The translations under genes were made by a program, and so were the position numbers. The notes under the pieces were generated by a model. It was not told the origin of the DNA, ran no database searches, and saw nothing but the letters and a program-made list of their open reading frames with translations. Below are positions 1 to 64,000 of a DNA stretch of 64,000 nucleotides, one piece after another. The DNA is taken from positions 2,170,001-2,234,000 of the forward strand of contig JAKULF010000007.1 of assembly GCA_022661535.1 (NCBI GenBank), written 5' to 3'. This DNA is from Eutypa lata (Eukaryota; Ascomycota; Sordariomycetes; Xylariales; Diatrypaceae). How positions within the stretch are numbered: position 1 is the stretch's first letter; each line of letters starts with the position of its first letter.

Positions 1-506
1 AACTGGTTGTTCGATAATGTCCTAAAGGGAGGATGGCTAGGGATGGCCGAGGGCTCCCAAGCGCTCGGAGCTTGGGATGATGAATGGGAGGAAGTGGGAG
101 AAGATCCGGGGAAACGAGCGGAGCTGAAGGCAAAGTTAGTGCGCTTTGCCTTTGCTGACGATCAGCTCGATTGGTGGTTTTCATTGTGTCGCACTGATTC
201 AATAAATGCCGATGGAACATGGCAACGTAACACCGTAAGTACCCCTTTTCAATCATCACTCACCGTGTCTTGTTTATCCATCTGAGGAGTTGAGATGCCC
301 GGAGAGCTGTATTATGAAGTTCTTTGTTTATTAACTATGTGTTACAGAATACGTGGCATTGTAGAAAATGTGACGAGTGCATGGAATGGAGAGAATGGCA
401 TTGTAGGGTGTGCGATAAATGCTCGTATGGAATGAGTTTGCCTTGCAGAGGATGCCGCGGGGTGCAGGAGTCTTACCATGAGCACCACGAAATGGGCTTC
501 TTCTAA
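1..506 (+). CDS. 3' part of an unrecognised gene with a cysteine-rich, zinc-ribbon-like tail
   Basis: The reading frame is already open at base 1, so the 5' end lies outside the window. Two exons are visible, 1-234 and 348-506, joined in phase 0 by a GTAAGT...ACAG intron of 113 nt; the stop is TAA at 504-506. The first exon is acidic and tryptophan-rich. The second encodes two CxxCxxC groups about nine residues apart, then a CxxC and a His-rich end (YHEHHE). This spacing suggests metal binding, a zinc-ribbon-like fold. I do not recognise the family, and no function can be given. The frame, the splice and the cysteine pattern support a real gene end. Confidence 0.6.
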
Positions 507-937
507 CTTAGGCCAGGTCCTTATGAGATCAACTACGATTCCTGATGGACCTACCCATTCAGGTAAAGGAACCTAATATAATGTGCCGGTAGTTCTAGAG
601 ATGGCACGCATATACGAATCTCCACAAGGTGAACATATCAGTTAGGTTGGAAAGAAGAAGGAATCTGCTGAGTCGCTCGTATGGCCGAATACTATATTTA
701 CAATACAAGCTCTGATTCCTTATCACAACAAGAGCTTCCACCTATCTTTAAATTGATATCTACCTATTATACGTATATAACCATTCTCTATGCGTTCCAC
801 CTGTTGATATCAGCCAGTTCGTAAAATAACCTTATTATTTAACAAGATTATTCTTTTGCATAACTCTTTTCGTATAAAACAGGCTACGCACGAAAATATT
901 TGACTTTAATAATGAGCTCGCCTTAAATAATCATACT
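507..937. other. Intergenic, no gene seen
   Basis: AT-rich spacer between two convergent gene ends. It probably holds both 3' UTRs. I see no long frame, tRNA or repeat in it. Confidence 0.5.
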
Positions 938-1300
938 TCATTCGCAGGTATAGTTGTCCCCCGCCTTTCCAGAGTCCCAGTCATCCGCGTTCAGGATCCT
1001 CCAGCTCCCTACCCCTGAGGTCACTTCCTGGCAGCCCACCTTCCAGTTGATTATCTGGACTATGTTCGCATGGCAGCAATTCATTTCTTTGTAGGTCACC
1101 AAAAGCTGCTTGTTGTCTTCCTCGGACGCCCATTCGTTGACGATGCCAGCGAGGTTAGCGGTGCCGTCAGTCTGGCAGCCGTCGGACACTTGTTTGTCGT
1201 AGCCAACGCCGAGACCAGTGCATGATTCGGACGTGTACATCGAGGTATTGAAAGCCGCCGCGCTTGACACGAAGAGAAGCAAGATTGCCTGATGCTGCAT
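938..1300 (-). CDS. Small secreted cysteine-containing protein (candidate effector-like)
   Basis: Single-exon frame of 120 aa. It starts with a short hydrophobic signal peptide (MQHQAILLLFVSSAAAF), with likely cleavage near residue 16-17. The mature part is about 103 aa with six cysteines, two of them adjacent (NCC), which could form three disulfides. One N-glycosylation sequon lies near each end (NTS, NYT). Small size, secretion and even cysteine count fit fungal secreted effector-like or surface proteins. No named family is recognised. It stands alone, with about 450 nt to its upstream neighbour. The start is the first ATG and sits directly before the signal sequence. Confidence 0.75.
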   Translation of the reverse strand: MQHQAILLLFVSSAAAFNTSMYTSESCTGLGVGYDKQVSDGCQTDGTANLAGIVNEWASEEDNKQLLVTYKEMNCCHANIVQIINWKVGCQEVTSGVGSWRILNADDWDSGKAGDNYTCE

Positions 1301-1754
1301 TGTGGACCTTTTTGTATGGTTTTGATTAAGTGATTTTGATTGAGTAGAGACGAGGTGAAAAGAGAAGAAAAGAAAAATAAACCGTCCATGAAATGGAATA
1401 AATCACTGACTTGGGACCAAAATTCACAAAGCGAGGGATATTGGGTATGACAATATGACCTTGAGAGCGCACATATATCAACAGAGATCAAATTGTCATC
1501 AGTGTTCCGAAGGGAGGATTACATACATAATACGGCAGACGGTGATGCGACATCAGCGCATCCTCCAGGAATATCAAGAACACCAGCTCCCTATTAATTA
1601 CCAAAAGCGAATATGCACTATTTCAATAGCAGCGCTTATATTCCATCCACGTGGCCCCCACTGACCCCTGCCCCAATCTTCCAAGCCGCTGCCCGCCTAA
1701 TTAGGGGCCATTTCACGGCCGGGAAACATCATTATGAAACCAAAGAAGCCGTTG
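1301..1754. other. Intergenic, upstream of the small secreted gene
   Basis: Probably the promoter of the minus-strand gene ending at 1300 plus the 3' flank of the ankyrin gene. No gene or clear motif seen. Confidence 0.45.
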
Positions 1755-2699
1755 CTACTGCTCGTGGTCTCGCTTCCACCTCCTAATAACCTCAAGGCTC
1801 TCTTCGCAACTGTATGACTGAGCGTAATCCTCTGCATCCATCGCCTTGCCGTCTTCTTGCACTGACTTGATGCGGGGGTCGGCACCCTTCGCCAGCAACC
1901 AATTTACCACACCCGCCCCCATCTGTTCCTTCGCTGCGTAATTAACCGGTGTTCCAAAATGCATCCATCCTCTTAGAACATCCGTATCCATTTGGTTGAC
2001 ATCAACATTTAGCTCATCTACCAAGTACTGCAGTATCTGTGCTTTTTCTTGCCTGCGCCGCGCACCGCCGCCCGCAGTCTCAGGATGCTTGGTCGCGGGA
2101 TTGGCCCCCATCCTTGCCCCTGCTTCGGCGGCTCTGTGTAGTGTCCTCCTTGATATCTTGGCCCCGTTCACGAGCAAGAACTTCAAAGTGGACAACGAGC
2201 CAATCAGAGCACAGGATTCAAGAATCGGCTGCGGCCACTCGTGTAGGCCTTCGGGGTCTTCCTCGACTTCGACCTCACGATCAACCCTCACTCCATGATC
2301 GACTAGCCAACGAACTAGCTCTTCATTATCTAGAACGTAGTCGATTAGTTGCCTAGCCCTGTGTACAGTATCGCTAGGGTCCCGATGGTTCACATCCCAA
2401 CCATTTTCTAATAGTGCCTCGAAGAGCTCAACTGAGGGAGAGTTCGCGGCTGCGAGTGCTGAGACATTGGAGACTGCGGCGTTTCCCTGGGACAGAAGGT
2501 ATCTTGTCAGAGGAGCGGAACCACGGGATATTACCGTGCTGAGCGCTGTGTCGAGAAAGTCGGAGTAAGCAGACGGAGAGGATACGGCTCGTGCTGCTGT
2601 AAGAGCGGATTGAAGAGTTGGTATCGAGTTCTTACGAATAGCTGCATTGAGTAGCGGGCGCGGTCGCGATGGTGCCGATTGTTTTCCGTCCGAGGCCAT
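1755..2699 (-). CDS. Ankyrin-repeat protein, soluble, 314 aa
   Basis: Intact single-exon frame. Ankyrin-type helices run through most of the protein: a LTRYLLSQGN unit near residue 65, LFEALLENGWDVN near 95, LVRWLVDHGVRVD near 130, LKFLLVNGAKI near 170 and VVNWLLAKGADP near the C-terminus. There is no signal peptide or membrane segment, so a cytosolic or nuclear protein-binding role is likely; partners cannot be told. A basic, low-complexity insert (GGGARRRQEK) splits the repeats. It is unrelated in layout to the much larger ankyrin/SPRY gene 7 kb downstream. The repeats are divergent and lack the full TPLHxA consensus, so the count of about five to six is approximate. Confidence 0.8.
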   Translation of the reverse strand: MASDGKQSAPSRPRPLLNAAIRKNSIPTLQSALTAARAVSSPSAYSDFLDTALSTVISRGSAPLTRYLLSQGNAAVSNVSALAAANSPSVELFEALLENGWDVNHRDPSDTVHRARQLIDYVLDNEELVRWLVDHGVRVDREVEVEEDPEGLHEWPQPILESCALIGSLSTLKFLLVNGAKISRRTLHRAAEAGARMGANPATKHPETAGGGARRRQEKAQILQYLVDELNVDVNQMDTDVLRGWMHFGTPVNYAAKEQMGAGVVNWLLAKGADPRIKSVQEDGKAMDAEDYAQSYSCEESLEVIRRWKRDHEQ

Positions 2700-3485
2700 G
2701 GTTGAATGTGTTGATCTCGGCTTAGATTCGGCACGAAATTTGAAGTTGGAATGTATCTGCTCTACCTACTTTCCATCAGATGCGCTGGAGGCCGTGTTGG
2801 AAAACACAAATTCTCCCGTGACCCTACACCGATTGCCAAGACTCTGTAGCTCTTTAGTATGCCTTGTTTTAGCCCCCACAGCCCCCGAAATCACTGGCCT
2901 ATGCAGGCTCTATCTTTCATCAGACAACCTTTGTTCTAGCCATAGAAAATATGAATGCTGACATAGAAATGCGCCCGTTAGTGTCCTCACTTGGAGGCAT
3001 TCGCGCAATGAAACTGCTTTAGGCTACCCCCTATTTTATCCATAGTAAGTCCACCCACCACCCCTACCACACGTCCATATGATAGTATGTTTTCTCAGAG
3101 CTGAGTGTCCATCAAAATCACGTTGCTGGGTTACTTGCATGCTTGGTTCGCATTAAACACCGCGAGTTCTGCCCCAGCGAAGCTAAAAATATAGTCAATA
3201 GGCGATGGGCAACGTCAATTCTCATTTCTAGAGGGTAACACAGCAGTAGGATTCCGCCTCACCGCAAAGCACCTAAGGACCCTATTACGGCCATTTGATT
3301 ATGGCCAGACACAGTCCCAGATACGGGTGCTTCAAACGGAGTTTAGGTAATAGGGGTTAGTATTCTGGTATACATTTAGCTCATCCCACAATGCCAGAAA
3401 GCCTAGCATGAAGTTCTCTTGTCATTATTCTCTACTCGTTCTTTAATCTCTTTGGTAAAGTCATTCTTTATTTTTATTTTCAGAG
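2700..3485. other. Intergenic; probably holds the unresolved first exon of the next gene
   Basis: No long frame. An ATG at 3408 (MKFSCHYSLL) lies in frame with the following gene but is cut off by TAA at 3444 and 3456 unless a 48-nt intron with a weak GTTCTT donor (3438-3485) is used. Confidence 0.35.
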
Positions 3486-6000
3486 ATAAAGTGGTTATCT
3501 CTTTTACTTTCGTTGCCCTCGCTCGTCCAGGCATCGCCGTTCGTTCCTTTCCAAAACTCTTCTGCTGTTGCTGCTGCTGCTGCACCAGCTGCTTCTTCCT
3601 CCGATGAATATGTTTGTGATTATAGCTGTTCGGAGTCCTCCTGCACTGCGAACGTGAGGCGTGACTATATCATTCGAGCACAGTCCCTAGAGGAGCGCCA
3701 TTTGGAGGACGCAAAGGATCTCGATACTACTAATTACCGTTATATATACGACCGCATTGTCTCTGATAAAAAGGCCAAAGATTTGAACTGGGCCTATCAG
3801 AGCGTTGACTCCGTCTCCATTGACGATGAATGGAAATCCTCCCCTGACGAGCAGAGAGCCTACATCGCTGGAATTACTGGGTGCGTCTTTTGAGAGGCGC
3901 TGAACGACGCTTTCGCAACACTGACTTGGCACTAGATGCACTACTATTGCTGTTGTCTCGGAGAAGGGCTATTTGATGGCCCATTTTGTAAGTCTAGTGT
4001 CCTGCGCCTCATGCAGACAGCTTACAGTATCTCAGATGGAGCCACCAATCAAAGGTGGTGGCCCAGTGTCTGAGGACCGCTGGACGAATAAAGTCCTCGA
4101 AGTCCTTAAAAACCCTGGGAAAGAAGTAGCATTTGGTAAAAGGTTCAAGCACCCGGCCACTCTCGCTCTTCCAAAGGGCACCCTGGCCCCTGATACCAAG
4201 CCCCAAGTATTCGTCATGTCACCTAGAAATGCCACCGGTGGCTGGCTATACGACACTCGGGTGAAAAAGATCATTGAACTGCTGGGATTCCCTAATGCGA
4301 AGGTCAACGAGAAGTTCTACATCAAAGATCCGTCTCGCTTCGAAGAATTTGAGAAGAAGTCTAATGGCAAGATGATGGTCGAGTATTCCCCAGAGCAACT
4401 CAACGAAGAGTATAAGAGGCGCAAGCCAAACAAGGCCATTTGGAGAGTCTACATGGAAGACAGCATGACCGAGCACCTGTGGGATGATCCCCCGAAATGC
4501 GATACCAAGACATCCGAATCATCCGGTAACGGAAAACGTGCGGCTAACGCGGACAAGTCCAATACCGCTTGCCCGGCGAAGTCGTCTTCTAGTTCTTCGG
4601 ACAGCCGTACCTCTGGCTCCGCTTCGGCCACCTCTGCCTCTGCAAAGTCCACTGAGCCCTCCAAGGTTTCCTCTGCCCCACAAGCTTCCTCTACCGCTAA
4701 CAAAGGCAACTGCCCTGCCAGAAAGATCCTCGATCCCGCCGAGGGAGGCCAAGACCAGAACACCAAGGACCCTAAGTGCATTGCCGATGACGATTCGAAG
4801 TGTGCTGCCGGTCAGAAGGCAGCCACACGGAAGCCAGAATTGGCAGACGATGCCGATTGGACTCCCGACTGCGCCCCTGATGATGGCAAAGACCACGAAT
4901 GCAAAGACACCAACACATATGACCACCGCGAGATTATCAACGGCAAGATCCAGCATTCCTGCCGCTCCACTCGCAAGTCGCAAAGGGACCAACAGGACGC
5001 GTATGCCAAGAAGTCCAAGGACGCCGCAGCCGACAAGGCCAACAAAGACAAGACGGCTGAGGAGGAAAGAAAGGAAAAGGCGAAGCGCACCCGCACCGGC
5101 TGGTGCTTCGTTGCTCTTGCCGGTGTCGAGGCTCCTGATTTTACCAATGAGATTGTGAATGCTATGTCTCAAGATGAAATCGATGGTCTGACCGGACTCT
5201 GGGCTGACGATGGCATCCCTTCCCCTCCCGGCGAAGGTGACATCCCTGACCAGAATGTCAAGTTCACCGAAGTAGACCATGTCACTGGTATTGTATCAGC
5301 CGACGCCGGATGGGGTAGCCTCTTCACTGCTCTCGGGAAAATCTTTGGCAAGGCTGGAGACGATGCCGCGGGCGCCACCAAGGCTGGTAGCTCTGCTACT
5401 AAGGCTCTCCGGGCTGGGTCCAAGGCCGCTCCCGCAGCAAAAGCCCTCGATGCAGCCAAGGCCTCCAGCAGGGTTAAGAAAATGCTGGGGTCGCAGCGCT
5501 TTAGGGACTGCCTTGCTGCCACTGCCGGAGCGGCTGCTAGTGCCCTTGACGATGCCATTCCCCAGCAAGGCGCCAAATTCGATGGCACATGGGGTATCTA
5601 CGAGGTCGACTGGTCTCTGGGCGATGATCCCAAGTACCACCCCGTCCCGGACGACGACCCCGAACGCAATATTCAGGTCAACATGGGCGATGAAACTGAC
5701 TCCATCAAAAGCGGCCAAGGTTCGAATATGCGAACCCACCATGATGGCTATCATCGTTCTACCCGCATCTACTATGAAGATTGCTCACCCGTTGTTCCTT
5801 ATTTAAATAATATGATCACTGATCTCGAAGTTTGGAATGGCTGCTGTGCTTTCTATGATGGCGACAACTGTGAAAAAGAAACCCTCATGTTCTCTATGAC
5901 TAATAGAGCTGACGGGGAGCTGCGCGGCAAGCATAACGACGCAGTCAGCAGCATGTGGTGTACCTTTGATGGCGGGTGCAAGGGCGCCCCAGGAATCTAG
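3486..6000 (+). CDS. Large secreted protein with Ser/Lys-rich and Ala-rich linkers; first exon unresolved
   Basis: Supported exons are 3486-3880, 3936-3987 and 4036-6000; the introns are 55 nt (GTGCGT...CTAG) and 48 nt (GTAAGT...TCAG). The frame enters with a signal-like stretch (KWLSLLLSLPSLVQA). A module reading CTTIAVVSEKGYLMAHF, formed across the first join, resembles a motif I know from large fungal secreted proteins. It is followed by a VLEVL/FVMSPR domain, a long Ser/Ala/Lys low-complexity region, an Ala-rich helix (KAGSSATKALRAGSKAAP) and a Cys-rich C-terminal domain (WNGCCAF, MWCTF, GGCKGAPG). The biochemical role is unknown. Joining the ATG at 3408 through a weak-donor 48-nt intron would complete the signal peptide, but I would not insist on it. 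The unresolved start leaves open a 5' defect. Confidence 0.7.
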
Positions 6001-6522
6001 GAGCACAAGCATAGCTTATCTTGGAATTTATTTTGCTTTCTGTCACCACCTTGCTGTTGTATAACCCCTCGGCCCTTTGAAGACTCAATACGTAATAAAA
6101 TGTACACGAGGTAACTATATCCAGCTGGGGATACTTTGGGTCGGCTTTATCATGAATAAATCAACATGTACTAAAATAATATTTAGTAACTGGTAATAAT
6201 AAGCTATCTTTAAAAATAAGTGCTCTTGTTACTAGGTTAATTCTTTTTACCGTGTATTATTAAACACTCTCCATGTGCGCTCATATTACGGAGACGATAT
6301 CCGGACTTAAGCTCTTTCCACCGAGAGAGTAAGCAAATAACAGTAGCTGGTGGAGACTTCAATGCCTAATGCCGGCCGGCAGATCACTCAAAAATACTCA
6401 TACAAGTTGAGTTATAAGCCCAGACAACTTAGGTTACTTTAAGTCTTTTCGTTTTTGATGTGGTATTATTGTCAGATTTCCGTTCTCATCTTTTCATACT
6501 TTTGTTATCATCTAAGAACAGT
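6001..6522. other. Intergenic, AT-rich
   Basis: Holds the 3' flank of the secreted gene and the promoter of the EthD gene. No gene seen. Confidence 0.45.
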
Positions 6523-7150
6523 ATGCCTTGGGAGAAAATCCAACACGAGTTTACACATCCCCAGCTGAGCTACGATGCTAAACCTAACTTCCAACCATAC
6601 ATCAAAATCTCCGTCTTTTTCAGAAAGATAGACTCTATCGACTTCGATACTTTCTTTGGCCACTGGCAAACAGTCCATGCCGATCTGGCGGTAGCAACCC
6701 AGGCATTCCACAATCACATTGTACGCTACGTTCTGGTATGACTTCCCTCGCATCATAGCTTTCTTTTTCCTTCTATTATTATAAATGTAATTTTTACTGT
6801 GTGGGAAGTTACTAGCCTGCCAGATATATTGCGTGTGCAAATAAGCTAAGGAGTTGTAGCACCATCAGACCCCCGAGATGAAGGAACGGGCTCGGAGCCT
6901 CGGTGGAAGCATCCTGGATTACGATGGGTGCGCTGAGCTATATGTTAAGACCTGGGACGACTGGCTCGCCTTTTACAACAGCAAGGAATATGCTACTGCT
7001 TTGGGTGATGATTGCAGTCGCTTCATGGAGCTGCCAATGACCTACATGGTAGGACACGAAAATCTGATTGTTGGCGATGCTTTAGGGGATATTGGGGGTA
7101 ACAACGGATTGGACATTACTACTCTCAAGTCACGTAACACCCATAATTAG
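6523..7150 (+). CDS. EthD-domain protein, 167 aa
   Basis: Two exons, 6523-6735 and 6860-7150, with a 124-nt GTATGA...GTAG intron in phase 0. The product is a small dimeric alpha/beta-barrel type protein of the EthD family. It has a beta strand (YIKISVFFRK), the FFGHWQTVHADLA motif typical of the domain, and the spliced junction VRYVLHHQTPE, which is the conserved second motif. The C-terminal half has the WDDWLAFYNSKEY segment and a final MVGHENLIVG strand. EthD proteins in fungi often occur near aromatic polyketide genes and act in ring modification or dehydration, but none of those partners is here. It is convergent with the reductase gene 196 nt downstream. Cytosolic; exact reaction unknown. 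Confidence 0.85.
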
Positions 7151-7346
7151 GTCGTGTCAATAAGGTCTGGCTTGTCACTGAAGTTTAAATGAATGAGATA
7201 TCTTTGCCTCATATAGCAAATTAATTTGGAATGAGCATCATCTTACGCTTGCTCAATTTGCTTGCTACCTCTAGATAACATATTTAATGTACGCTGATGA
7301 AAACGAGTCATATAGTCCTTAGATTGCCCTCAATTTCTACTATAGG

Positions 7347-8462
7347 CTATAGCTTTGTCTCTAGGGAAGCAAGGAACTCCGGGCTGAAAGGATAATCCGT
7401 GTATCCAACTAGCGATTTCGGGGTATAAAAGGTGTCCCTGTTGTACTCCGCTAGTTCAAGGCGATGCTGGATTCTGAAGGGCAGATCCGGCGTTGAGATG
7501 AAATATCTGCCGAACATGACGACTATCTCTTTGTCCGGGCGCGTCTCATCGACAAAACGACGTGCGTTCTCAGCATTGAAACCGTCTGCGACGAGGATCG
7601 GCCCGTCCCAGAGATCGTAGGCAAAAGCGAGCTCATCCACGCCTTTGCTGTCGGTAGAACCGACCCCCCTAGACTGGACTAGATGAAGGTAGGCGATCTT
7701 GAGCTTCGATATTTTTCTGATGACGTCGGAGAACTGAGGGATGGGGTCTTCCATTCTCATGCCGTTGAAAGTGGTCCACGGATTCAGGCGGATTGCCGTC
7801 TTCTCGGGTCCTATGGCATCGCTCACAGCCGTAACCGCTTCGACGGCGAAGCGAGATCGGTTCTCGATGCTTCCGCCGTATTCGTCGTCTCTGCGATTGG
7901 CACAGTCCTGAATGAATTGATCGATGAGGTACCCGTGGGCGCCATGAAGCTCCACTCCATCAAACCCAGCCTCGATGGCGTTCTTTGCAGCATTTACATA
8001 GTTCTGGATCTTGCCGGAGATTTCTTCGAGGGTGAGCCGCCTCGGCTGAACGCTGTCTGCGTCGATCGGAATCGAGTCGGAGCTACAAATCTCGATTCCC
8101 TCCTTCTTCGAAACCTCTGGGTCGGCAGTACGGCCGAGTGCCCACAACTGGCAGAAGATGTAACTCCCCTTGGCGTGTACGGCGTCTGTCACCTTCCTCC
8201 AGGCCTTTATCTGATCTTGGCTGTAGATCCCCGGTGCGTTCGCATAGCCGCCATCCGCCTTTGATATGAAGGTGCCTTCGGTGACAAGCAGTGTCCCTTT
8301 AACGGAGGCACGTTGACTGTAGTATTCTATCATAGAGTCAACTGGCGTATGGTCGTCAGAGGCTCGATACCTCGTCAAGGGGCATAACCCCATTCGGTGG
8401 CTGAGTGTGATATTGCCAATGGTGATAGGCTTGAACAAACGGGAATCAGTTAGTGCGGCCAT
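7347..8462 (-). CDS. Old yellow enzyme-type NADH:flavin oxidoreductase, 371 aa
   Basis: Intact single-exon gene of full family length. This FMN-binding TIM-barrel enzyme reduces activated C=C bonds of enones using NAD(P)H. The start has the usual LFKPITIGNITLSHRMGLCP strand. The active-site stretch HGAHGYL (residues 173-179) supplies the substrate-binding His/His pair and the Tyr proton donor expected in OYE. The FMN/NADPH-type segments DEYGGSIENRSRF and VMFGRYFISTPDLPFR follow. The usual WHxGR segment reads WALGR (residues 107-111), a change I believe is common in fungal homologues. No signal peptide; cytosolic. It might serve secondary metabolism or detoxification. It is not close enough to the diterpene cluster (11 kb away) to assign it there. 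Confidence 0.92.
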   Translation of the reverse strand: MAALTDSRLFKPITIGNITLSHRMGLCPLTRYRASDDHTPVDSMIEYYSQRASVKGTLLVTEGTFISKADGGYANAPGIYSQDQIKAWRKVTDAVHAKGSYIFCQLWALGRTADPEVSKKEGIEICSSDSIPIDADSVQPRRLTLEEISGKIQNYVNAAKNAIEAGFDGVELHGAHGYLIDQFIQDCANRRDDEYGGSIENRSRFAVEAVTAVSDAIGPEKTAIRLNPWTTFNGMRMEDPIPQFSDVIRKISKLKIAYLHLVQSRGVGSTDSKGVDELAFAYDLWDGPILVADGFNAENARRFVDETRPDKEIVVMFGRYFISTPDLPFRIQHRLELAEYNRDTFYTPKSLVGYTDYPFSPEFLASLETKL

Positions 8463-9300
8463 TGTTTCTATGGGCTCATAGTAGTCTAAGATAGTTAGTT
8501 TTACCTTCTATCAGAGAAGAAAACAGACTTTATAGCTGAGAAGTACGCGGTAGATAAACGATCACATCATTTTAATCGTAAGGGCACCATTGTGAGCATA
8601 AGCTATATAACTATTCTGATTTGTAAGCATGTGATTGATAATACTCCTTATCATGGGCACTCTCTTGACCACCGTTTCATAGAGCCCCGCTTCCAACGTT
8701 CTATTAACGTATCGCCATCAATATCGTCTCAGTGCATGCCCTTTATCGCGCCCTTAGATAACATGAGCCATTACAAATGCATGACAGGAAATATTTATGA
8801 TTAGGCATAAATAAATATACATATGTATGTAGCTAGAGAATGCCTTCCGACTTGTGTAGAGACTTGTGCAGAGAACTAAAGCAAAGACAGTTAGACCGAA
8901 GGCAGAGTTTATCCATAAGCTGACTAAGCAGCTCTTCGTACCTAAATAGGGGGCCCCTTACTGAAACAATATGCTAGGTTACCTGAGATAAATACTTTGA
9001 AGTTATAAGAAATCCTCGTGCATTGCCAATGATTTATGATCTATGATCCATTGGATATACAATACTAGGATCTAACCACACGTCCCATTAGTTTCCTCTA
9101 GCCAAGACGATGAGATCACCGTACTCATTATCACCCTGTCGCAAAAAAAACCCGGGATAAAACAATTTCTAGGGACGGCCATAAGGGCTTTGATTAAGCC
9201 ACCATCATCGACCCTCGATGAACTTAAGGCTCTAGGCATTAAGCACATTTCATCCTTCTTCGCCGATAGATCTTTTAATCTTCGTTGTTAGGCGGAGCTC
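8463..9300. other. Intergenic, no gene seen
   Basis: AT-rich spacer with stretches rich in TATA and ATAAATAAATAT (near 8800-8830). No convincing frame. Confidence 0.45.
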
Positions 9301-12300
9301 CTAAACATTACTACCAGTCTCTCGATACTTAAAGGGATGCGCGTCTGACCCGAAATTGACCTCGATATGAAGCCTAATGCTGTCTTTTGTGACCGCTACG
9401 CCGACGCAGGGATATATCTTACCTTTCCGAACATTTGAAGTGTTAAAGGCATTTCCTGCTTTAGTGTCAGCATGGCTTCAATGCAGAGTCGCGAGAATGG
9501 GCTTACCCATATCCAGTCGCTTCCCGTTCAGTGTACAGAACCCTTCCCCTGTCTTCATGTCCAAACCACAGCCCACCGTATTCCCAGGGTGAAACCGCCC
9601 TGAGTCGCCAAAATCTGCGGTTGGTTGCTTTCTATCCCCATCTACAAACAAGCATCCATCATCTCCATGATATCCCCATGAACCTTTGCACCAACCTGGC
9701 ATACCGTATTCCACCTTATTATTGCCACAGAATCCCAACCCGACAACCCTGAAAACACCACACTGTCAGTGATTATTTATACATAGGCCACATGGATACA
9801 TACCTGTCTAATGAGTCTTCAATGACAGTCATTTCAAAGTAGAACCTATCTGCGGTAGGGACGATAGGATGTTGGGTTGCAATACGCATTAACGGCATGG
9901 TCGGATGCTCCCCAACAATCCGAATATCTACCATAGTGACTAATGTCAAATTTGGATGCCGAAGTAAAACGGGATGGCAGCTGCTTATACTTACCAGTGC
10001 AAGTAGAGGTCTGATGATTGTGTCCTGGAGTCTCGCATGGCGTAAACCTGACACTCCTCAGTTCCTCCTCTTCGTCCAGAGCGAATGTAGATGGCCCTTT
10101 TGGCTGGTTCTGTGACAAAAAGTTACCTAGGTCGTGGATGGTCTGGGAAATCTCTTCAGATGAGTCTATGTCTTTGTCGCTATACCGGCGGCCGCAGTCT
10201 ACCCACGACCAGTTGTCCTCATCGAGCTCCATCGAATTAGCCCCATTGCTTAGCAGCTGCTTTACAATCGAAAACTCTCCGATCTGGGCAGCCCTGTGAC
10301 AAGAGAGCTCTAGCTTCTTCCATGTATCGCGTTCCGCTACCTTCTTCAAACAGGCAGCTAATGGTGCTTGCTCCTGGCTTTCATCCAATACCTTAACACT
10401 CTGCTTGACCAAGCTACTAATATCATCGTCTGATATGGCGTCATCTTTGAATTTCGTCAAAATCTCAGGGAGTAGCTTAGCGAAAGTCGAATTAGGGACA
10501 TCGGCCAATGATTTAGTAGCCTGCGTGATGTTCGGCTGTTCGATGCATAGTGACTGGATAATCTCGCTATCGTCGTTTTCTATTGCAATATGTAGGGGAG
10601 TGTATTTAGACTCGTCCTTCAAGCTAAAATCGATGTTTGGGTGTTTGGTAAGATATCTAACGATCTTAACTTTGCGCTATCGCACGGCAAAATGGAGGGG
10701 AGTGTAGTTCCCATACCCCTTTGCGGCAATGTTTGGGTCGACGCCTTTGCATCCTAAGAGAGCCCTCACAGCTTTCACACTGTCATATTCGCAGGCCCAG
10801 GCTAATGGTGTCTGGCCAAACTTTTCATCCGCCTCGTTGATGAGCCCAGGCCACTTGGAAAGTATCACCTTGACTGATAAGACGCAATCCTTCTTGCATG
10901 CAGTGATTAGAATGGAACCCTCATCTATGATTAGAATGGAACTCTCATCCATTCTCTTGGTTTCTTCGTAATCAGTGGCATTTAGTAGAAACGCTGCGGC
11001 TTTATCCTGGCTCTTGTCGAGCGCGCAATGTAGAGCTGTCCGGCCATTGTCGTCCCTTTTCTTTGCAGCTTCTTTTTCCAATTGGAAAAGCTCTTCAACA
11101 ATTTCTTCGAGACCCTTGGCTGCTGCATGCATTAACGGTATCATTTTAGAATGGTCCTCTACTAGTGTTACACCTGGCCGTGCGTGCCTTAGCATTTTCT
11201 GTGCAAGTTCCGGTCGGCCAGCGAGGATCGCGATGGATAGCGGAGTCCGGCCGTTAGTATCCTGAGATTCCATCACTTCATTCCACTGATCCAAATCGGG
11301 ACTGGCGACCTCTGCTGCGTTGTGGAATAGGTTCTTGCAAGTATCACGTTGAGATCTCCGTATGAACTTGATAAGTTCGGCATCGGATATATCCTTGCGT
11401 CTTTGTTGAAAGAGGTATGCTATAGCCGAATTACCAAAGTTGTCCATTTTGTTGAGGTTTGCCCCCGAGTTTATGAGCTTCCATGCAATGGTGATGTTGC
11501 CTAATTTTGCAGCGATATGTAGCGCGAGCCTATTACCAAATTCGAACTCCGCTCCAGGATCTCTTTGACGTAGTCTGTGTTCTCGACTGCGACAGCCAGA
11601 TGGAGAGCAGTCATGCCATCCATTCCATGTTTCTCATAGGCAATCATTTTGCCCTGCCGGTCAAGAGCTTCTTGGACATCGTATAAAATCCCACTTTCCG
11701 TACTCCTGCGTATAGCGACGTGGATCGGACTTTGACCTAATTTGTTGACGTATTCGTGAATTGGTTTTCTAGGGTCGACTTCCCACTTCACTTCCGGGAA
11801 GAAATTGGGCCCAGCTAAACATGAGTAGTGAAGCGTTGTCCAGCCAAATATATCTCCCTTCAATGCAGATTCATCTGATCACAGTCAGCTCCATAGTCAG
11901 AAACCCCTACTTCCACAGTCTACCTACCCTCATTATTCCAAGTATCCTCAAGTGGTTCGTGGACACCTTGCATGATACCTCTTCTGATAGCTATGTTTCT
12001 ACACATAATCTTGTGTGCTCTCGTGAAGTCTAGGCTCCTCCCGTGTAGTTCGAAGAAATCCGATTCTATTTTGACTTCCTCCTGAAAAGTTTGGATAATT
12101 CTGTCTAACCACTGGGGGTCGTCTTCCTCTCCTATATACTGCTTCGAATGTTTGAATATTACTAAGAAGTCTCGCCTTCGGTTCTGAAGTTCATAGATAG
12201 GGGCGAGCCGTTGCACTACTTCTCCAAACTTTTCCGTGGCAAGTGTTTTGGCAACGCGGAGCAGCTCCTCCCTGGGGTCAAAGCTTCGGCCATCATCACT

Positions 12301-15300
12301 GCTCTGGTCGTCATCATTGCTCAGGTCGTCATAATCGTCAACGGCTCTGTCTTCCCCATATGGTTCAAAGGCGAGGTTAAGAAAATCCATCGTCATGGCA
12401 ACCACGGAGAATGTGAAATGCTCCTCGATATGCGTCCTCATTGTCTTGAGTGAATTATGGTAGCAGCGCGCAGTTTCAACCGACGAACACCCAGGGCTCA
12501 TTTGCGGAATCAGCCTCAGGATTCGTTCATTTGGAAGTAGGTCTTTGAAGCTGAGAGCGGGTATCATGCATAACAGGATATCCTGATTGCGTCCGAGTCC
12601 GTAGCGTTCCAGTCGTCGGACCAAGTCGCCCAGTTTGCGGTGTCGGAGGATGGGCAGATGCCAGGTTTCCTCGATTTCGTTTATATCAAATTTGTGAGAA
12701 TTAACGATATCAACATCTTGCTCTTCTTCTCGGAGGCAGTTACTGGGCAGCTCTTCTGCCACTGTCCACATGAAGCTGGTGAAAAGGTGTTGCGCAAGGA
12801 TAACGGGGAGATATCCACTTCCGGTGACCCTAAGTGTCGTTGGTGTCACGTCGTTAGTAGCAGGTTTTCGCCTTTGGTCTTCTGTAGGTGGCGCCGATTA
12901 GTTCATGTCTAGAGATGTACAAGGGTATATCTGACTTAGCCTGCCGTTGAAACCAATAACAATATCTACTGCACCGTTACTCTGGTCTGGTTTGAATTCG
13001 TCGACCCACCTAGAGAGGTCCCGTTTCAACGGCTGTTCATTCCAGTCATTTCCCAGAATTCTGCAGTACTCGTAGCTTGACCCAAGCTCAGGTATGCTAC
13101 GCCTCCAATCCTCTTGGTTAGGACTCCCCTGTTTCGGAGCATCTTTAGCTCTATTATTCGTTTGGGGCGACTTCTTTTTCAACGAGATGTTCGCTTCAAT
13201 GTTAGCCATCCACAGTGACAGTACAGCTACGACTTTCCCTTAACCGACTTCCCAGGTACTCTTAGGTCTCGTGATAGGTATGCTGATAAATCCTTGCTTC
13301 ATCTTCTTAAGATTCTTGTCCAGTTTCCACGTTTCTAGAAGCCACTCTATCTTCACTTTCTTCTGGGACTTCATGGTTTTGTCTGAAAAGAAGGTGTTCA
13401 TAAAGTCTTCGACCGACTTGGTTACTGATCGTGTACTCGGTGATGCCTTTGTCTTCCAATGACAGAGATCTCCAAGTCTTTTCCTTACAAGCAGCAAGCT
13501 TTCGCTAGCTACTGATTCATCATCCTTTACCCACTCTGCGTGATTTTGGTTCTCTGAATCTCGCTCGCTTTGCTCATCAATTTCCTTACTAGACATCACA
13601 TAATGTTCGTCATCATTACGTGGGTCCCGAGTTTTGACTCCCCATCGCGCGACGAGATCGTCCTCATGTTCCTCTAAATTAGGATCAAAGACAATGTGGT
13701 GCGCCAGAAAGTCCAGTTCGTGGCTGGCGATAGCGAGAATATCTAAGGGTTTAACACCTAATCGTCTTCGAACAAAAGCACGGGTAACAGCCATCAAAAT
13801 GATGGCTGACAAGTGAGCGATGGCGCAGGGTAGGCAAGGCCACGAAGACCTATATACTGCGCCGTAAATCCAAGTCCTGCCATCAAAACACCGATAAGCG
13901 TAAGCGCATTCCACATTGCTGTAATCCCCGAGTCCTTGCTGGCATTTTGTTGCCATCCCTCTCTTCGGTTGGACGTTATTATGCTCTGCCTTCTACCAGC
14001 AGATATGACATAAGGGGAGAATTTCATATCCTACATAGAGTTTTAGCGACAATTGTTTCGTGACGAAGCTATAAGAAAATCCGTCTGAATCTATGCATAG
14101 GGCCTCAATTAATCAGGCAGAGGGGAAACGAAGGAATATAAATGTATTTTCACTAACTTGAACTCTCTGGTCCCTCTGAAGGAAAAGAAGTTGTGGGTAA
14201 GCTTCACGGTTAGTCTGTTTATGGCTTATTTCCCATTCACGCTCGTTTGTGGTTTGTTCAATGGCGAGAGAGCAGAGGGCTATACCCATAGAAAGCAAGA
14301 CCGACCCGGCGACGTAGCAAGGGACGCCGTAGGTTTCAGCTTCCACGCCGATAGCAGTCTTGACTCCTTGGTGGAACACAGTGATGGCTGCAACACAAAT
14401 CAATCCACATTGGAGCGCGATTGCGAAAAGACCGGCTATAAATAATTCGAGCCCGTTTCTGAATGGCCATTCGGTCTCTCCGTTCGACATATTTAGCTGA
14501 ATATTGAGTAGACCCGGATAGTCCTCAGTGTGGTTGGGCTGGCGTTGATGCGTATTGGAGCATTCAGGCGCTTCTACATCCGACTGTCGATGTTTCTGTA
14601 GCAGGGGTTTCGGTAGTAGATGATTCCGTACCATATGCACCAGTGGTGTGGAGAGGTTTTTGATAAGCTTGTAACTTTCGCTGCGGTATGCTAGAGAAAT
14701 AAAATTTAACGGACTGGCAAATAGTGAGAGCCTTCTGAACTTACACTTGCACTTAATTAGCCTTTTCTTATGAGCTGTCTCGATTGTATGTATGTCGGGA
14801 AATTCAATGTTGTCTTCGATGAAGCCCATCGCACCGTCTGTTTGTGCGTGGTGTTCCTTGGCCCCTGACCTTCTAGAGGGCGGTGGAAGTATTAGAAAAT
14901 GTGACATCTCGGGCTTCCCGATTGCTCGGATAATAGAAGTTCCATTGAACATCTCGCACACCTCATGCGACACCGACGACATGAGTTCTACTTCAGCTAA
15001 TGCCTGGCTTTCCCTTGCGCGGCCAATGACAGCTCTTGACCATGGGGAGCCAGCAACTCGAATAGCGCCGCTGATTATGGTGATAATTCCGAGAGGGACC
15101 ATAGCGATAAGCACATGGTCAAGCCATGTCAGGCTCTGACTTGCGAACTGGGTAGCAAATTGCTCTCCAAATAGGGCGAGAATGCTATTGTTAATACCGG
15201 GTGTCAGCAAGGGGCTCTCAACAACAGGACAGCTTGGTATCCCATATCACATCACGTACGATGCAATATCAGAAAATAAATTTAAGGCGATTTCTGTTTT

Positions 15301-15357
15301 CCCATCGTCGGCAGCGACATTGGTCACCCACAGTAGAGTTACCAGTAGGTGCAGCAT
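9301..15357 (-). pseudogene. Broken gene for a multi-TM / ankyrin-repeat / SPRY-domain protein
   Basis: The ancestral reading can be followed on the minus strand through exons 15357-15260, 15214-14158, 14030-11928, 11874-9995, 9927-9804, 9748-9507 and 9455-9301, all with GT-AG introns of 45-127 nt. Domains in order: signal peptide (MLHLLVTLLWVTNVAA), about five membrane helices with an RARESQALAEVELMSS block, a long linker, about ten ankyrin units (TPLHFAV, TPLHIAI, TALHCAL) and a complete SPRY domain ending in GKIYPCVGVAV and HPFKY. Lesions: in-frame TAA at 13240-13242, in-frame TAG at 10677-10679 inside a TPLH repeat, a frameshift near 11555, a probable frameshift near 13830, and a TAA at 12898-12900 that a 54-nt intron might hide. 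The intact parent, well over 1,800 aa, would be a membrane scaffold, perhaps in signalling or allorecognition. I know the family only as uncharacterised fungal proteins. Confidence 0.8.
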
Positions 15358-16234
15358 ATTGAGGTGACAAGCATAAGACTTCGAGAGTGGAAAACCCAGA
15401 ACCCGGTGGACAACTTGAGCTATTTTACCTTAACAGATTGAAATAAAATAGCGACGTGATTATGCGGTGGTGTCTTGTATATAGCTCTCCCGTGTCCTAT
15501 GCTTGTCTGCTTGCTTGTGGTGTGTCGCAACGACTTGGTCCCACAACATGCAACACGAGAACAGGACGCCCAATTTGGTAATGAGCTGAATGACAAATAT
15601 CAATAGTTTATTTTGTCAGCATGCAGGCAGTCTGATGTGATATACTGGCCTATCACGACTGTGTGTATATATTACATTGCATATAGTTAGGTGTACAAGC
15701 AGCGCTGCAGGCTGGCAGGTCTTCATACGTTGCAGTGAAAACATTACAACATCCACTTTTTATCTATCAAGAGCTTTACTGCTCGTTATAATGCGTTATA
15801 AGAATTTTTTAAAGAGTTCAGGGTCACTTCTAAGGGCTCTGGAAGCTTGATGTATTGCCAGGGACTTCTAGGTCAAGAATCTGGCTACTTACTAAGTAGG
15901 TATCATCCGCCGTAGACGCCTGAATAATAACGTTTGACATTTACAATCCTTTGGCTAAGTACAGTAATTGAGGTAGTTTTACCTCAAGTAAGTAAGCTAG
16001 CATGCTCTAAGCGATGGAGAGAATATTTATCACATTATTGGCGGAAAACCAGGAATATTTTACGTTTGTAAATTAATGTCATTTTTATAAGCGGCCGGGG
16101 TGATCTTCTCGGAAGGAGGGTTGTTTCAGCCCAGCCTGTCGCTACCCCTAGTCGTTTCAGTACAAGACAATTGAAGAGCCTCTGCTGCAAATTGCTGCAA
16201 ATCAACTTTCCACAAGTTTCTTCAATTACCAACA
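15358..16234. other. Intergenic between the ankyrin/SPRY relic and the HET gene
   Basis: Divergent promoter region of about 880 nt. Both flanking genes start here. No frame or repeat of note. Confidence 0.45.
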
Positions 16235-18187
16235 ATGTCGCTCTGTTCCGTTTGCCAGAGGTTCTACATACGGGATCTGCTCGATGATGGCATGCCGCAA
16301 GACATACCACATCATAAATCTCTCGAAACTCTAGAGCGGAGTGCTGCAACCTGTTCTCTGTGCAAACTGTTCCTCGGCGACATCAAAACTACTATCAATG
16401 GGTACAAGGAGACACACGAGTTATCCTCTACCATTGAGGAGGCTATCTGGAGAAGCACTCCATTGTACGTGCGCGGAATCCCTTCGTATGCCCAAGATGA
16501 TTATGACGTGAAAACCCTCGGGTTCAAGCTGCGACTGGGTAGCTTGGACGTCCCCGAAGGTCTGAAAACATACTGGTACTATAGCGTGTACCTGGACAAC
16601 CCAGACGACGAATCGGTCGCTGAAATCAAGGATCTCATACCGGGGAGGAAGATAGGACCCCCTGAGGAAGCAACTCCTCTAGTGAAAAGATGGATAGAGG
16701 ATTGCGAAAGGAATCATTCAACGTGTCGTCAATCTTCTGGGCCCTTGCCGACGCGAGTACTAGACGTTGGCCAGGACGGCGATATCCCCCGCCTTATTCA
16801 GACTTCTGAGCAGATCGCTCCGTATCTTACGCTCAGTCATTGTTGGGGCCCGGATCCGGGCGCCATCATCAGGACTGAATGGGGTACTATCGAGGACCGC
16901 CTCCATGGTATTCCAATGTCAAGCCTTCCCAACACCTTCGCCTCTGCTGTCCAGATAACGAGGAGCCTAGGTATTCAGTACCTATGGATCGATTCACTGT
17001 GTATCATCCAAGACGACAAGGAAGACTGGGAAAGGGAAAGTGCCAGGATGGGAGACATCTACGAGCAGGCCTTCGCCACCATAGCCGCAACTGGCTCTCC
17101 GGGCCCGCATGTCGGATGCTTCATTCCGCGCGTCCATACCAACCACCCCAGCGTTCCGTTTTCTAAAAAGAGTCCTGCTAGGGTTCGCATCCGCCCAAGG
17201 CCCCGTGGGTTTATCGATCTTCGCGAGAGCCCGCTGCAGAGGCGAGCGTGGGTTAGCCAGGAGCGTGCCCTGTCGCGTCGCACGATACATTACGACCGTG
17301 ACCAGATCTTGTTCGAGTGCGACGAGTTGCGGGCCACTGAGGATTGCATTTCACCGGACGAGTACGAGGTCGCGAAAGCATGGGACAAGTTCCGGCCTTT
17401 TTACGACGCTCAAGATGGACACCCTGGGGGTAATTTCATATGGGATTGGTATGGCATGGTCGAGGATTATACCGCAAGAGCCTTGACACAGGGAGGTGAC
17501 AAGCTGCCGGCTGTATCGGGAATTGCCAAAATTATGGAGCAAAGGACCGGCGAGTCCTATGTTGCCGGTCTGTGGAGGGGTCACTTGGAGTTCGGATTGC
17601 TATGGACACGGAAGGTCACCAATTGGCTTACTCTCCCGTCTCCCGAGTGTGGCTTCAGAGCACCAAGTTGGAGCTGGGCATCCCTAGACGGCGAGATCGC
17701 GATGGAGAACCTCAGTAAGGGCGACGCTATGGAATGCGCCGTTGAGAACATTCAAGCGGAGACGACGCCACTGGGCCTAGATTCACATGGGAAACTCGCC
17801 TCGGGCATTCTCACTCTCACTGGGCGCGTGAAGGCCATTGATCCGCGGCTCGATCCGCAATCCCCTGAGTGGAACACGGCCTTTGTCTTCTCACGAAACA
17901 GGGAGACAGAACCCGGTGATATCCTGACATGCGAAGGCAAGGCGATTGGGGAAGGGCTTTTCGACCGCGAGTTCGAACAAAGCCACCAGGCCAAGCCGCT
18001 ATACTGCCTAGAGGTCCTTCGTCGAGCTTCGTGGCGTCATAGGTGGTATGGCTTGATCCTTGAAGCGGCGGAGAAGCCGGGGGAGTTCCGCAGAGTTGGC
18101 TACGCTCGCGACCTTGGAGATTCGCTGATGCCTTCCTATGGCGAATGGTTCGCTGGTACAGAACCGTGCACGATATCGATCCTATAA
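16235..18187 (+). CDS. HET-domain (heterokaryon incompatibility) protein, 650 aa
   Basis: Intact single-exon gene. The N-terminus has CxxC pairs (CSVC, CSLC). The HET domain (PF06985 type) spans about residues 197-345. It starts with YLTLSHCWG (197-205) and continues through LPNTFASAVQITRSLGIQYL, WIDSLCIIQD (250-259) and a MGDIYEQAFATIAA segment; RRAWVSQERALSRR follows. The last 300 residues are the usual variable tail, with WSWASLDGEI near 480. HET proteins act in nonself recognition and can trigger cell death when hyphae of unlike genotype fuse; most copies have no proven role. No NACHT or WD40 part is present. It lies head to head with the ankyrin/SPRY relic. The full-length frame argues that it is still in use. 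Confidence 0.93.
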   Translation: MSLCSVCQRFYIRDLLDDGMPQDIPHHKSLETLERSAATCSLCKLFLGDIKTTINGYKETHELSSTIEEAIWRSTPLYVRGIPSYAQDDYDVKTLGFKLRLGSLDVPEGLKTYWYYSVYLDNPDDESVAEIKDLIPGRKIGPPEEATPLVKRWIEDCERNHSTCRQSSGPLPTRVLDVGQDGDIPRLIQTSEQIAPYLTLSHCWGPDPGAIIRTEWGTIEDRLHGIPMSSLPNTFASAVQITRSLGIQYLWIDSLCIIQDDKEDWERESARMGDIYEQAFATIAATGSPGPHVGCFIPRVHTNHPSVPFSKKSPARVRIRPRPRGFIDLRESPLQRRAWVSQERALSRRTIHYDRDQILFECDELRATEDCISPDEYEVAKAWDKFRPFYDAQDGHPGGNFIWDWYGMVEDYTARALTQGGDKLPAVSGIAKIMEQRTGESYVAGLWRGHLEFGLLWTRKVTNWLTLPSPECGFRAPSWSWASLDGEIAMENLSKGDAMECAVENIQAETTPLGLDSHGKLASGILTLTGRVKAIDPRLDPQSPEWNTAFVFSRNRETEPGDILTCEGKAIGEGLFDREFEQSHQAKPLYCLEVLRRASWRHRWYGLILEAAEKPGEFRRVGYARDLGDSLMPSYGEWFAGTEPCTISIL

Positions 18188-18570
18188 GTGTTCTGTGTAG
18201 TTGTTAGGTATGAGTTGTGTGACGAATTGCAAAGACACACTCAGGCTCTGGTAAATAAGGGTCTCCCTATGTATGCAGTGTTAATATAGCCTGTTCCTCG
18301 GTCATAAGAGATCAATCAATCTTTGTCAAGTAATTGAGCTCGGTTTTTTTAATAGTTATTTTTGTCGTAGAAGATTCTATTATCGCCTTTTCCGTCTTGT
18401 TTCTTGAACTCTATCCCCCAGAAAAGTTTCATACAGTTCCCCTATATCTTAACAGTCATCATGACGGTTGGGTTAGCGTTACATTTTGACACGTTTTTCT
18501 ATATTTTACATCTTTGATAAAATAAAATAAAACAGCCTCATCATAATGAAGAGGAGAACAAAAAAACAAC
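18188..18570. other. Intergenic, 3' flank of HET gene and tRNA terminator
   Basis: The run of A at 18561-18566 (read as T on the minus strand just past the tRNA 3' end) is the expected RNA polymerase III terminator. Otherwise no feature seen. Confidence 0.5.
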
Positions 18571-18661
18571 TCCGAATCGGGGAATCGAACCCCGGGCTAC
18601 CCGGATCGCATTTCGTAGAGAAAATGAGAGCGGATAATGTTAGCCACTACACCAATTCGGA
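18571..18661 (-). tRNA. tRNA-Glu (anticodon CTC) with a 20-nt intron
   Basis: On the minus strand a 7-bp acceptor stem pairs TCCGAAT (5') with ATTCGGA (3'). The D arm contains GGTGTAGTGGCTAAC (A box), and the T arm is CGGGG-TTCGATT-CCCCG (B box). The anticodon arm is ATCCG / CGGGT around a loop CT-CTC-A, interrupted one base after the anticodon by a 20-nt intron, the usual place in nuclear tRNA genes. Without the intron the tRNA is 71 nt with a 4-nt variable loop. A run of T follows the 3' end and would stop polymerase III. Confidence 0.93.
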
Positions 18662-19306
18662 CTTAAGCCACTGCCAGATTGATCCATTACTGAACCTGAG
18701 TGTTGATGAACTTTTTAGCTGCTAATATGATACTTATTAACTTGTGCGGGTCATGACCAACAAGTGGCAAAAATTCATCAGGTGCTGCCCGAACTTTACC
18801 CGGTCCAATAGTGACTCCATCACCACATCTGGCCTGTACCTACATAGTCTTCAACAATGGACTCATCCTACAGAAAACGCTACATATAACTGCCTTAAAA
18901 CTTGTAACAAATATGGCATCTCAGGAAACCATGCATAGTTTGAAATAGAATAAGATGAGGGGAATGACCCATTCCCAACCCGTTCAAAACCTTCGTCCCT
19001 TCTAGCTAGTCTTCTCTCATTTTCTCGTTTTCTCGTCTTCCCATTTTGCCACATGATCGCTGGCTGCCTTAAAAAGGTCAGGCACGTAATGGGAAGACGC
19101 AGTGGACCGGCAGCACTGCTTACCAACGCTCGTAAAGCACAGGATAATTCTCCCCGGAAAGCTAGAAATTTCGAGGAGGCTTCGGGAAAGCTTTAGGAAA
19201 GAAAAGCAAAAGAAAAAGGGAGCAAAATAAAAAGGAGAGTAAGAAAGTAAAGGAAAGAAACACAAGATTTTCTCTCCACGGCTTGCTTCAAACTTTTTTG
19301 AGTGTC
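18662..19306. other. Intergenic, with one copy of a dispersed repeat
   Basis: Contains the repeat copy at 18784-18857 (listed separately) and, near 19185-19265, a purine-rich stretch 3' of the diterpene synthase gene. No gene seen. Confidence 0.45.
18784..18857 (+). repeat. Dispersed repeat, copy 1
   Basis: CCGAACTTTACCCGGTCCAA followed 8-14 nt later by ATCACCACATCTGG and then TCAACAAT is shared, in the same order and orientation, with 40581-40643. Two copies 22 kb apart suggest a fragment of a mobile or repeated element. No coding capacity is visible. Confidence 0.6.
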
Positions 19307-22300
19307 CTACTTAGTTCGTGTACCAATATCTTTCAACACGTATATTTGGCCGTACAAGTCCGTAACATTGACAAAAACGCGAAGGGCGCCCAATAGCTCG
19401 CTGGGTTCCAGTTCCTCTTCCAACGCCTTCATCGCCCCCTCCAGTCCGCGTCGCTCGTACTCGGCAATCCACATAAGGTCCATGCTCGCGCTTCTGCTTG
19501 CCGTAATGCCAGCCGGCTGAGCCTGGCGCAGAGAGAACTCGGGAAAGTTGACCGAGTTAAGGGCGCCCTCGTCAGCATCGCGCGATAACGATCCGAGATC
19601 GTTATACATGCGACATAGACTAGCGAGATGCCGGCATGCGTCCTCGGCGGCATAGGCCGTGCGGGCGGAAGCTAAAACCCCCCCGCCTCGAATCCGCCCG
19701 GCCCTGGATAACACGTCGTAGACTAGGCAGTTGAAGAATATGAAGGAGAAAGGGCAAGATGTGTGATCGGCCGAGGTACTGCGCACCCAACGGTAGAAGC
19801 TCCGTCCCGGCGCGCGGTACTGTAGCAGTGGCCCGGAATTGTTCAAATCTGCACTGTCTCCTTTCGTGTGCATTCTCACGTGATTCTGTTCACGAAGACT
19901 GATGTTATCTTGAGCATGTGTAATATGGGCGAGAAGGAAGGTTTCTAGCTCAAAAGCCAATTGCTTCTGAAGGCCTTCTGGGTTGGAGAGTACCGCTGGA
20001 TGGCGTAGAATACGTGCTACAAACACCTGGAGCACAGATCTAACGTCATCTGTTGAGGGCTTGTGGTGTGGGGGAACCTTTTCGCCACAGGTTACCGGCT
20101 TCCGGTCCGACCCGGTAATATGTACTTTGAGTTTCTCCGAATCATGAGTGATTGGATTTCCTTCCCGAAACCCAGGATGGCCTTCGAGGAATAGCTGATG
20201 AACGAGTTTGCGAATGATATCTAGATCTGTCCCAAAACCAGTTTCGATCATACCTTCCATATATTCATCTACATGGAAGTTCAGAATGGACAGCACCATC
20301 ATATCATACAAGACGGATAAGCTTGTCGAGAAGCCATCAAACGCAGCACATACCGTTAGAGCTAGTGGTATGACAACCATGTACTTGTCCTTGCCCTTGG
20401 CTGTTCGTGGGAAAACGTCCAGAGGCTGGCGCCGTAGAGCCTGGAGGGCAAAACAAGCCTGCATCTCGGCTATGCGTAACACGCTTGGATCTTGGTGGGA
20501 CATTAAAGGGGTCTGGAAGATAAGGTCACCGGCGTTCCTCATTTCGAGCAACAGCTTTTTCGGCACCGAATTTCGACTTCCCGAGGAGGTTCCTGGTTTT
20601 GATTGTACTTCCGATGGGACAGGGGCGAGTGATGCGGCCAAGCAATATGCCTTGCTAAGCACGTCCGAACTGTATGTTACCTTCTCGATCCATAGATAAT
20701 GGCCGGTGCTCCATTTGGTTTTGTTCAGCTCAAGGAAAGACTTCCCACGCTTTACAGAGGAGATAATCCTGCTTGTATCTGATTGCTGAACCCAAGGTAG
20801 TTTTGCTAGCGACGACAATGCTAAGATAGCGTATGATGTTACTTCGCAGATACCATCCCATGATTTGTCTTTTCCCTGGGTATGCAGTATGCGCATAAGT
20901 ATTTGTAAAGATACCATGGGCATCTCTTCACGCAGGCTCGGTGCATGGTTGAATATATCTAAGGCTACCGCGTAGTGTTCAAAGAGGAGTTCGAAAACAC
21001 GAGCTAAGAGCATCATCCAGTATAGCTCACTCCGATTCTTGACCAAAGGTAAGCTTAGTATCTTTGTAAGGGCTGGGAATAGAGGTTCACCTACCCATTT
21101 CTCATGTACGTATCCTCTAAAGGCCTGGCTCGTTAAAAATTGGATAGCTTTAGCGATTTCCGGGAAGTGCTGAGCTCTGTCCTCCCGCAACAATAGGAGA
21201 ATGGCGATGTTGCAATTTGCGCTGAAGCTCGGGTTGCGTTCCCCCAAGTACGTCAAAAAGTGCTCTTCAAGCTCAAACGTCTTTATCAGGTTCTCAACAC
21301 CACTACTCTGGCCTAGATAATGAAGACTCTCCAGGCCTTTGGCCGTGTCATCAGCATCGGGCAAAACGCCTGGTGCTTTTCGTTGTTTAGTGATGAGCAT
21401 GTAAGTCATGTACAGATTGGGGCACGAAACACAAAGCTTACCAAACCCGAGTAATCCTTCCTGGTCTAGAAGGGCATTTTGTAGGAGATGACTGAAAGCA
21501 AATTTCTCGCCCTCGCTTATCGGTACTCCAACTGCTGCCAAAGTAGTAATAACCTGATAAGAATGGTCCTCCAAATATTAGTAATAAGCCTAAACTCTGG
21601 GAGTAATACATGACGCACCCAGCTTAGTTCAAATATGCTCGTCGGCCAAGCGCATGGTACACCCCCGCAGCCGAGCCCATTGTCTCGGTAGATCACACTT
21701 CTCAGATAGGCTTCAGCCTCATCATCCCAAGTCGAAGAATTCATCAGATACGCAGCTGTCGATCTATCTCAGTTAGCATGCAATGATCATATTGCTGAGG
21801 TAATACTAGCACTCACGCCGGAGAGCCCATCATCGACCCGTTTGTCTGTCGCCAACGTTGGACATGATCGAAGTCAATATATCCAATGAAGGCTTCGAGA
21901 GAGTGATATAGAGTTGAGGGGTTTTCGTATATGGTTGAAGGGGGGAACTTCGCCAATTTGGTATCGCGTATGGCACGTAAATCTCCGAGCTGCGAGAACT
22001 CTATGGAGACGCCTTCTTGCTTAAGGAGATTCATGAGCGAAATTACGAGAATCTCTTGGCCGACTTGGTCGGTCGACTGTGTCTCCCATTGGTCCAGTAT
22101 CTGTTTTAAGGCTGCCTCAGCCTTCTGGGCCTTGAGCAACCAGTCATGGCGCTCCGGTTTGGCATGTAGATGCCTTTTCAAGGACAGTAGTGCGGCAGCC
22201 GTGTTCAGAATGCCGTCGACTGGTGTGGCATAACATTCCCAACCGCCCGAGTCGAGCTGTTGCGTAATGATGTGTTCGAAACACTCTGGGAAGCCAGGTA

Positions 22301-22479
22301 TGAGATGCAGTACTGTCAGAGTCTGGCTTCACCGGCTTTCGGACCATTGAGAGCCAGGCCGTGTCATATATGGAGGTAGACATTGAACCGAAAGACTTCC
22401 CCTGGTCCCCCGAGCATTGTGCTGCTAAAGCGACCAAAAGACTCTGTGCTTGGTCGTGTAATAAGAATGAGGAGTCCAT
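19307..22479 (-). CDS. Bifunctional diterpene synthase (copalyl diphosphate / kaurene-synthase type), with a frame problem near its N-terminus
   Basis: Exons 22479-21817, 21763-21619 and 21568-19307; introns of 53 and 50 nt, the second with a TTACTAATA branch site. About 1,020 aa, the size of fungal CPS/KS enzymes that cyclise GGPP in two steps. Seen motifs: SIYDTAW at the N-terminus, LDSGGW, a class II DxDD motif (PDADDTAK, 21347-21361), a class I DExxE-type motif (DEYME, 20255-20269) and the second metal motif NDLGSLSRD near 19590-19613. So both active sites appear present. Between SMVRKP and FPECFEH (22285-22345) the frame shifts by one: either a 1-nt gain/2-nt loss, or a 49-nt GTGAAG...GAG intron that would remove part of a conserved motif. 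It is the presumed first enzyme of the cluster that follows. Product stereochemistry cannot be read from sequence by eye. Confidence 0.88.
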
Positions 22480-24806
22480 TGTTACTGATGATCCCGCAAA
22501 GACACGAAGCACTTCCGTAAACTATGAAATGAGTAAATGGCCTCATTGTCTCAGTTAAATGCTATCTCACGGACCTGACACATTTCCAGGATTCTTTAAT
22601 ATAAATTCTACGCTAATATGGAGGCTTAGTATAATTGTATTTTCCGGTTATCAAGATGATCCCTCATGTCCACCTGAAGTCGGCCAATGTCTAACTAGCC
22701 TCAATACAACAGCCGGGGCGTCTGCCCATCTACACTCGTTGGGATAGTGTTACATTATGACAGGCTGTGAAATATCAAAGGGAGGTGTGCATATACTTGG
22801 GGTTACTTAATGAGATGGAAATGCTACATAGCCTTGTAGCTACACTACGCCGCGGCAGATACCGAATCAAAAAAAAAGTTCAGAATGTACGTTGGAAATT
22901 TGTCCCTTAAATGTCACCTTGGGACGAGATAATGGAATTGCAACCATGGACGGCGATCCCTAACCTAGTTTTGACATATAGCTTACATAGATAATGCGGG
23001 GTGACATGTGTCGTAGTCAACATTAGATATATCATGCCAACACGCTTGCACTTTTATGCATGGCTCTTATTTTCAATTAAATGTTAGGTGAGATTATACA
23101 GTATCCGGGATTTTCGTAGAACGTTACATAGGTACTCTTCATTGGCCAGGGGTGGGGGGAGCTGCATCTCGTATCTCTCTGTCGCTTATTTGCCTTGTTC
23201 TTTGAAGTATTTTAACTAGCAGCTTTAGTGGTTGTCAACCCTCAAATACATAGATCGTTTACAATACTTATCAGGCATATTCCATTCCCACTGTTATTTA
23301 ATGTCAGATATTAGTAACAATTCTGATGCTGTAACACGGAATGGTAAGAATCTATGTAGAATACTGGCACAGGTACCCATTAAACATGCACTTCCTTAGT
23401 AAAGCCTCAAAATCAATTTTGTCCATAGTTTTGTCACATCTGCAGCTTTCAATATCCAGTATTTCCTGTTTATATCCCGCCGCGGTATCTAAGGATACAG
23501 CTATTCTTCCTATTTAGTGCTTGCCATTTCACTTTCTTCCGTTACCTTCGCCGTTTGTATCATGCACAAAAGTAATTATATGAACCAGGTACCAACTTAG
23601 GTAGGTAGGTTCTACGGACCGTACGTTATAGATGCCGCAAATGCCGCCCATGTAGCTCTAGGTACCCGGACTATGTATGTGAGCCTCGTCATACCCAGGG
23701 TTGCCTATAATGATCATAGGATGAGCTTAGGTGCCCATGGGTAGTATTGCATACGTTTGATATCTAACAACCTAGGTAGGCTCCAAGATTTAGAATGTAG
23801 TTAGTAGTCGACAGTACCCATACACACTGTGAAGTGGCTTCCAACACCTTTTATGTGTTGGTGGAAACCTGCAGCTGTAGTTAGTGGAATCAGGCGTGGG
23901 TGGCATCGCAAGGTTTCCACGCCGCTTCGATGCATAAGATAATGATTAGGACCGATTGGTTGTTATAAAGAAACAGAGCCTGCAGGATGACTAGCTCTAG
24001 GCTGGCCAATTGTTAAATTTCGTGCCTATAGGTGCCATTAAGTTTGATAAGCCTACATTGAGTATAGTGTGTGTGGGCCGTAGCATTATTGAACCTAGCC
24101 TCGTCAGTTACTATACGGTCACATTATACCCCCACCGAGTTGTGTCACTTGCCTTGGGGCTCTACGACGTGATTGTATTGGGATCTACAGCGGAATGAAT
24201 CCCATCTTGCTCCTTGCCTCGACAGGATTGGAGAGCTTCGCCGCTTTGTTCAATCGAGAATGATGCTGATGCATGCAAGAATATGGTAATCGTGAACGTC
24301 GTATCTGTCAGGATTCTCAATATACAGTACCACCCACCAAGTTCAGGGCTCGGCCGACCCATCTCTATACCACTTACTACCATATAGGTAAGCTGTTAGA
24401 ACCCCGACCAACCGCCATGTTTCATTGCATGGTTCGCACTGCGGGGTTTTGATGTAACTGGTAAATTTCATGTTGGTAGTTGAGGGATTCTAAGTAAAGT
24501 ATTATGCTAAGGTTGAGGGGTATTTGGGGTAAGTACTTCACATGTACAAAGAAAAAGAACTTCATCTTTATTTCAATACTACCTACATATACCTATGTAA
24601 CCAACAGCATGTCCTAGTAGAGCTAGGGGCTAGGCTCTTGCGGGGGCTCACATAAGGTAGGTAAGATTATCAACCAAAAGAGACGAAACCTGATTTTACG
24701 TGTGAGTCGCTTTCTACAGCTCCTGTTGCAACCGTGCTTGGGTTGCTGCAATGGGTTTCGAGCCCTCAAGTCCAATGTTGTAGCAGCGCTACATATAGTA
24801 CACTCT
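22480..24806. other. Long intergenic region (2.3 kb), no gene seen
   Basis: AT-rich, many stops in all frames. It contains nested inverted repeats at 23837-23920 and CCTAGGTAGG-type palindromic motifs near 23595 and 23771. It also holds the diterpene synthase promoter (next to 22479) and the P450 3' flank. Confidence 0.5.
23837..23920. repeat. Nested inverted repeats (possible hairpin)
   Basis: CCAACAC (23841-23847) and GTGTTGG (23855-23861) form a stem with a 7-nt loop. Directly after, GTGGAAACCT (23862-23871) pairs with AGGTTTCCAC (23911-23920). The function is unknown; it could be the remnant of a small inverted-repeat element. Confidence 0.5.
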
Positions 24807-26600
24807 TTAAACAGCAGCAGTATTCTCATTGGTCCATTCTATACCCACGGCGTCATTTCGGCGGCGCAGCAACATTCTGTTCTCCGGGTGGAAGAACAAG
24901 AACTCGTGGATGGCACTGCGCCCGGGCTGCACGCCGTCGACGAACGCGATGTCGTATTCGTCGATCAGCTTCACCAGGAAGATCTTGGCAGTCATGTCAG
25001 CCAGGTAGCGCCCGGGACAGGCCCACCTGCCCGATCCCCAGGTGAGGACGTCGGTGTCGACACTGCTGAACGGCAGGGCACGGTGCTGCTCGAGTGCTTT
25101 CGGGTCGGCGCAGAACCGGAGCCCGTCGTAGCGCCCGGCGTGTGCGAAGACGCTCTCGTCCCGCGTGCGCGAGGGCCCTGATATGGTCACGAACTGGCCC
25201 TTCCTGAGCAACGTCCCGTTTTCGAGTATGTGGTCACACTGAACGACGCGGCTGTACACGATCAGGGTGCCCGGCGTCAGGCGCGCCGTCTCCTTCATGG
25301 CCGACTCGAGGTTGTCAAGGCCGCGGAGCGTGGCGAAGCCCCAGCAGCCCCCGATCTGTGCGTGACGGGCACGGATTTCGGCCCGCACCACATCCAGCAC
25401 CTCAGGGTGCGCCGCTAGGTCTGAGAGCGCTTGGCAGATGAAATTGCCGATGCTGTACGTGGAGCCGGCGGCGATGGAGCCTACGAGAGTCGTCAGCAGG
25501 TGCGGGTCCCGCTCTAGCTCCGTCCGGCCGTCTTTCACCATCCACGCGATCAGGCTTGGGCTCGTCATCCCATCCTTGGGGTCTTCACAAGTAGACTCCG
25601 CCATTTGTCGATGCACTTCGGGTACAACGAAACAGCGGAGCTCGCGCCATCCTCGTTGCAATCGCCATTTGGCAGGAAGCAGCCACACCAGAAACGGCTG
25701 TAGGAAGGCTGGGAAATATCGCATGGCGAACGCAACTCTAAACACTACGCGATGGCAAGGTCAACCTGAGTAGATGGCAACTATCGCTAGGTTGAGGTCT
25801 CACCATTCTGGGTATGCTCCATGGTAAGCTGCTTGAGCTTGGGGTCCTCTGACATCTTGGTTCCGTATAACGCAAGTGCTATGCCTTCACTGAGGCAGCT
25901 GACAGTAGCTGAAAGCATCTGAACTTCTTTCCAGTGATGATCATGAGGAAAATGCCGTTGCATAGCCGCGTACACGCGCCTCGCTGTTGGCGAGAAAAGT
26001 TGTGGGAGCGCTGGATTGATTCTACTCAATAACATGCGGACGTGGAAGCTGGTCTGGCGGACCACTTGCATTCCCGTTATATGACCGAGCAAGGTAAAGT
26101 CGTGAGATTGGCGGCTGTCCAACACATCTGTCCCAAGGCGGTTCAGCTCCGGTATGACATCCGGTGGCAGTACGAGTAGATCTGTATCACCCCTGGCTAG
26201 CTTCCAGGGAGCACCTTTGGCCTAGTGATTGAGCTGTTTAGTCATGTTGGGCTGAAACAAGCTTTGGCTCAACGGGAAGGGGAGGATTGATTGCGTCTCC
26301 TTATCTTACCTTTTTGCTTCCGCCCTCAAGAATCTTTTCAGCCGTGAGGCTCCAGCGAAGTCGGGCGAACCATGATGGCTCAAGTCTGAAGAGCCTGTTC
26401 TCAGGACAATTGCTACTTAGACCACGTGTGACCCAGGAATTATACGAGGCAAAGAAGACGAAGACTCCCACGGCTGTAAGAAGCGATACGAGCTTAACGC
26501 AGAGATCGTGAATGTCGAGCTTGAAAATAGAACAGATGTTGCCGTTCAGTTCCATGAAAGGTAGACCTGATTGAGCTTCCATTTTGGTTTTAAGTCTCAT
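24807..26600 (-). CDS. Cytochrome P450 monooxygenase (P450-A), 548 aa
   Basis: Exons 26600-26310, 26221-25804 and 25744-24807 (introns 88 and 59 nt, GTAAGA...CTAG and GTGAGA...GTAG). It has an N-terminal membrane anchor (LVSLLTAVGVFVFFASY), so it is ER-bound. Other landmarks are the WxxxR-like helix C region, the K-helix KETARL (ExxR), the FAHAGRYDGLRF (PERF-like) segment and the heme loop WGSGRWACPGR, whose Cys binds the iron. The I-helix reads GSIAAGSTYSIGNF and lacks the usual acidic-alcohol pair. This resembles fungal P450s of diterpenoid and gibberellin-type clusters (CYP503/CYP68 group), an assignment from memory and not a computed one. Intron positions match P450-B and P450-C. Inferred role: oxidation of the cyclised diterpene. 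A second ATG at codon 7 could be the true start. Confidence 0.9.
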
Positions 26601-27214
26601 CCCGGCTCAGTGGCCAAGTGTTAAATTTAAGCAAGCGTGGAAGAAGAAAGTGCACGGCGTATGCGTACCCAGGTAACTTAAGGTTTCGTATGGAAGACAT
26701 GAGTACTGCCGGGCTCTGGTGTACTCAGATATATCGTAGATAGTAGCCATTTTCTCTGACGATTGACCTCCAATCATAACCAATGCACGCGTTTCAATAT
26801 GTCAGACCAATCAGCTAGGCCCCCACCATCTTCGCCGTGTCTGAGGCTGCAGAAAGACTGGTTGATGCATGTTGGTACACGCAGTGGATCTATCCAGAAG
26901 ATGCCCACTGATTCTTTAGCCAACGTCGCATTGTGCGGCGCCACCGACCAAATCCTGATGCCGATACCGATGTTACCTCGACAGCTTAGAGACGGACGGA
27001 CACACACCCCTCTCTCCCCAAAAACTTCTTAAGGCTTGATTCATATGGTGCTCCCGGTCCCTTATTTTTGTCCCCGGTAACTGAGTGATGCTCGCATGTT
27101 CCGCCCCCTCGTCTTTGAAGTTGCGTAAATAATAGCTTTGATATCTGTCAAACCAAAACGGTTATATCTTGCCGATAAACCTTAAAGGCTACTTTAGAAA
27201 AGAAGACCCTTAAC
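26601..27214. promoter_or_regulatory. Divergent promoter region between P450-A and the rhodopsin-like gene
   Basis: The two genes start head to head 614 nt apart, so this stretch must hold both promoters. No specific operator was identified. Confidence 0.5.
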
Positions 27215-28686
27215 ATGGACAGTTCAGAAGAGCCCGTGGAATCGGCCGTCACCACAGCCCTTGTGATAGTCTCTGTCATTTTTCCAATTCTTTCGGCGTT
27301 CGCCATCTACTTGCGACTCTGTGCTCGTAGAGGCACACCTCCACCAGTCCGTTCCGATGATGTCTGGCTGTTAATCTCTTGGGTATGTTGTGATATGGAG
27401 TTTCTGAAATATATTTAGGACCGACTGACAATATGTATACGTGTCGTGGAGGTTTCTACTTTGGCACTCAGTATTTTAGTCTGGATTTATGCCGCGCGGT
27501 CTGGTATCGACTATTATAAAATAGATCCCATCAGTGGGACTCAAGACTCTTTAGCGGTTCGTGAATTGCTCTCGATTACATGTTGTACGTTCTACTCTAT
27601 GGCATAACAACTGAACACCGATTCTATGCTGTACACAGATGGTATTCGTTTCTGCCTGCGTCATCGCGCTACCCCTATCGGCGGTCAAAATAGCCATTTT
27701 ACTATTTTACAAACGGGTCTTCCCAATCCGAGCCTTCACGATCAGCGTCTGGGTTGCTATTGGAGCTGTCTCGGTGTGGGGCCTTGTGTTCTTCTTCGTT
27801 AGTACATTCCGAGTCTAATCTAGAATCACGCAGCTTGGAAGAAGTCGGAGCTAACACATTATAATATTGCTTTCACAGCTAGTACTGACACAAGTGGATC
27901 CAATATCTGCCTCCTTCACTCTGGGGGAAAGTCGCTTGCGGTACAACTCGACAGCCTTGGGACTGGCACAAGTTGCCACGAGCATAGCTTTGGACCTTCT
28001 TGTCTTATGCTTCCCGCTACCGGTCATCTCACGATTGAACATGAACAGAGCGCGGAAGGTAGCGGTATCACTAATGTTCTGGCTTGGAGGATTGTTAGTT
28101 TCCCCCACAAGCCAAAAAGTCCGCCCATTTTAATATGTTACCAATACAGCTGTTGTGTTGCCGCCATTGTGCGGCTCGTACTTTTGAATCGGGCCATACG
28201 TGACATCGTCCACACTCATAATCACATTTGTAAGTTGAGAAGCTACCTTGCCAGGCTGCCCAACGGTCCCAACCTCCCAGCCAAGAGATAGCTAACAGAT
28301 GACATACAGACCTACAGGACCAAATCTATATTTTCAAGATCATCGAGCCGAACGTCTCCATCATTGCGGCATGTTTGCCGTGCTACGGTCCTCTGTTCAA
28401 AGGAGGCCGTGCTGCCGAGTCATTGATCCGTAGTGTCCGCTCTATAGTCAGCCTAGCCAGTGGCGGTTCGAACAATACCTCACCAGCCTTCCCTTTACCG
28501 AAACGGGAAGCTGAGAGGACCGCGAACGAATCTGAGATTGAGCTACGCGACTTGGGTTGGCGCGGCCAGGGTCAGCAGGATGCGCAGTGTGTTGGTGGGA
28601 GGGACAGTCAGGATGTGGAGGGGCGCTCACTTGAGCAAGATGGCAGGATCCAAATCACTAGGGGGGTAACAGTTGTGGAGGAATAA
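27215..28686 (+). CDS. Rhodopsin-like integral membrane protein (fungal 7-TM family), one junction unresolved
   Basis: Exons 27215-27382, 27452-27584, 27639-27797, 27879-28093, 28150-28229 and 28310-28686. All introns have GT...AG ends, but exon 2 (GTACGT donor at 27585) to exon 3 (ACAG at 27638) leaves one extra base, so the frame breaks there. The protein is the common fungal integral membrane type (DUF/rhodopsin domain). Seen: TM1 (VIVSVIFPILSAFAIYL), RSDDVWLLISW, LALSILVWIYAA, VKIAILLFYKRVFP, TALGLAQVATSIALDLLVLCFPLP, and the family end motif YIFKIIEPNVSIIAACLP before a charged cytosolic tail. Such proteins often sit in fungal secondary-metabolite clusters; their job is unknown. Here it is head to head with P450-A. 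A 1-nt indel or a non-standard splice would explain the junction. Confidence 0.75.
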
Positions 28687-30311
28687 GTCCGGCAAGGCTG
28701 TTTAAGCATAATTGCGACCAACCTTACGCTTAGCTGACTGCCTAAGGGGTGGGCGCTTGCTCACTCATGTAACCGTACTTGCTATGGGAGATGCCACCTA
28801 GAGGTCTCAAAGAGTATCCTTCAAGGTAGTTGGATTCCAATGGAAGTTTCCCTTCGTAGTAATCAAGCGGCGGTAAAATGGCTGTCTCGAGTTGCATAGG
28901 ATTACTTTCGACGGATGAGATTCCCGCATCTTACCAGCCAACAAGACCGGGCTTAATCAAACATTGACTAAACAGGGCGATAAGACTCAAGCATGGAAAG
29001 ACCGGTGTTGTGGTGTTGTACAACATGATTCAATTTATGTACGGCTGTTCCTACATACCTTGCAGGTTTCTATACAATCCCTGGTGTTGCGTTAACTACC
29101 TAACATGCACGGAATCCGATTGGAGTTATATTTGACCGGGAGGGGGGGAGGGACACAAGTTTTATCGGTTCATCGACCAACAACTTGGAATGCCAAGAAT
29201 TCAAACTCGGAGCCGGACTGTCTATTCTACCCGTTGGTCAATGTGGGACTGCCGTACTACCTAGGATCCTTTGACATGTAATATTTTGCGGACTTCAACC
29301 CGGATTTGGTAGAATATGCTCAGATGCAACGAGAGCAGTCCATTGGTCAGCCTGCTGCAAGCGGTGGTAGATGAGGACGCCAACTGCATTAAAGAGCTAC
29401 GATCAGAGGTGCGCAGGAATATGCCCATCCCTTCCGCATCCTTCGCAATTGCATGCTGTGTCACCAACACAAGATACCTGGAAAAAAGCAAAGTAAGGTG
29501 CCGACGGGCAGTATACTTTTAAACGGGTTCTGTGTAACATCTATTAAATTCTGTAAGTGCACGTATATCGCACGTACCAATCTTACGTCAACTCCAACCT
29601 TGAGTTGGGTCGATGATAACCTTGTCACCCGATCGCCCGTTCGGTGATCATCGTGCATTGTGTGATGGCGGTTGTCAAGGGATCAATCCTATGATTTGCC
29701 ATTCCCCGATCTATGGCATATGGGCCAAGCAAGGAGTCTTTCGTGATGCAATACAACCTCACACCAAGCCACAACGCGTAATAAGTATCATGGACGATGG
29801 ACCAACATACAAAAGAAGCAAGGCAGTGTATTTGGTTGTTATATTGAGCATGGTGGGGTATTAAGCCTTGTTTTATGTATGTACGTGCCTAGCAAGTACG
29901 TTGCACCTGCTGTAATAAGGTAGCAGTTGCCCTCCTCTTTGCCTCGACGAGTTAATAATCTCCATGAATGGTTTGCCGAGCCTCGCCAGTTCCCCACTCT
30001 ACCAATCTCCAGCGAGTTGGGGTGCCCGCGGTACTCACGGCTACGTAGCGATAGGGAGCCGAGGATTGGTAATTATTCTAGGGATGACTTCATGGATAAA
30101 TGACACCCGTGCCCGTTAACCTTTGAACCTACATGGTTTCTTGTGTAGTTACGTGATAATACTAAGTAGCCCTCACTATCATAGGAAACGTAAGGCGGTT
30201 TATCAAATTCCTGCATTCGCGGTTGGACTTATTCCTAATAATGCAAAATACTGATACAGATTTACCCTTCAAAAAGAAGTTAAGAATAGAGTAAAGTCAA
30301 ACATCGTGTCC
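28687..30311. other. Intergenic (1.6 kb), no gene seen
   Basis: No frame with a recognisable product; small frames near 29316-29522 and 29613-29864 have no family features. It lies between two converging cluster genes. Confidence 0.5.
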
Positions 30312-32010
30312 TTAAAAGGGCGATAACTTTTCCTTGTGTCTTATGAGCATTTTCTTAGCAGGCGAAACCAACACGAACTCGTACAGAGTCGTGTTTCCAG
30401 GTCTCCCTTCACCAGGCAGGAAAGAGAAATCGTAGTCCGCAAGTAATTTCACAAGCACCATTTTTATGCCAAGACTTGCAAAGACACGTCCAGGGCACGC
30501 CGATTTCCCATATCCAAGATTAAGTCTAGTCCGGGAAGGGTTCGAGAAAAGGTATTTCTTAGCTCCTACAGTATCGTCGGCTTTCTGTCGTTCCTCAAAA
30601 GCTCGGAAGTAACGGAGGCCGTCGAAGTCTTCCGGGTGGGGTGTATTCTCGGGATCATTCTCTATTGCATGGGTAGCCATACAAGTGTAGGTACCCGCAG
30701 GGACATATGTGCCATCTTTGAAGGCATAGGGAACCCTGAAGAATCGCCTCATTCCAAATATCGTTGGGGGGCGTACTCGCTGCGACTCACTAATTACGGA
30801 ATCTAGGCGGTACAAGCGGTCATAAGGCATGTCGGTCCAGCCTTGCTCCATAGTTGCAGTGGCCGTAATTTCAGCAAGGAGCTGGTTTTTCAGGTCCGGT
30901 CCGGCAGCCGTAATATCGTAAAGGGCGTTGATTATGCGAAAAAGGTTATTATGGACAGCGGCGAGCACAACAAGAACCAAAACATGAGATATAGTGTCCG
31001 GGTTTCGTTCAGCTCCCTTTGCTAACGAACACAGCCATCTAAGGACATTCGTATCATCGAAGTTGTCATCCCTGGGCTCCCAGCTGCCTGAATCCGCAAG
31101 GTCGATCAGCTCCTGGATGTGCGGTCCTAGCAGCTTCTTCGCCGAACTAAGGGATTTTTTAACCTTCCAGTATGACGGGAGAAGTGGATATATAAGGTAG
31201 TGCATCCAGGACGGGAAAAGACGCAGAACAACAGTCGTCATAAACACTGCATACATCGTCAGCAACGATTCTCCAAATATAGATAAACAGATCATGCTTG
31301 CCATTTTCGGTGAATTCAAAAGAAATATTCAACCACGTTGGATCGTCACAAAGACCCGGACCCACGATCATGTTCGCGGCAAGTCTAGCAGAGACTCGTT
31401 TCAGCAGGTGGTAAGGCTGAATCTCAGTCCAGTTTTTGCTGAGACCATGGGGGAGCTCTTTGGCGAGACCGGCATTGATAGATTCCTCCAGTCGGGGTAT
31501 GAGTTGTGGTAAATGTGGAATCAGCTTTCGTTGAACAATCATATGGTGGAGTCTGCTTTCGACCATCAAATGCATCCCGGTAAAACGACCCACCAAGTCA
31601 AGTTCCAACGCGGGCTGTATGCTGGCGATTTCATCTGGAAGACTGACGAGCTCCTCAAGAAGCGAAGGCGGAAGGACAACAACACTTCCCTCGTAGCGCA
31701 GGAGTTGAAACGCCGTGTTCTTAAACTATAAACGGCCGAAATTAATAAATTTTCCTGTTGTAAAAGGCTTAATCAAGCATACTTTAGAATAACCATATTG
31801 GACATTTTGTGCCGCTGTGCGAAGGTAAACGAGGTTTTGGACAAAACTAGGCATGAACCAGAACGGACTGCCCACGATAGGATATCTGAGTTTTACCTGA
31901 GCAGTTCTCCTAATAATGAAAGCATCAGCAGCGAAGTAGATGAAGGCTAGCAAGGGCAAGACCCAATACATCCACGATTTTAGCATCATCTTCATATACT
32001 GAATATACAT
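30312..32010 (-). CDS. Cytochrome P450 monooxygenase (P450-B), 528 aa, with a GC-AG intron
   Basis: Exons 32010-31783, 31725-31302 and 31246-30312. Intron 1 is 57 nt (GTATGC...ATAG). Intron 2 (31301-31247, 55 nt) starts GC (GGCAAGC) and ends GCAG with a GCTGAC branch site. It joins TEN to VFMTTVVLRLFPSWM in frame, which matches the same junction in P450-A and P450-C. The protein has an N-terminal anchor (YWVLPLLAFIYFAADAF), I-helix-like ISHVLVLVVLAAVHNN without the AGxxT motif, SESQRVRPP (ExxR), FDGLRYFRAF and the heme loop LGYGKSACPGR. It is a close paralogue of P450-C: RLHHMIVQRKL versus RLHHSIVQRKL, DITAAGPDL versus GITAAGPDL. Likely a diterpene hydroxylase or oxidase in the cluster. It is head to head with the methyltransferase. 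Confidence 0.9.
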
Positions 32011-32498
32011 CTTAATACTTTAAGTAGTTATTCACGTTAGAAAAGATCAGATTCATTATAAAAAGAAAAAAAAAAAAAAAAGAAAAGAAGAGAGCGAAAG
32101 AATTTAGAAATGCCCCGGCGACTTAATATCATCTTTTTTCTTATGCATACCTAACATACATATATACGTGCATAAGTAGTTGGGTGTTACATGTAGGTAC
32201 TCCCACAGTACATAAATACATAGTACATGTAGGTACCTACCTAGGTAGTTATGTACATATATACATAACCTTAAAAGGCACACATGCACCAGATAGAACC
32301 GACGTTGGCCGTTTGCCCAGCCTGTGGCCAGGCTCGGGTACGACAACTACCCGTCTCTCCAGGTTATTAGGTATCTAAGCCAGTCACATTGTCCAGATAA
32401 GTTTGAGCTTCCTTTCCACTTTGCTTTTTTTATATACCGAAGTCCTTGCCCTTACACATTATCAAGCCATCGACAAGAGCTTCCGCCAAACTCAAGTC
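32011..32498. promoter_or_regulatory. Divergent promoter between P450-B and the methyltransferase
   Basis: 488 nt separate the two start codons. The region has a poly-A tract (about 32068-32086), two direct copies of ACATGTAGGTAC (32189-32200 and 32225-32236, 36 nt apart) and a GGTACCTACCTAGGTAG palindrome right after the second. Paired direct repeats in a divergent promoter could be a regulator binding site; this is inference. Confidence 0.5.
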
Positions 32499-33520
32499 AT
32501 GTCGTCTCGACCAGAATATGTCTTTACTCGAGATTTTCTCGACAACAATCGGTGCGTACATCGGATTCTTCCAAGGTTGATATCGGCCCCCATTTCACCA
32601 ATTGCCGCTCAATTAACAGGCTTCGTATAATGACAGGATCAACCTGATGCACCATCTTTGGACCAAGATCTTTGGCTACCTCATTCATCCGAAGATCCCG
32701 ACCGAAAAACCCGACTTGCAAGTGGCAGATATAGGGACGGGCACTGGGTTCGACTTCCTCTTATCCACCGACGAAGAATAGGGCTAACCTTTCATGTCAG
32801 AATTTGGCTTTTTGATGTTGGTGAGAAGGTCTCCAAATCTGCTCGCCTAGTTGGGCTGGACATCTCGTTCAAGGCAGCACCGCCACCGGCCACCCTCCCA
32901 TCCAACGTAACCTTACGACACTGGGACGTAAGGGATGATGTTCCCGAGGACCTCATCGGTGCTTTTGACGTTGTTCATGTTCGTTTCTTCTCCTTCGTCG
33001 TCATGAACGAAGAAGTTCCCGGTGTCGTGGAAAAGCTCTACAAGCTCCTGCGTAAGTCCAACCATAATTCCATGCAGGCTTCTGATAGCTTCGTGTATTT
33101 TTGACACCATATTCCATTACAGGACCAGGTGGATACTTGCAGTGGGGAGATCCCGACGTCTCATCCATACGCATAGATAAATCAGAGCCGGGCAATAAGA
33201 CCGAGAGTCTGAGCCGTCTAATGCAGCTCATGACCGTCCAAGACCCGCGCTTCAGCCCAAAATGGGTGACGGAACTCCCCAATATCTTCGCAGCTAGTGG
33301 TTTTGTGGACATTGAGCATCATGTTTGCGATGCCCCACCTCACCTCTCGTTCATCATGCATGAATGCGGACTCATGATCCATGATCTTATCGCACGGAAG
33401 ACCAAGAACGAGAAAATGGCACAGGAGCTTGAACAGTTGCTCCCTCAAGCTGTGGACGAGACCAGGGAAGGGGCTTATGTATCCGCTGTTCGATGGGTAG
33501 TGATCGGGAGGAAGCCCTGA
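32499..33520 (+). CDS. SAM-dependent class I methyltransferase, 270 aa
   Basis: Exons 32499-32551, 32637-32747, 32801-33051 and 33123-33520 (introns 85, 53 and 71 nt). The spliced frame is intact. The SAM-binding loop VADIGTGTG (about residues 47-55) is formed across intron 2, followed by LVGLDIS (acidic ribose-binding residue), the motif II/III region DDVPEDLIGAFDVVHVRFF and KLLRPGGYLQWGDPD (post-III). This is the small fungal methyltransferase type found in many secondary-metabolite clusters. It probably O-methylates a hydroxyl or carboxyl group of the cluster product, but the acceptor cannot be read from sequence. Cytosolic; it shares its promoter region with P450-B. Confidence 0.9.
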
Positions 33521-34750
33521 GGAAACAACCTCCCCTCGGGCTTGAAGATAGCACCAGTGCGATAAAAGACTGAGTGTGATATGGCATAGCAGCTTGACAA
33601 CCTTCGCGATTATTGTTGCCAATCATTAATAAATTTTTCGCTCGACATTCTTTCCTTATACTGTAATGGAATGCTATCATATGGTGATGTGACCGCCTCC
33701 TACAACAAGTATACCAGGATTATATGCTATCGTAAATATCTACGGCCTTAGCTTATGTGAATTCAATCAATATACGCTTTTATGTCATTAGTTTATTTTT
33801 AAGTTAAACTAACCGTGGTTCATTAAATCATAAGTATGAAATTAAATATTAATGAAAAGAAAATGCACATAATTTAGTATGAATATTAAAGATGAAACGA
33901 ATATATATTATATAAAAACTATTTTTTTAACTTATGAAGCGAATTTAAGTTAACATATTAAGGACCTGGCACTTCAAGCTAGGCTGGAAAACGATCACAC
34001 AAAATCTACGGCGCGAAAGTAGGATTTCCGGTCAGTGACCAACGTTGGTGCAACGGTTACATTACATAGGAAATGTAACTATGGTGTTTATAACTACTTT
34101 TAACGTGCCCATGAAACTACTGCAATGCAACCCACGAAAAAAGACGTCGGGGGTTGCATTGCCTACCAGCCTGCTCCAAGCCCCCATCATAACCGACGCG
34201 CCATAAGTACCGCAAGACTACTATAGTACAAGACGGCAACATCAACCAGTCACCTCACAAAGACGAAACTATAACCACTGCATGTATCTTGCGTAGGGCG
34301 GTGGCCTTAACACTCCATCAAGTGTGATTATGACGATCCATTGCCATATCTAGAATTTATAATTTAAATTCATAAATGACTCAAGCAACCAGTGCTACCA
34401 CATACGTTGTCTTGGAAGGCTGTGGTTGGCATCCTCAGAAACGACCTATTGGTCTCGCAGCAGCTCAGGTCTTACGGTATGATTCTATCTTCTTGGATCC
34501 CCAAGACGAAGGGCACTGGGTTGTGACCAATTAACTTCCTTTGACATTACATTATTTTGCAGGAACTCCTTTACCTCAGGCGCCCTTTTCAACAACCCCG
34601 CTCTTCTATCCCTTTGCCCCTTTCCGGTTTCCCTCCATCCTCACGCTCCCAGAGTAGGGATGGGATTTAGCGAGCTCCTACTACCCTCCACACAGTCCGG
34701 CATCAAGACATCAATCCGTCATTAGTATCCATAAGACCTATCTTAGCATC
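33521..34750. other. Intergenic with an AT-rich island
   Basis: No gene. Bases about 33700-33970 are strongly AT-rich and TA-rich; the rest holds the methyltransferase 3' flank and the transporter promoter. Confidence 0.5.
33700..33970. repeat. AT-rich, TA-rich island
   Basis: Nearly pure A/T with many TA steps (for example TATATATTATATAAAA near 33902), unlike the balanced composition of its flanks. It could be a RIP-degraded insertion or a natural spacer; no ends of an element are visible. Confidence 0.5.
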
Positions 34751-36751
34751 ATGGCCGCTCAAGAGGCCAAGATAGAGCAACCTATGGTACCCGCAAGACC
34801 CAGTCAAAAGGAGGGCGAAATTGATATCAGTCAGGATATTGATCCCGAGAACGAAGTGACAGGTATCAGGCTTGTGTTGATACACATTGCTATCTGCCTC
34901 TGCACCTTTCTCGTTGGCCTCGTAGGACACCATTTTGAACCGAACCTACTTATATGTTCTGATTAGCAAGTGACGCTAATGGTTTCATCTCAAAGGACTT
35001 CAATATCGTTGCGACTGCGGTCCCCTCCATAACAGCCGAATTTGACTCGATCCGCAATGTCGGCTGGTATGGAGCGGCTTTCATGTTAGCTTTGTACGTG
35101 GCTCACCAGAACCCTTGGCCGCTTCTCTTGGTGTTCACCGTCACAGTTCAACTGCTGACCCGATATGTTCCCTCAGATGCTCTAGCCAACCGCTGGCTGG
35201 CAAGACGTACATACTGTTCTCCAAGAAAGTCGCCTACCTCGTGTATCTATTTGTCTTCGAAGTGGGTAGCCTCGTATGCGCGCTATCGCCGTCGTCAAAT
35301 GCCCTGATCGTCGGGCGCGCTGTTGCGGGCCTCGGAGCCTCCGGTGTTTTTGCTGGGGGATTCACTCTCCTAACCACTATAATTCCTTTGCACAAGCGGG
35401 CCATTTGGACTGGAATCATGGGCTCGACTTTCGCCATCGCCAGTATTGTTGGACCCGTCCTCGGAGGGGCATTTACAGAGCACGCCACCTGGCGCTGGTG
35501 TTTCTACGTCAACGTAAGATCGCAAATTCGAGATCTTCCCCTTTCTGAGTCTTAACTGATGGTCCTTGAAAGCTGCCGATTGGTGGCGCCGCTGCCGTTC
35601 TGTTCTTTTCCTTGGTTCATATCAAACCAAGCAAGGAAGAGGAGGCATCATTTCGAAGCAAACTGCAAGGCCTAGATATGGCTGGTTTTGTTTTGATAGC
35701 GGCATCTATCACTATGCTGCTGCTCGCACTCCAATGGGGTGGAATCACCTACCCTTGGTCGTCATCTGTCGTGATCGGTCTTTTTGTCGGTGCTGCATCT
35801 GGGATAGCAGTTTTCATCCCCTGGCAGCTTTATCGCAAAGATGATGCACTCATTCCGCCGCGACTCTTCACCATCAACCGGAACCCAGCTTTGCTCTGTG
35901 CAGCCGCTTTTTTCATAAATGGTCCCTTCCAACTCATCATTTACTGGTTGCCCATATGGTTCCAAGGGGTTTTGAGGGTATCGCCAACACAGAGTGGCAT
36001 CAATTACTTTCCCACCGTCATCGCTGATGTGCTTGCAGCCTTCATAGGCGCGGGGGTGGTTCAGCAGCTTGGGTGGTGGAATCCCTTCATTTTACTTGCC
36101 GAGGCTTTCGTTTGTATTGGTGGTGGTTTACTGACTACTTTGCACCCTACCATCTCCAGTAGCCGTTGGATCGGATACCAGATTTTCGGTGGAATTGGGT
36201 ACTCCCTGGCATCTAATCTAGTAAGTGGCAACAATCGTTTCTTATGAGGAATCCATTATTCGGTGTATTACCCATCGCTGATGCTCTTACAGTCTCATGT
36301 TGCCATGCAATCCTCACTACCACACAACCTCGTCCCTATTGGTACGTCTACTCTTTTGACGATCATATCTACCAGTTGTGCCATCTTTATGGCTGTAGGC
36401 CAGGCCGTTTTCCAGACAAGGCTTGAAGTCAACCTCGGCAAAATCTTACCAGCAGATGTTGTCGACACAATTATATCGTCAGGGGCGACCGAGATAAGTT
36501 CCTTAGTCGGCCAGGCAGAGTTATCTTCCGTCTTTGAACAGTACAGCGTATCTGTGACGGAAGTGTTTGTATGTCCGAATTCCACGCCCTTCGGAAATTA
36601 TATTCACATATTCATATCTAACGATAACAACCAGTATATTCCAGCTGTTTCACCAGTCATATCGTTTATCTTAATAGCAGGTTGCAAGTGGATTTCAACC
36701 AAAAGCAAACAAATTAAGAACGCAGATAGCGGCAAGAAGGAGTCGGTTTGA
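34751..36751 (+). CDS. MFS transporter, drug:H+ antiporter type, 548 aa
   Basis: Six exons: 34751-34921, 34996-35093, 35177-35513, 35573-36220, 36293-36568 and 36635-36751; introns 59-83 nt, frame intact. About 14 membrane helices are expected (DHA2/14-TMS layout). Seen: the first helix VLIHIAICLCTFLVGLDFN with the VATAVPSI motif, NVGWYGAAFML, IVGRAVAGLGASGVFAGGF (motif around TM4), GPVLGGAFTEHATWRWCFYV (antiporter motif C region), and LPIGGAAAVLFF. It is a plasma- or vacuolar-membrane exporter. Its place between the methyltransferase and P450-C suggests export of, and self-protection from, the cluster product. A hydrophilic 40-aa N-terminus comes first. Confidence 0.92.
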
Positions 36752-37941
36752 TGCCTGGTAAATGGTATGTGGGTGACAGAGACGTCAATTGTCGTTTAGT
36801 GGGCGATATTTAACTGTATTATTCACTCCTGTTTCAATGAAGTAGCTTTCTGCAAGTAATATTTCGGAGAGAGCGTAGTATCCCAGGTATTTGTGTCCAA
36901 GATCATACATAGGTAAGTAGTTATTAACGCGCTTCTGACTATGAACCGACATGGGGCATGGCACCAGCCGGTGACGTATGACTAACTAGTAACACATATT
37001 CATGTCCAAATCGGCGTACGATATCCATTGGGTGGACCTCGCTGTTTGTTTTTGTCAACTTGTGCAAGGCCCTGAAATGTGTGCAGAGAGAAAGGTACTT
37101 CATTTCGAAGACTACTATTGGGGAATTCTTACCGCCTGGTAAGGCTGTGTGGATTTAAGTGCAAACTTCATTGTAAGTTAACTTTCAAAGACACGGCGCC
37201 GGGATGTGGTCGAATTGGGGTGGCAAAGCCGCCTTGGCTCCTGTAGGCTGGCCGACATCTCCGGCCGAAGTACCTGAGAGGGCCGGGATGCAACTCAACC
37301 CATGCGGCATGAGTTCAAGCCTTACAGGTAACCAGTCTCGTCACATTCCTGGCTGTGTGGCAATCATAAAGACATTGGTCCAGGGATTTGCCGAAAAAAG
37401 GCACTAAGATATGCTGCTCATACGATGGTTGCATTGGCTGGCGGAGAATGAACGTGCTGTACATCTTTTACTCTCCCATCTCCTGCCTTTATTATCCTGT
37501 GTAGTCCGTATATCATGATATCAATTGCACTGTGGAGCGTTATATCCATTGTCGAAGCCATGCAGCTAAATTAACTGTAGGATGCGTCTTCGGGATCCAC
37601 CACACCACACAAGCATGCCTTTTGTACCACGCCTCCCTCCTGCTGTACCATGCTGTCTTTGGATTAAGTATTGATGTATCGCGGTACATGAGACATCTAG
37701 TCGAGCCCTCTGTTCGACTATGGCCAGCTTACTCCAAGTGGTATATTGCAATGAGCTGCTAACACAGCACCTGTAACACACTGGTTTGATATTAGATTTG
37801 GCTGCGGTATTAAAGAAGTGGAAGAATATCGATTCTGGATAGCCAGGCCTTGTCGTTCCTCGGTAAAACTCATATACATTTTCCGGTTGTAATTATTAGT
37901 GCTTGCCTTCTCGCTTCCATATCTCCGCAACAGCCACGGCC
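36752..37941. other. Intergenic (1.2 kb), no gene seen
   Basis: A G+C-richer stretch near 37200-37400 has short frames but no family features. It includes the P450-C promoter. Confidence 0.5.
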
Positions 37942-39723
37942 ATGGACTACTTCTGCCTTCTAAGCCGTTCTTCACATGATTTAATCACACCTGTGAGCTG
38001 GGCGGTGTCGTTGTTCATCCTCGTATACTTCTTCGTTGAGGCCACTTCCATACTAAGGCCTGGGCAAAGACAATTGAAGCATATTCCATTTGGCAGCGAC
38101 AATGCATTGATGCCGAAGTTCATCCACAATTTCATTTTTGCTAGTAGAGCAACAAGTATGCTCCAAAAGGCACACAGTAAGGTATGCTTATGGCCCAACA
38201 AACTCTCTTCGACTCATGCTGTCTTTTTTCTTCTTCCCCCCCCTTTTAAAAAAAACAATATTACCATAACTTTAATACATTAACTCAAGCCTACTACCGC
38301 AGTTCAAAGGCTCTGCCTTTAAGCTTATACGGAATGATGGCAATATTGTAATTCTACCTCTCTCTCTACTGGAAGAACTGGCATCTCTCCCGACAGCAGT
38401 TGCTAGTTCTCAAGCCGCATTGGAGCACGATCTTCTAGGCCGCTATACTGGGCTAGACTTAATCCTTGAAAACAGACTTCATCATTCAATCGTACAGCGT
38501 AAACTTACGCCAAGGTTACCATTGATGGTGCCTAGGATGGAGAAAGCAGTTTCTGACGCCATAGAGTCAAACTTGCCATTAGCCGCAAGAGACGAGTGGG
38601 TAGAATTTGAGCCCTATCAAGTGTTAGGAAGAGTTTCCGCAAGAGCTGCCGCGGAAGTCATTGTAGGGCCCGCGTTTTGCGAAAACCCAGTTTGGCTTGA
38701 CATTTCCTTTAATTACACAGAGAACCGTGAGCAAATCTATCAGCTACCAGTAAGGCGTGACCTCGGCTTACTTGTCATCACTTAGTCTTCAAAACCATTG
38801 TCATTATGCGTCTACTACCGGGGTGGATGCAGCCATTAGTCTATTTTGTCCTTCCTTCTTACTGGGAGTGTCAGAGGTATCTGAACATGTCCAAGGCTCT
38901 CCTAGGTCCCAGGATCGGCGAACTCATTGGGAAAAGTGATGCCGGTATATGGGAACCCGTGGATGACGATTCTAGCGACCTGAATATCCTCAATTGGCTG
39001 TCTAGTATGGCAAAAGGACGTGATCGCAACTCAGATACGATCTCCCATGTGCTGGTTCTGGTAGCCTTGGCATCGGTTCACACGACGCTATTGCGAATGG
39101 TGAATGTGCTTTACGGTATTACTGCAGCCGGTCCCGATTTGCGCAAAGAACTTCTCGAGGAAATTGCTACTGTCGCGGCGGCCGGCTGGAACGCCAATTC
39201 ATACGATCAGCTGCATCGACTAGATAGTGTATTATGCGAGTCGCAAAGAGTGTCACCGCCAACAACTTTAGGAATGAAGCGACTATTCCGGGAACCATAT
39301 ACATTTCAAGACGGAACACACATACCCGCCAATACTTACGTTTGTGTACCAATACATGCGATCGAGAACGATGCCGCACACACTTTCGACCCTGAGAAAT
39401 TCGATGGTCTACGAAACTTCCGTGGCCGAAAAGAGCAGGGTCATGACAATAACCTGAACACGTTAAGTTCCAAGGAGTACCTGTTTTCTACGCCAACTCG
39501 GACAAGGCTCAATTTTGGATATGGAAAAGCAGCATGCCCTGGTCGCTTCTTTGCAAGTTGCGTTATCAAAATGGTATTGGTCAAGATGCTTACTGAGTAT
39601 GAATTTTCCTTTATGCCGAATACAGGGAGGCCGACAAACTTGATGGTCCACGAGTTTCTCTTTCCGTGGCCGTGGCAAAAGATGCTCGTGAGGCGGAGGG
39701 GGGAAACCTGTGCACCATTTTAA
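37942..39723 (+). CDS. Cytochrome P450 monooxygenase (P450-C), 533 aa
   Basis: Exons 37942-38181, 38303-38726 and 38786-39723; introns 121 nt (GTATGC...GCAG) and 59 nt (GTGAGC...TTAG), frame intact. N-terminal anchor VSWAVSLFILVYFFVEA. Shared landmarks with P450-B: LEHDLLGRYTGLDL, RVSARAAAEVIVGP, LLPGWMQPLVYFVLPSYW, SHVLVLVALASVHTT (I-helix without AGxxT), CESQRVSPP (ExxR), FDGLRNFRG and the heme loop FGYGKAACPGR. It is an ER-bound oxidase; its likely substrate is the cluster diterpene. Its two introns lie at the same codons and phases as in P450-A and P450-B, so the three come from common ancestors by duplication. It points in the opposite direction to P450-B. Confidence 0.92.
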
Positions 39724-39847
39724 AGAATTAGAGTTGAGGATTTGGGCTAGCATTGAAGTCGTCTTCGCGTCTAGTTATATGCTAGACCGCTAGAAACGTA
39801 CGCTAAATATGCAAGCTAGTTTACTTCAGACCCCCGCCTCCTCTCTG

Positions 39848-39874
39848 GACTTTGATCTACTTAGATCCAAAGTC
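39848..39874. repeat. Small hairpin in the 3' flank of P450-C
   Basis: GACTTTGATCT and AGATCCAAAGTC pair with one bulged base around a 4-nt loop. It could be a 3' UTR structure; no role is known. Confidence 0.4.
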
Positions 39875-40134
39875 AGACATAAGAAGAATCTGGTAAAAAC
39901 ACCAGGAATCTTCCCGAATGCTTAAATCTTTAATCTTAAGACCTTTCATTTCGCAAACATCGTACTTGTGATATGATTAGATCTTGTTATTTTGTTGTTT
40001 GAGTATGCTTTCGTCTTCGTTATTGTCAGGGGTTTGTGTGGTACAGAGTGAAAGGCAGAAAGACTAGTATAGGGTGTGGTAGAAAGGACCAGTAGCGCTT
40101 GATATTCCCAAGATCTAGGGGGGCGAAGCCCCCT

Positions 40135-40410
40135 TTATATACACCAGAGGGTGGACGCTAGCTCGAAGGTGGCTAGGTCTATCTTATCACCTGACAGATA
40201 CCTAGGCCTGAAATAGACACTTGGCGGTTTTGGTGCCCATCTCTGTTGGCGTAGTATGGCAGATGTCTGTTCAATATCCGGTACAAGGAGATGAAAGTCG
40301 AAGACAACGGTAGGTACACCATATCTGTCAATTGCATTCTCAAACCAAAGCGAGGTTGGGATTGAGTCCTGAAGTAGGATTCTGCACGGCGCTAACCTAG
40401 GTAATTCCAT
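40135..40410 (-). pseudogene. Possible fragment of an uncharacterised fungal protein
   Basis: A 91-aa frame with a well-formed segment SLWFENAIDRYGVPTVVFDF...LLVPDIEQTSAIL. It resembles the N-terminal part of a fungus-wide hypothetical family that I recall as having 200 or more residues; here the frame stops soon after. It may be a decayed or truncated copy, or an exon of a gene I cannot complete. No function is known. Confidence 0.4.
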
Positions 40411-40580
40411 TTGATAGAAATGGGATGCGTGGAAGATTGTGTTGGCGCCGGTATAAAATAATGGTACTCGTTATTTAGCACTAAGTTGGTAATGAAGCAG
40501 GAAAGTAAACAAGGCTTTGAGCTAACATTTAGATAACCTAGCATTCACAGATGGTATGAACTTCTTTTGCCAATACAAAT

Positions 40581-40643
40581 ACTGTCCGAACTTTACCCGG
40601 TCCAAAACCCCTATCACCACATCTGGATTTTGTCCTTAACAAT
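40581..40643 (+). repeat. Dispersed repeat, copy 2
   Basis: Shares CCGAACTTTACCCGGTCCAA, ATCACCACATCTGG and AACAAT with the copy at 18784-18857. It is slightly shorter between the first two blocks. Confidence 0.6.
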
Positions 40644-41440
40644 ATCCTCATAGCAATTACCTAGGTATTTAGCATAAATCGTTGCATGTGGCAATGTTCG
40701 AAGGCTGGGAATCAAGCCCGGGTGGCCAGTGTGCCTCAGGATTGTGAACTGGACTCATTACAATTGATCTATCAAATGTCCTCACCGTAAACGAAACCGG
40801 CTGGGACTTTGAACAGGTATAAGTGTAGGTATAATTGCGGCGAATGAGTAGCGGATCCGTACAGAAGATCACTTCTCGAGGTGAGTACCTTAGGCAGCCC
40901 GGAGACAGGGCAAGTTTTCGATGAGGATCAAGAATGCCCTAGGGGTGGCTTTACGCCTGTTGACCAAAGATCAGATCGGCATGCGGAAGACCACAGCTCA
41001 TTGTGCTTGTGCTGCTTGCGCGGCTTCCATGCCGCAAATGATTTGTCTTCATGCAGTCTTGGTCTTGGCACTATAGACTGAAAGTCCACACAAGATTCGC
41101 TTTCAATATGCATGATATGGTGCTTCGAGAAACATATATCAAGATCTCATGGCCGTTGCGGCGCTCCCTTAACTCGCCTTACCTGCAATAATTCGTGAAT
41201 TCAGATCCAATTGCACTAGGGCCAGGCCTCAGTCCCTACCACGTCTTCCGAACAATCCTCGCGTGTACGAGGCATCTTGGCCGTGGCTGTTCAGGAGTTC
41301 TCTCAGCTTCTCCAATCACCACAGAGATATTTTCCAGCGATTATGTTCTAAAATAAAATAATATATATATGCAAACCTCTTTAAAATCCCATGTCACTAT
41401 GGTGTTATACTTATTCTAAAATAAAATTAAAACACGTGCT

Positions 41441-41545
41441 TTTTGAAAGAGAAATGATGTGTGTTCGAACCCTAAGCTTTTGAATAGACAAAAAAGAAAC
41501 GCTTAGGTGTAAGTGTATTACCACTTGACCACCAAACTCGTTCAA
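41441..41545 (-). repeat. tRNA-like relic or tRNA-derived SINE fragment
   Basis: Read on the minus strand, an A-box-like TGGTGGTCAAGTGG is followed about 60 nt later by a B-box-like GGTTCGAAC. The flanking arms do not close into an acceptor stem, so this is not a working tRNA gene. Confidence 0.35.
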
Positions 41546-42024
41546 TTCCCCAGACTGGCTCGATAAAGGACTATCGACTTATCTACCTATATATAACATG
41601 CCATCTTAAAAAAATAGGCTTGCAAGATTATAAGTTTTACTTCAGGGTTAGTGAATAGGTGAACTTAGTTTAATAACCTACATGCACACATGTATAAGTT
41701 AACCTATTTTATTAGGTAGCTTGGTAAGTAAGTTTTCCGTCTCCAGAATCGTCGTGACGTACCCACCTACCTACATACATAGACAGTTCTTAGTAACTAA
41801 CGATAATTCAATGAGGGGGAGAGGGGGGGAGCTACATACAAACTACCTAGGTAGGCTATTCTTGTAGATACTAGCTACCTCAGGGGAAGTCAGATAGCCT
41901 AGCTGTGCATGCCAGTGTAGCAAAAACTCTTCATGCCTACATCGATTCCGCATTATGATGAAAGCAAAACAAAAGGAAATAGCCACACGAAATCAAAGAG
42001 GGGCAAAATACTTAAGGGGGGAAA

Positions 42025-42225
42025 GAAGAAGAAGAAAAAACGAGTTCGCAAACCATTGGGCTACTACATCTCGCTCCCCGAAAGGATGACTCCTGAGTTG
42101 GCTCGAGAGGGAGACAAAACCCGCAACCGGATTAATCCGGCATGGACTGGATTCGAATCAGCGATCTCTCGAGCCAATCTGGGGAACTGGTCGAGCGCCT
42201 TAGCCACTAGACACCCAACGGCATC
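42025..42225 (-). repeat. Candidate tRNA-derived SINE
   Basis: On the minus strand, GTCTAGTGGCTAAGGCG (A-box-like) and GATTCGAATCC (B box with one mismatch) are spaced as in a tRNA promoter. About 110 nt of unrelated sequence follows, ending in a T- and TTC-rich tail. That order (tRNA-like head, body, simple tail) is the SINE layout. Only one clear copy is in the window. Confidence 0.4.
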
Positions 42226-42367
42226 TCTACCAGATCGAGAGCTTATTGTGATGTTTATATGAGAAATAGATGCGTGAATGAAGCAGTATGACGTTATTAT
42301 AGAGTTGTTCTTGCCTTGAGTAGACGGTATATGGTATTAAGGGAGTTCGTGAAGGAAAGAGTGAAGA

Positions 42368-42389
42368 AGGGGGGGGGTGGGGGGGGGTT
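42368..42389 (+). repeat. G-run (two blocks of G split by one T)
   Basis: Two runs of eight or more G separated by a single T. It could form a G-quadruplex and is prone to length errors in sequencing. Confidence 0.6.
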
Positions 42390-43400
42390 GATGTCAGAGT
42401 ATGTAGTGGAAGTCACGATCCATCATAAGTCCGTGAGTCCGTGATAGAACGCCAGAGGAGCTCGAACTAATGAAAAACAACTGCTTACATGTAGTTGGCA
42501 ATAAAGCGTAAATGTAAACCCCTGACTGAAACCAGAGGACGGCGGAGGTACTAGTAAAGTCTTACACAATCGACTGCAAATTCCCTGTGCCTAGACTACA
42601 TGATGTACACTTATTTTTAACTGCGAGGATATGATCACGCTGGTTATAGATATCAAGGCTGCCAGGTTACTGTTAACAAGTCTTTGCAGTGTAATAATAT
42701 GCAAATGGTTGCATAGGGTACAACAACTCTTCGGCAGAAGCAGAGGTCAGGCGAGAATTATGTGGAGTTATCCTGTCCGCAAAGATGGAAAGTAATGTGA
42801 AATATATCCACAAATATGAATGTAGAAGAGAAAGGATAAGTTATCAAAGAATAGGCGAGATAGGGGGGCATTTGGTGCATATAATGCTAAAAATTAAATC
42901 ACCATTATCAAGAAGGGGAGATAGTCCCAGCCCCATGTACACATTTGAAAAGGAGTATTGACCCGTACAATAGCAGCCCAACAGGATGATTCCAAGCCTG
43001 CTTTTCAAGTCTCCAATTATGGTTGTTGTATCTGCGTAGCTAATCAATAAAATGTGCTGTGATATTCACATATGAGGATTGCCTGCAACTCCCTTGTAAT
43101 TAGGCGGAAGTTAGCATACAAAGGTCAGCATGTCCATAATATGTATAACCTGTAAGCCGCTGCTATGCAACACCAGACGTTTATGTGCAAACATTTGAGA
43201 CTCAGTTACTATAATAAGCGTTCCATATAATCAGACTAGCGCAAATCTACCTTTCAAGACTCAAAAGGAGTTCGGTATCTGCAATACAATTTCAATTTCC
43301 CGTCATACCCAGTTTCTATAGATCCAAAAAGTATACAACCTCCTAACTCCTTGCAATAAAACCCCAAACCCAGCTCCAACCCAGTATCTCCTCTTCCACC

Positions 43401-43500
43401 CCTTTCCCCCTTTCCCCCTTTCCCCCTTTCCCCCTTTCCCCCTTTCCCCCTTTCCCCCTTTCCCCCTTTCCCTCTTTCCCTCCCCCCTTTCCCCCCCTTT
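43401..43500 (+). repeat. TTTCCCCC minisatellite, about 10 copies
   Basis: A nearly perfect 8-nt tandem repeat, decaying to TTTCCCTC and C-runs at the right end. It is pure polypyrimidine on this strand and ends 12 nt from the stop codon of the acyltransferase gene, so it falls in that gene's 3' UTR. Confidence 0.9.
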
Positions 43501-43511
43501 TCTTCTTCTTC

Positions 43512-46314
43512 TCAAAGAATCAAATACAAACTGCACAGCAAGCTCGGGCCGGTAAAAATGCCAACCCAAAAGATCATGTTACCGAGGGTGCGGCGTCCCC
43601 GGAGCCAGGGCGTTCGGCTGAGGCGCACGAGCGGCAACTGGCACATCTGCATGATTAACAGGTACCCGCGCAGCTTTCGGAAGATGCACGCCATGACGAG
43701 CTCGTGGACGCACGCCGACAAGAAGAATGTGATGAGGGTGGCCGTCTCGCGGCGCACGCGCATCGCCGAGATCGAGCTGTGGTACACGTGCCGCAGCAGG
43801 AAGCCGTGGACGGGGCGGTTCCAATCGCGCGCGTACTGGTCCCAAGATACTAATGATTGGCAGCGTAATAGCGTTAGTGAGTTGTCTAGATATGTGGGGA
43901 GAGGAGGATGGGAGGAAAAGAGGAAGAAAGGGGGGCGGGTGAGGGGCGAGAGAAATCGCTTACCGCTGTTCCACCACGCATCATAGAAGCTGCGGTCGGC
44001 AAAACACGTAATCTCAGCAAGGATATTGAGGACTGTCTCCCAGATGAGATACCAAGCCAACTAGTCGTAATCCATATATTAGCAAAAACCGAACGAAGAA
44101 AAAAAAGAACGCAGTCACTCCGAGCCAAATCAATCAGGGATACAGTCTGCCAGCCTGCCTGCCACCCTACTACCTACTACCATCACATCAAGGTCACTAG
44201 ATAGGGAAGTAAGTACGTATCACTCACCAGATACTCCATCATAAACGGAAAGATCAAATCGCTCAGCAGCCACGGGAACTCGGCGAACCGCCTCTTCGTA
44301 TCCCAGCCCAGGTCCTCCTTCCACGCCAGCGCGCGCACGACGACCGGGTAGATGAAGGTCTGCGACACCATGGCCATGACGAAGATGACGCCCACCATCG
44401 CCGCCGTCTTCTCCGCCACGTACCACCAGTCGACGCGCGCCGACCGCGGGTACTGCAGCTCGTACACTAGCGTCGGGAGCGCCACGTACTCGTAGAAGTT
44501 GCGCGCCGTCGCGTTGCGCGGGTACCAGCGCGGCTCGCTTCCTCCTCCTCCTCCTCCTACTCCTACTCCTACTCCTCCTTCTCCCTCCGTGGTTTTAGCT
44601 GTTTTACTACTGGTGCTACCCTTCAGCTCGGCCCCGAGCGCGTCGATCTCCCATTTCACGAGACGCGAGAACAGCTGCAGCTGGTCTGCGTTGAGGGGCT
44701 GGCCCGACTTGATCGCTTCGTCGATCTTTTGGATGTCCTCGCTATCGCCGTCGCTCGGGTCGTCGCGGCGGTGTTCATCACTCTTTGAGAGCCGTCGTCG
44801 CCTCTCGTAGTACTCGGATGCCGAGGGCCGGTGCTCAAGGTGGGTTGTAGATATAGAGGGGTATATAGCCGTCGGCGAATCCGATGAGATTTCAGGGTTA
44901 GTGGTGACAGCCGGCTCGATGTCCTCGAGCTGCTTGAGCTTGGTCAGGAGCTTCTGCCGCTCCTTGTAGACGGCCGATAGGTGGCCGTTGGTAAAGGCGT
45001 ACGAGTGCTGCTTCATCACCATAACGAGGCCGTGCAGGACAAAATACACCGTGTGCGTCCAGGGCCAGTCGCGCACGAGCGTCATGCCGACCACGCCGGC
45101 GATGAAGAAGGTTTGCCAGATCTACGCAAGGGAGGGGCATTAGCTTTTAACTAAGTACTGAGGGTGAGCGATGGATGAATGGATGAATGAGAGGTGTTGC
45201 TGTTACGTACATTCTGGATAATCCACCCCGAGCGGTTCCAGTCGACGTAACCGAGGAGTACCAGGCGCTGGAGCACCCAGCTTACACCGGTGATACCACA
45301 CATGAGACCATCCGAAGTGAGGAGCACGAGTACTATCTCGGAATATCAATACTTGGTCTAATACGGAATACGGCCACACTGCACTGTGTCGCGCACACAC
45401 GGAGAGAGGGGGGCCAGGTAGGGGCGTGTGCGTGCGATGAGAGAAACACTCACCATCCCTCGCAAACATATACTTCATAAGCTCGTTAGTGCCGAGCGGG
45501 TTGCCCGTCCTGCGCCAGTTGTCGGCAGCCATCTTGACGATGGCCACCGCGACCGCGATCCAGAAGAGCACGTAGAAGCCCTGGAAGGGGCTGCTGGCCG
45601 AGAGCTCGTTCTGCCGGTCGAACGCCGAGAACTGCTTGGTGAACACCATGTCCCGGAACTGCGCCTTCTTTCCGCTAGTAAAAAGAGTCCCTTTCTCTCC
45701 CTTCTCCTGTATTAAGGTTTTTTGGGTTAGCTCATCCTTATCGTCAATATCATATATATATATATATATATATATATACGTGTGTGTGTGTGTGTGCGTG
45801 TGTGCGCGCGCGTGCGCGTGTGTATCTGCTGCTTTCTAGGTCGATAGGCAGTAGGTAGATGCTGATGTTAACTTACCCTCTCTAACTCCCTCTTCAGTAA
45901 GCGCCTAAGCTCCGCGTCATCCGAGGCGACGATGTAGGTATTCTTAGCCTTTCTTGTAGAAGAAGGACCAGAGTTCCTTTGCGACTCGCCGGCATCATGG
46001 CTAGGCCCTGATATGACCATTTCAGCAGGTATTATCTCTGGTGTACCTGGACTCGAGTCGTCATACGAGTCTTGGCTGATGTTGCGTCGTAGTAGCACCG
46101 GCACGGTTTGTGGCGGCTTGTTTGTTGGCTTCATGGAGCTATCTTCTTCACTTGCGCTGTCCGACGGAGTATCATACGCCGCCTCGGCGGTATTTGATGT
46201 CCAAGGACTAGCAACCTGAGACTTTGCCCACTGCCTGGACCTCATACCCTGCTCGTCGCTGTGGATGTCCTTTCGGGAGCCGCTCCCGCTCCCAGTGGTA
46301 AGGTCTTCCCCCAT
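43512..46314 (-). CDS. Sterol O-acyltransferase (ARE/ACAT type, MBOAT family), 700 aa
   Basis: Six exons: 46314-45877, 45667-45454, 45332-45211, 45121-44228, 44060-43964 and 43849-43512; introns 209, 121, 89, 167 and 114 nt. It esterifies sterols with fatty acyl-CoA in the ER for storage in lipid droplets. Seen: a 146-residue Ser-rich cytosolic N-terminus, FTKQFSAFDRQN, several membrane helices, RHVYHSSISA, the family motif FYDAWWNS (about residues 581-588, usually FYxDWWN) and the membrane-embedded active His in SACVHELVMACIF (about residue 637). A Gly-rich linker (GVGVGGGGGG) comes from a TCC repeat in exon 4. Intron 1 holds a long TA/TG microsatellite; its acceptor (AAAG before 45667) is my least certain join. 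DGAT1 is the alternative, but FYDAWWN with FDRQN fits ARE better. Confidence 0.88.
45752..45823 (+). repeat. TA/TG/CG alternating microsatellite
   Basis: About 27 nt of (AT)n followed by about 44 nt of (TG/CG)n, lying wholly inside intron 1 of the acyltransferase gene. It is alternating purine-pyrimidine throughout, so it may adopt Z-DNA or a cruciform. Confidence 0.9.
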
Positions 46315-47217
46315 TTTTTCCCGAAAATGCCCCAATGATATTGCGTGTCCAGCAGCAAGCACCGGCTATTCGTCGATTATGTCTAGATAACTGAGCGAAA
46401 GCAATCAGAAGAGATGAATACTACTGCCTGTTCGTCTCAACTCGGTTCACCTTGTGTTGCAAAGGCATGGATATTGGCTGATAGAGAAGCGAACGAACCA
46501 CCAATTGAATCTGCACAGTAAGTAATATATAGGATGATAAAAACTAAAACCAAGGCTTTCGTAGACATATAGTATTCACAAGGATATAATACTTTCCATG
46601 TGGTTAATCAAGAAGCCTAATGCTACCGGATAGGAGGAACTTATAATCCAACTCCATGTGGACCCCGAGTATTCTTATTCGTATAAGCGTCATTTATAAC
46701 CAATCTCACCACACACACGCACACACACACAAAAAACCGGGTGATTATTATCTAAAGGCACATTTACTTAACAGCCTTTCTAGAATGTTTGCCAACCAGC
46801 CAGTCGGCTGCTGTATTACGAACCCCCCGGACTTAAGGAGGGGCTGCGACGTAATAGCAAATCATATGTTCTCTAGCTACATTAACGTTCCCGTTAATAG
46901 TGGGGGAATGCAACCTGAAACCCCAACGTTTTTGTGGCTTGATCTTCACTAAAACATAGAGCACGCCACATAGAAGATCACCGAACTACGTACTACATGT
47001 AGCTAAGTATGTATGTAGTGTGTAGGGAAGTTTGCATACTTTCAAGGCTTGCTTGATTATTATTCACGGAGAAGTCAAAAACCCCTGTAGTCCAGCCAGA
47101 TACATAGAAGGTAAAGAAAATAAGTAAGAAGAACCCATGGCTTTTCCTAGTCTCCTACACCCGTCTCCAACCCACCGCGGCTGGAGGAAAACAGTCCCGT
47201 CCCAGTCAATCAACTAC
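46315..47217. other. Intergenic, with a CA microsatellite
   Basis: Holds the promoter of the acyltransferase gene and the 3' flank of fimbrin. A (CA)n tract lies at about 46709-46736. No gene seen. Confidence 0.5.
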
Positions 47218-49364
47218 TTACTGCATCTTCTCGTAGGTCGCCATCAAAGAGCCTAAGATTTGAGTGTTAGCATATTCCTGTAACATTGAGTTTTCATATA
47301 TATGCCGTCAGCACTTACCAATGAATGTTGTGACTAGTCGGCTGCGCACTTGGCAGATATCCTCTGGCACCAGCCAAATCGTAGCCCCCATCTTTCTGGC
47401 AATACTGATGCTGAGCTTGGCATTCAGGTACGCCTCCTCCTCGGTTCGACCAGGGGTGACTAGATCGTAGTCGACGTAGCTACTCTTCATGCCGTGCAGA
47501 ACGTCCAGCAGGAATACTCCATTACCAATAGAAGGGTCTTTGAGGGATCGGATGGCGGAGTTTCGCCCACCCTTTTGAGACATACTATTTGCCCATTTGA
47601 CAATCTCGACATCAGTCATTTCGCGCTTTCCAAGTTGTTTCGCTAGATCTGAGAGCGTCAGAGTGATGTCCTTCCTCATGAGCTGCCAGATGAGTCCTAG
47701 CGTGAGCATCTTCTGCCCGTCCGTGATATCCGCGCCCTGGACTCCGACTAACGAGAAACCATTTTGCTTCCCTAATTCGATCGCGTAGTTCGTGTTCTCA
47801 ATTGCCTTGAACCTCATGAGCTCACCACCATGTGCCGGTCTTTTGTTGACATGTCTCCAGTTCACGGAACCTTTGATGACCTTGTCGTAAGCTTGTAGCA
47901 GAGTAGAGCCATCTCGAAGATCATCGAAGATGGAATTAACTCCTGGCTGTACATCCAAACTATTGAGCCATAGCGTGAATACTCTAGCTTCTCGCTCACC
48001 CTCGGCGTCGAAATCTTCCACTTCCTGCTTCTCCTCCTCGGTAATAGGGTCCAAGCATGGGTGGTTATTGAACAAGTTAGCAACGAAAGCAAGGTTGAGT
48101 TTTGGGTTTCCAGCAACGAGAGACTTCGGGGTCAAGAATTTTCGACAGTCAAGCCTTTCCGAGTTGACCAGTACCTCCTCAGCCCGCTGTAACAAATCAG
48201 GGATCTGTAGCGCGGCACGGGTAATACCGTAATCCTTGCCAATCTGTGAGAGAAGAACTGTGTAGTTCTCTCCGTCCTTGACATCAGTCGAAAAGTTAGA
48301 GACCGTGCGGTGCCACCCAGCTGCTTTCAAATGAAAGTTGAACCACCTCAACAGAATCTGTTCTGGGGGCAAACGCAGAAACTGTTCCAGTGTCTCGTCT
48401 TCCTCAAGCAGCCGGTATAGTTCGGGGTGCAGCTTGATGTCAATCTTGCCCAGGAGACCTCTTCGAATGATCTGCCAAATCAGGCCCAAAACCAAGTGCT
48501 CCCGGACCTCAATGATATCACCACTACCAATGTTGACAACAGAGCAACCGATACCCTTGGCGGATTCGATGACAATGTTGTTGTTCTCCGTCATATGGAA
48601 AGCATTAAGCTTCTTGATCTTCCTGCCGGGGACGTTCAAAACACGCTCATCGATAGTATCCGGCACACTATCGTTAATGAGCTTGGCTAGCACCAGACCA
48701 TCCCTACACTGGTCGAACATCTCGAAGGTATCGGTAGGGAAAGGAAGTCGGTCGTCAATGTCGGCGTCGCCAGCCAAGACAGCATTGATGTGGCGGGTGA
48801 ACTCGGTACGCTCATCTTCGTTGATGGTATGGGTGACGTTGGCGCTGGAACCTTGGACATGAATTCTTCCTACACTACCCTTAGATGCATGTCCTTGCCC
48901 GCCAGTTCTATGAGCTACAATGCCAGTGGGGGAGCCCGGCGGAGGACCACCAGTAGACATGCGCTTCTGGGCCGGGGATGATTGACGAAGTCTGGCGATC
49001 AACTAGAGATAAATTGCAGTTAGAACGACGCAACGTGGTCTCAAGAGTTAACCGTGAGCCACTTACGTCGACATAATCTTCTAATTCGACTCTGCGTGAC
49101 GAGTCAAGTTCGACCTCTTTTAAGGCCTGTCTTACGACATCGTAGGTTTGCCGTTCGCTCGTCTGGGTGGCCTTGATAGCGGTGGCCTCGTCAATATAAC
49201 CCTTATCATCCACATCGAGTTTTCGGAACGCATCGGTAAGTCCGAAAATATCACCTTGTTGAAATTGAGGATATTTCCTAACCCGAAGCTATTAGTATTA
49301 TAATTCAACGATGATATTCAAAATTGTTGATCATTAATTACCTCTGGAGTTTGAGGACATTCAT
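47218..49364 (-). CDS. SAC6: Fimbrin (actin-bundling protein), 650 aa
   Basis: Four exons: 49364-49342, 49277-49067, 49002-47319 and 47252-47218; introns 64, 64 and 66 nt. The tiny first exon encodes MNVLKLQ. Domains: one EF-hand-like segment (LDVDDKGYIDE, about residues 25-36), a linker, then four calponin-homology domains in two tandem actin-binding units (DGLVLAKLINDSVPDTIDER in CH1, ILLRWFNFHLKAAGW in CH2, TLWLNSLDVQPGVNSIFDDL in CH3, IVKWANSMSQKGG in CH4). It ends LMATYEKMQ. It crosslinks actin filaments in endocytic patches and the contractile ring. Length and order match yeast Sac6 and plastins. The symbol is by orthology with yeast. Confidence 0.97.
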
Positions 49365-50771
49365 GGTGTTGAGAAGATTGTGTAGTTAGAATCAATGGTT
49401 GAGTAATTGATTGGAGGAAATGTCGTGAGGCGATTGATCCGACGTCACCTCGAAGGGAACTGTCGGGATCAAATATATGAAGATGGATGCCTAGAATGTG
49501 AAGTTATCCTTGAAAGACAGATGTTGATGTATACGTAAGTCAAAGTCACAGGCAGAAGTAAAGAAAAATCTGCTAGTGACTGATAGGTCAAGGTGTTGAG
49601 TGCTTTTATGTAGGTACGGGCAAATAGTTGACAAGTTGGAAGAGGAGATCGTCGCAAGCCAAGTTGAGTTGAGTCGAGGCAAAACGTTACTAAAAGCTAA
49701 AAATGTAGCGCTGTTTTATGAGGTTAGCAGAGCAGCTTAGGTAGGGAACTGACACTCCCACTGTCTGCGGGGGAGGGGAAACAGGAACTCAACACCCGAC
49801 CGACCCAGCCAAGCCCAGCCTTGCCTTGCACCACCACCTAACTACCTACAGCTGCAGTTGCAGTTCGTTGCAGCATAAGCAGAATGATGTAATTCCCACC
49901 AAATTTAACTTTGGAGGCTTGGCATGCACAGCCACAATAGCTACGTCTCCCTGTTACGCAAGTACGTGGTAGAAATTCGGCATCTGTACGACGAACTCGT
50001 CTACGCCCACCTGGTCCGCTGGCTATTCTAACAAGTTGGACTTCTTTTCAATTTACATAGAAACAGCAATCAGATCCACCCAACTTGGGCATCAACTTCT
50101 TGTTTGTCTAATATCGGGTTGTATAAACACACCTGACAGCTGCCAACACTGCAACCATCCAGCAAACACGTCGAGTAAGTGAATTACCTCAATATGCAGA
50201 TGACCCAAGTCCAATATACAGGACTTCAGCGTAGTTGGTCAAGGCTTCTTTTCAAATTGCCGACGTTGCTATTACCTATGCGTGCTGTGTTGGCATTATT
50301 GTGAATATCTCTCAACTACCATCAATACGAAGTCGTCGTCTATGTCCTGGCCTATGTCGGGTGTCATATAGCAGGACAGTCAAGGATTGAAAAACAACTG
50401 ACTGGTAGAACATTGCAGCAGAAAACAATGGTTTTGACCACGATTAACAATGGTGGTTTGATTTAGTTATTATGGTATTAATTGGCTCTCTATTGAGCTC
50501 GCCCAACCCGATGGGCAGGAAGGATATTGCGACGACATTGCGTTGGCTACGTCTGTCGTTCTCACTATAGTATGCCAGTTCATCCTCCACCAGCATGAAC
50601 CCAACAGGCTTTCTCCTGGAAGAAACTATACGGTTGGTTATTCAACAAGCGACGTCAGTTTGTGAACCAATGACGAAGCAATCCACGGCCCAAATGCAGG
50701 TAGCCACGGCACACAACCTCCGATCTCTCAGTATTCATACTTGGTGTCACTTCGATTCCGATTTCACCTTC
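49365..50771. other. Intergenic (1.4 kb), no gene seen
   Basis: The fimbrin promoter lies on the left, and the 3' flank of the secreted gene on the right. No convincing frame. Confidence 0.5.
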
Positions 50772-51378
50772 TTACGCAACACCGAAGATCTCAGATGGTG
50801 TAATCGTGAAGTCCATGGGGGGCGCGACAAATTGGTTGTATGTCGCCTGCCCTTTAGACGTGTAGTTCCACCATGTGGTCCTAGGGTGTCTTATTAGCCT
50901 AGTTGCTTTGTATAGTGTTCCAGGGGCACTTACGGTGTATCGAGGTCGGTGTGCATGAGGCTGACCTGAATGTTGGCCGTGGTGGTCTCGTTGATGGTGC
51001 GGTTAGCAGGGAGCAACTTGGCCTCGAGTCGGAGATCAGTCTCCGGTTCGCTCAGCAAGTCGCAAAGCTCATAGGGCGCCCCCTCTCCTTGGCCATGGCA
51101 GTACGCGCTGAAGGCAGGCCGTTTCGGGTAGGTTGTGCTGTTTGCCTCGGCCGTCACGTTGAAATCTAGGTAAAACCTATCAGCCAGATAAACTCCGTAG
51201 CAGCATCTCGGATGTCCTAACCGTAAAAGCAACCAGATCTTGCACAACCCGCATTCCAGTTTGTGACTTCCCAGAGATAAGTTGACTTCTGCTCCTCGGC
51301 CTCCATGAGTTTAAACGTCGTCATCGCAGATGCGGTGGCAACTGCCGAAAGGGCAGCGATGAATGTAGTGGCGCGCAT
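50772..51378 (-). CDS. Small secreted N-glycosylated cysteine protein, 165 aa
   Basis: Three exons: 51378-51222, 51165-50934 and 50880-50772; introns 56 and 53 nt, frame intact to TAA. Signal peptide MRATTFIAALSAVATASA. The mature protein starts with a strand WEVTNWNAGCARSGCFY that splices into DFNVTAE, then FSAYCHGQGEG, LCDLL and IQVSLMHTDLDTP, and a Trp-rich end (WWNYTS). Four cysteines can form two disulfides; four N-x-S/T sites are visible. I know this layout (VTNW, CARxGCxYDFNVT, FSAYC) as a fungus-specific secreted family of unknown function with a beta-rich fold, often expressed on hosts. It stands alone. Confidence 0.85.
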
Positions 51379-52535
51379 TCTCGATTACGTCGTTGGCGAT
51401 AGGGGGGTCGGGAGAGCTGGGCGAAACTGATCACTATTGAGGTTCGACTGAGAGCAATAGCGGGACGGCTGCGAATAAGAAAGGGAATACAATTATTGCA
51501 TGGAGGCGAGTACCTATCGTTAAATAACTACCAGCGTCACCACTTATTTACTACAATGTACCTTAACCGTCTCCCTCGTCGCACATTTCGCACTTTCCAT
51601 ATTGGACTGAACATTCCTATTTAGTAAACAGGTACGACCTTTATCCGCCTGTAGTGGAGCCTCCGAGTACCGAGACATGTCGAACATAATGCGAAAAGGT
51701 GAAAACTGGGGAGGAACATCGTAATATTCTCACAATCCCCTGTCAGGCCGAGAACTCTCATTGGAAAGGTCAGGGTCCGCCAAGCGCCCGCCTTAGCCCA
51801 AAGGAATTCAGTACCTTGCCGATCCATTCGCTTCCGTAAGATTTACCTTGAGAATCGAAATAAAAGGAGGCAGTGGTGGGATCGTGCAGCCTGGTAGCGT
51901 AGTTCATGTTAGCAAGGAGCGCTCCCTGAATTCCTCGTATTGGTACAAATCGAGTAAGTAAGTCATGTTCGGGGTGGAGCCCGTGACATCCGAATCCGCT
52001 GTCCGTCGGAAAAATGGCCGCGCACTTGCTTGCCTTGCCGGATAGTTCCAGTGAAACCGATTCTTCAGCTACATACTTCGTACATCACGTTGTTTCGACA
52101 TCGGCATTGCAAGAAGTCTTGTTCTAGACACAAACAACAAATCGGAGAGAATAATAAACTGTGCTGTTACATAGGTATGTACGTAGGTACTGTAAATCAG
52201 TGTAATAGTACTATGCGGCCCTCATACATAACTTCCTTCGATGCAACGTTGGAGTTCTACCTATTGCAACATTCCTTCTAGCCCAGGCGATCAGGCCCCT
52301 CAGCTGTCATTGTGCAAAGTCCCCATCTCGTTCTCATTCAAGTATTATGGGCTCATTAAAAAGGGTCTCGCACACACATCTGGATCTCTACCACCATATT
52401 GCATATTTGATGCGTTCAGTCCTACGAGGTGACAATTCCCGGAACCGGACATATTGCGAGAGAACAGACAGTCCTACCAGCACTAACACTGTATTAAAGA
52501 GCATATAAGCATTCCCCAGGCAGATTCCTCCAAGT
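51379..52535. other. Intergenic (1.2 kb), no gene seen
   Basis: One 68-aa minus-strand frame (51621-51827) has no supporting features. It includes the promoter of the small secreted gene. Confidence 0.45.
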
Positions 52536-53266
52536 TCAGCTTTTACTATGCACACAAAGCGCAATACCTGTCGATTATAGTTGGGTCAGCAATACCGTAA
52601 ACATCATCTAGAGTAGTAACTTAGGGTTCGTAACATATCTCATAACCACAGGCTTAGAAAACATATCATGCGGAGCGGGGTCATAACAGAGACTTGGGAC
52701 TTCAAAGAATATCTCACCACATAGGGATAATGTCATTCCGATCCAAGTATCTCGTTCAAAGTTAGCAGGGCTGTATGACGACTTCAGATAGGTAATGCGG
52801 GAACCTTACCACGGCTGATGACCTTTCTATCCACCCACCAGTCACCCAGGACGGTGAACAGGAACGCAAGCGTATTCACGATTGGCACGGTCAAACTCAG
52901 CTCTGACAGGGCAAATTAGCGACTCAGAAACCTCAAGCCTTGCCCAAATCAACGAGAAGACATACCAGCCTGTCCAATCAGCAGAAAGAACCATACACTG
53001 CCGGTGAGATTGATCAAGAGCGGAATGGCATATCTCGGATTCCGCAGGAGGTCGAGAACGGCGAAGAAAGCACCATAGAGCTTACTCTTCACCCAGCTGG
53101 TCTTCACATCCTCCTGTTCTAGTAGTGGGTGAGCGGGCGGGTTGTGATCTTTGGCGGCGCGGCGGATGAATGGCGTTGTGAGCCCCCAAGCGATTCCAAC
53201 AAGCAGGAAACCTGCCACGTAATTGACCGCCGGCGGTTGTGGTTCTGCGGGAGAGGACATTCCCAT
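52536..53266 (-). CDS. Four-helix membrane protein of the TMEM234/UPF0546 family, 152 aa
   Basis: Four exons: 53266-52966, 52902-52810, 52750-52718 and 52567-52536; introns 63, 59 and 150 nt, all phase 1. Spliced features: helix 1 VAGFLLVGIAWGLTTPFIRR, helix 2 AIPLLINLTGSVWFFLLIGQA, helix 3 LTVPIVNTLAFLFTVLGDWW, helix 4 WIGMTLSLCGIALCV. The WGxTxPFIRR and GDWW motifs are typical of this small family, which resembles half a drug/metabolite transporter. Its molecular role is not established. The last exons of 33 and 32 nt are too short to stand out alone; they are supported by frame and family end. Confidence 0.9.
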
Positions 53267-54497
53267 GAGTCAAGTCCTAGCGTGTGGAGTACGATAAAGA
53301 ATTCAACTTTGCAGTCTTAACGTCTCTTGATATAAGTCGATGGGTTAGGTATGTTTATAATGTGGTCAAGCCTTAAGGAAAACACGTACGTATGATGCGA
53401 CGCAACTAAGTTCGGAGTGGAGCCCCACCACTGCTCTGAGGCTCTTTCTGTGGCTGACATACCTACCTACCTACCTAGCCAAGACCCCCCTAACTTGGTT
53501 ACAGAACCTCATGTTCAGCACATCAACGCCAGCGAACTCAACATTTAACTCGATTAGACGGTGTTCTATTCAAGTTACTATTAACAGAGTATTAACCCGT
53601 CTACATCATACAAATATGGAGAAGAGCGGTTTACTGAAACTGGGATAGTTACTACCAAGCGAATATTCCTTACCTACTAAGACTCACGCTTTGCCGTTGT
53701 GAGTAGGCATTGCGCTTCCGCATTTTGGCAATCGGTCATTATAACCTTTTCATCATTATATATTATCAAGAACATAAAGTCGATGTGTTAATTTTCGACT
53801 TTTAACTAAAGGACTGCTTGGAATCATCGGTAGGTCGGGATTGTCATGGGATCACAAGTGCTTTACCTCATGGTTTCGTAACTCAAGATGATGCAAGCCT
53901 TAATACCCCCCAAAACTGCAATTCTCACTCATGTTCGAGGATTCCTTTCTAAAATATGATCTAGATACTCTCTGCCTGTACGTCGACCAATACGTCAAAG
54001 TCCTGACCACTTCGCCAGAAGAGGTGTCGACATGGGCTATGTCAATCATAATCATCTCACTGATGAGCATCTAACCAGTTAATGTGACTTTCTTACTATG
54101 AGTTATGGTGGAGAGTTTAGACTCGACGAACCTATCTAGTAATCAAGAAGCTCCAAGCATATGCAACTGATCTTGACTGCTGGGTCTCTGCATTGCTACT
54201 CGTCAATGAGCCTTTCACCGTGTTGCTTAGTGATATGGCAAGCGTACCGTAGAGTCTTGATAGTTACTCCCCAACAGCCAGGGACGAACCATAGGTTAGT
54301 AAAAATAGAGCTGTTACCCTCAAACCAATGGCAGCAACCATTAGTTGTGTTGCCAGGAGTTTCCTACAAGAAGTTGTTTTCGCCCCGCCCTATTTCTGAC
54401 AGCAGCAGCCACAAGACAACTACTTACAGTCTGCAATAATGCTAGGGCACGCAGCACTCCTTCGCTTCTAACAGCAAACCAACCACTACCATCCAAC
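53267..54497. other. Intergenic (1.2 kb), no gene seen
   Basis: A (TACC)n tract lies near 53458-53478. No gene. Confidence 0.45.
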
Positions 54498-54875
54498 ATG
54501 CCTGCTAAAGCTCAGATCGCTGGCGGCCATAAGGCCGCAATCCAACGCTAGAACCCCCTAAGAGGCTAAGGAGTACTCCAAGCACGTGCTGAAGAGCGAG
54601 GTCAATGGCGGTCGAGGTTTGTCACGAGAATTGTACGCGACTCTCTACTACATAAGTTTATATTATCAATAGTCTCCTATGTTAGTGCCCCTGCCAATGA
54701 GAACCCTGGCAATGTTGCCGGTAGTCCCAAGGCATGTATGACCTTTTCGTTTGCCAAACAGCATACACACATCCGGATTTTCTAACATCATCCAAGCACC
54801 CTCCACAACATTGGGAGGTCTAATGAGGCCAAACAAGCTAGAGAACGCCGAGGCCAGTGGTTGACTGTGCTGTTA
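54498..54875 (+). pseudogene. con-6: Decayed conidiation-specific protein 6 (con-6) gene
   Basis: It starts ATG (54498) with AGGHKAAIQ, then TAG at 54549-54551. In the +1 frame the text continues EAKEYSKHVLKSEVNGG, the first Con-6 repeat, but with a TAA just before it. After a likely intron (GTTTGT...TTAG) comes ANENPGNVAGSPKA, and after a second gap TLHN...SNEAKQARER, the second Con-6 repeat. So both repeats of the roughly 80-aa conidiation protein family (PF10346 type) are present in order, but one frameshift and stop codons block translation, and the final stop is missing. Con-6 proteins accumulate in conidia and affect germination. This copy looks dead; a working paralogue may exist elsewhere. 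Confidence 0.8.
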
Positions 54876-56957
54876 GTCCTATTCGTGACATTGATCCCCG
54901 ATTCATGTCTTCGTCGAATTATAATTTCTAATAGTCATATCCTCGAATATGTCCATATTGCTCTCCAGCACCTCAAGCTCCTCAGAGTCAACTAGAGTCG
55001 GTGAGTGTACCCCTGAAAGCATGGGAGCTATGAATGTGGAATGTGTGCTACTTTATTTTATACTCACATAATTCTATCAACCTAACATTTTGTACAACGA
55101 ATAATTACATTTAGTAGCGCTTTGTTCTCCTTCATGTGGCATAATCAAATGTCTTCTCAAATGCATGTTATGTAAAAGGGGGTGGTCGGGATCAAGATTT
55201 CTATCCAAACAGACTGATATGAATCCCTTTCACTAACAGAAATAAAATCTCGCTTGACTATCTGTCTAAGCGAGCTATACAATTCGACTTAACAATTAGA
55301 AACCATAGCACCAGGCTATTGATACCGGGTGTCACAACTGCATAAAATCCCTACTAATACCTAATACACGCCGTTTGCCCTTGTGCTATATCAATAAGGT
55401 GCTTATACATTTCTTCAGTATCTGTATATATACTTAGGTGGACCCACTTGTGACTGGGTATGTGCCAAGATGAGACGAACATTGAAGTATGTATATATAA
55501 TCCGGCATCCCTAGAAACAGAGATAGACATAAATGAATAAAAGGTAACTGGGGAGTTATACGCGTATAAAACATGGAATAATAAATATTTAATACGCAAA
55601 AGATGGGCAGTTTAAACGAAAACCGATCGGAGTTTCTGCCAAGCTTCAGGGTGTTGGTTTATTTTTGGCAACGTCGATGATCCTTTGAAGGAGGTACGTA
55701 CTAATTAGCTATGTATGTTGGTAACAATAGAACGAAGCATTCACGTCGATATCTTCAATTGAAGCAATGCATATGGCCCAACTTTGAATAGAAGTTGAGC
55801 AGTTATACTTTGTTCATTCCGTAGGATTTAAATTCCAGAGTAACTACCTAACTTATTACACGGAGATTTCATTTGCTTAAGGGGTATATATATAAGGCTG
55901 TTAACGTCATTGCTTTAGTTAAGTCTCGGCAAAGGCGGTGCAAGGTGACTTCGTCTTTAGCTTGCGCGTTCCTGACCCAGAAAATGCTAGGCATCGAGAT
56001 TCTCCGCGAAATGGATTGGTCTTCAAGTTCCAGTAGCAGATCTCGACTGAGGTGGGATCGGACTAAATACATAACTACATGCACAGCGCTATATCTATCC
56101 AAGCCATTTTAAATAAATAAAGACAAAAGCGAAGCAAAATCGAACGCCTCGTTCCTATTGCAGTTTAGTTTTCTCATCCACCTATGCACGTCTCGCGGAG
56201 TGTTTTAGGTGTTAATTGGACTCGGACGAAAACGTCAAAGACAAGTTTATGTGCGCCTTGTTCCTTAGATGTAATGATTCCTATTGGACGAATATCCACT
56301 AAACAAGCCGCTGCAAGTACCCCAGTCAGCTCGGGTGACCCCTGCTAACTCATTCAGCCCCTGCCTTTTCCTTTAGCATTAACCCACTGAATGTATTGGC
56401 CGGACCAATCAACCAACCACGCTATTTTCCCATTTCCCTTATTTTCCTATCGCGCTCTCACCAGCCACCACTTTAACGCATCAACCCGCCTCAATTGGGG
56501 CATTTTGGGGATCGATAACAGCTTCTTAGTCTGCACTTGCACGTTGCTATGGACGCACCACCACTTATCCTCTCCTTCTCTCACTTTTCTTCTGCATTTC
56601 TCCATCCCAACTCTACCCATTGGATGTTTTCATTCCTGCAGCTCTTAATTCTCTCCTTTCGTTCTTAGTATCATGAGTTTCTGAGTAAAATCTCTTTAAC
56701 TTCGCACTTCCATTGCGTCACCCCTCACTTGATCCATACATCCTCCTCCTCTTATCTTTAATGCTGGGGCATCGCATTTGGTCGATGTTAACATTATAAC
56801 ATAACATTTACGAGCATACTCAACTCAACCTCACTTGACCACACTACCTTCGAATTTTATAACATTGGTTCCTTATTTCTCTATCCACACCACATTTATA
56901 ACCCAATTGACTGTACCATCTCATGTTAGCCAGCTAACAAGCAAAACAAACGACAAT
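54876..56957. other. Intergenic (2.1 kb), no gene seen
   Basis: AT-rich. The right part (56400-56957) is pyrimidine-rich with CT/TC tracts, as is usual for fungal promoters and 5' leaders of housekeeping genes, here the C2-domain gene. Confidence 0.5.
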
Positions 56958-59837
56958 ATGGCTGCTGCTGCTGCTAAACCCAAGGCATTCAACCCTCTAA
57001 ATGGGATGCATACGGCAGGTATATTCTCCGACATGAGTGTCGATGGTCCCGATATCGGCACACTCGTCGTCATAGTCGATCGGGCGAAGAATCTACCCAA
57101 CCGGAAGACCATTGGCAAACAAGATCCCTATACTGCCGCACGTCTCGGTAAAGAAGCTAAAAAGACAACAACTGATATCCGAGGTGGACAGACCCCGAAA
57201 TGGTATGCATTTGATGTCTCTCTATAACATCTCAGCAGCTGCTGCTTCAAGATTGTGTTGACTGACCTTTGTTTTCATTATAGGGACCAAGAACTTCGAT
57301 TTACTGTTCACGACTCGCCAGATTATTACCAACTAAAGCTGTCCGTCTTCAACGATGATAAGAGAACCGACTTAATCGGCGAGACATGGATCGACTTGCG
57401 AGATATTGTTGTACAAGGCGGTGGTCAAAGTGATCAATGGCACACCTTGTCTTGCAGAGGGAAATACGCTGGCGAGATTAGAATTGAAACTACCTACTAT
57501 GATAGTCGACCTAAACCAGAGAAGCCGCCGGCGAAGCTCAAGCCCGTTGCTTCGAGCTCGGACTTAGACGTTGCGAATGGACCCCAGAAAACCCCCGTTA
57601 AGAGACGCCCTCTGCCTTCAGACCCCGTTACTGGGAAAGCTCCTTCACCATCAGTGCATAATGATATTCAGACACCTCCCCGTCAAAAACCTGGTGGCCC
57701 AAATCCCTACGCCCCAAAGCAGTCGCCAATGCAGCCTGTCGAGTACAACACACCACAGCCATCGCAGCGGTTCAGCCGCAGCCAGACTGATCTTCATTCT
57801 TATAGTCAGTCGGGCGGCAATCAATACTCAACGCCGCCTCCGCGACAAGATCAATATGATAGGAGTGATCAATATTCACCTTACGAAGAACAGCATCAAT
57901 ACCATCCGGAATCCCGGCCTCATTATGAAGTCGACCCTAGAAGATCTTATCAGAATATGCATGAACGTTACGAAACGCCTTCGCCGCCGGTTCATCATCA
58001 ATCCCAGTTACTACTCGAAGCGGACGGCCCACCTCCTCCACCGCCAGCTCACAGAGTAAGGAACAATAGTGGAAGTTCACATGAGATAGTGCGTCGTGGA
58101 AGCCACGATATGCTACAAAACAAGGCAACGCCGCCTATGAGACACGATGTTTTACGAAGCGAAGCTCATCGGCTCTCTATCTCTTCTCCTTCATCAGCAT
58201 ACCCAGGTCGACCTACTTACCGTCCATATGAGTCGGCACCCGACGTACAGGCTGCAGCATCTCATCATGCCAGTGATCAAAGTCTCGCTGCCGCCCCACG
58301 GCATCACTCTTATGACTCGACATATGATTCACACTACCGATCAATGCAACCTACGGTAGAAGACGTACCAGAATCATGGACGCCGCCTAAAGCTAGGACT
58401 AGCATCTCAGGGCCAGGGCAATACGACGAGATGGATTATCAGCTTGTTCCTACCACCGCGCCATTACATTTGAGTAGCCGGGGAAGAGATGTGTCTGGTG
58501 GCCATCATACTAGTCCTGTCCCTATCCCCGATCACGGCCGGCGCAATTCCGAAGGATACGGTTCAGCGACTTCTCCAAGCCATACGAGAGATTTTGGTTA
58601 CCCAGAGCAGCCACCTTCGCACTCTTATACTCACCAAAATAACCGGTATATAGAGTACCCAAGCGAGCTTGATAATAACCAAGTCCACAGTTCGGACAGT
58701 TATGCAATGCATCTAGTCCCCGCATCACGTCCAGTCCCTGCAACGCTAGTTCCGGGTGTCGATCCAGTTCGGGCAAGGGAGATGGACGACCGTCTTCACG
58801 AAGAAAGAAGAAATGAGCGCCGTTATACCCAACCCGCACCTGTTCCCGCCCAAACAAGGGGTAGGCAACACAGCGAGCCACCAACGTCAAACTATAGCGC
58901 TAATTACTCACCTCATAACTATCAGTCGGGCAATTCGGCAAACTACGAACAAAGCCTAGTGACTTATTCGGGCCCCACTGCGCCTTCAGGAGCACTAGTG
59001 CTTAGAAATCGAGGAGTATCTCCAAACCCAGCAGCAAACCATACGATCAAGCGCAAGTCCGTTAGCCCTGCACCTCCGCCAGACAGCCGAAATGATGGCC
59101 GAAGATTATCTGGTGTGCCATTCGGACCAGACTCATATGACGAACTGAACCCTGTTGTTGCTTCTGTAAAGGAGCCGGACTCGAACTCCCAAGAGTATAC
59201 CAACTCGGATGGGAAAATAGTGACGGCCGATGGTCGCGAAGTCGACCCGTCAGATCATTTGCCTATGGAAAGTTGGGCTCCTGAGCCAGAGCCAAAGAAA
59301 CCCACTGCCTCAACTGAATCCCGATCGCGCCCTGCTCTATCCGGGGCACAGCCCATGCCGCCCTCAGGTCGGCGCCCCCTACGGGTGACAGTGCGACCTC
59401 AATCGACAGGTGGTGCTCCTTCACAGGCATATACCACGGAAGTGATACCCTCACCACCTGCTAGCACAGGCCGCAACCGTCTTCAAAAGAAACAGCACCG
59501 TATGTCAGCCCTACCGGCCCTGATGCCGTCCGCACCGAACCCATTGGGTCCAGCAACGTCGCAACAGCGCAACAGCACGCCTCCGCGGGCTCTCGTTCGT
59601 GCTAGTACCTTCGATTACGAGAATTATGGTCCGCCATCCTATGGAGCTCCTCGATCTGGCCGCGGTGATGCTCCGCCCATCCCGGCTAAGGTCCCGATGA
59701 TGATGAGCGGTGGATTAGGACCGACGCAAGGCTACGATCACCGCGGTGGCGGCGAAGACTGGGCGCTTATGGAAGAGATGAGCCGTATCGACATTGGGGC
59801 CGGAAGGTCAAGACGACACATCACTTACAATCCGTGA
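56958..59837 (+). CDS. C2-domain protein, Fic1/Inn1-like (cytokinesis ingression), 932 aa
   Basis: Two exons, 56958-57202 and 57284-59837 (intron 81 nt, GTATGC...ATAG). The N-terminal C2 domain (about residues 30-150) reads GTLVVIVDRAKNLPNRKTIGKQDPYTAARLG, then across the splice PKWDQELRFTVHD, KLSVFNDDKRTDLIGETWIDL. The remaining 780 residues are disordered and rich in Pro, Ser, Gln and His, with many PxxP and PPPP stretches suited to SH3 domains. This C2-plus-proline-tail build is that of S. pombe Fic1 and yeast Inn1, which bind Cdc15/Hof1-type SH3 proteins and promote septum ingression at the contractile ring. The start is the first ATG in frame with the C2 domain. No transmembrane part. 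Confidence 0.88.
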
Positions 59838-61420
59838 TCTTCCTACACACGCCCTCCTATCGAGATGATGCACGAAATTATTAAAGAGTCGAGCGAGAAA
59901 CGAAATCTCACTAACGCATGAAACGAAAAACGTAGCGTTTTGCTGTATGATTATTGTTAATAACGTAATGTTTAACCCGGTACACGATATGTACTTGTTC
60001 CTCAAATTCTTTCTGATTTTGCATTTGTCTTCTTCGCCCTGTTTCTAAAAGAGCTATACCAAAATACTATGTGTACGGCGCATTAACTGTTTTTTGCTTC
60101 TCATGAAATCGAAACCGGACGGGTCGGATTGGAATAGGTATGGCTGGTTTGCTTATCATGTAAATTTTGTCCGGGTGGAATCGACCGAGCAGGAGGGGGA
60201 AAAGGAGATCTGGAAGTGAAAGAGTAACGGGGGGAGATCGGACACATGGGGGAAGACGATCTATTAGAGCTTCATACGGGAGGAGAGTGTCGGCCGGCTG
60301 ATTCCTCACAAGAGTTTCAGACGACAAGGACATACAAGTTATGTGTGTATGTTTTGCGTCTGGACATGATCTGTCTGTCTCTACCTACCAAGCAAGGTAG
60401 GTAGGTAAGGTAGTAAGTAAGGGTCGGGTGACGCCCAAGAGACTCCGTCGAGAGCTCTATTCCTCCTGATGAGAAGGAATATCGATACATAAGTACATAC
60501 ATACATGCATACATAAATATATGCTATAGAGGCTAATGCGAACCTTGGAATGAAAGAAAAGAGTATACTTTTATGAACCTCACTTTTTATAAATTGAAGC
60601 CGTTGGTGATGAAGGAAATGACATGGCGTATGAGATAATTAGAAGCACTAACTAAATAGATAGGACACGAGCTCTACTATTGTTGGCGGGCCCGTAAACG
60701 TGAGATTAGTTGCAGAGCTTATTAAGGGCGGTTTGACTATAACGTGTGTGAAGCAGTGGTGATTTCATGAACCGCATATCTTATGATAAAGCCCCAAATA
60801 AGTAGGATTAAGGGAGTGCGCAGCGGTAGTTGGACGGTCCTCAATTCCATCCTCCCTTCAACTCCTCATGGAAAGCAAGCTGGCTGGTTGGCTACGCTAT
60901 ATGCGTGCTAAAGAATCATGTATATTCCCCGTCTACTGCACAGCGGCTCGCTCGCATGGGGTTATCTACAAGAAGAGCAGCAGCTTCTTTCTTTTTTTTT
61001 GGTGCATGTACGTACGTATGGTTAATCTTTATGGCTAATTATACTTCCATCATCCGTCATCTGTCATGCACGTCGCATAAAATTCATTTACCCTGAGGCT
61101 TATTGGCTGCTGGCTGTTTATTGTCGACTATGGACAAGGATAGAATCATTGACGGGAGAGAAACGACCCTCACATATGCATAATAAAGTAACTATCGTGC
61201 CATGATGCTGGCTACCACTCTGAATGTGCAGTTATCCAGTCAAGGGGGCATCGTCAACTGCCCCTTTCCACCTGGCTGACTGACTAGCTAGTTGTTTTTC
61301 CCGACATACATACATGCATTCCACTATGCCCACAAGCCCGACCGACTTGGGAAGTGCTCCCCTGGCAAGATTATCATCTAGCGTGCCTTCCACCTAGTTA
61401 TCTTCATAATAAAAGGATGT
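59838..61420. other. Intergenic (1.6 kb), no gene seen
   Basis: The 3' flanks of two convergent genes. It contains GGTAGGTAGGTAAGGTAG near 60395-60412 and ACATACATACAT tracts near 60492-60515. Frames seen are short and featureless. Confidence 0.5.
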
Positions 61421-62628
61421 TTAGCAGGTGAATGGAGCCGGACCGGGGACGGTGTACTGCAATATATCAAGTTAGTCACAAGATCTGTTTAACAACAACT
61501 GGAGAAGCTTCCCCTTCCCCCCCTCCTCCTCCTCATACTTACCGAGTGGAAGTTGTTGTAGATGTTGGCAGTGTAGCCGGGGTCGGTCGCCTTGAAGGCC
61601 CCCGGAATCGAGACAGTAGGAGACGGAGTGGTGCTACCGCCGCCTTCGACCTTGACCTGTCCGCAGGAGATGTACCATTGGGGAGTTGACCCTTTATTAT
61701 TATTAATAGTGTTAGCATAAAAGGGGCTGGCGATACCTAGATAGATAATGCAGCTAGGCGAGGAAACCTTACCTGGGTTGTGGATCGCGAGCGACTGGAT
61801 CCGGAGCAGATACTCGCCGGCAGGAATGCAGGTGGGGATGTTGTACGTGTAGGAACCTGGGAGTTGTTTTTGGTGTATTAGTAAAGGAGAGGAGAGAAAA
61901 AAGAGTAAGAGGGTTTATTGATGGCTTACCACTCATCGTCCATACGGCCTGGCCGCTGCTGAAGTCCGGTGCTTGACGGGGCGTTAGTATGTAAAAGAGT
62001 CGTCGAATAGCATTCTAGGCCATCCATTCATCCGGACTCACCCCAATCCTTGATCTTGAACCAGGCGCCGCTGCCGTCGTACTCGGCGGCCGTGCCCGGT
62101 GCCTTGGACATGTAGCTGTGGGCCGGGGAGGGGCGCATTGGTTAGCTCCAGTCCGGTATTTGTTTTTGTAGTTTTGTGGTTATAACCATCGGTACAGCGG
62201 AGACGGGGAAAACTAGAAGGAGAGACACCTACAGGGATACGGGCCCCTGATGATAGACGGCCTGGTCGAGGCTGAAGGTGAAAGCGTCACCGGCCTTGAG
62301 GGTCATCGTCTCGGTGCTGCCCCCCGTGGCCCCGCCGACGTTGCATCGCATGTCGTTGGAAGCGAGATCTAGTTGTCGTCGGCTCTGTTAGTTAAGTGGC
62401 AGGGTGGAAGTTTTCGGTTTGTCTCCTCTTTCTCTCTCTCCCTCTTTGCTCTGCTTCTGAGTTTGACTTACCGAGCACCGGGGAATTCATGTTCGTGTTC
62501 TGGCGGACGTACTGGTACGCCGCCCCTTTCCCGGACCCGGCTGCCAGGGACTGGAAGATGTAGTGGCCCGAGACGCCCTGGGCCGCCAAGGCAGCGACGG
62601 CGACGATGCTGGAGACGGAGAACTTCAT
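61421..62628 (-). CDS. AA9 lytic polysaccharide monooxygenase, 225 aa
   Basis: Seven exons: 62628-62472, 62368-62233, 62115-62042, 61971-61930, 61856-61773, 61691-61543 and 61456-61421; introns 70-117 nt. This secreted copper enzyme cleaves cellulose or related glucans oxidatively. Signal peptide [21 protein letters not shown], then the N-terminal His of the mature enzyme (HYIFQSL), half of the copper histidine brace. The second His is in the AVYHQGPV segment. Further: [22 protein letters not shown] and the Tyr of [11 protein letters not shown] (axial Tyr region). It ends [11 protein letters not shown]. No cellulose-binding module follows. High intron number is normal for AA9. It points to growth on plant material. 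Confidence 0.96.
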
Positions 62629-64000
62629 TATGGCGTTGATGATGATACTGGCGTCTGCTGATGGAGATATGACGACTGACTAGCTAGCTAGCAATAGCTG
62701 ATAGCGATGACTGGCGGTAGGTAGGTAGGGGGAGGGTAGGTGTGAGGTGAGGTGTGAGGCAACGCTTGTTCACCGCCATCCGCCGCATGATAAATAACTT
62801 CTTCTTCCCATTTATCAAGACGCGTGGGCTGAGAAGGGACAATCCCCCACCAGCCCCGGCAGTTGTTCCTCCATCCATACATGACGTCGCAGCCATCTAT
62901 CCGGATGCTGTTTATAGAACAAGCATGGCGGTGGTCGACAGGTGCGACCACCACCACGGGAACCCAAACTACATATATCGGAGCCCTGTTACGCGGGAAA
63001 CAGCCTAGGATTGAACCGATCCGGAGGGTCCAGAAGCTTCTAGCCCGCAATTAAGAAGCAATGGGTATATATTAAGACGTCGTTAAGACGAGTGCTGCTT
63101 TAAAGCGCTTGACCTGATGCCCCTCGTCTGATTGGCTGTCAACAGCCGCAAGAGCAATTCTATATATTAAAATGGGGGTCGCCTCTACGGTCGTGACCAG
63201 ATCTGGCAGGCCGACTTACTTCTTTGAGATCAACGGAGTGCGGAGACTCATGAGTAGCATGTATGTATGAGCTCTTGGGCTTACCTTCGATGCGACGAAA
63301 GGCTTCACGATAGTACAGGGGTTGTTTGGGCTGGCTTGCCCGACGTTCTGGTTCGTTCTAGTTCATTGCTTACATGTGGGCGCAAACGCCGAGAAAAGGT
63401 TCTATTTGGGGACCGACTTTTATTGTGAAGCTTGTGAAGTATGTTCAATGCCTGGAAATCGATGCATTCTCCATGTATTGGTATAGTTCGCGCGTATTGT
63501 GGCGTTTAGTTAGCTGAGACTGAGACCAAACTCCCCGAGCATAATTATCAACAGCCGTTGATTTCGGTGTAAGCTAATGTAGTTACCTGGAGTTTACATC
63601 GTGGGAGCTCGACACATACTTGCCAACGATGTATTATTTGCTGTCCTGTCTGTCGGGCTCCTCCTATCAGTATAGATGCATCAGTATCATGTAGATATTC
63701 ATCGTAGAAAGACACTCGTCCAATCTCTTTTCTCCCTGAATATGAACGACTGTGAAGGTGTCACTAGGGTCATGAACGTAAAATGTATAGTTGTAGTTCA
63801 CGCGCTAGCAATGGACTGCTACGCGCATATTCGACGAGTCTTCTGCATCGTGTATCTACTCGGCCGTCTAATGGCCTCCACATGGAGGTTTCATGGCGGT
63901 TGTCGGTAGACTTATAGATTTATAAGTGGTGACAAATGCGAATAATCACCAACCAACGCGCAGAGCTCATTGTAGGTTGCTAGAGGGGGTCTCGTGATGA
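62629..64000. other. Right end of window, no gene seen
   Basis: Begins with the AA9 promoter. No frame with features up to the window end; GGTAGGTAGG occurs near 62717. Confidence 0.45.

What the first reader, a model, noticed from the sequence alone, without database searches (positions are those of the whole stretch)
19307..39723. Apparent diterpenoid gene cluster: cyclase, three P450s, methyltransferase, MFS exporter, rhodopsin-like membrane protein
A cyclase with both class II (DADD) and class I (DEYME) motifs is followed within 20 kb by three P450s, a small SAM methyltransferase and an exporter. That is the standard make-up of a fungal labdane-type diterpenoid pathway. The combination with an added methyltransferase and no GGPP synthase does not match any cluster I can name with confidence, so the product may be new.
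Basis: partly seen in the sequence, partly recalled or inferred. Interest (0 to 1): 0.85.

Follow-up and report, generated by a model that had tools for sequence, protein, structure and literature searches.

The report
Eutypa lata diterpenoid gene cluster
A grapevine dieback fungus carries a seven-gene cluster for making an oxidised, probably methylated diterpenoid of a kind already known from fungi, but the key cyclase gene looks broken near its start in this assembly, so whether this isolate makes the compound is open.

Summary
The window is Eutypa lata or very close kin. Seven genes at 19,310-39,720 form a plausible fungal labdane-type diterpenoid cluster: a bifunctional diterpene cyclase, three P450s, a UMTA-type methyltransferase, an MFS exporter and a PTH11-like (Fung_rhodopsin) membrane protein. 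Apart from the cyclase I found no lesion; one P450 needs a GC-AG intron, and the PTH11-like gene was only partly modelled.

A 49-nt intron could skip the break, but its donor scores poorly. The rest of the cyclase, motifs included, is conserved.

Cyclase plus this P450, and more rarely plus this methyltransferase, recur on shared contigs of other ascomycetes. Fischer et al. 2015 already list P450, UMTA methyltransferase, MFS and PTH11-like genes beside such cyclases, and clusters without GGPP synthase. A GGPP synthase gene lies 371 kb from the cluster's end. So this is a new member of a known kind. The product is unknown; an oxygenated, methylated (iso)pimarane/labdane-type diterpenoid is a guess. 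Cyclase and tailoring genes have their closest relatives in different clusters, which suggests a mosaic.

The parts
19310..22479 (-). Bifunctional class II/class I diterpene cyclase (CPS/KS type). Exons 22,479-22,333 (N-terminal piece; frame lost downstream near 22,290), then one ending at 21,817, 21,763-21,619, 21,553-21,442, 21,375-21,095, 21,037-19,310. Motifs DADD, DEYME, NDLGSLSRD
   Evidence: Homologues up to 61%; spliced models; motifs and invariant columns; family profile match to solved copalyl diphosphate synthases over positions 5-532
22284..22332 (-). Stretch holding the frame break in the cyclase, at the WLFPEC block; alternatively a weak 49-nt GT-AG intron
   Evidence: Sequence and alignment; donor score -0.07, lower than 34 of 36 other modelled introns; 4 of 4 modelled full-length paralogues open here
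24810..26582 (-). P450-1, 542 aa, exons 26,582-26,310, 26,221-25,804, 25,744-24,810; ETAR and WGSGRWACPG; 24-25% identical to the other two
   Evidence: Pfam p450 E 1.4e-20; complete model
27215..28683 (+). PTH11-like integral membrane protein (Fung_rhodopsin); modelled to 28,094, later exons only sketched
   Evidence: Pfam PF20684 E 5e-8 and 8e-11 on two exons; frames and partial model
30315..32010 (-). P450-2, 528 aa, exons 32,010-31,783, 31,725-31,302 (GC donor), 31,246-30,315
   Evidence: Pfam E 2.1e-18; same as E. lata MGN70_007801 over the first 201 and last 310 residues, 17 residues replaced by one between them; model
32499..33517 (+). UMTA-type SAM methyltransferase, 270 aa, exons 32,499-32,551, 32,637-32,747, 32,801-33,051, 33,123-33,517; DIGTGTG SAM motif
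   Evidence: Pfam E 6e-9; 81-82% to the best relatives; model
34751..36751 (+). MFS exporter (MFS_1/TRI12), exons 34,751-34,921, 34,996-35,093, 35,177-35,513, 35,573-36,220, 36,293 to the stop at 36,751
   Evidence: Pfam MFS_1 E 1.8e-19, TRI12 E 1.3e-9 on two pieces; model to 36,568; ORF end
37942..39720 (+). P450-3, 53% identical to P450-2, exons 37,942-38,181, 38,303-38,726, 38,786-39,720; start Met read by eye
   Evidence: Pfam E 3e-25; model from 37,999 on; identity

Best explanation
This is a fungal diterpenoid biosynthetic cluster of the bifunctional CPS/KS kind in Eutypa lata. Inferred pathway: a GGPP synthase encoded on the same contig, 371 kb from the cluster's end, supplies GGPP. The cyclase protonates it at the DADD site to copalyl diphosphate and ionises that at the DEYME/NSE site to a polycyclic, perhaps (iso)pimarane- or other labdane-type, hydrocarbon. 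P450-2 and P450-3, a diverged duplicate pair, and P450-1 oxidise it, perhaps a methyl to a carboxyl. The UMTA-type methyltransferase caps a hydroxyl or carboxyl, and the MFS protein exports the product. Shown by calculation: gene content, motifs, kinship, recurrent co-location of three of the genes. Inferred: every reaction and the product. In this assembly the cyclase is probably frame-broken, recently if real, so the pathway may be off in this isolate while other isolates or species run it.
For: Gene content. Cyclase kinship (246 hits, 120 listed); tree with win_C1 in starred sets of 2, 8, 20 and 36 rows. Co-location by identical organism and contig length: cyclase+P450 on 19 contigs (transcribed: 49 of 61 P450 hits, 87 of 246 cyclase hits), cyclase+methyltransferase on 6 (98 of 203 MT hits transcribed), all three on 2; no length coincidence between different organisms. 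Near-adjacent tags: DL771_001051/001053, CHU98_g3355/g3352, EKO27_g4513/g4511, ABKA04_006611/006613 for P450, PFICI_11972/11971 for MT. GGPP synthase-like gene at C1:2,580,938. After the break the cyclase departs at 4 of 113 columns invariant in 22 relatives; the 22 relatives, each against the other 21, depart at 0 to 10 of 113-123.
Against: Cyclase frame break. Nearest relatives are split: cyclase to Hypoxylon NC1633 (61%), P450-2 (other species) and MT to FL2044 (65%, 81%), whose cyclase on that contig is only 39%. The MT link is weak in numbers: most transcribed MT hits (92 of 98) share no contig with a listed cyclase, among them an equally close one in Monosporascus (82%), and two contigs have P450 and MT hits with no listed cyclase. 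Same contig is not adjacency on long contigs. No co-expression data. P450-1, MFS and PTH11-like were not tested for co-location.
Confidence: 0.8

Rival explanations
1. The cluster is dead or dying in this isolate: the cyclase is a recent pseudogene and the tailoring genes persist without substrate or serve another of the genome's diterpene cyclases.
For: Frame break in the WLFPEC block; candidate intron has a poor donor and another AG two bases upstream of its acceptor; 4 of 4 modelled full-length paralogues are open there; no protein named as E. lata among the 120 listed cyclase hits or the 120 listed MT hits although the E. lata P450-2 is found (126 and 83 hits were not listed); Onetto et al. 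2022 (results section seen): 62 of 82 metabolite clusters shared by 40 isolates.
Against: Rest of the gene conserved; a second copy of the main ORF exists in another data set (P0001, 99%), N-terminus unknown.
Confidence: 0.45
2. The break is an assembly error or the 49-nt intron is real, and the cyclase works.
For: The assembly is contiguous enough to be a long-read one (inference; largest contig seen 6.72 Mb), and such assemblies can carry small indels; a CTGAC branch-like site lies inside the candidate intron; constraint elsewhere.
Against: If it is one of Onetto's assemblies it was polished with short reads (PMC9007359 section 2.2); the splice would remove most of a block kept in 13 of 13 relatives.
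Confidence: 0.45
3. Mosaic: the cyclase was joined to tailoring genes of another diterpene cluster, so the product differs from that of the cyclase's nearest relatives.
For: MT and P450-2 have top or near-top hits on one FL2044 contig whose cyclase is 39% identical and in another tree group.
Against: Hit lists were cut at 120; no synteny map; a better FL2044 cyclase may be unlisted. Hypoxylon NC1633, closest in cyclase, also has an MT hit (63%) on its contig.
Confidence: 0.4

Closest known systems
Diterpene synthase clusters of Chaetomium globosum and Botryotinia fuckeliana (Fischer et al. 2015, PMC4617483)
   Same: Cyclase motifs of the same type (Table 1: PGSLPDVDDTAKGIEAL / LNFHADEYMEGVVEKH; PGVLPDVDDTSKGLEAL / LNFHADEYMEGIIERH against window PGVLPDADDTAKGLESL / LNFHVDEYMEGMIETG); no GGPPS; 3 and 2 P450s; figure legend lists UMTA methyltransferase, MFS and PTH11-like among the partners
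   Different: Figure not seen, so which partner sits in which cluster is not verified; products not stated in what I saw; window cyclase frame-broken
Fusarium fujikuroi gibberellin cluster (from a passage of PMC4617483)
   Same: Bifunctional CPS/KS with several P450s
   Different: Has GGPPS, four P450s and a desaturase; no methyltransferase among its seven genes
Solved copalyl diphosphate synthases 9q3i and 8v0f
   Same: Class II half matches the family profile at 503 and 488 bits
   Different: Their C-terminus matches a GGPP synthase, whereas the window enzyme has a class I cyclase motif set there
E. lata_a diterpene synthase (Fischer 2015, Table 1)
   Same: Same species and enzyme class
   Different: It matches the C8 paralogue of this genome (one residue apart in the three printed stretches), not the window gene

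Membership tests
Fungal bifunctional CPS/KS diterpene synthase | DxDD class II motif | tested here: met
   DADD in window; DxDD in 11 of 13 aligned relatives; named as a type I/II signature in PMC4617483
Fungal bifunctional CPS/KS diterpene synthase | DDxxD/DExxE class I motif and NSE/DTE signature | tested here: met
   DEYME and NDLGSLSRD
Fungal bifunctional CPS/KS diterpene synthase | Open, full-length reading frame (needed to work, not to be kin) | tested here: inconclusive
   Frame break near 22,290 unless a weak 49-nt intron is used or the assembly is wrong
Fungal bifunctional CPS/KS diterpene synthase | Makes a cyclic diterpene from GGPP | not testable with these tools
   No enzyme assay
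Fungal labdane-type diterpenoid gene cluster | Cyclase with P450s in one neighbourhood, recurring in other species | tested here: met
   Three P450s in 20 kb; cyclase+P450 hits on 19 shared contigs, adjacency shown only where contigs are short or tags near
Fungal labdane-type diterpenoid gene cluster | GGPP supply | tested here: met
   None in window, as in several clusters of PMC4617483 Table 2; GGPPS-like gene at C1:2,580,938, solved GGPP synthase 2q80 at 303 bits
Fungal labdane-type diterpenoid gene cluster | Co-expression | not testable with these tools
   No expression data held

The most novel reading that the evidence does not exclude
An undescribed methylated diterpenoid pathway in Eutypa lata, assembled as a mosaic (cyclase from one Sordariomycete lineage, P450-2 and methyltransferase from another diterpene cluster) and now polymorphic in the species through loss of the cyclase frame: a chemotype switch caught in the act in a grapevine pathogen from which the family review records no diterpenoids.
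Probability: 0.25. Interest if true: 0.5.

Novelty: new member of a known kind. Interest (0 to 1): 0.32.

Why it matters
A review of the family (PMC11376284, passages seen) says that Diatrypaceae diterpenoids are all pimaranes from Eutypella and deduces that the pimarane cyclases are confined to that genus. This genome holds five CPS/KS genes with both motifs (the window's one frame-broken) plus a fragment, where Fischer et al. 2015 list one for E. lata. If expressed, they would give a dieback fungus an unexamined class of metabolites; if the cyclase break varies among isolates, it would offer a testable cause of some of their chemical variation.

Tried and rejected
Pfam on the cyclase gave no family (0 for the window ORF and for P0002), so kinship rests on sequence search. 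The own-genome P450 search listed no window P450; only 92 of 480 candidates were scored, so this is no evidence of absence. Intron reading of the frame break: tested, judged weak, not excluded. Extra cluster genes: MBOAT at 43,515-44,060, a CH-domain (fimbrin-like) protein at 47,311-49,002, HET at 16,175-18,184, ankyrin and flavin-oxidoreductase genes at 1.7-11.6 kb were scanned and left out as unrelated by domain. Other loci of the genome were checked by tblastn for the tailoring genes at E 1e-4: P450 relatives beside three of the four other full-length cyclases, a weak PTH11 match (22%) near one, no methyltransferase or MFS match in 20 stretches of 10 kb (its P450-1 query was mis-framed, so P450-1 was not tested there, and its PTH11 query was partial). 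Seven literature searches (PubMed Central open licences only, listings capped) showed no paper on this E. lata cluster.
Full report
What the window is. The assembly G000 has 54.5 Mb in 29 contigs and the window is C1:2,170,001-2,234,000. The window's P450-2 equals E. lata MGN70_007801 over its first 201 and last 310 residues; between them 17 residues are replaced by one, as a different splice choice would do. One cyclase paralogue (C8) carries the three motif stretches printed for E. lata_a by Fischer et al. 2015, one residue apart. So the source is Eutypa lata or very close kin. The largest contig seen (6.72 Mb) fits isolate TAS7 of Onetto et al. 2022 (6.7 Mbp; results section and section 2.2 seen), but that is not proven.

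Gene content. Between a HET gene (16,175-18,184) and an MBOAT gene (43,515-44,060) lie seven genes: cyclase (-), P450-1 (-), PTH11-like (+), P450-2 (-), methyltransferase (+), MFS (+), P450-3 (+). P450-1 (542 aa) and the methyltransferase (270 aa) close with GT-AG introns; P450-2 (528 aa) closes with one GC-AG intron; P450-3 was modelled but for its first 19 codons and MFS but for its last stretch, where the ORFs run on; the PTH11-like C-terminus is only sketched. P450-2 and P450-3 are 53% identical, P450-1 is 24-25% identical to both. All three keep ExxR and Cys-heme motifs (read by eye; the consensus is recalled).

The cyclase. 246 proteins match at E <= 0.001, best named Hypoxylon sp. NC1633 61%, Cytospora mali 58%, Diplogelasinospora 58%, Botrytis 55% (120 listed). 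The class II motif DADD, class I motif DEYME and NDLGSLSRD are present. A profile of 13 relatives matches solved copalyl diphosphate synthases 9q3i and 8v0f only over positions 5-532; the C-terminus of those two matches a GGPP synthase, so the window enzyme is not of that prenyltransferase-fused type. In an 85-row tree (quick method; 80 hits and 5 E. lata genes) it pairs with Hypoxylon NC1633 (support 97) inside starred sets of 8, 20 and 36 rows.

The frame break. Downstream of TAWLSMVRKP the frame is lost inside the block WLFPEC, which is present in 13 of 13 aligned relatives: a net loss of two bases relative to homologues. Four of four modelled full-length paralogues in the same assembly are open there, two of them with a changed block (WLFPQC, WLFLES). 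A 49-nt GT-AG intron would jump the break in two of three guided models (the third starts after it). Its donor scores -0.07; 27 of 36 introns modelled by the same program score 5 or more and 34 of 36 score higher than it (some of the 36, such as one P450-2 intron later replaced, are themselves doubtful), and another AG lies just upstream of its acceptor. After the break the gene shows no decay: 4 departures at 113 columns invariant in 22 relatives; each relative against the other 21 departs at 0 to 10 of 113-123. So the break is recent, an assembly error, or a real odd intron. I cannot decide.

Is the neighbourhood more than chance? I matched organism and contig length among the hits of three searches. 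Of 61 P450-2 hits (49 transcribed), 19 share a contig with a cyclase hit (87 of 246 transcribed; 120 listed). Of 203 methyltransferase hits (120 listed, 98 transcribed), 6 do and 92 do not. Xylaria telfairii and Xylariomycetidae sp. FL2044 have all three. No equal length occurred between different organisms. Some contigs are short (21-112 kb) and near-adjacent locus tags occur in five cases. Two contigs carry P450 and methyltransferase hits without a listed cyclase. Against a simple story: apart from the E. lata record itself, P450-2 is closest to FL2044 (65%), and the methyltransferase is closest to FL2044 (81%, best score) and Monosporascus (82%, a contig with no listed cyclase), but the FL2044 cyclase on that contig is 39% identical and falls in another tree group. 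Either the cluster is a mosaic or an unlisted cyclase was missed.

Precursor supply. Polyprenyl-synthase matches lie at five loci. C1:2,580,938 is GGPP synthase-like: its best solved matches are 6v0k 'Terpene synthase' (370 bits) and the C-terminus of 9q3i (366), then GGPP synthases 2q80 (303) and 2dh4 (224). C18 is an FPP synthase (1fps, 336 bits). C5:3,004,553 is closest to prenyltransferase parts of chimeric synthases (133 bits). C24 and C10 look like COQ1 and FPP synthase by eye (recalled signatures). Lack of a clustered GGPPS is ordinary.

Literature. Fischer et al. 2015 (PMC4617483; section 6 part 1, section 7, passages) give E. lata one diterpene synthase with 0 GGPPS and 1 P450; it is not this gene. 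They list UMTA methyltransferase, MFS, PTH11-like and P450 among syntenic partners; the figure was not seen. PMC8403587 (passages) reports four labdane clusters in Hypoxylon rickii and none in H. fragiforme. Onetto et al. report 62 of 82 clusters shared by 40 isolates. The Diatrypaceae review (PMC11376284, passages) confines the family's diterpenoids to pimaranes of Eutypella. Seven searches showed no description of this cluster.

Mechanism, confidence and novelty. That this is a diterpenoid cluster of the known fungal kind: 0.8. That the cyclase works in this isolate: about even. Product class: (iso)pimarane or related, by family chemistry only, a guess. The finding is a new member of a known kind; its interest lies in the unexamined diterpene capacity of E. 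lata and in the possible switch-off of the cyclase.

Noticed in passing
G000 C7:1,461,077-1,464,093; C5:1,179,669-1,182,573; C8:4,091,866-4,095,026; C24:751,149-754,153: Four further CPS/KS genes (916-947 aa as modelled), each with DxDD, DExxE and NSE-like motifs; P450 relatives near three of them.
   Followed up: partly
G000 C5:2,129,129-2,130,329 (L038): A sixth cyclase-like piece matches only residues 31-302 and 862-962 of a relative and has an in-frame stop; it looks like a decayed fragment.
   Followed up: partly
G000 C5:3,001,807-3,005,438: A second GGPPS-like gene lies about 1.6 kb from a P450, which hints at another terpenoid locus.
   Followed up: no
window 24,810-26,582: P450-1 has Trp where the heme-binding motif usually has Phe (recalled consensus).
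   Followed up: no
window 31,301: P450-2 needs a GC-AG intron for a full model; the E. lata MGN70 protein is 16 residues shorter there.
   Followed up: partly
P0184: A methyltransferase 71% identical to the window's is recorded from Mycena venus, a mushroom, on a large contig; transfer or mislabelling not checked.
   Followed up: no
window 40,138-40,410: A 91-aa ORF beside the cluster has one full copy in the genome and one short partial match on C10; function unknown.
   Followed up: partly
window 1,755-11,633 and 16,175-18,187: Ankyrin-repeat genes, an FMN oxidoreductase (7,347-8,507) and a HET gene lie on the cyclase side of the cluster.
   Followed up: no
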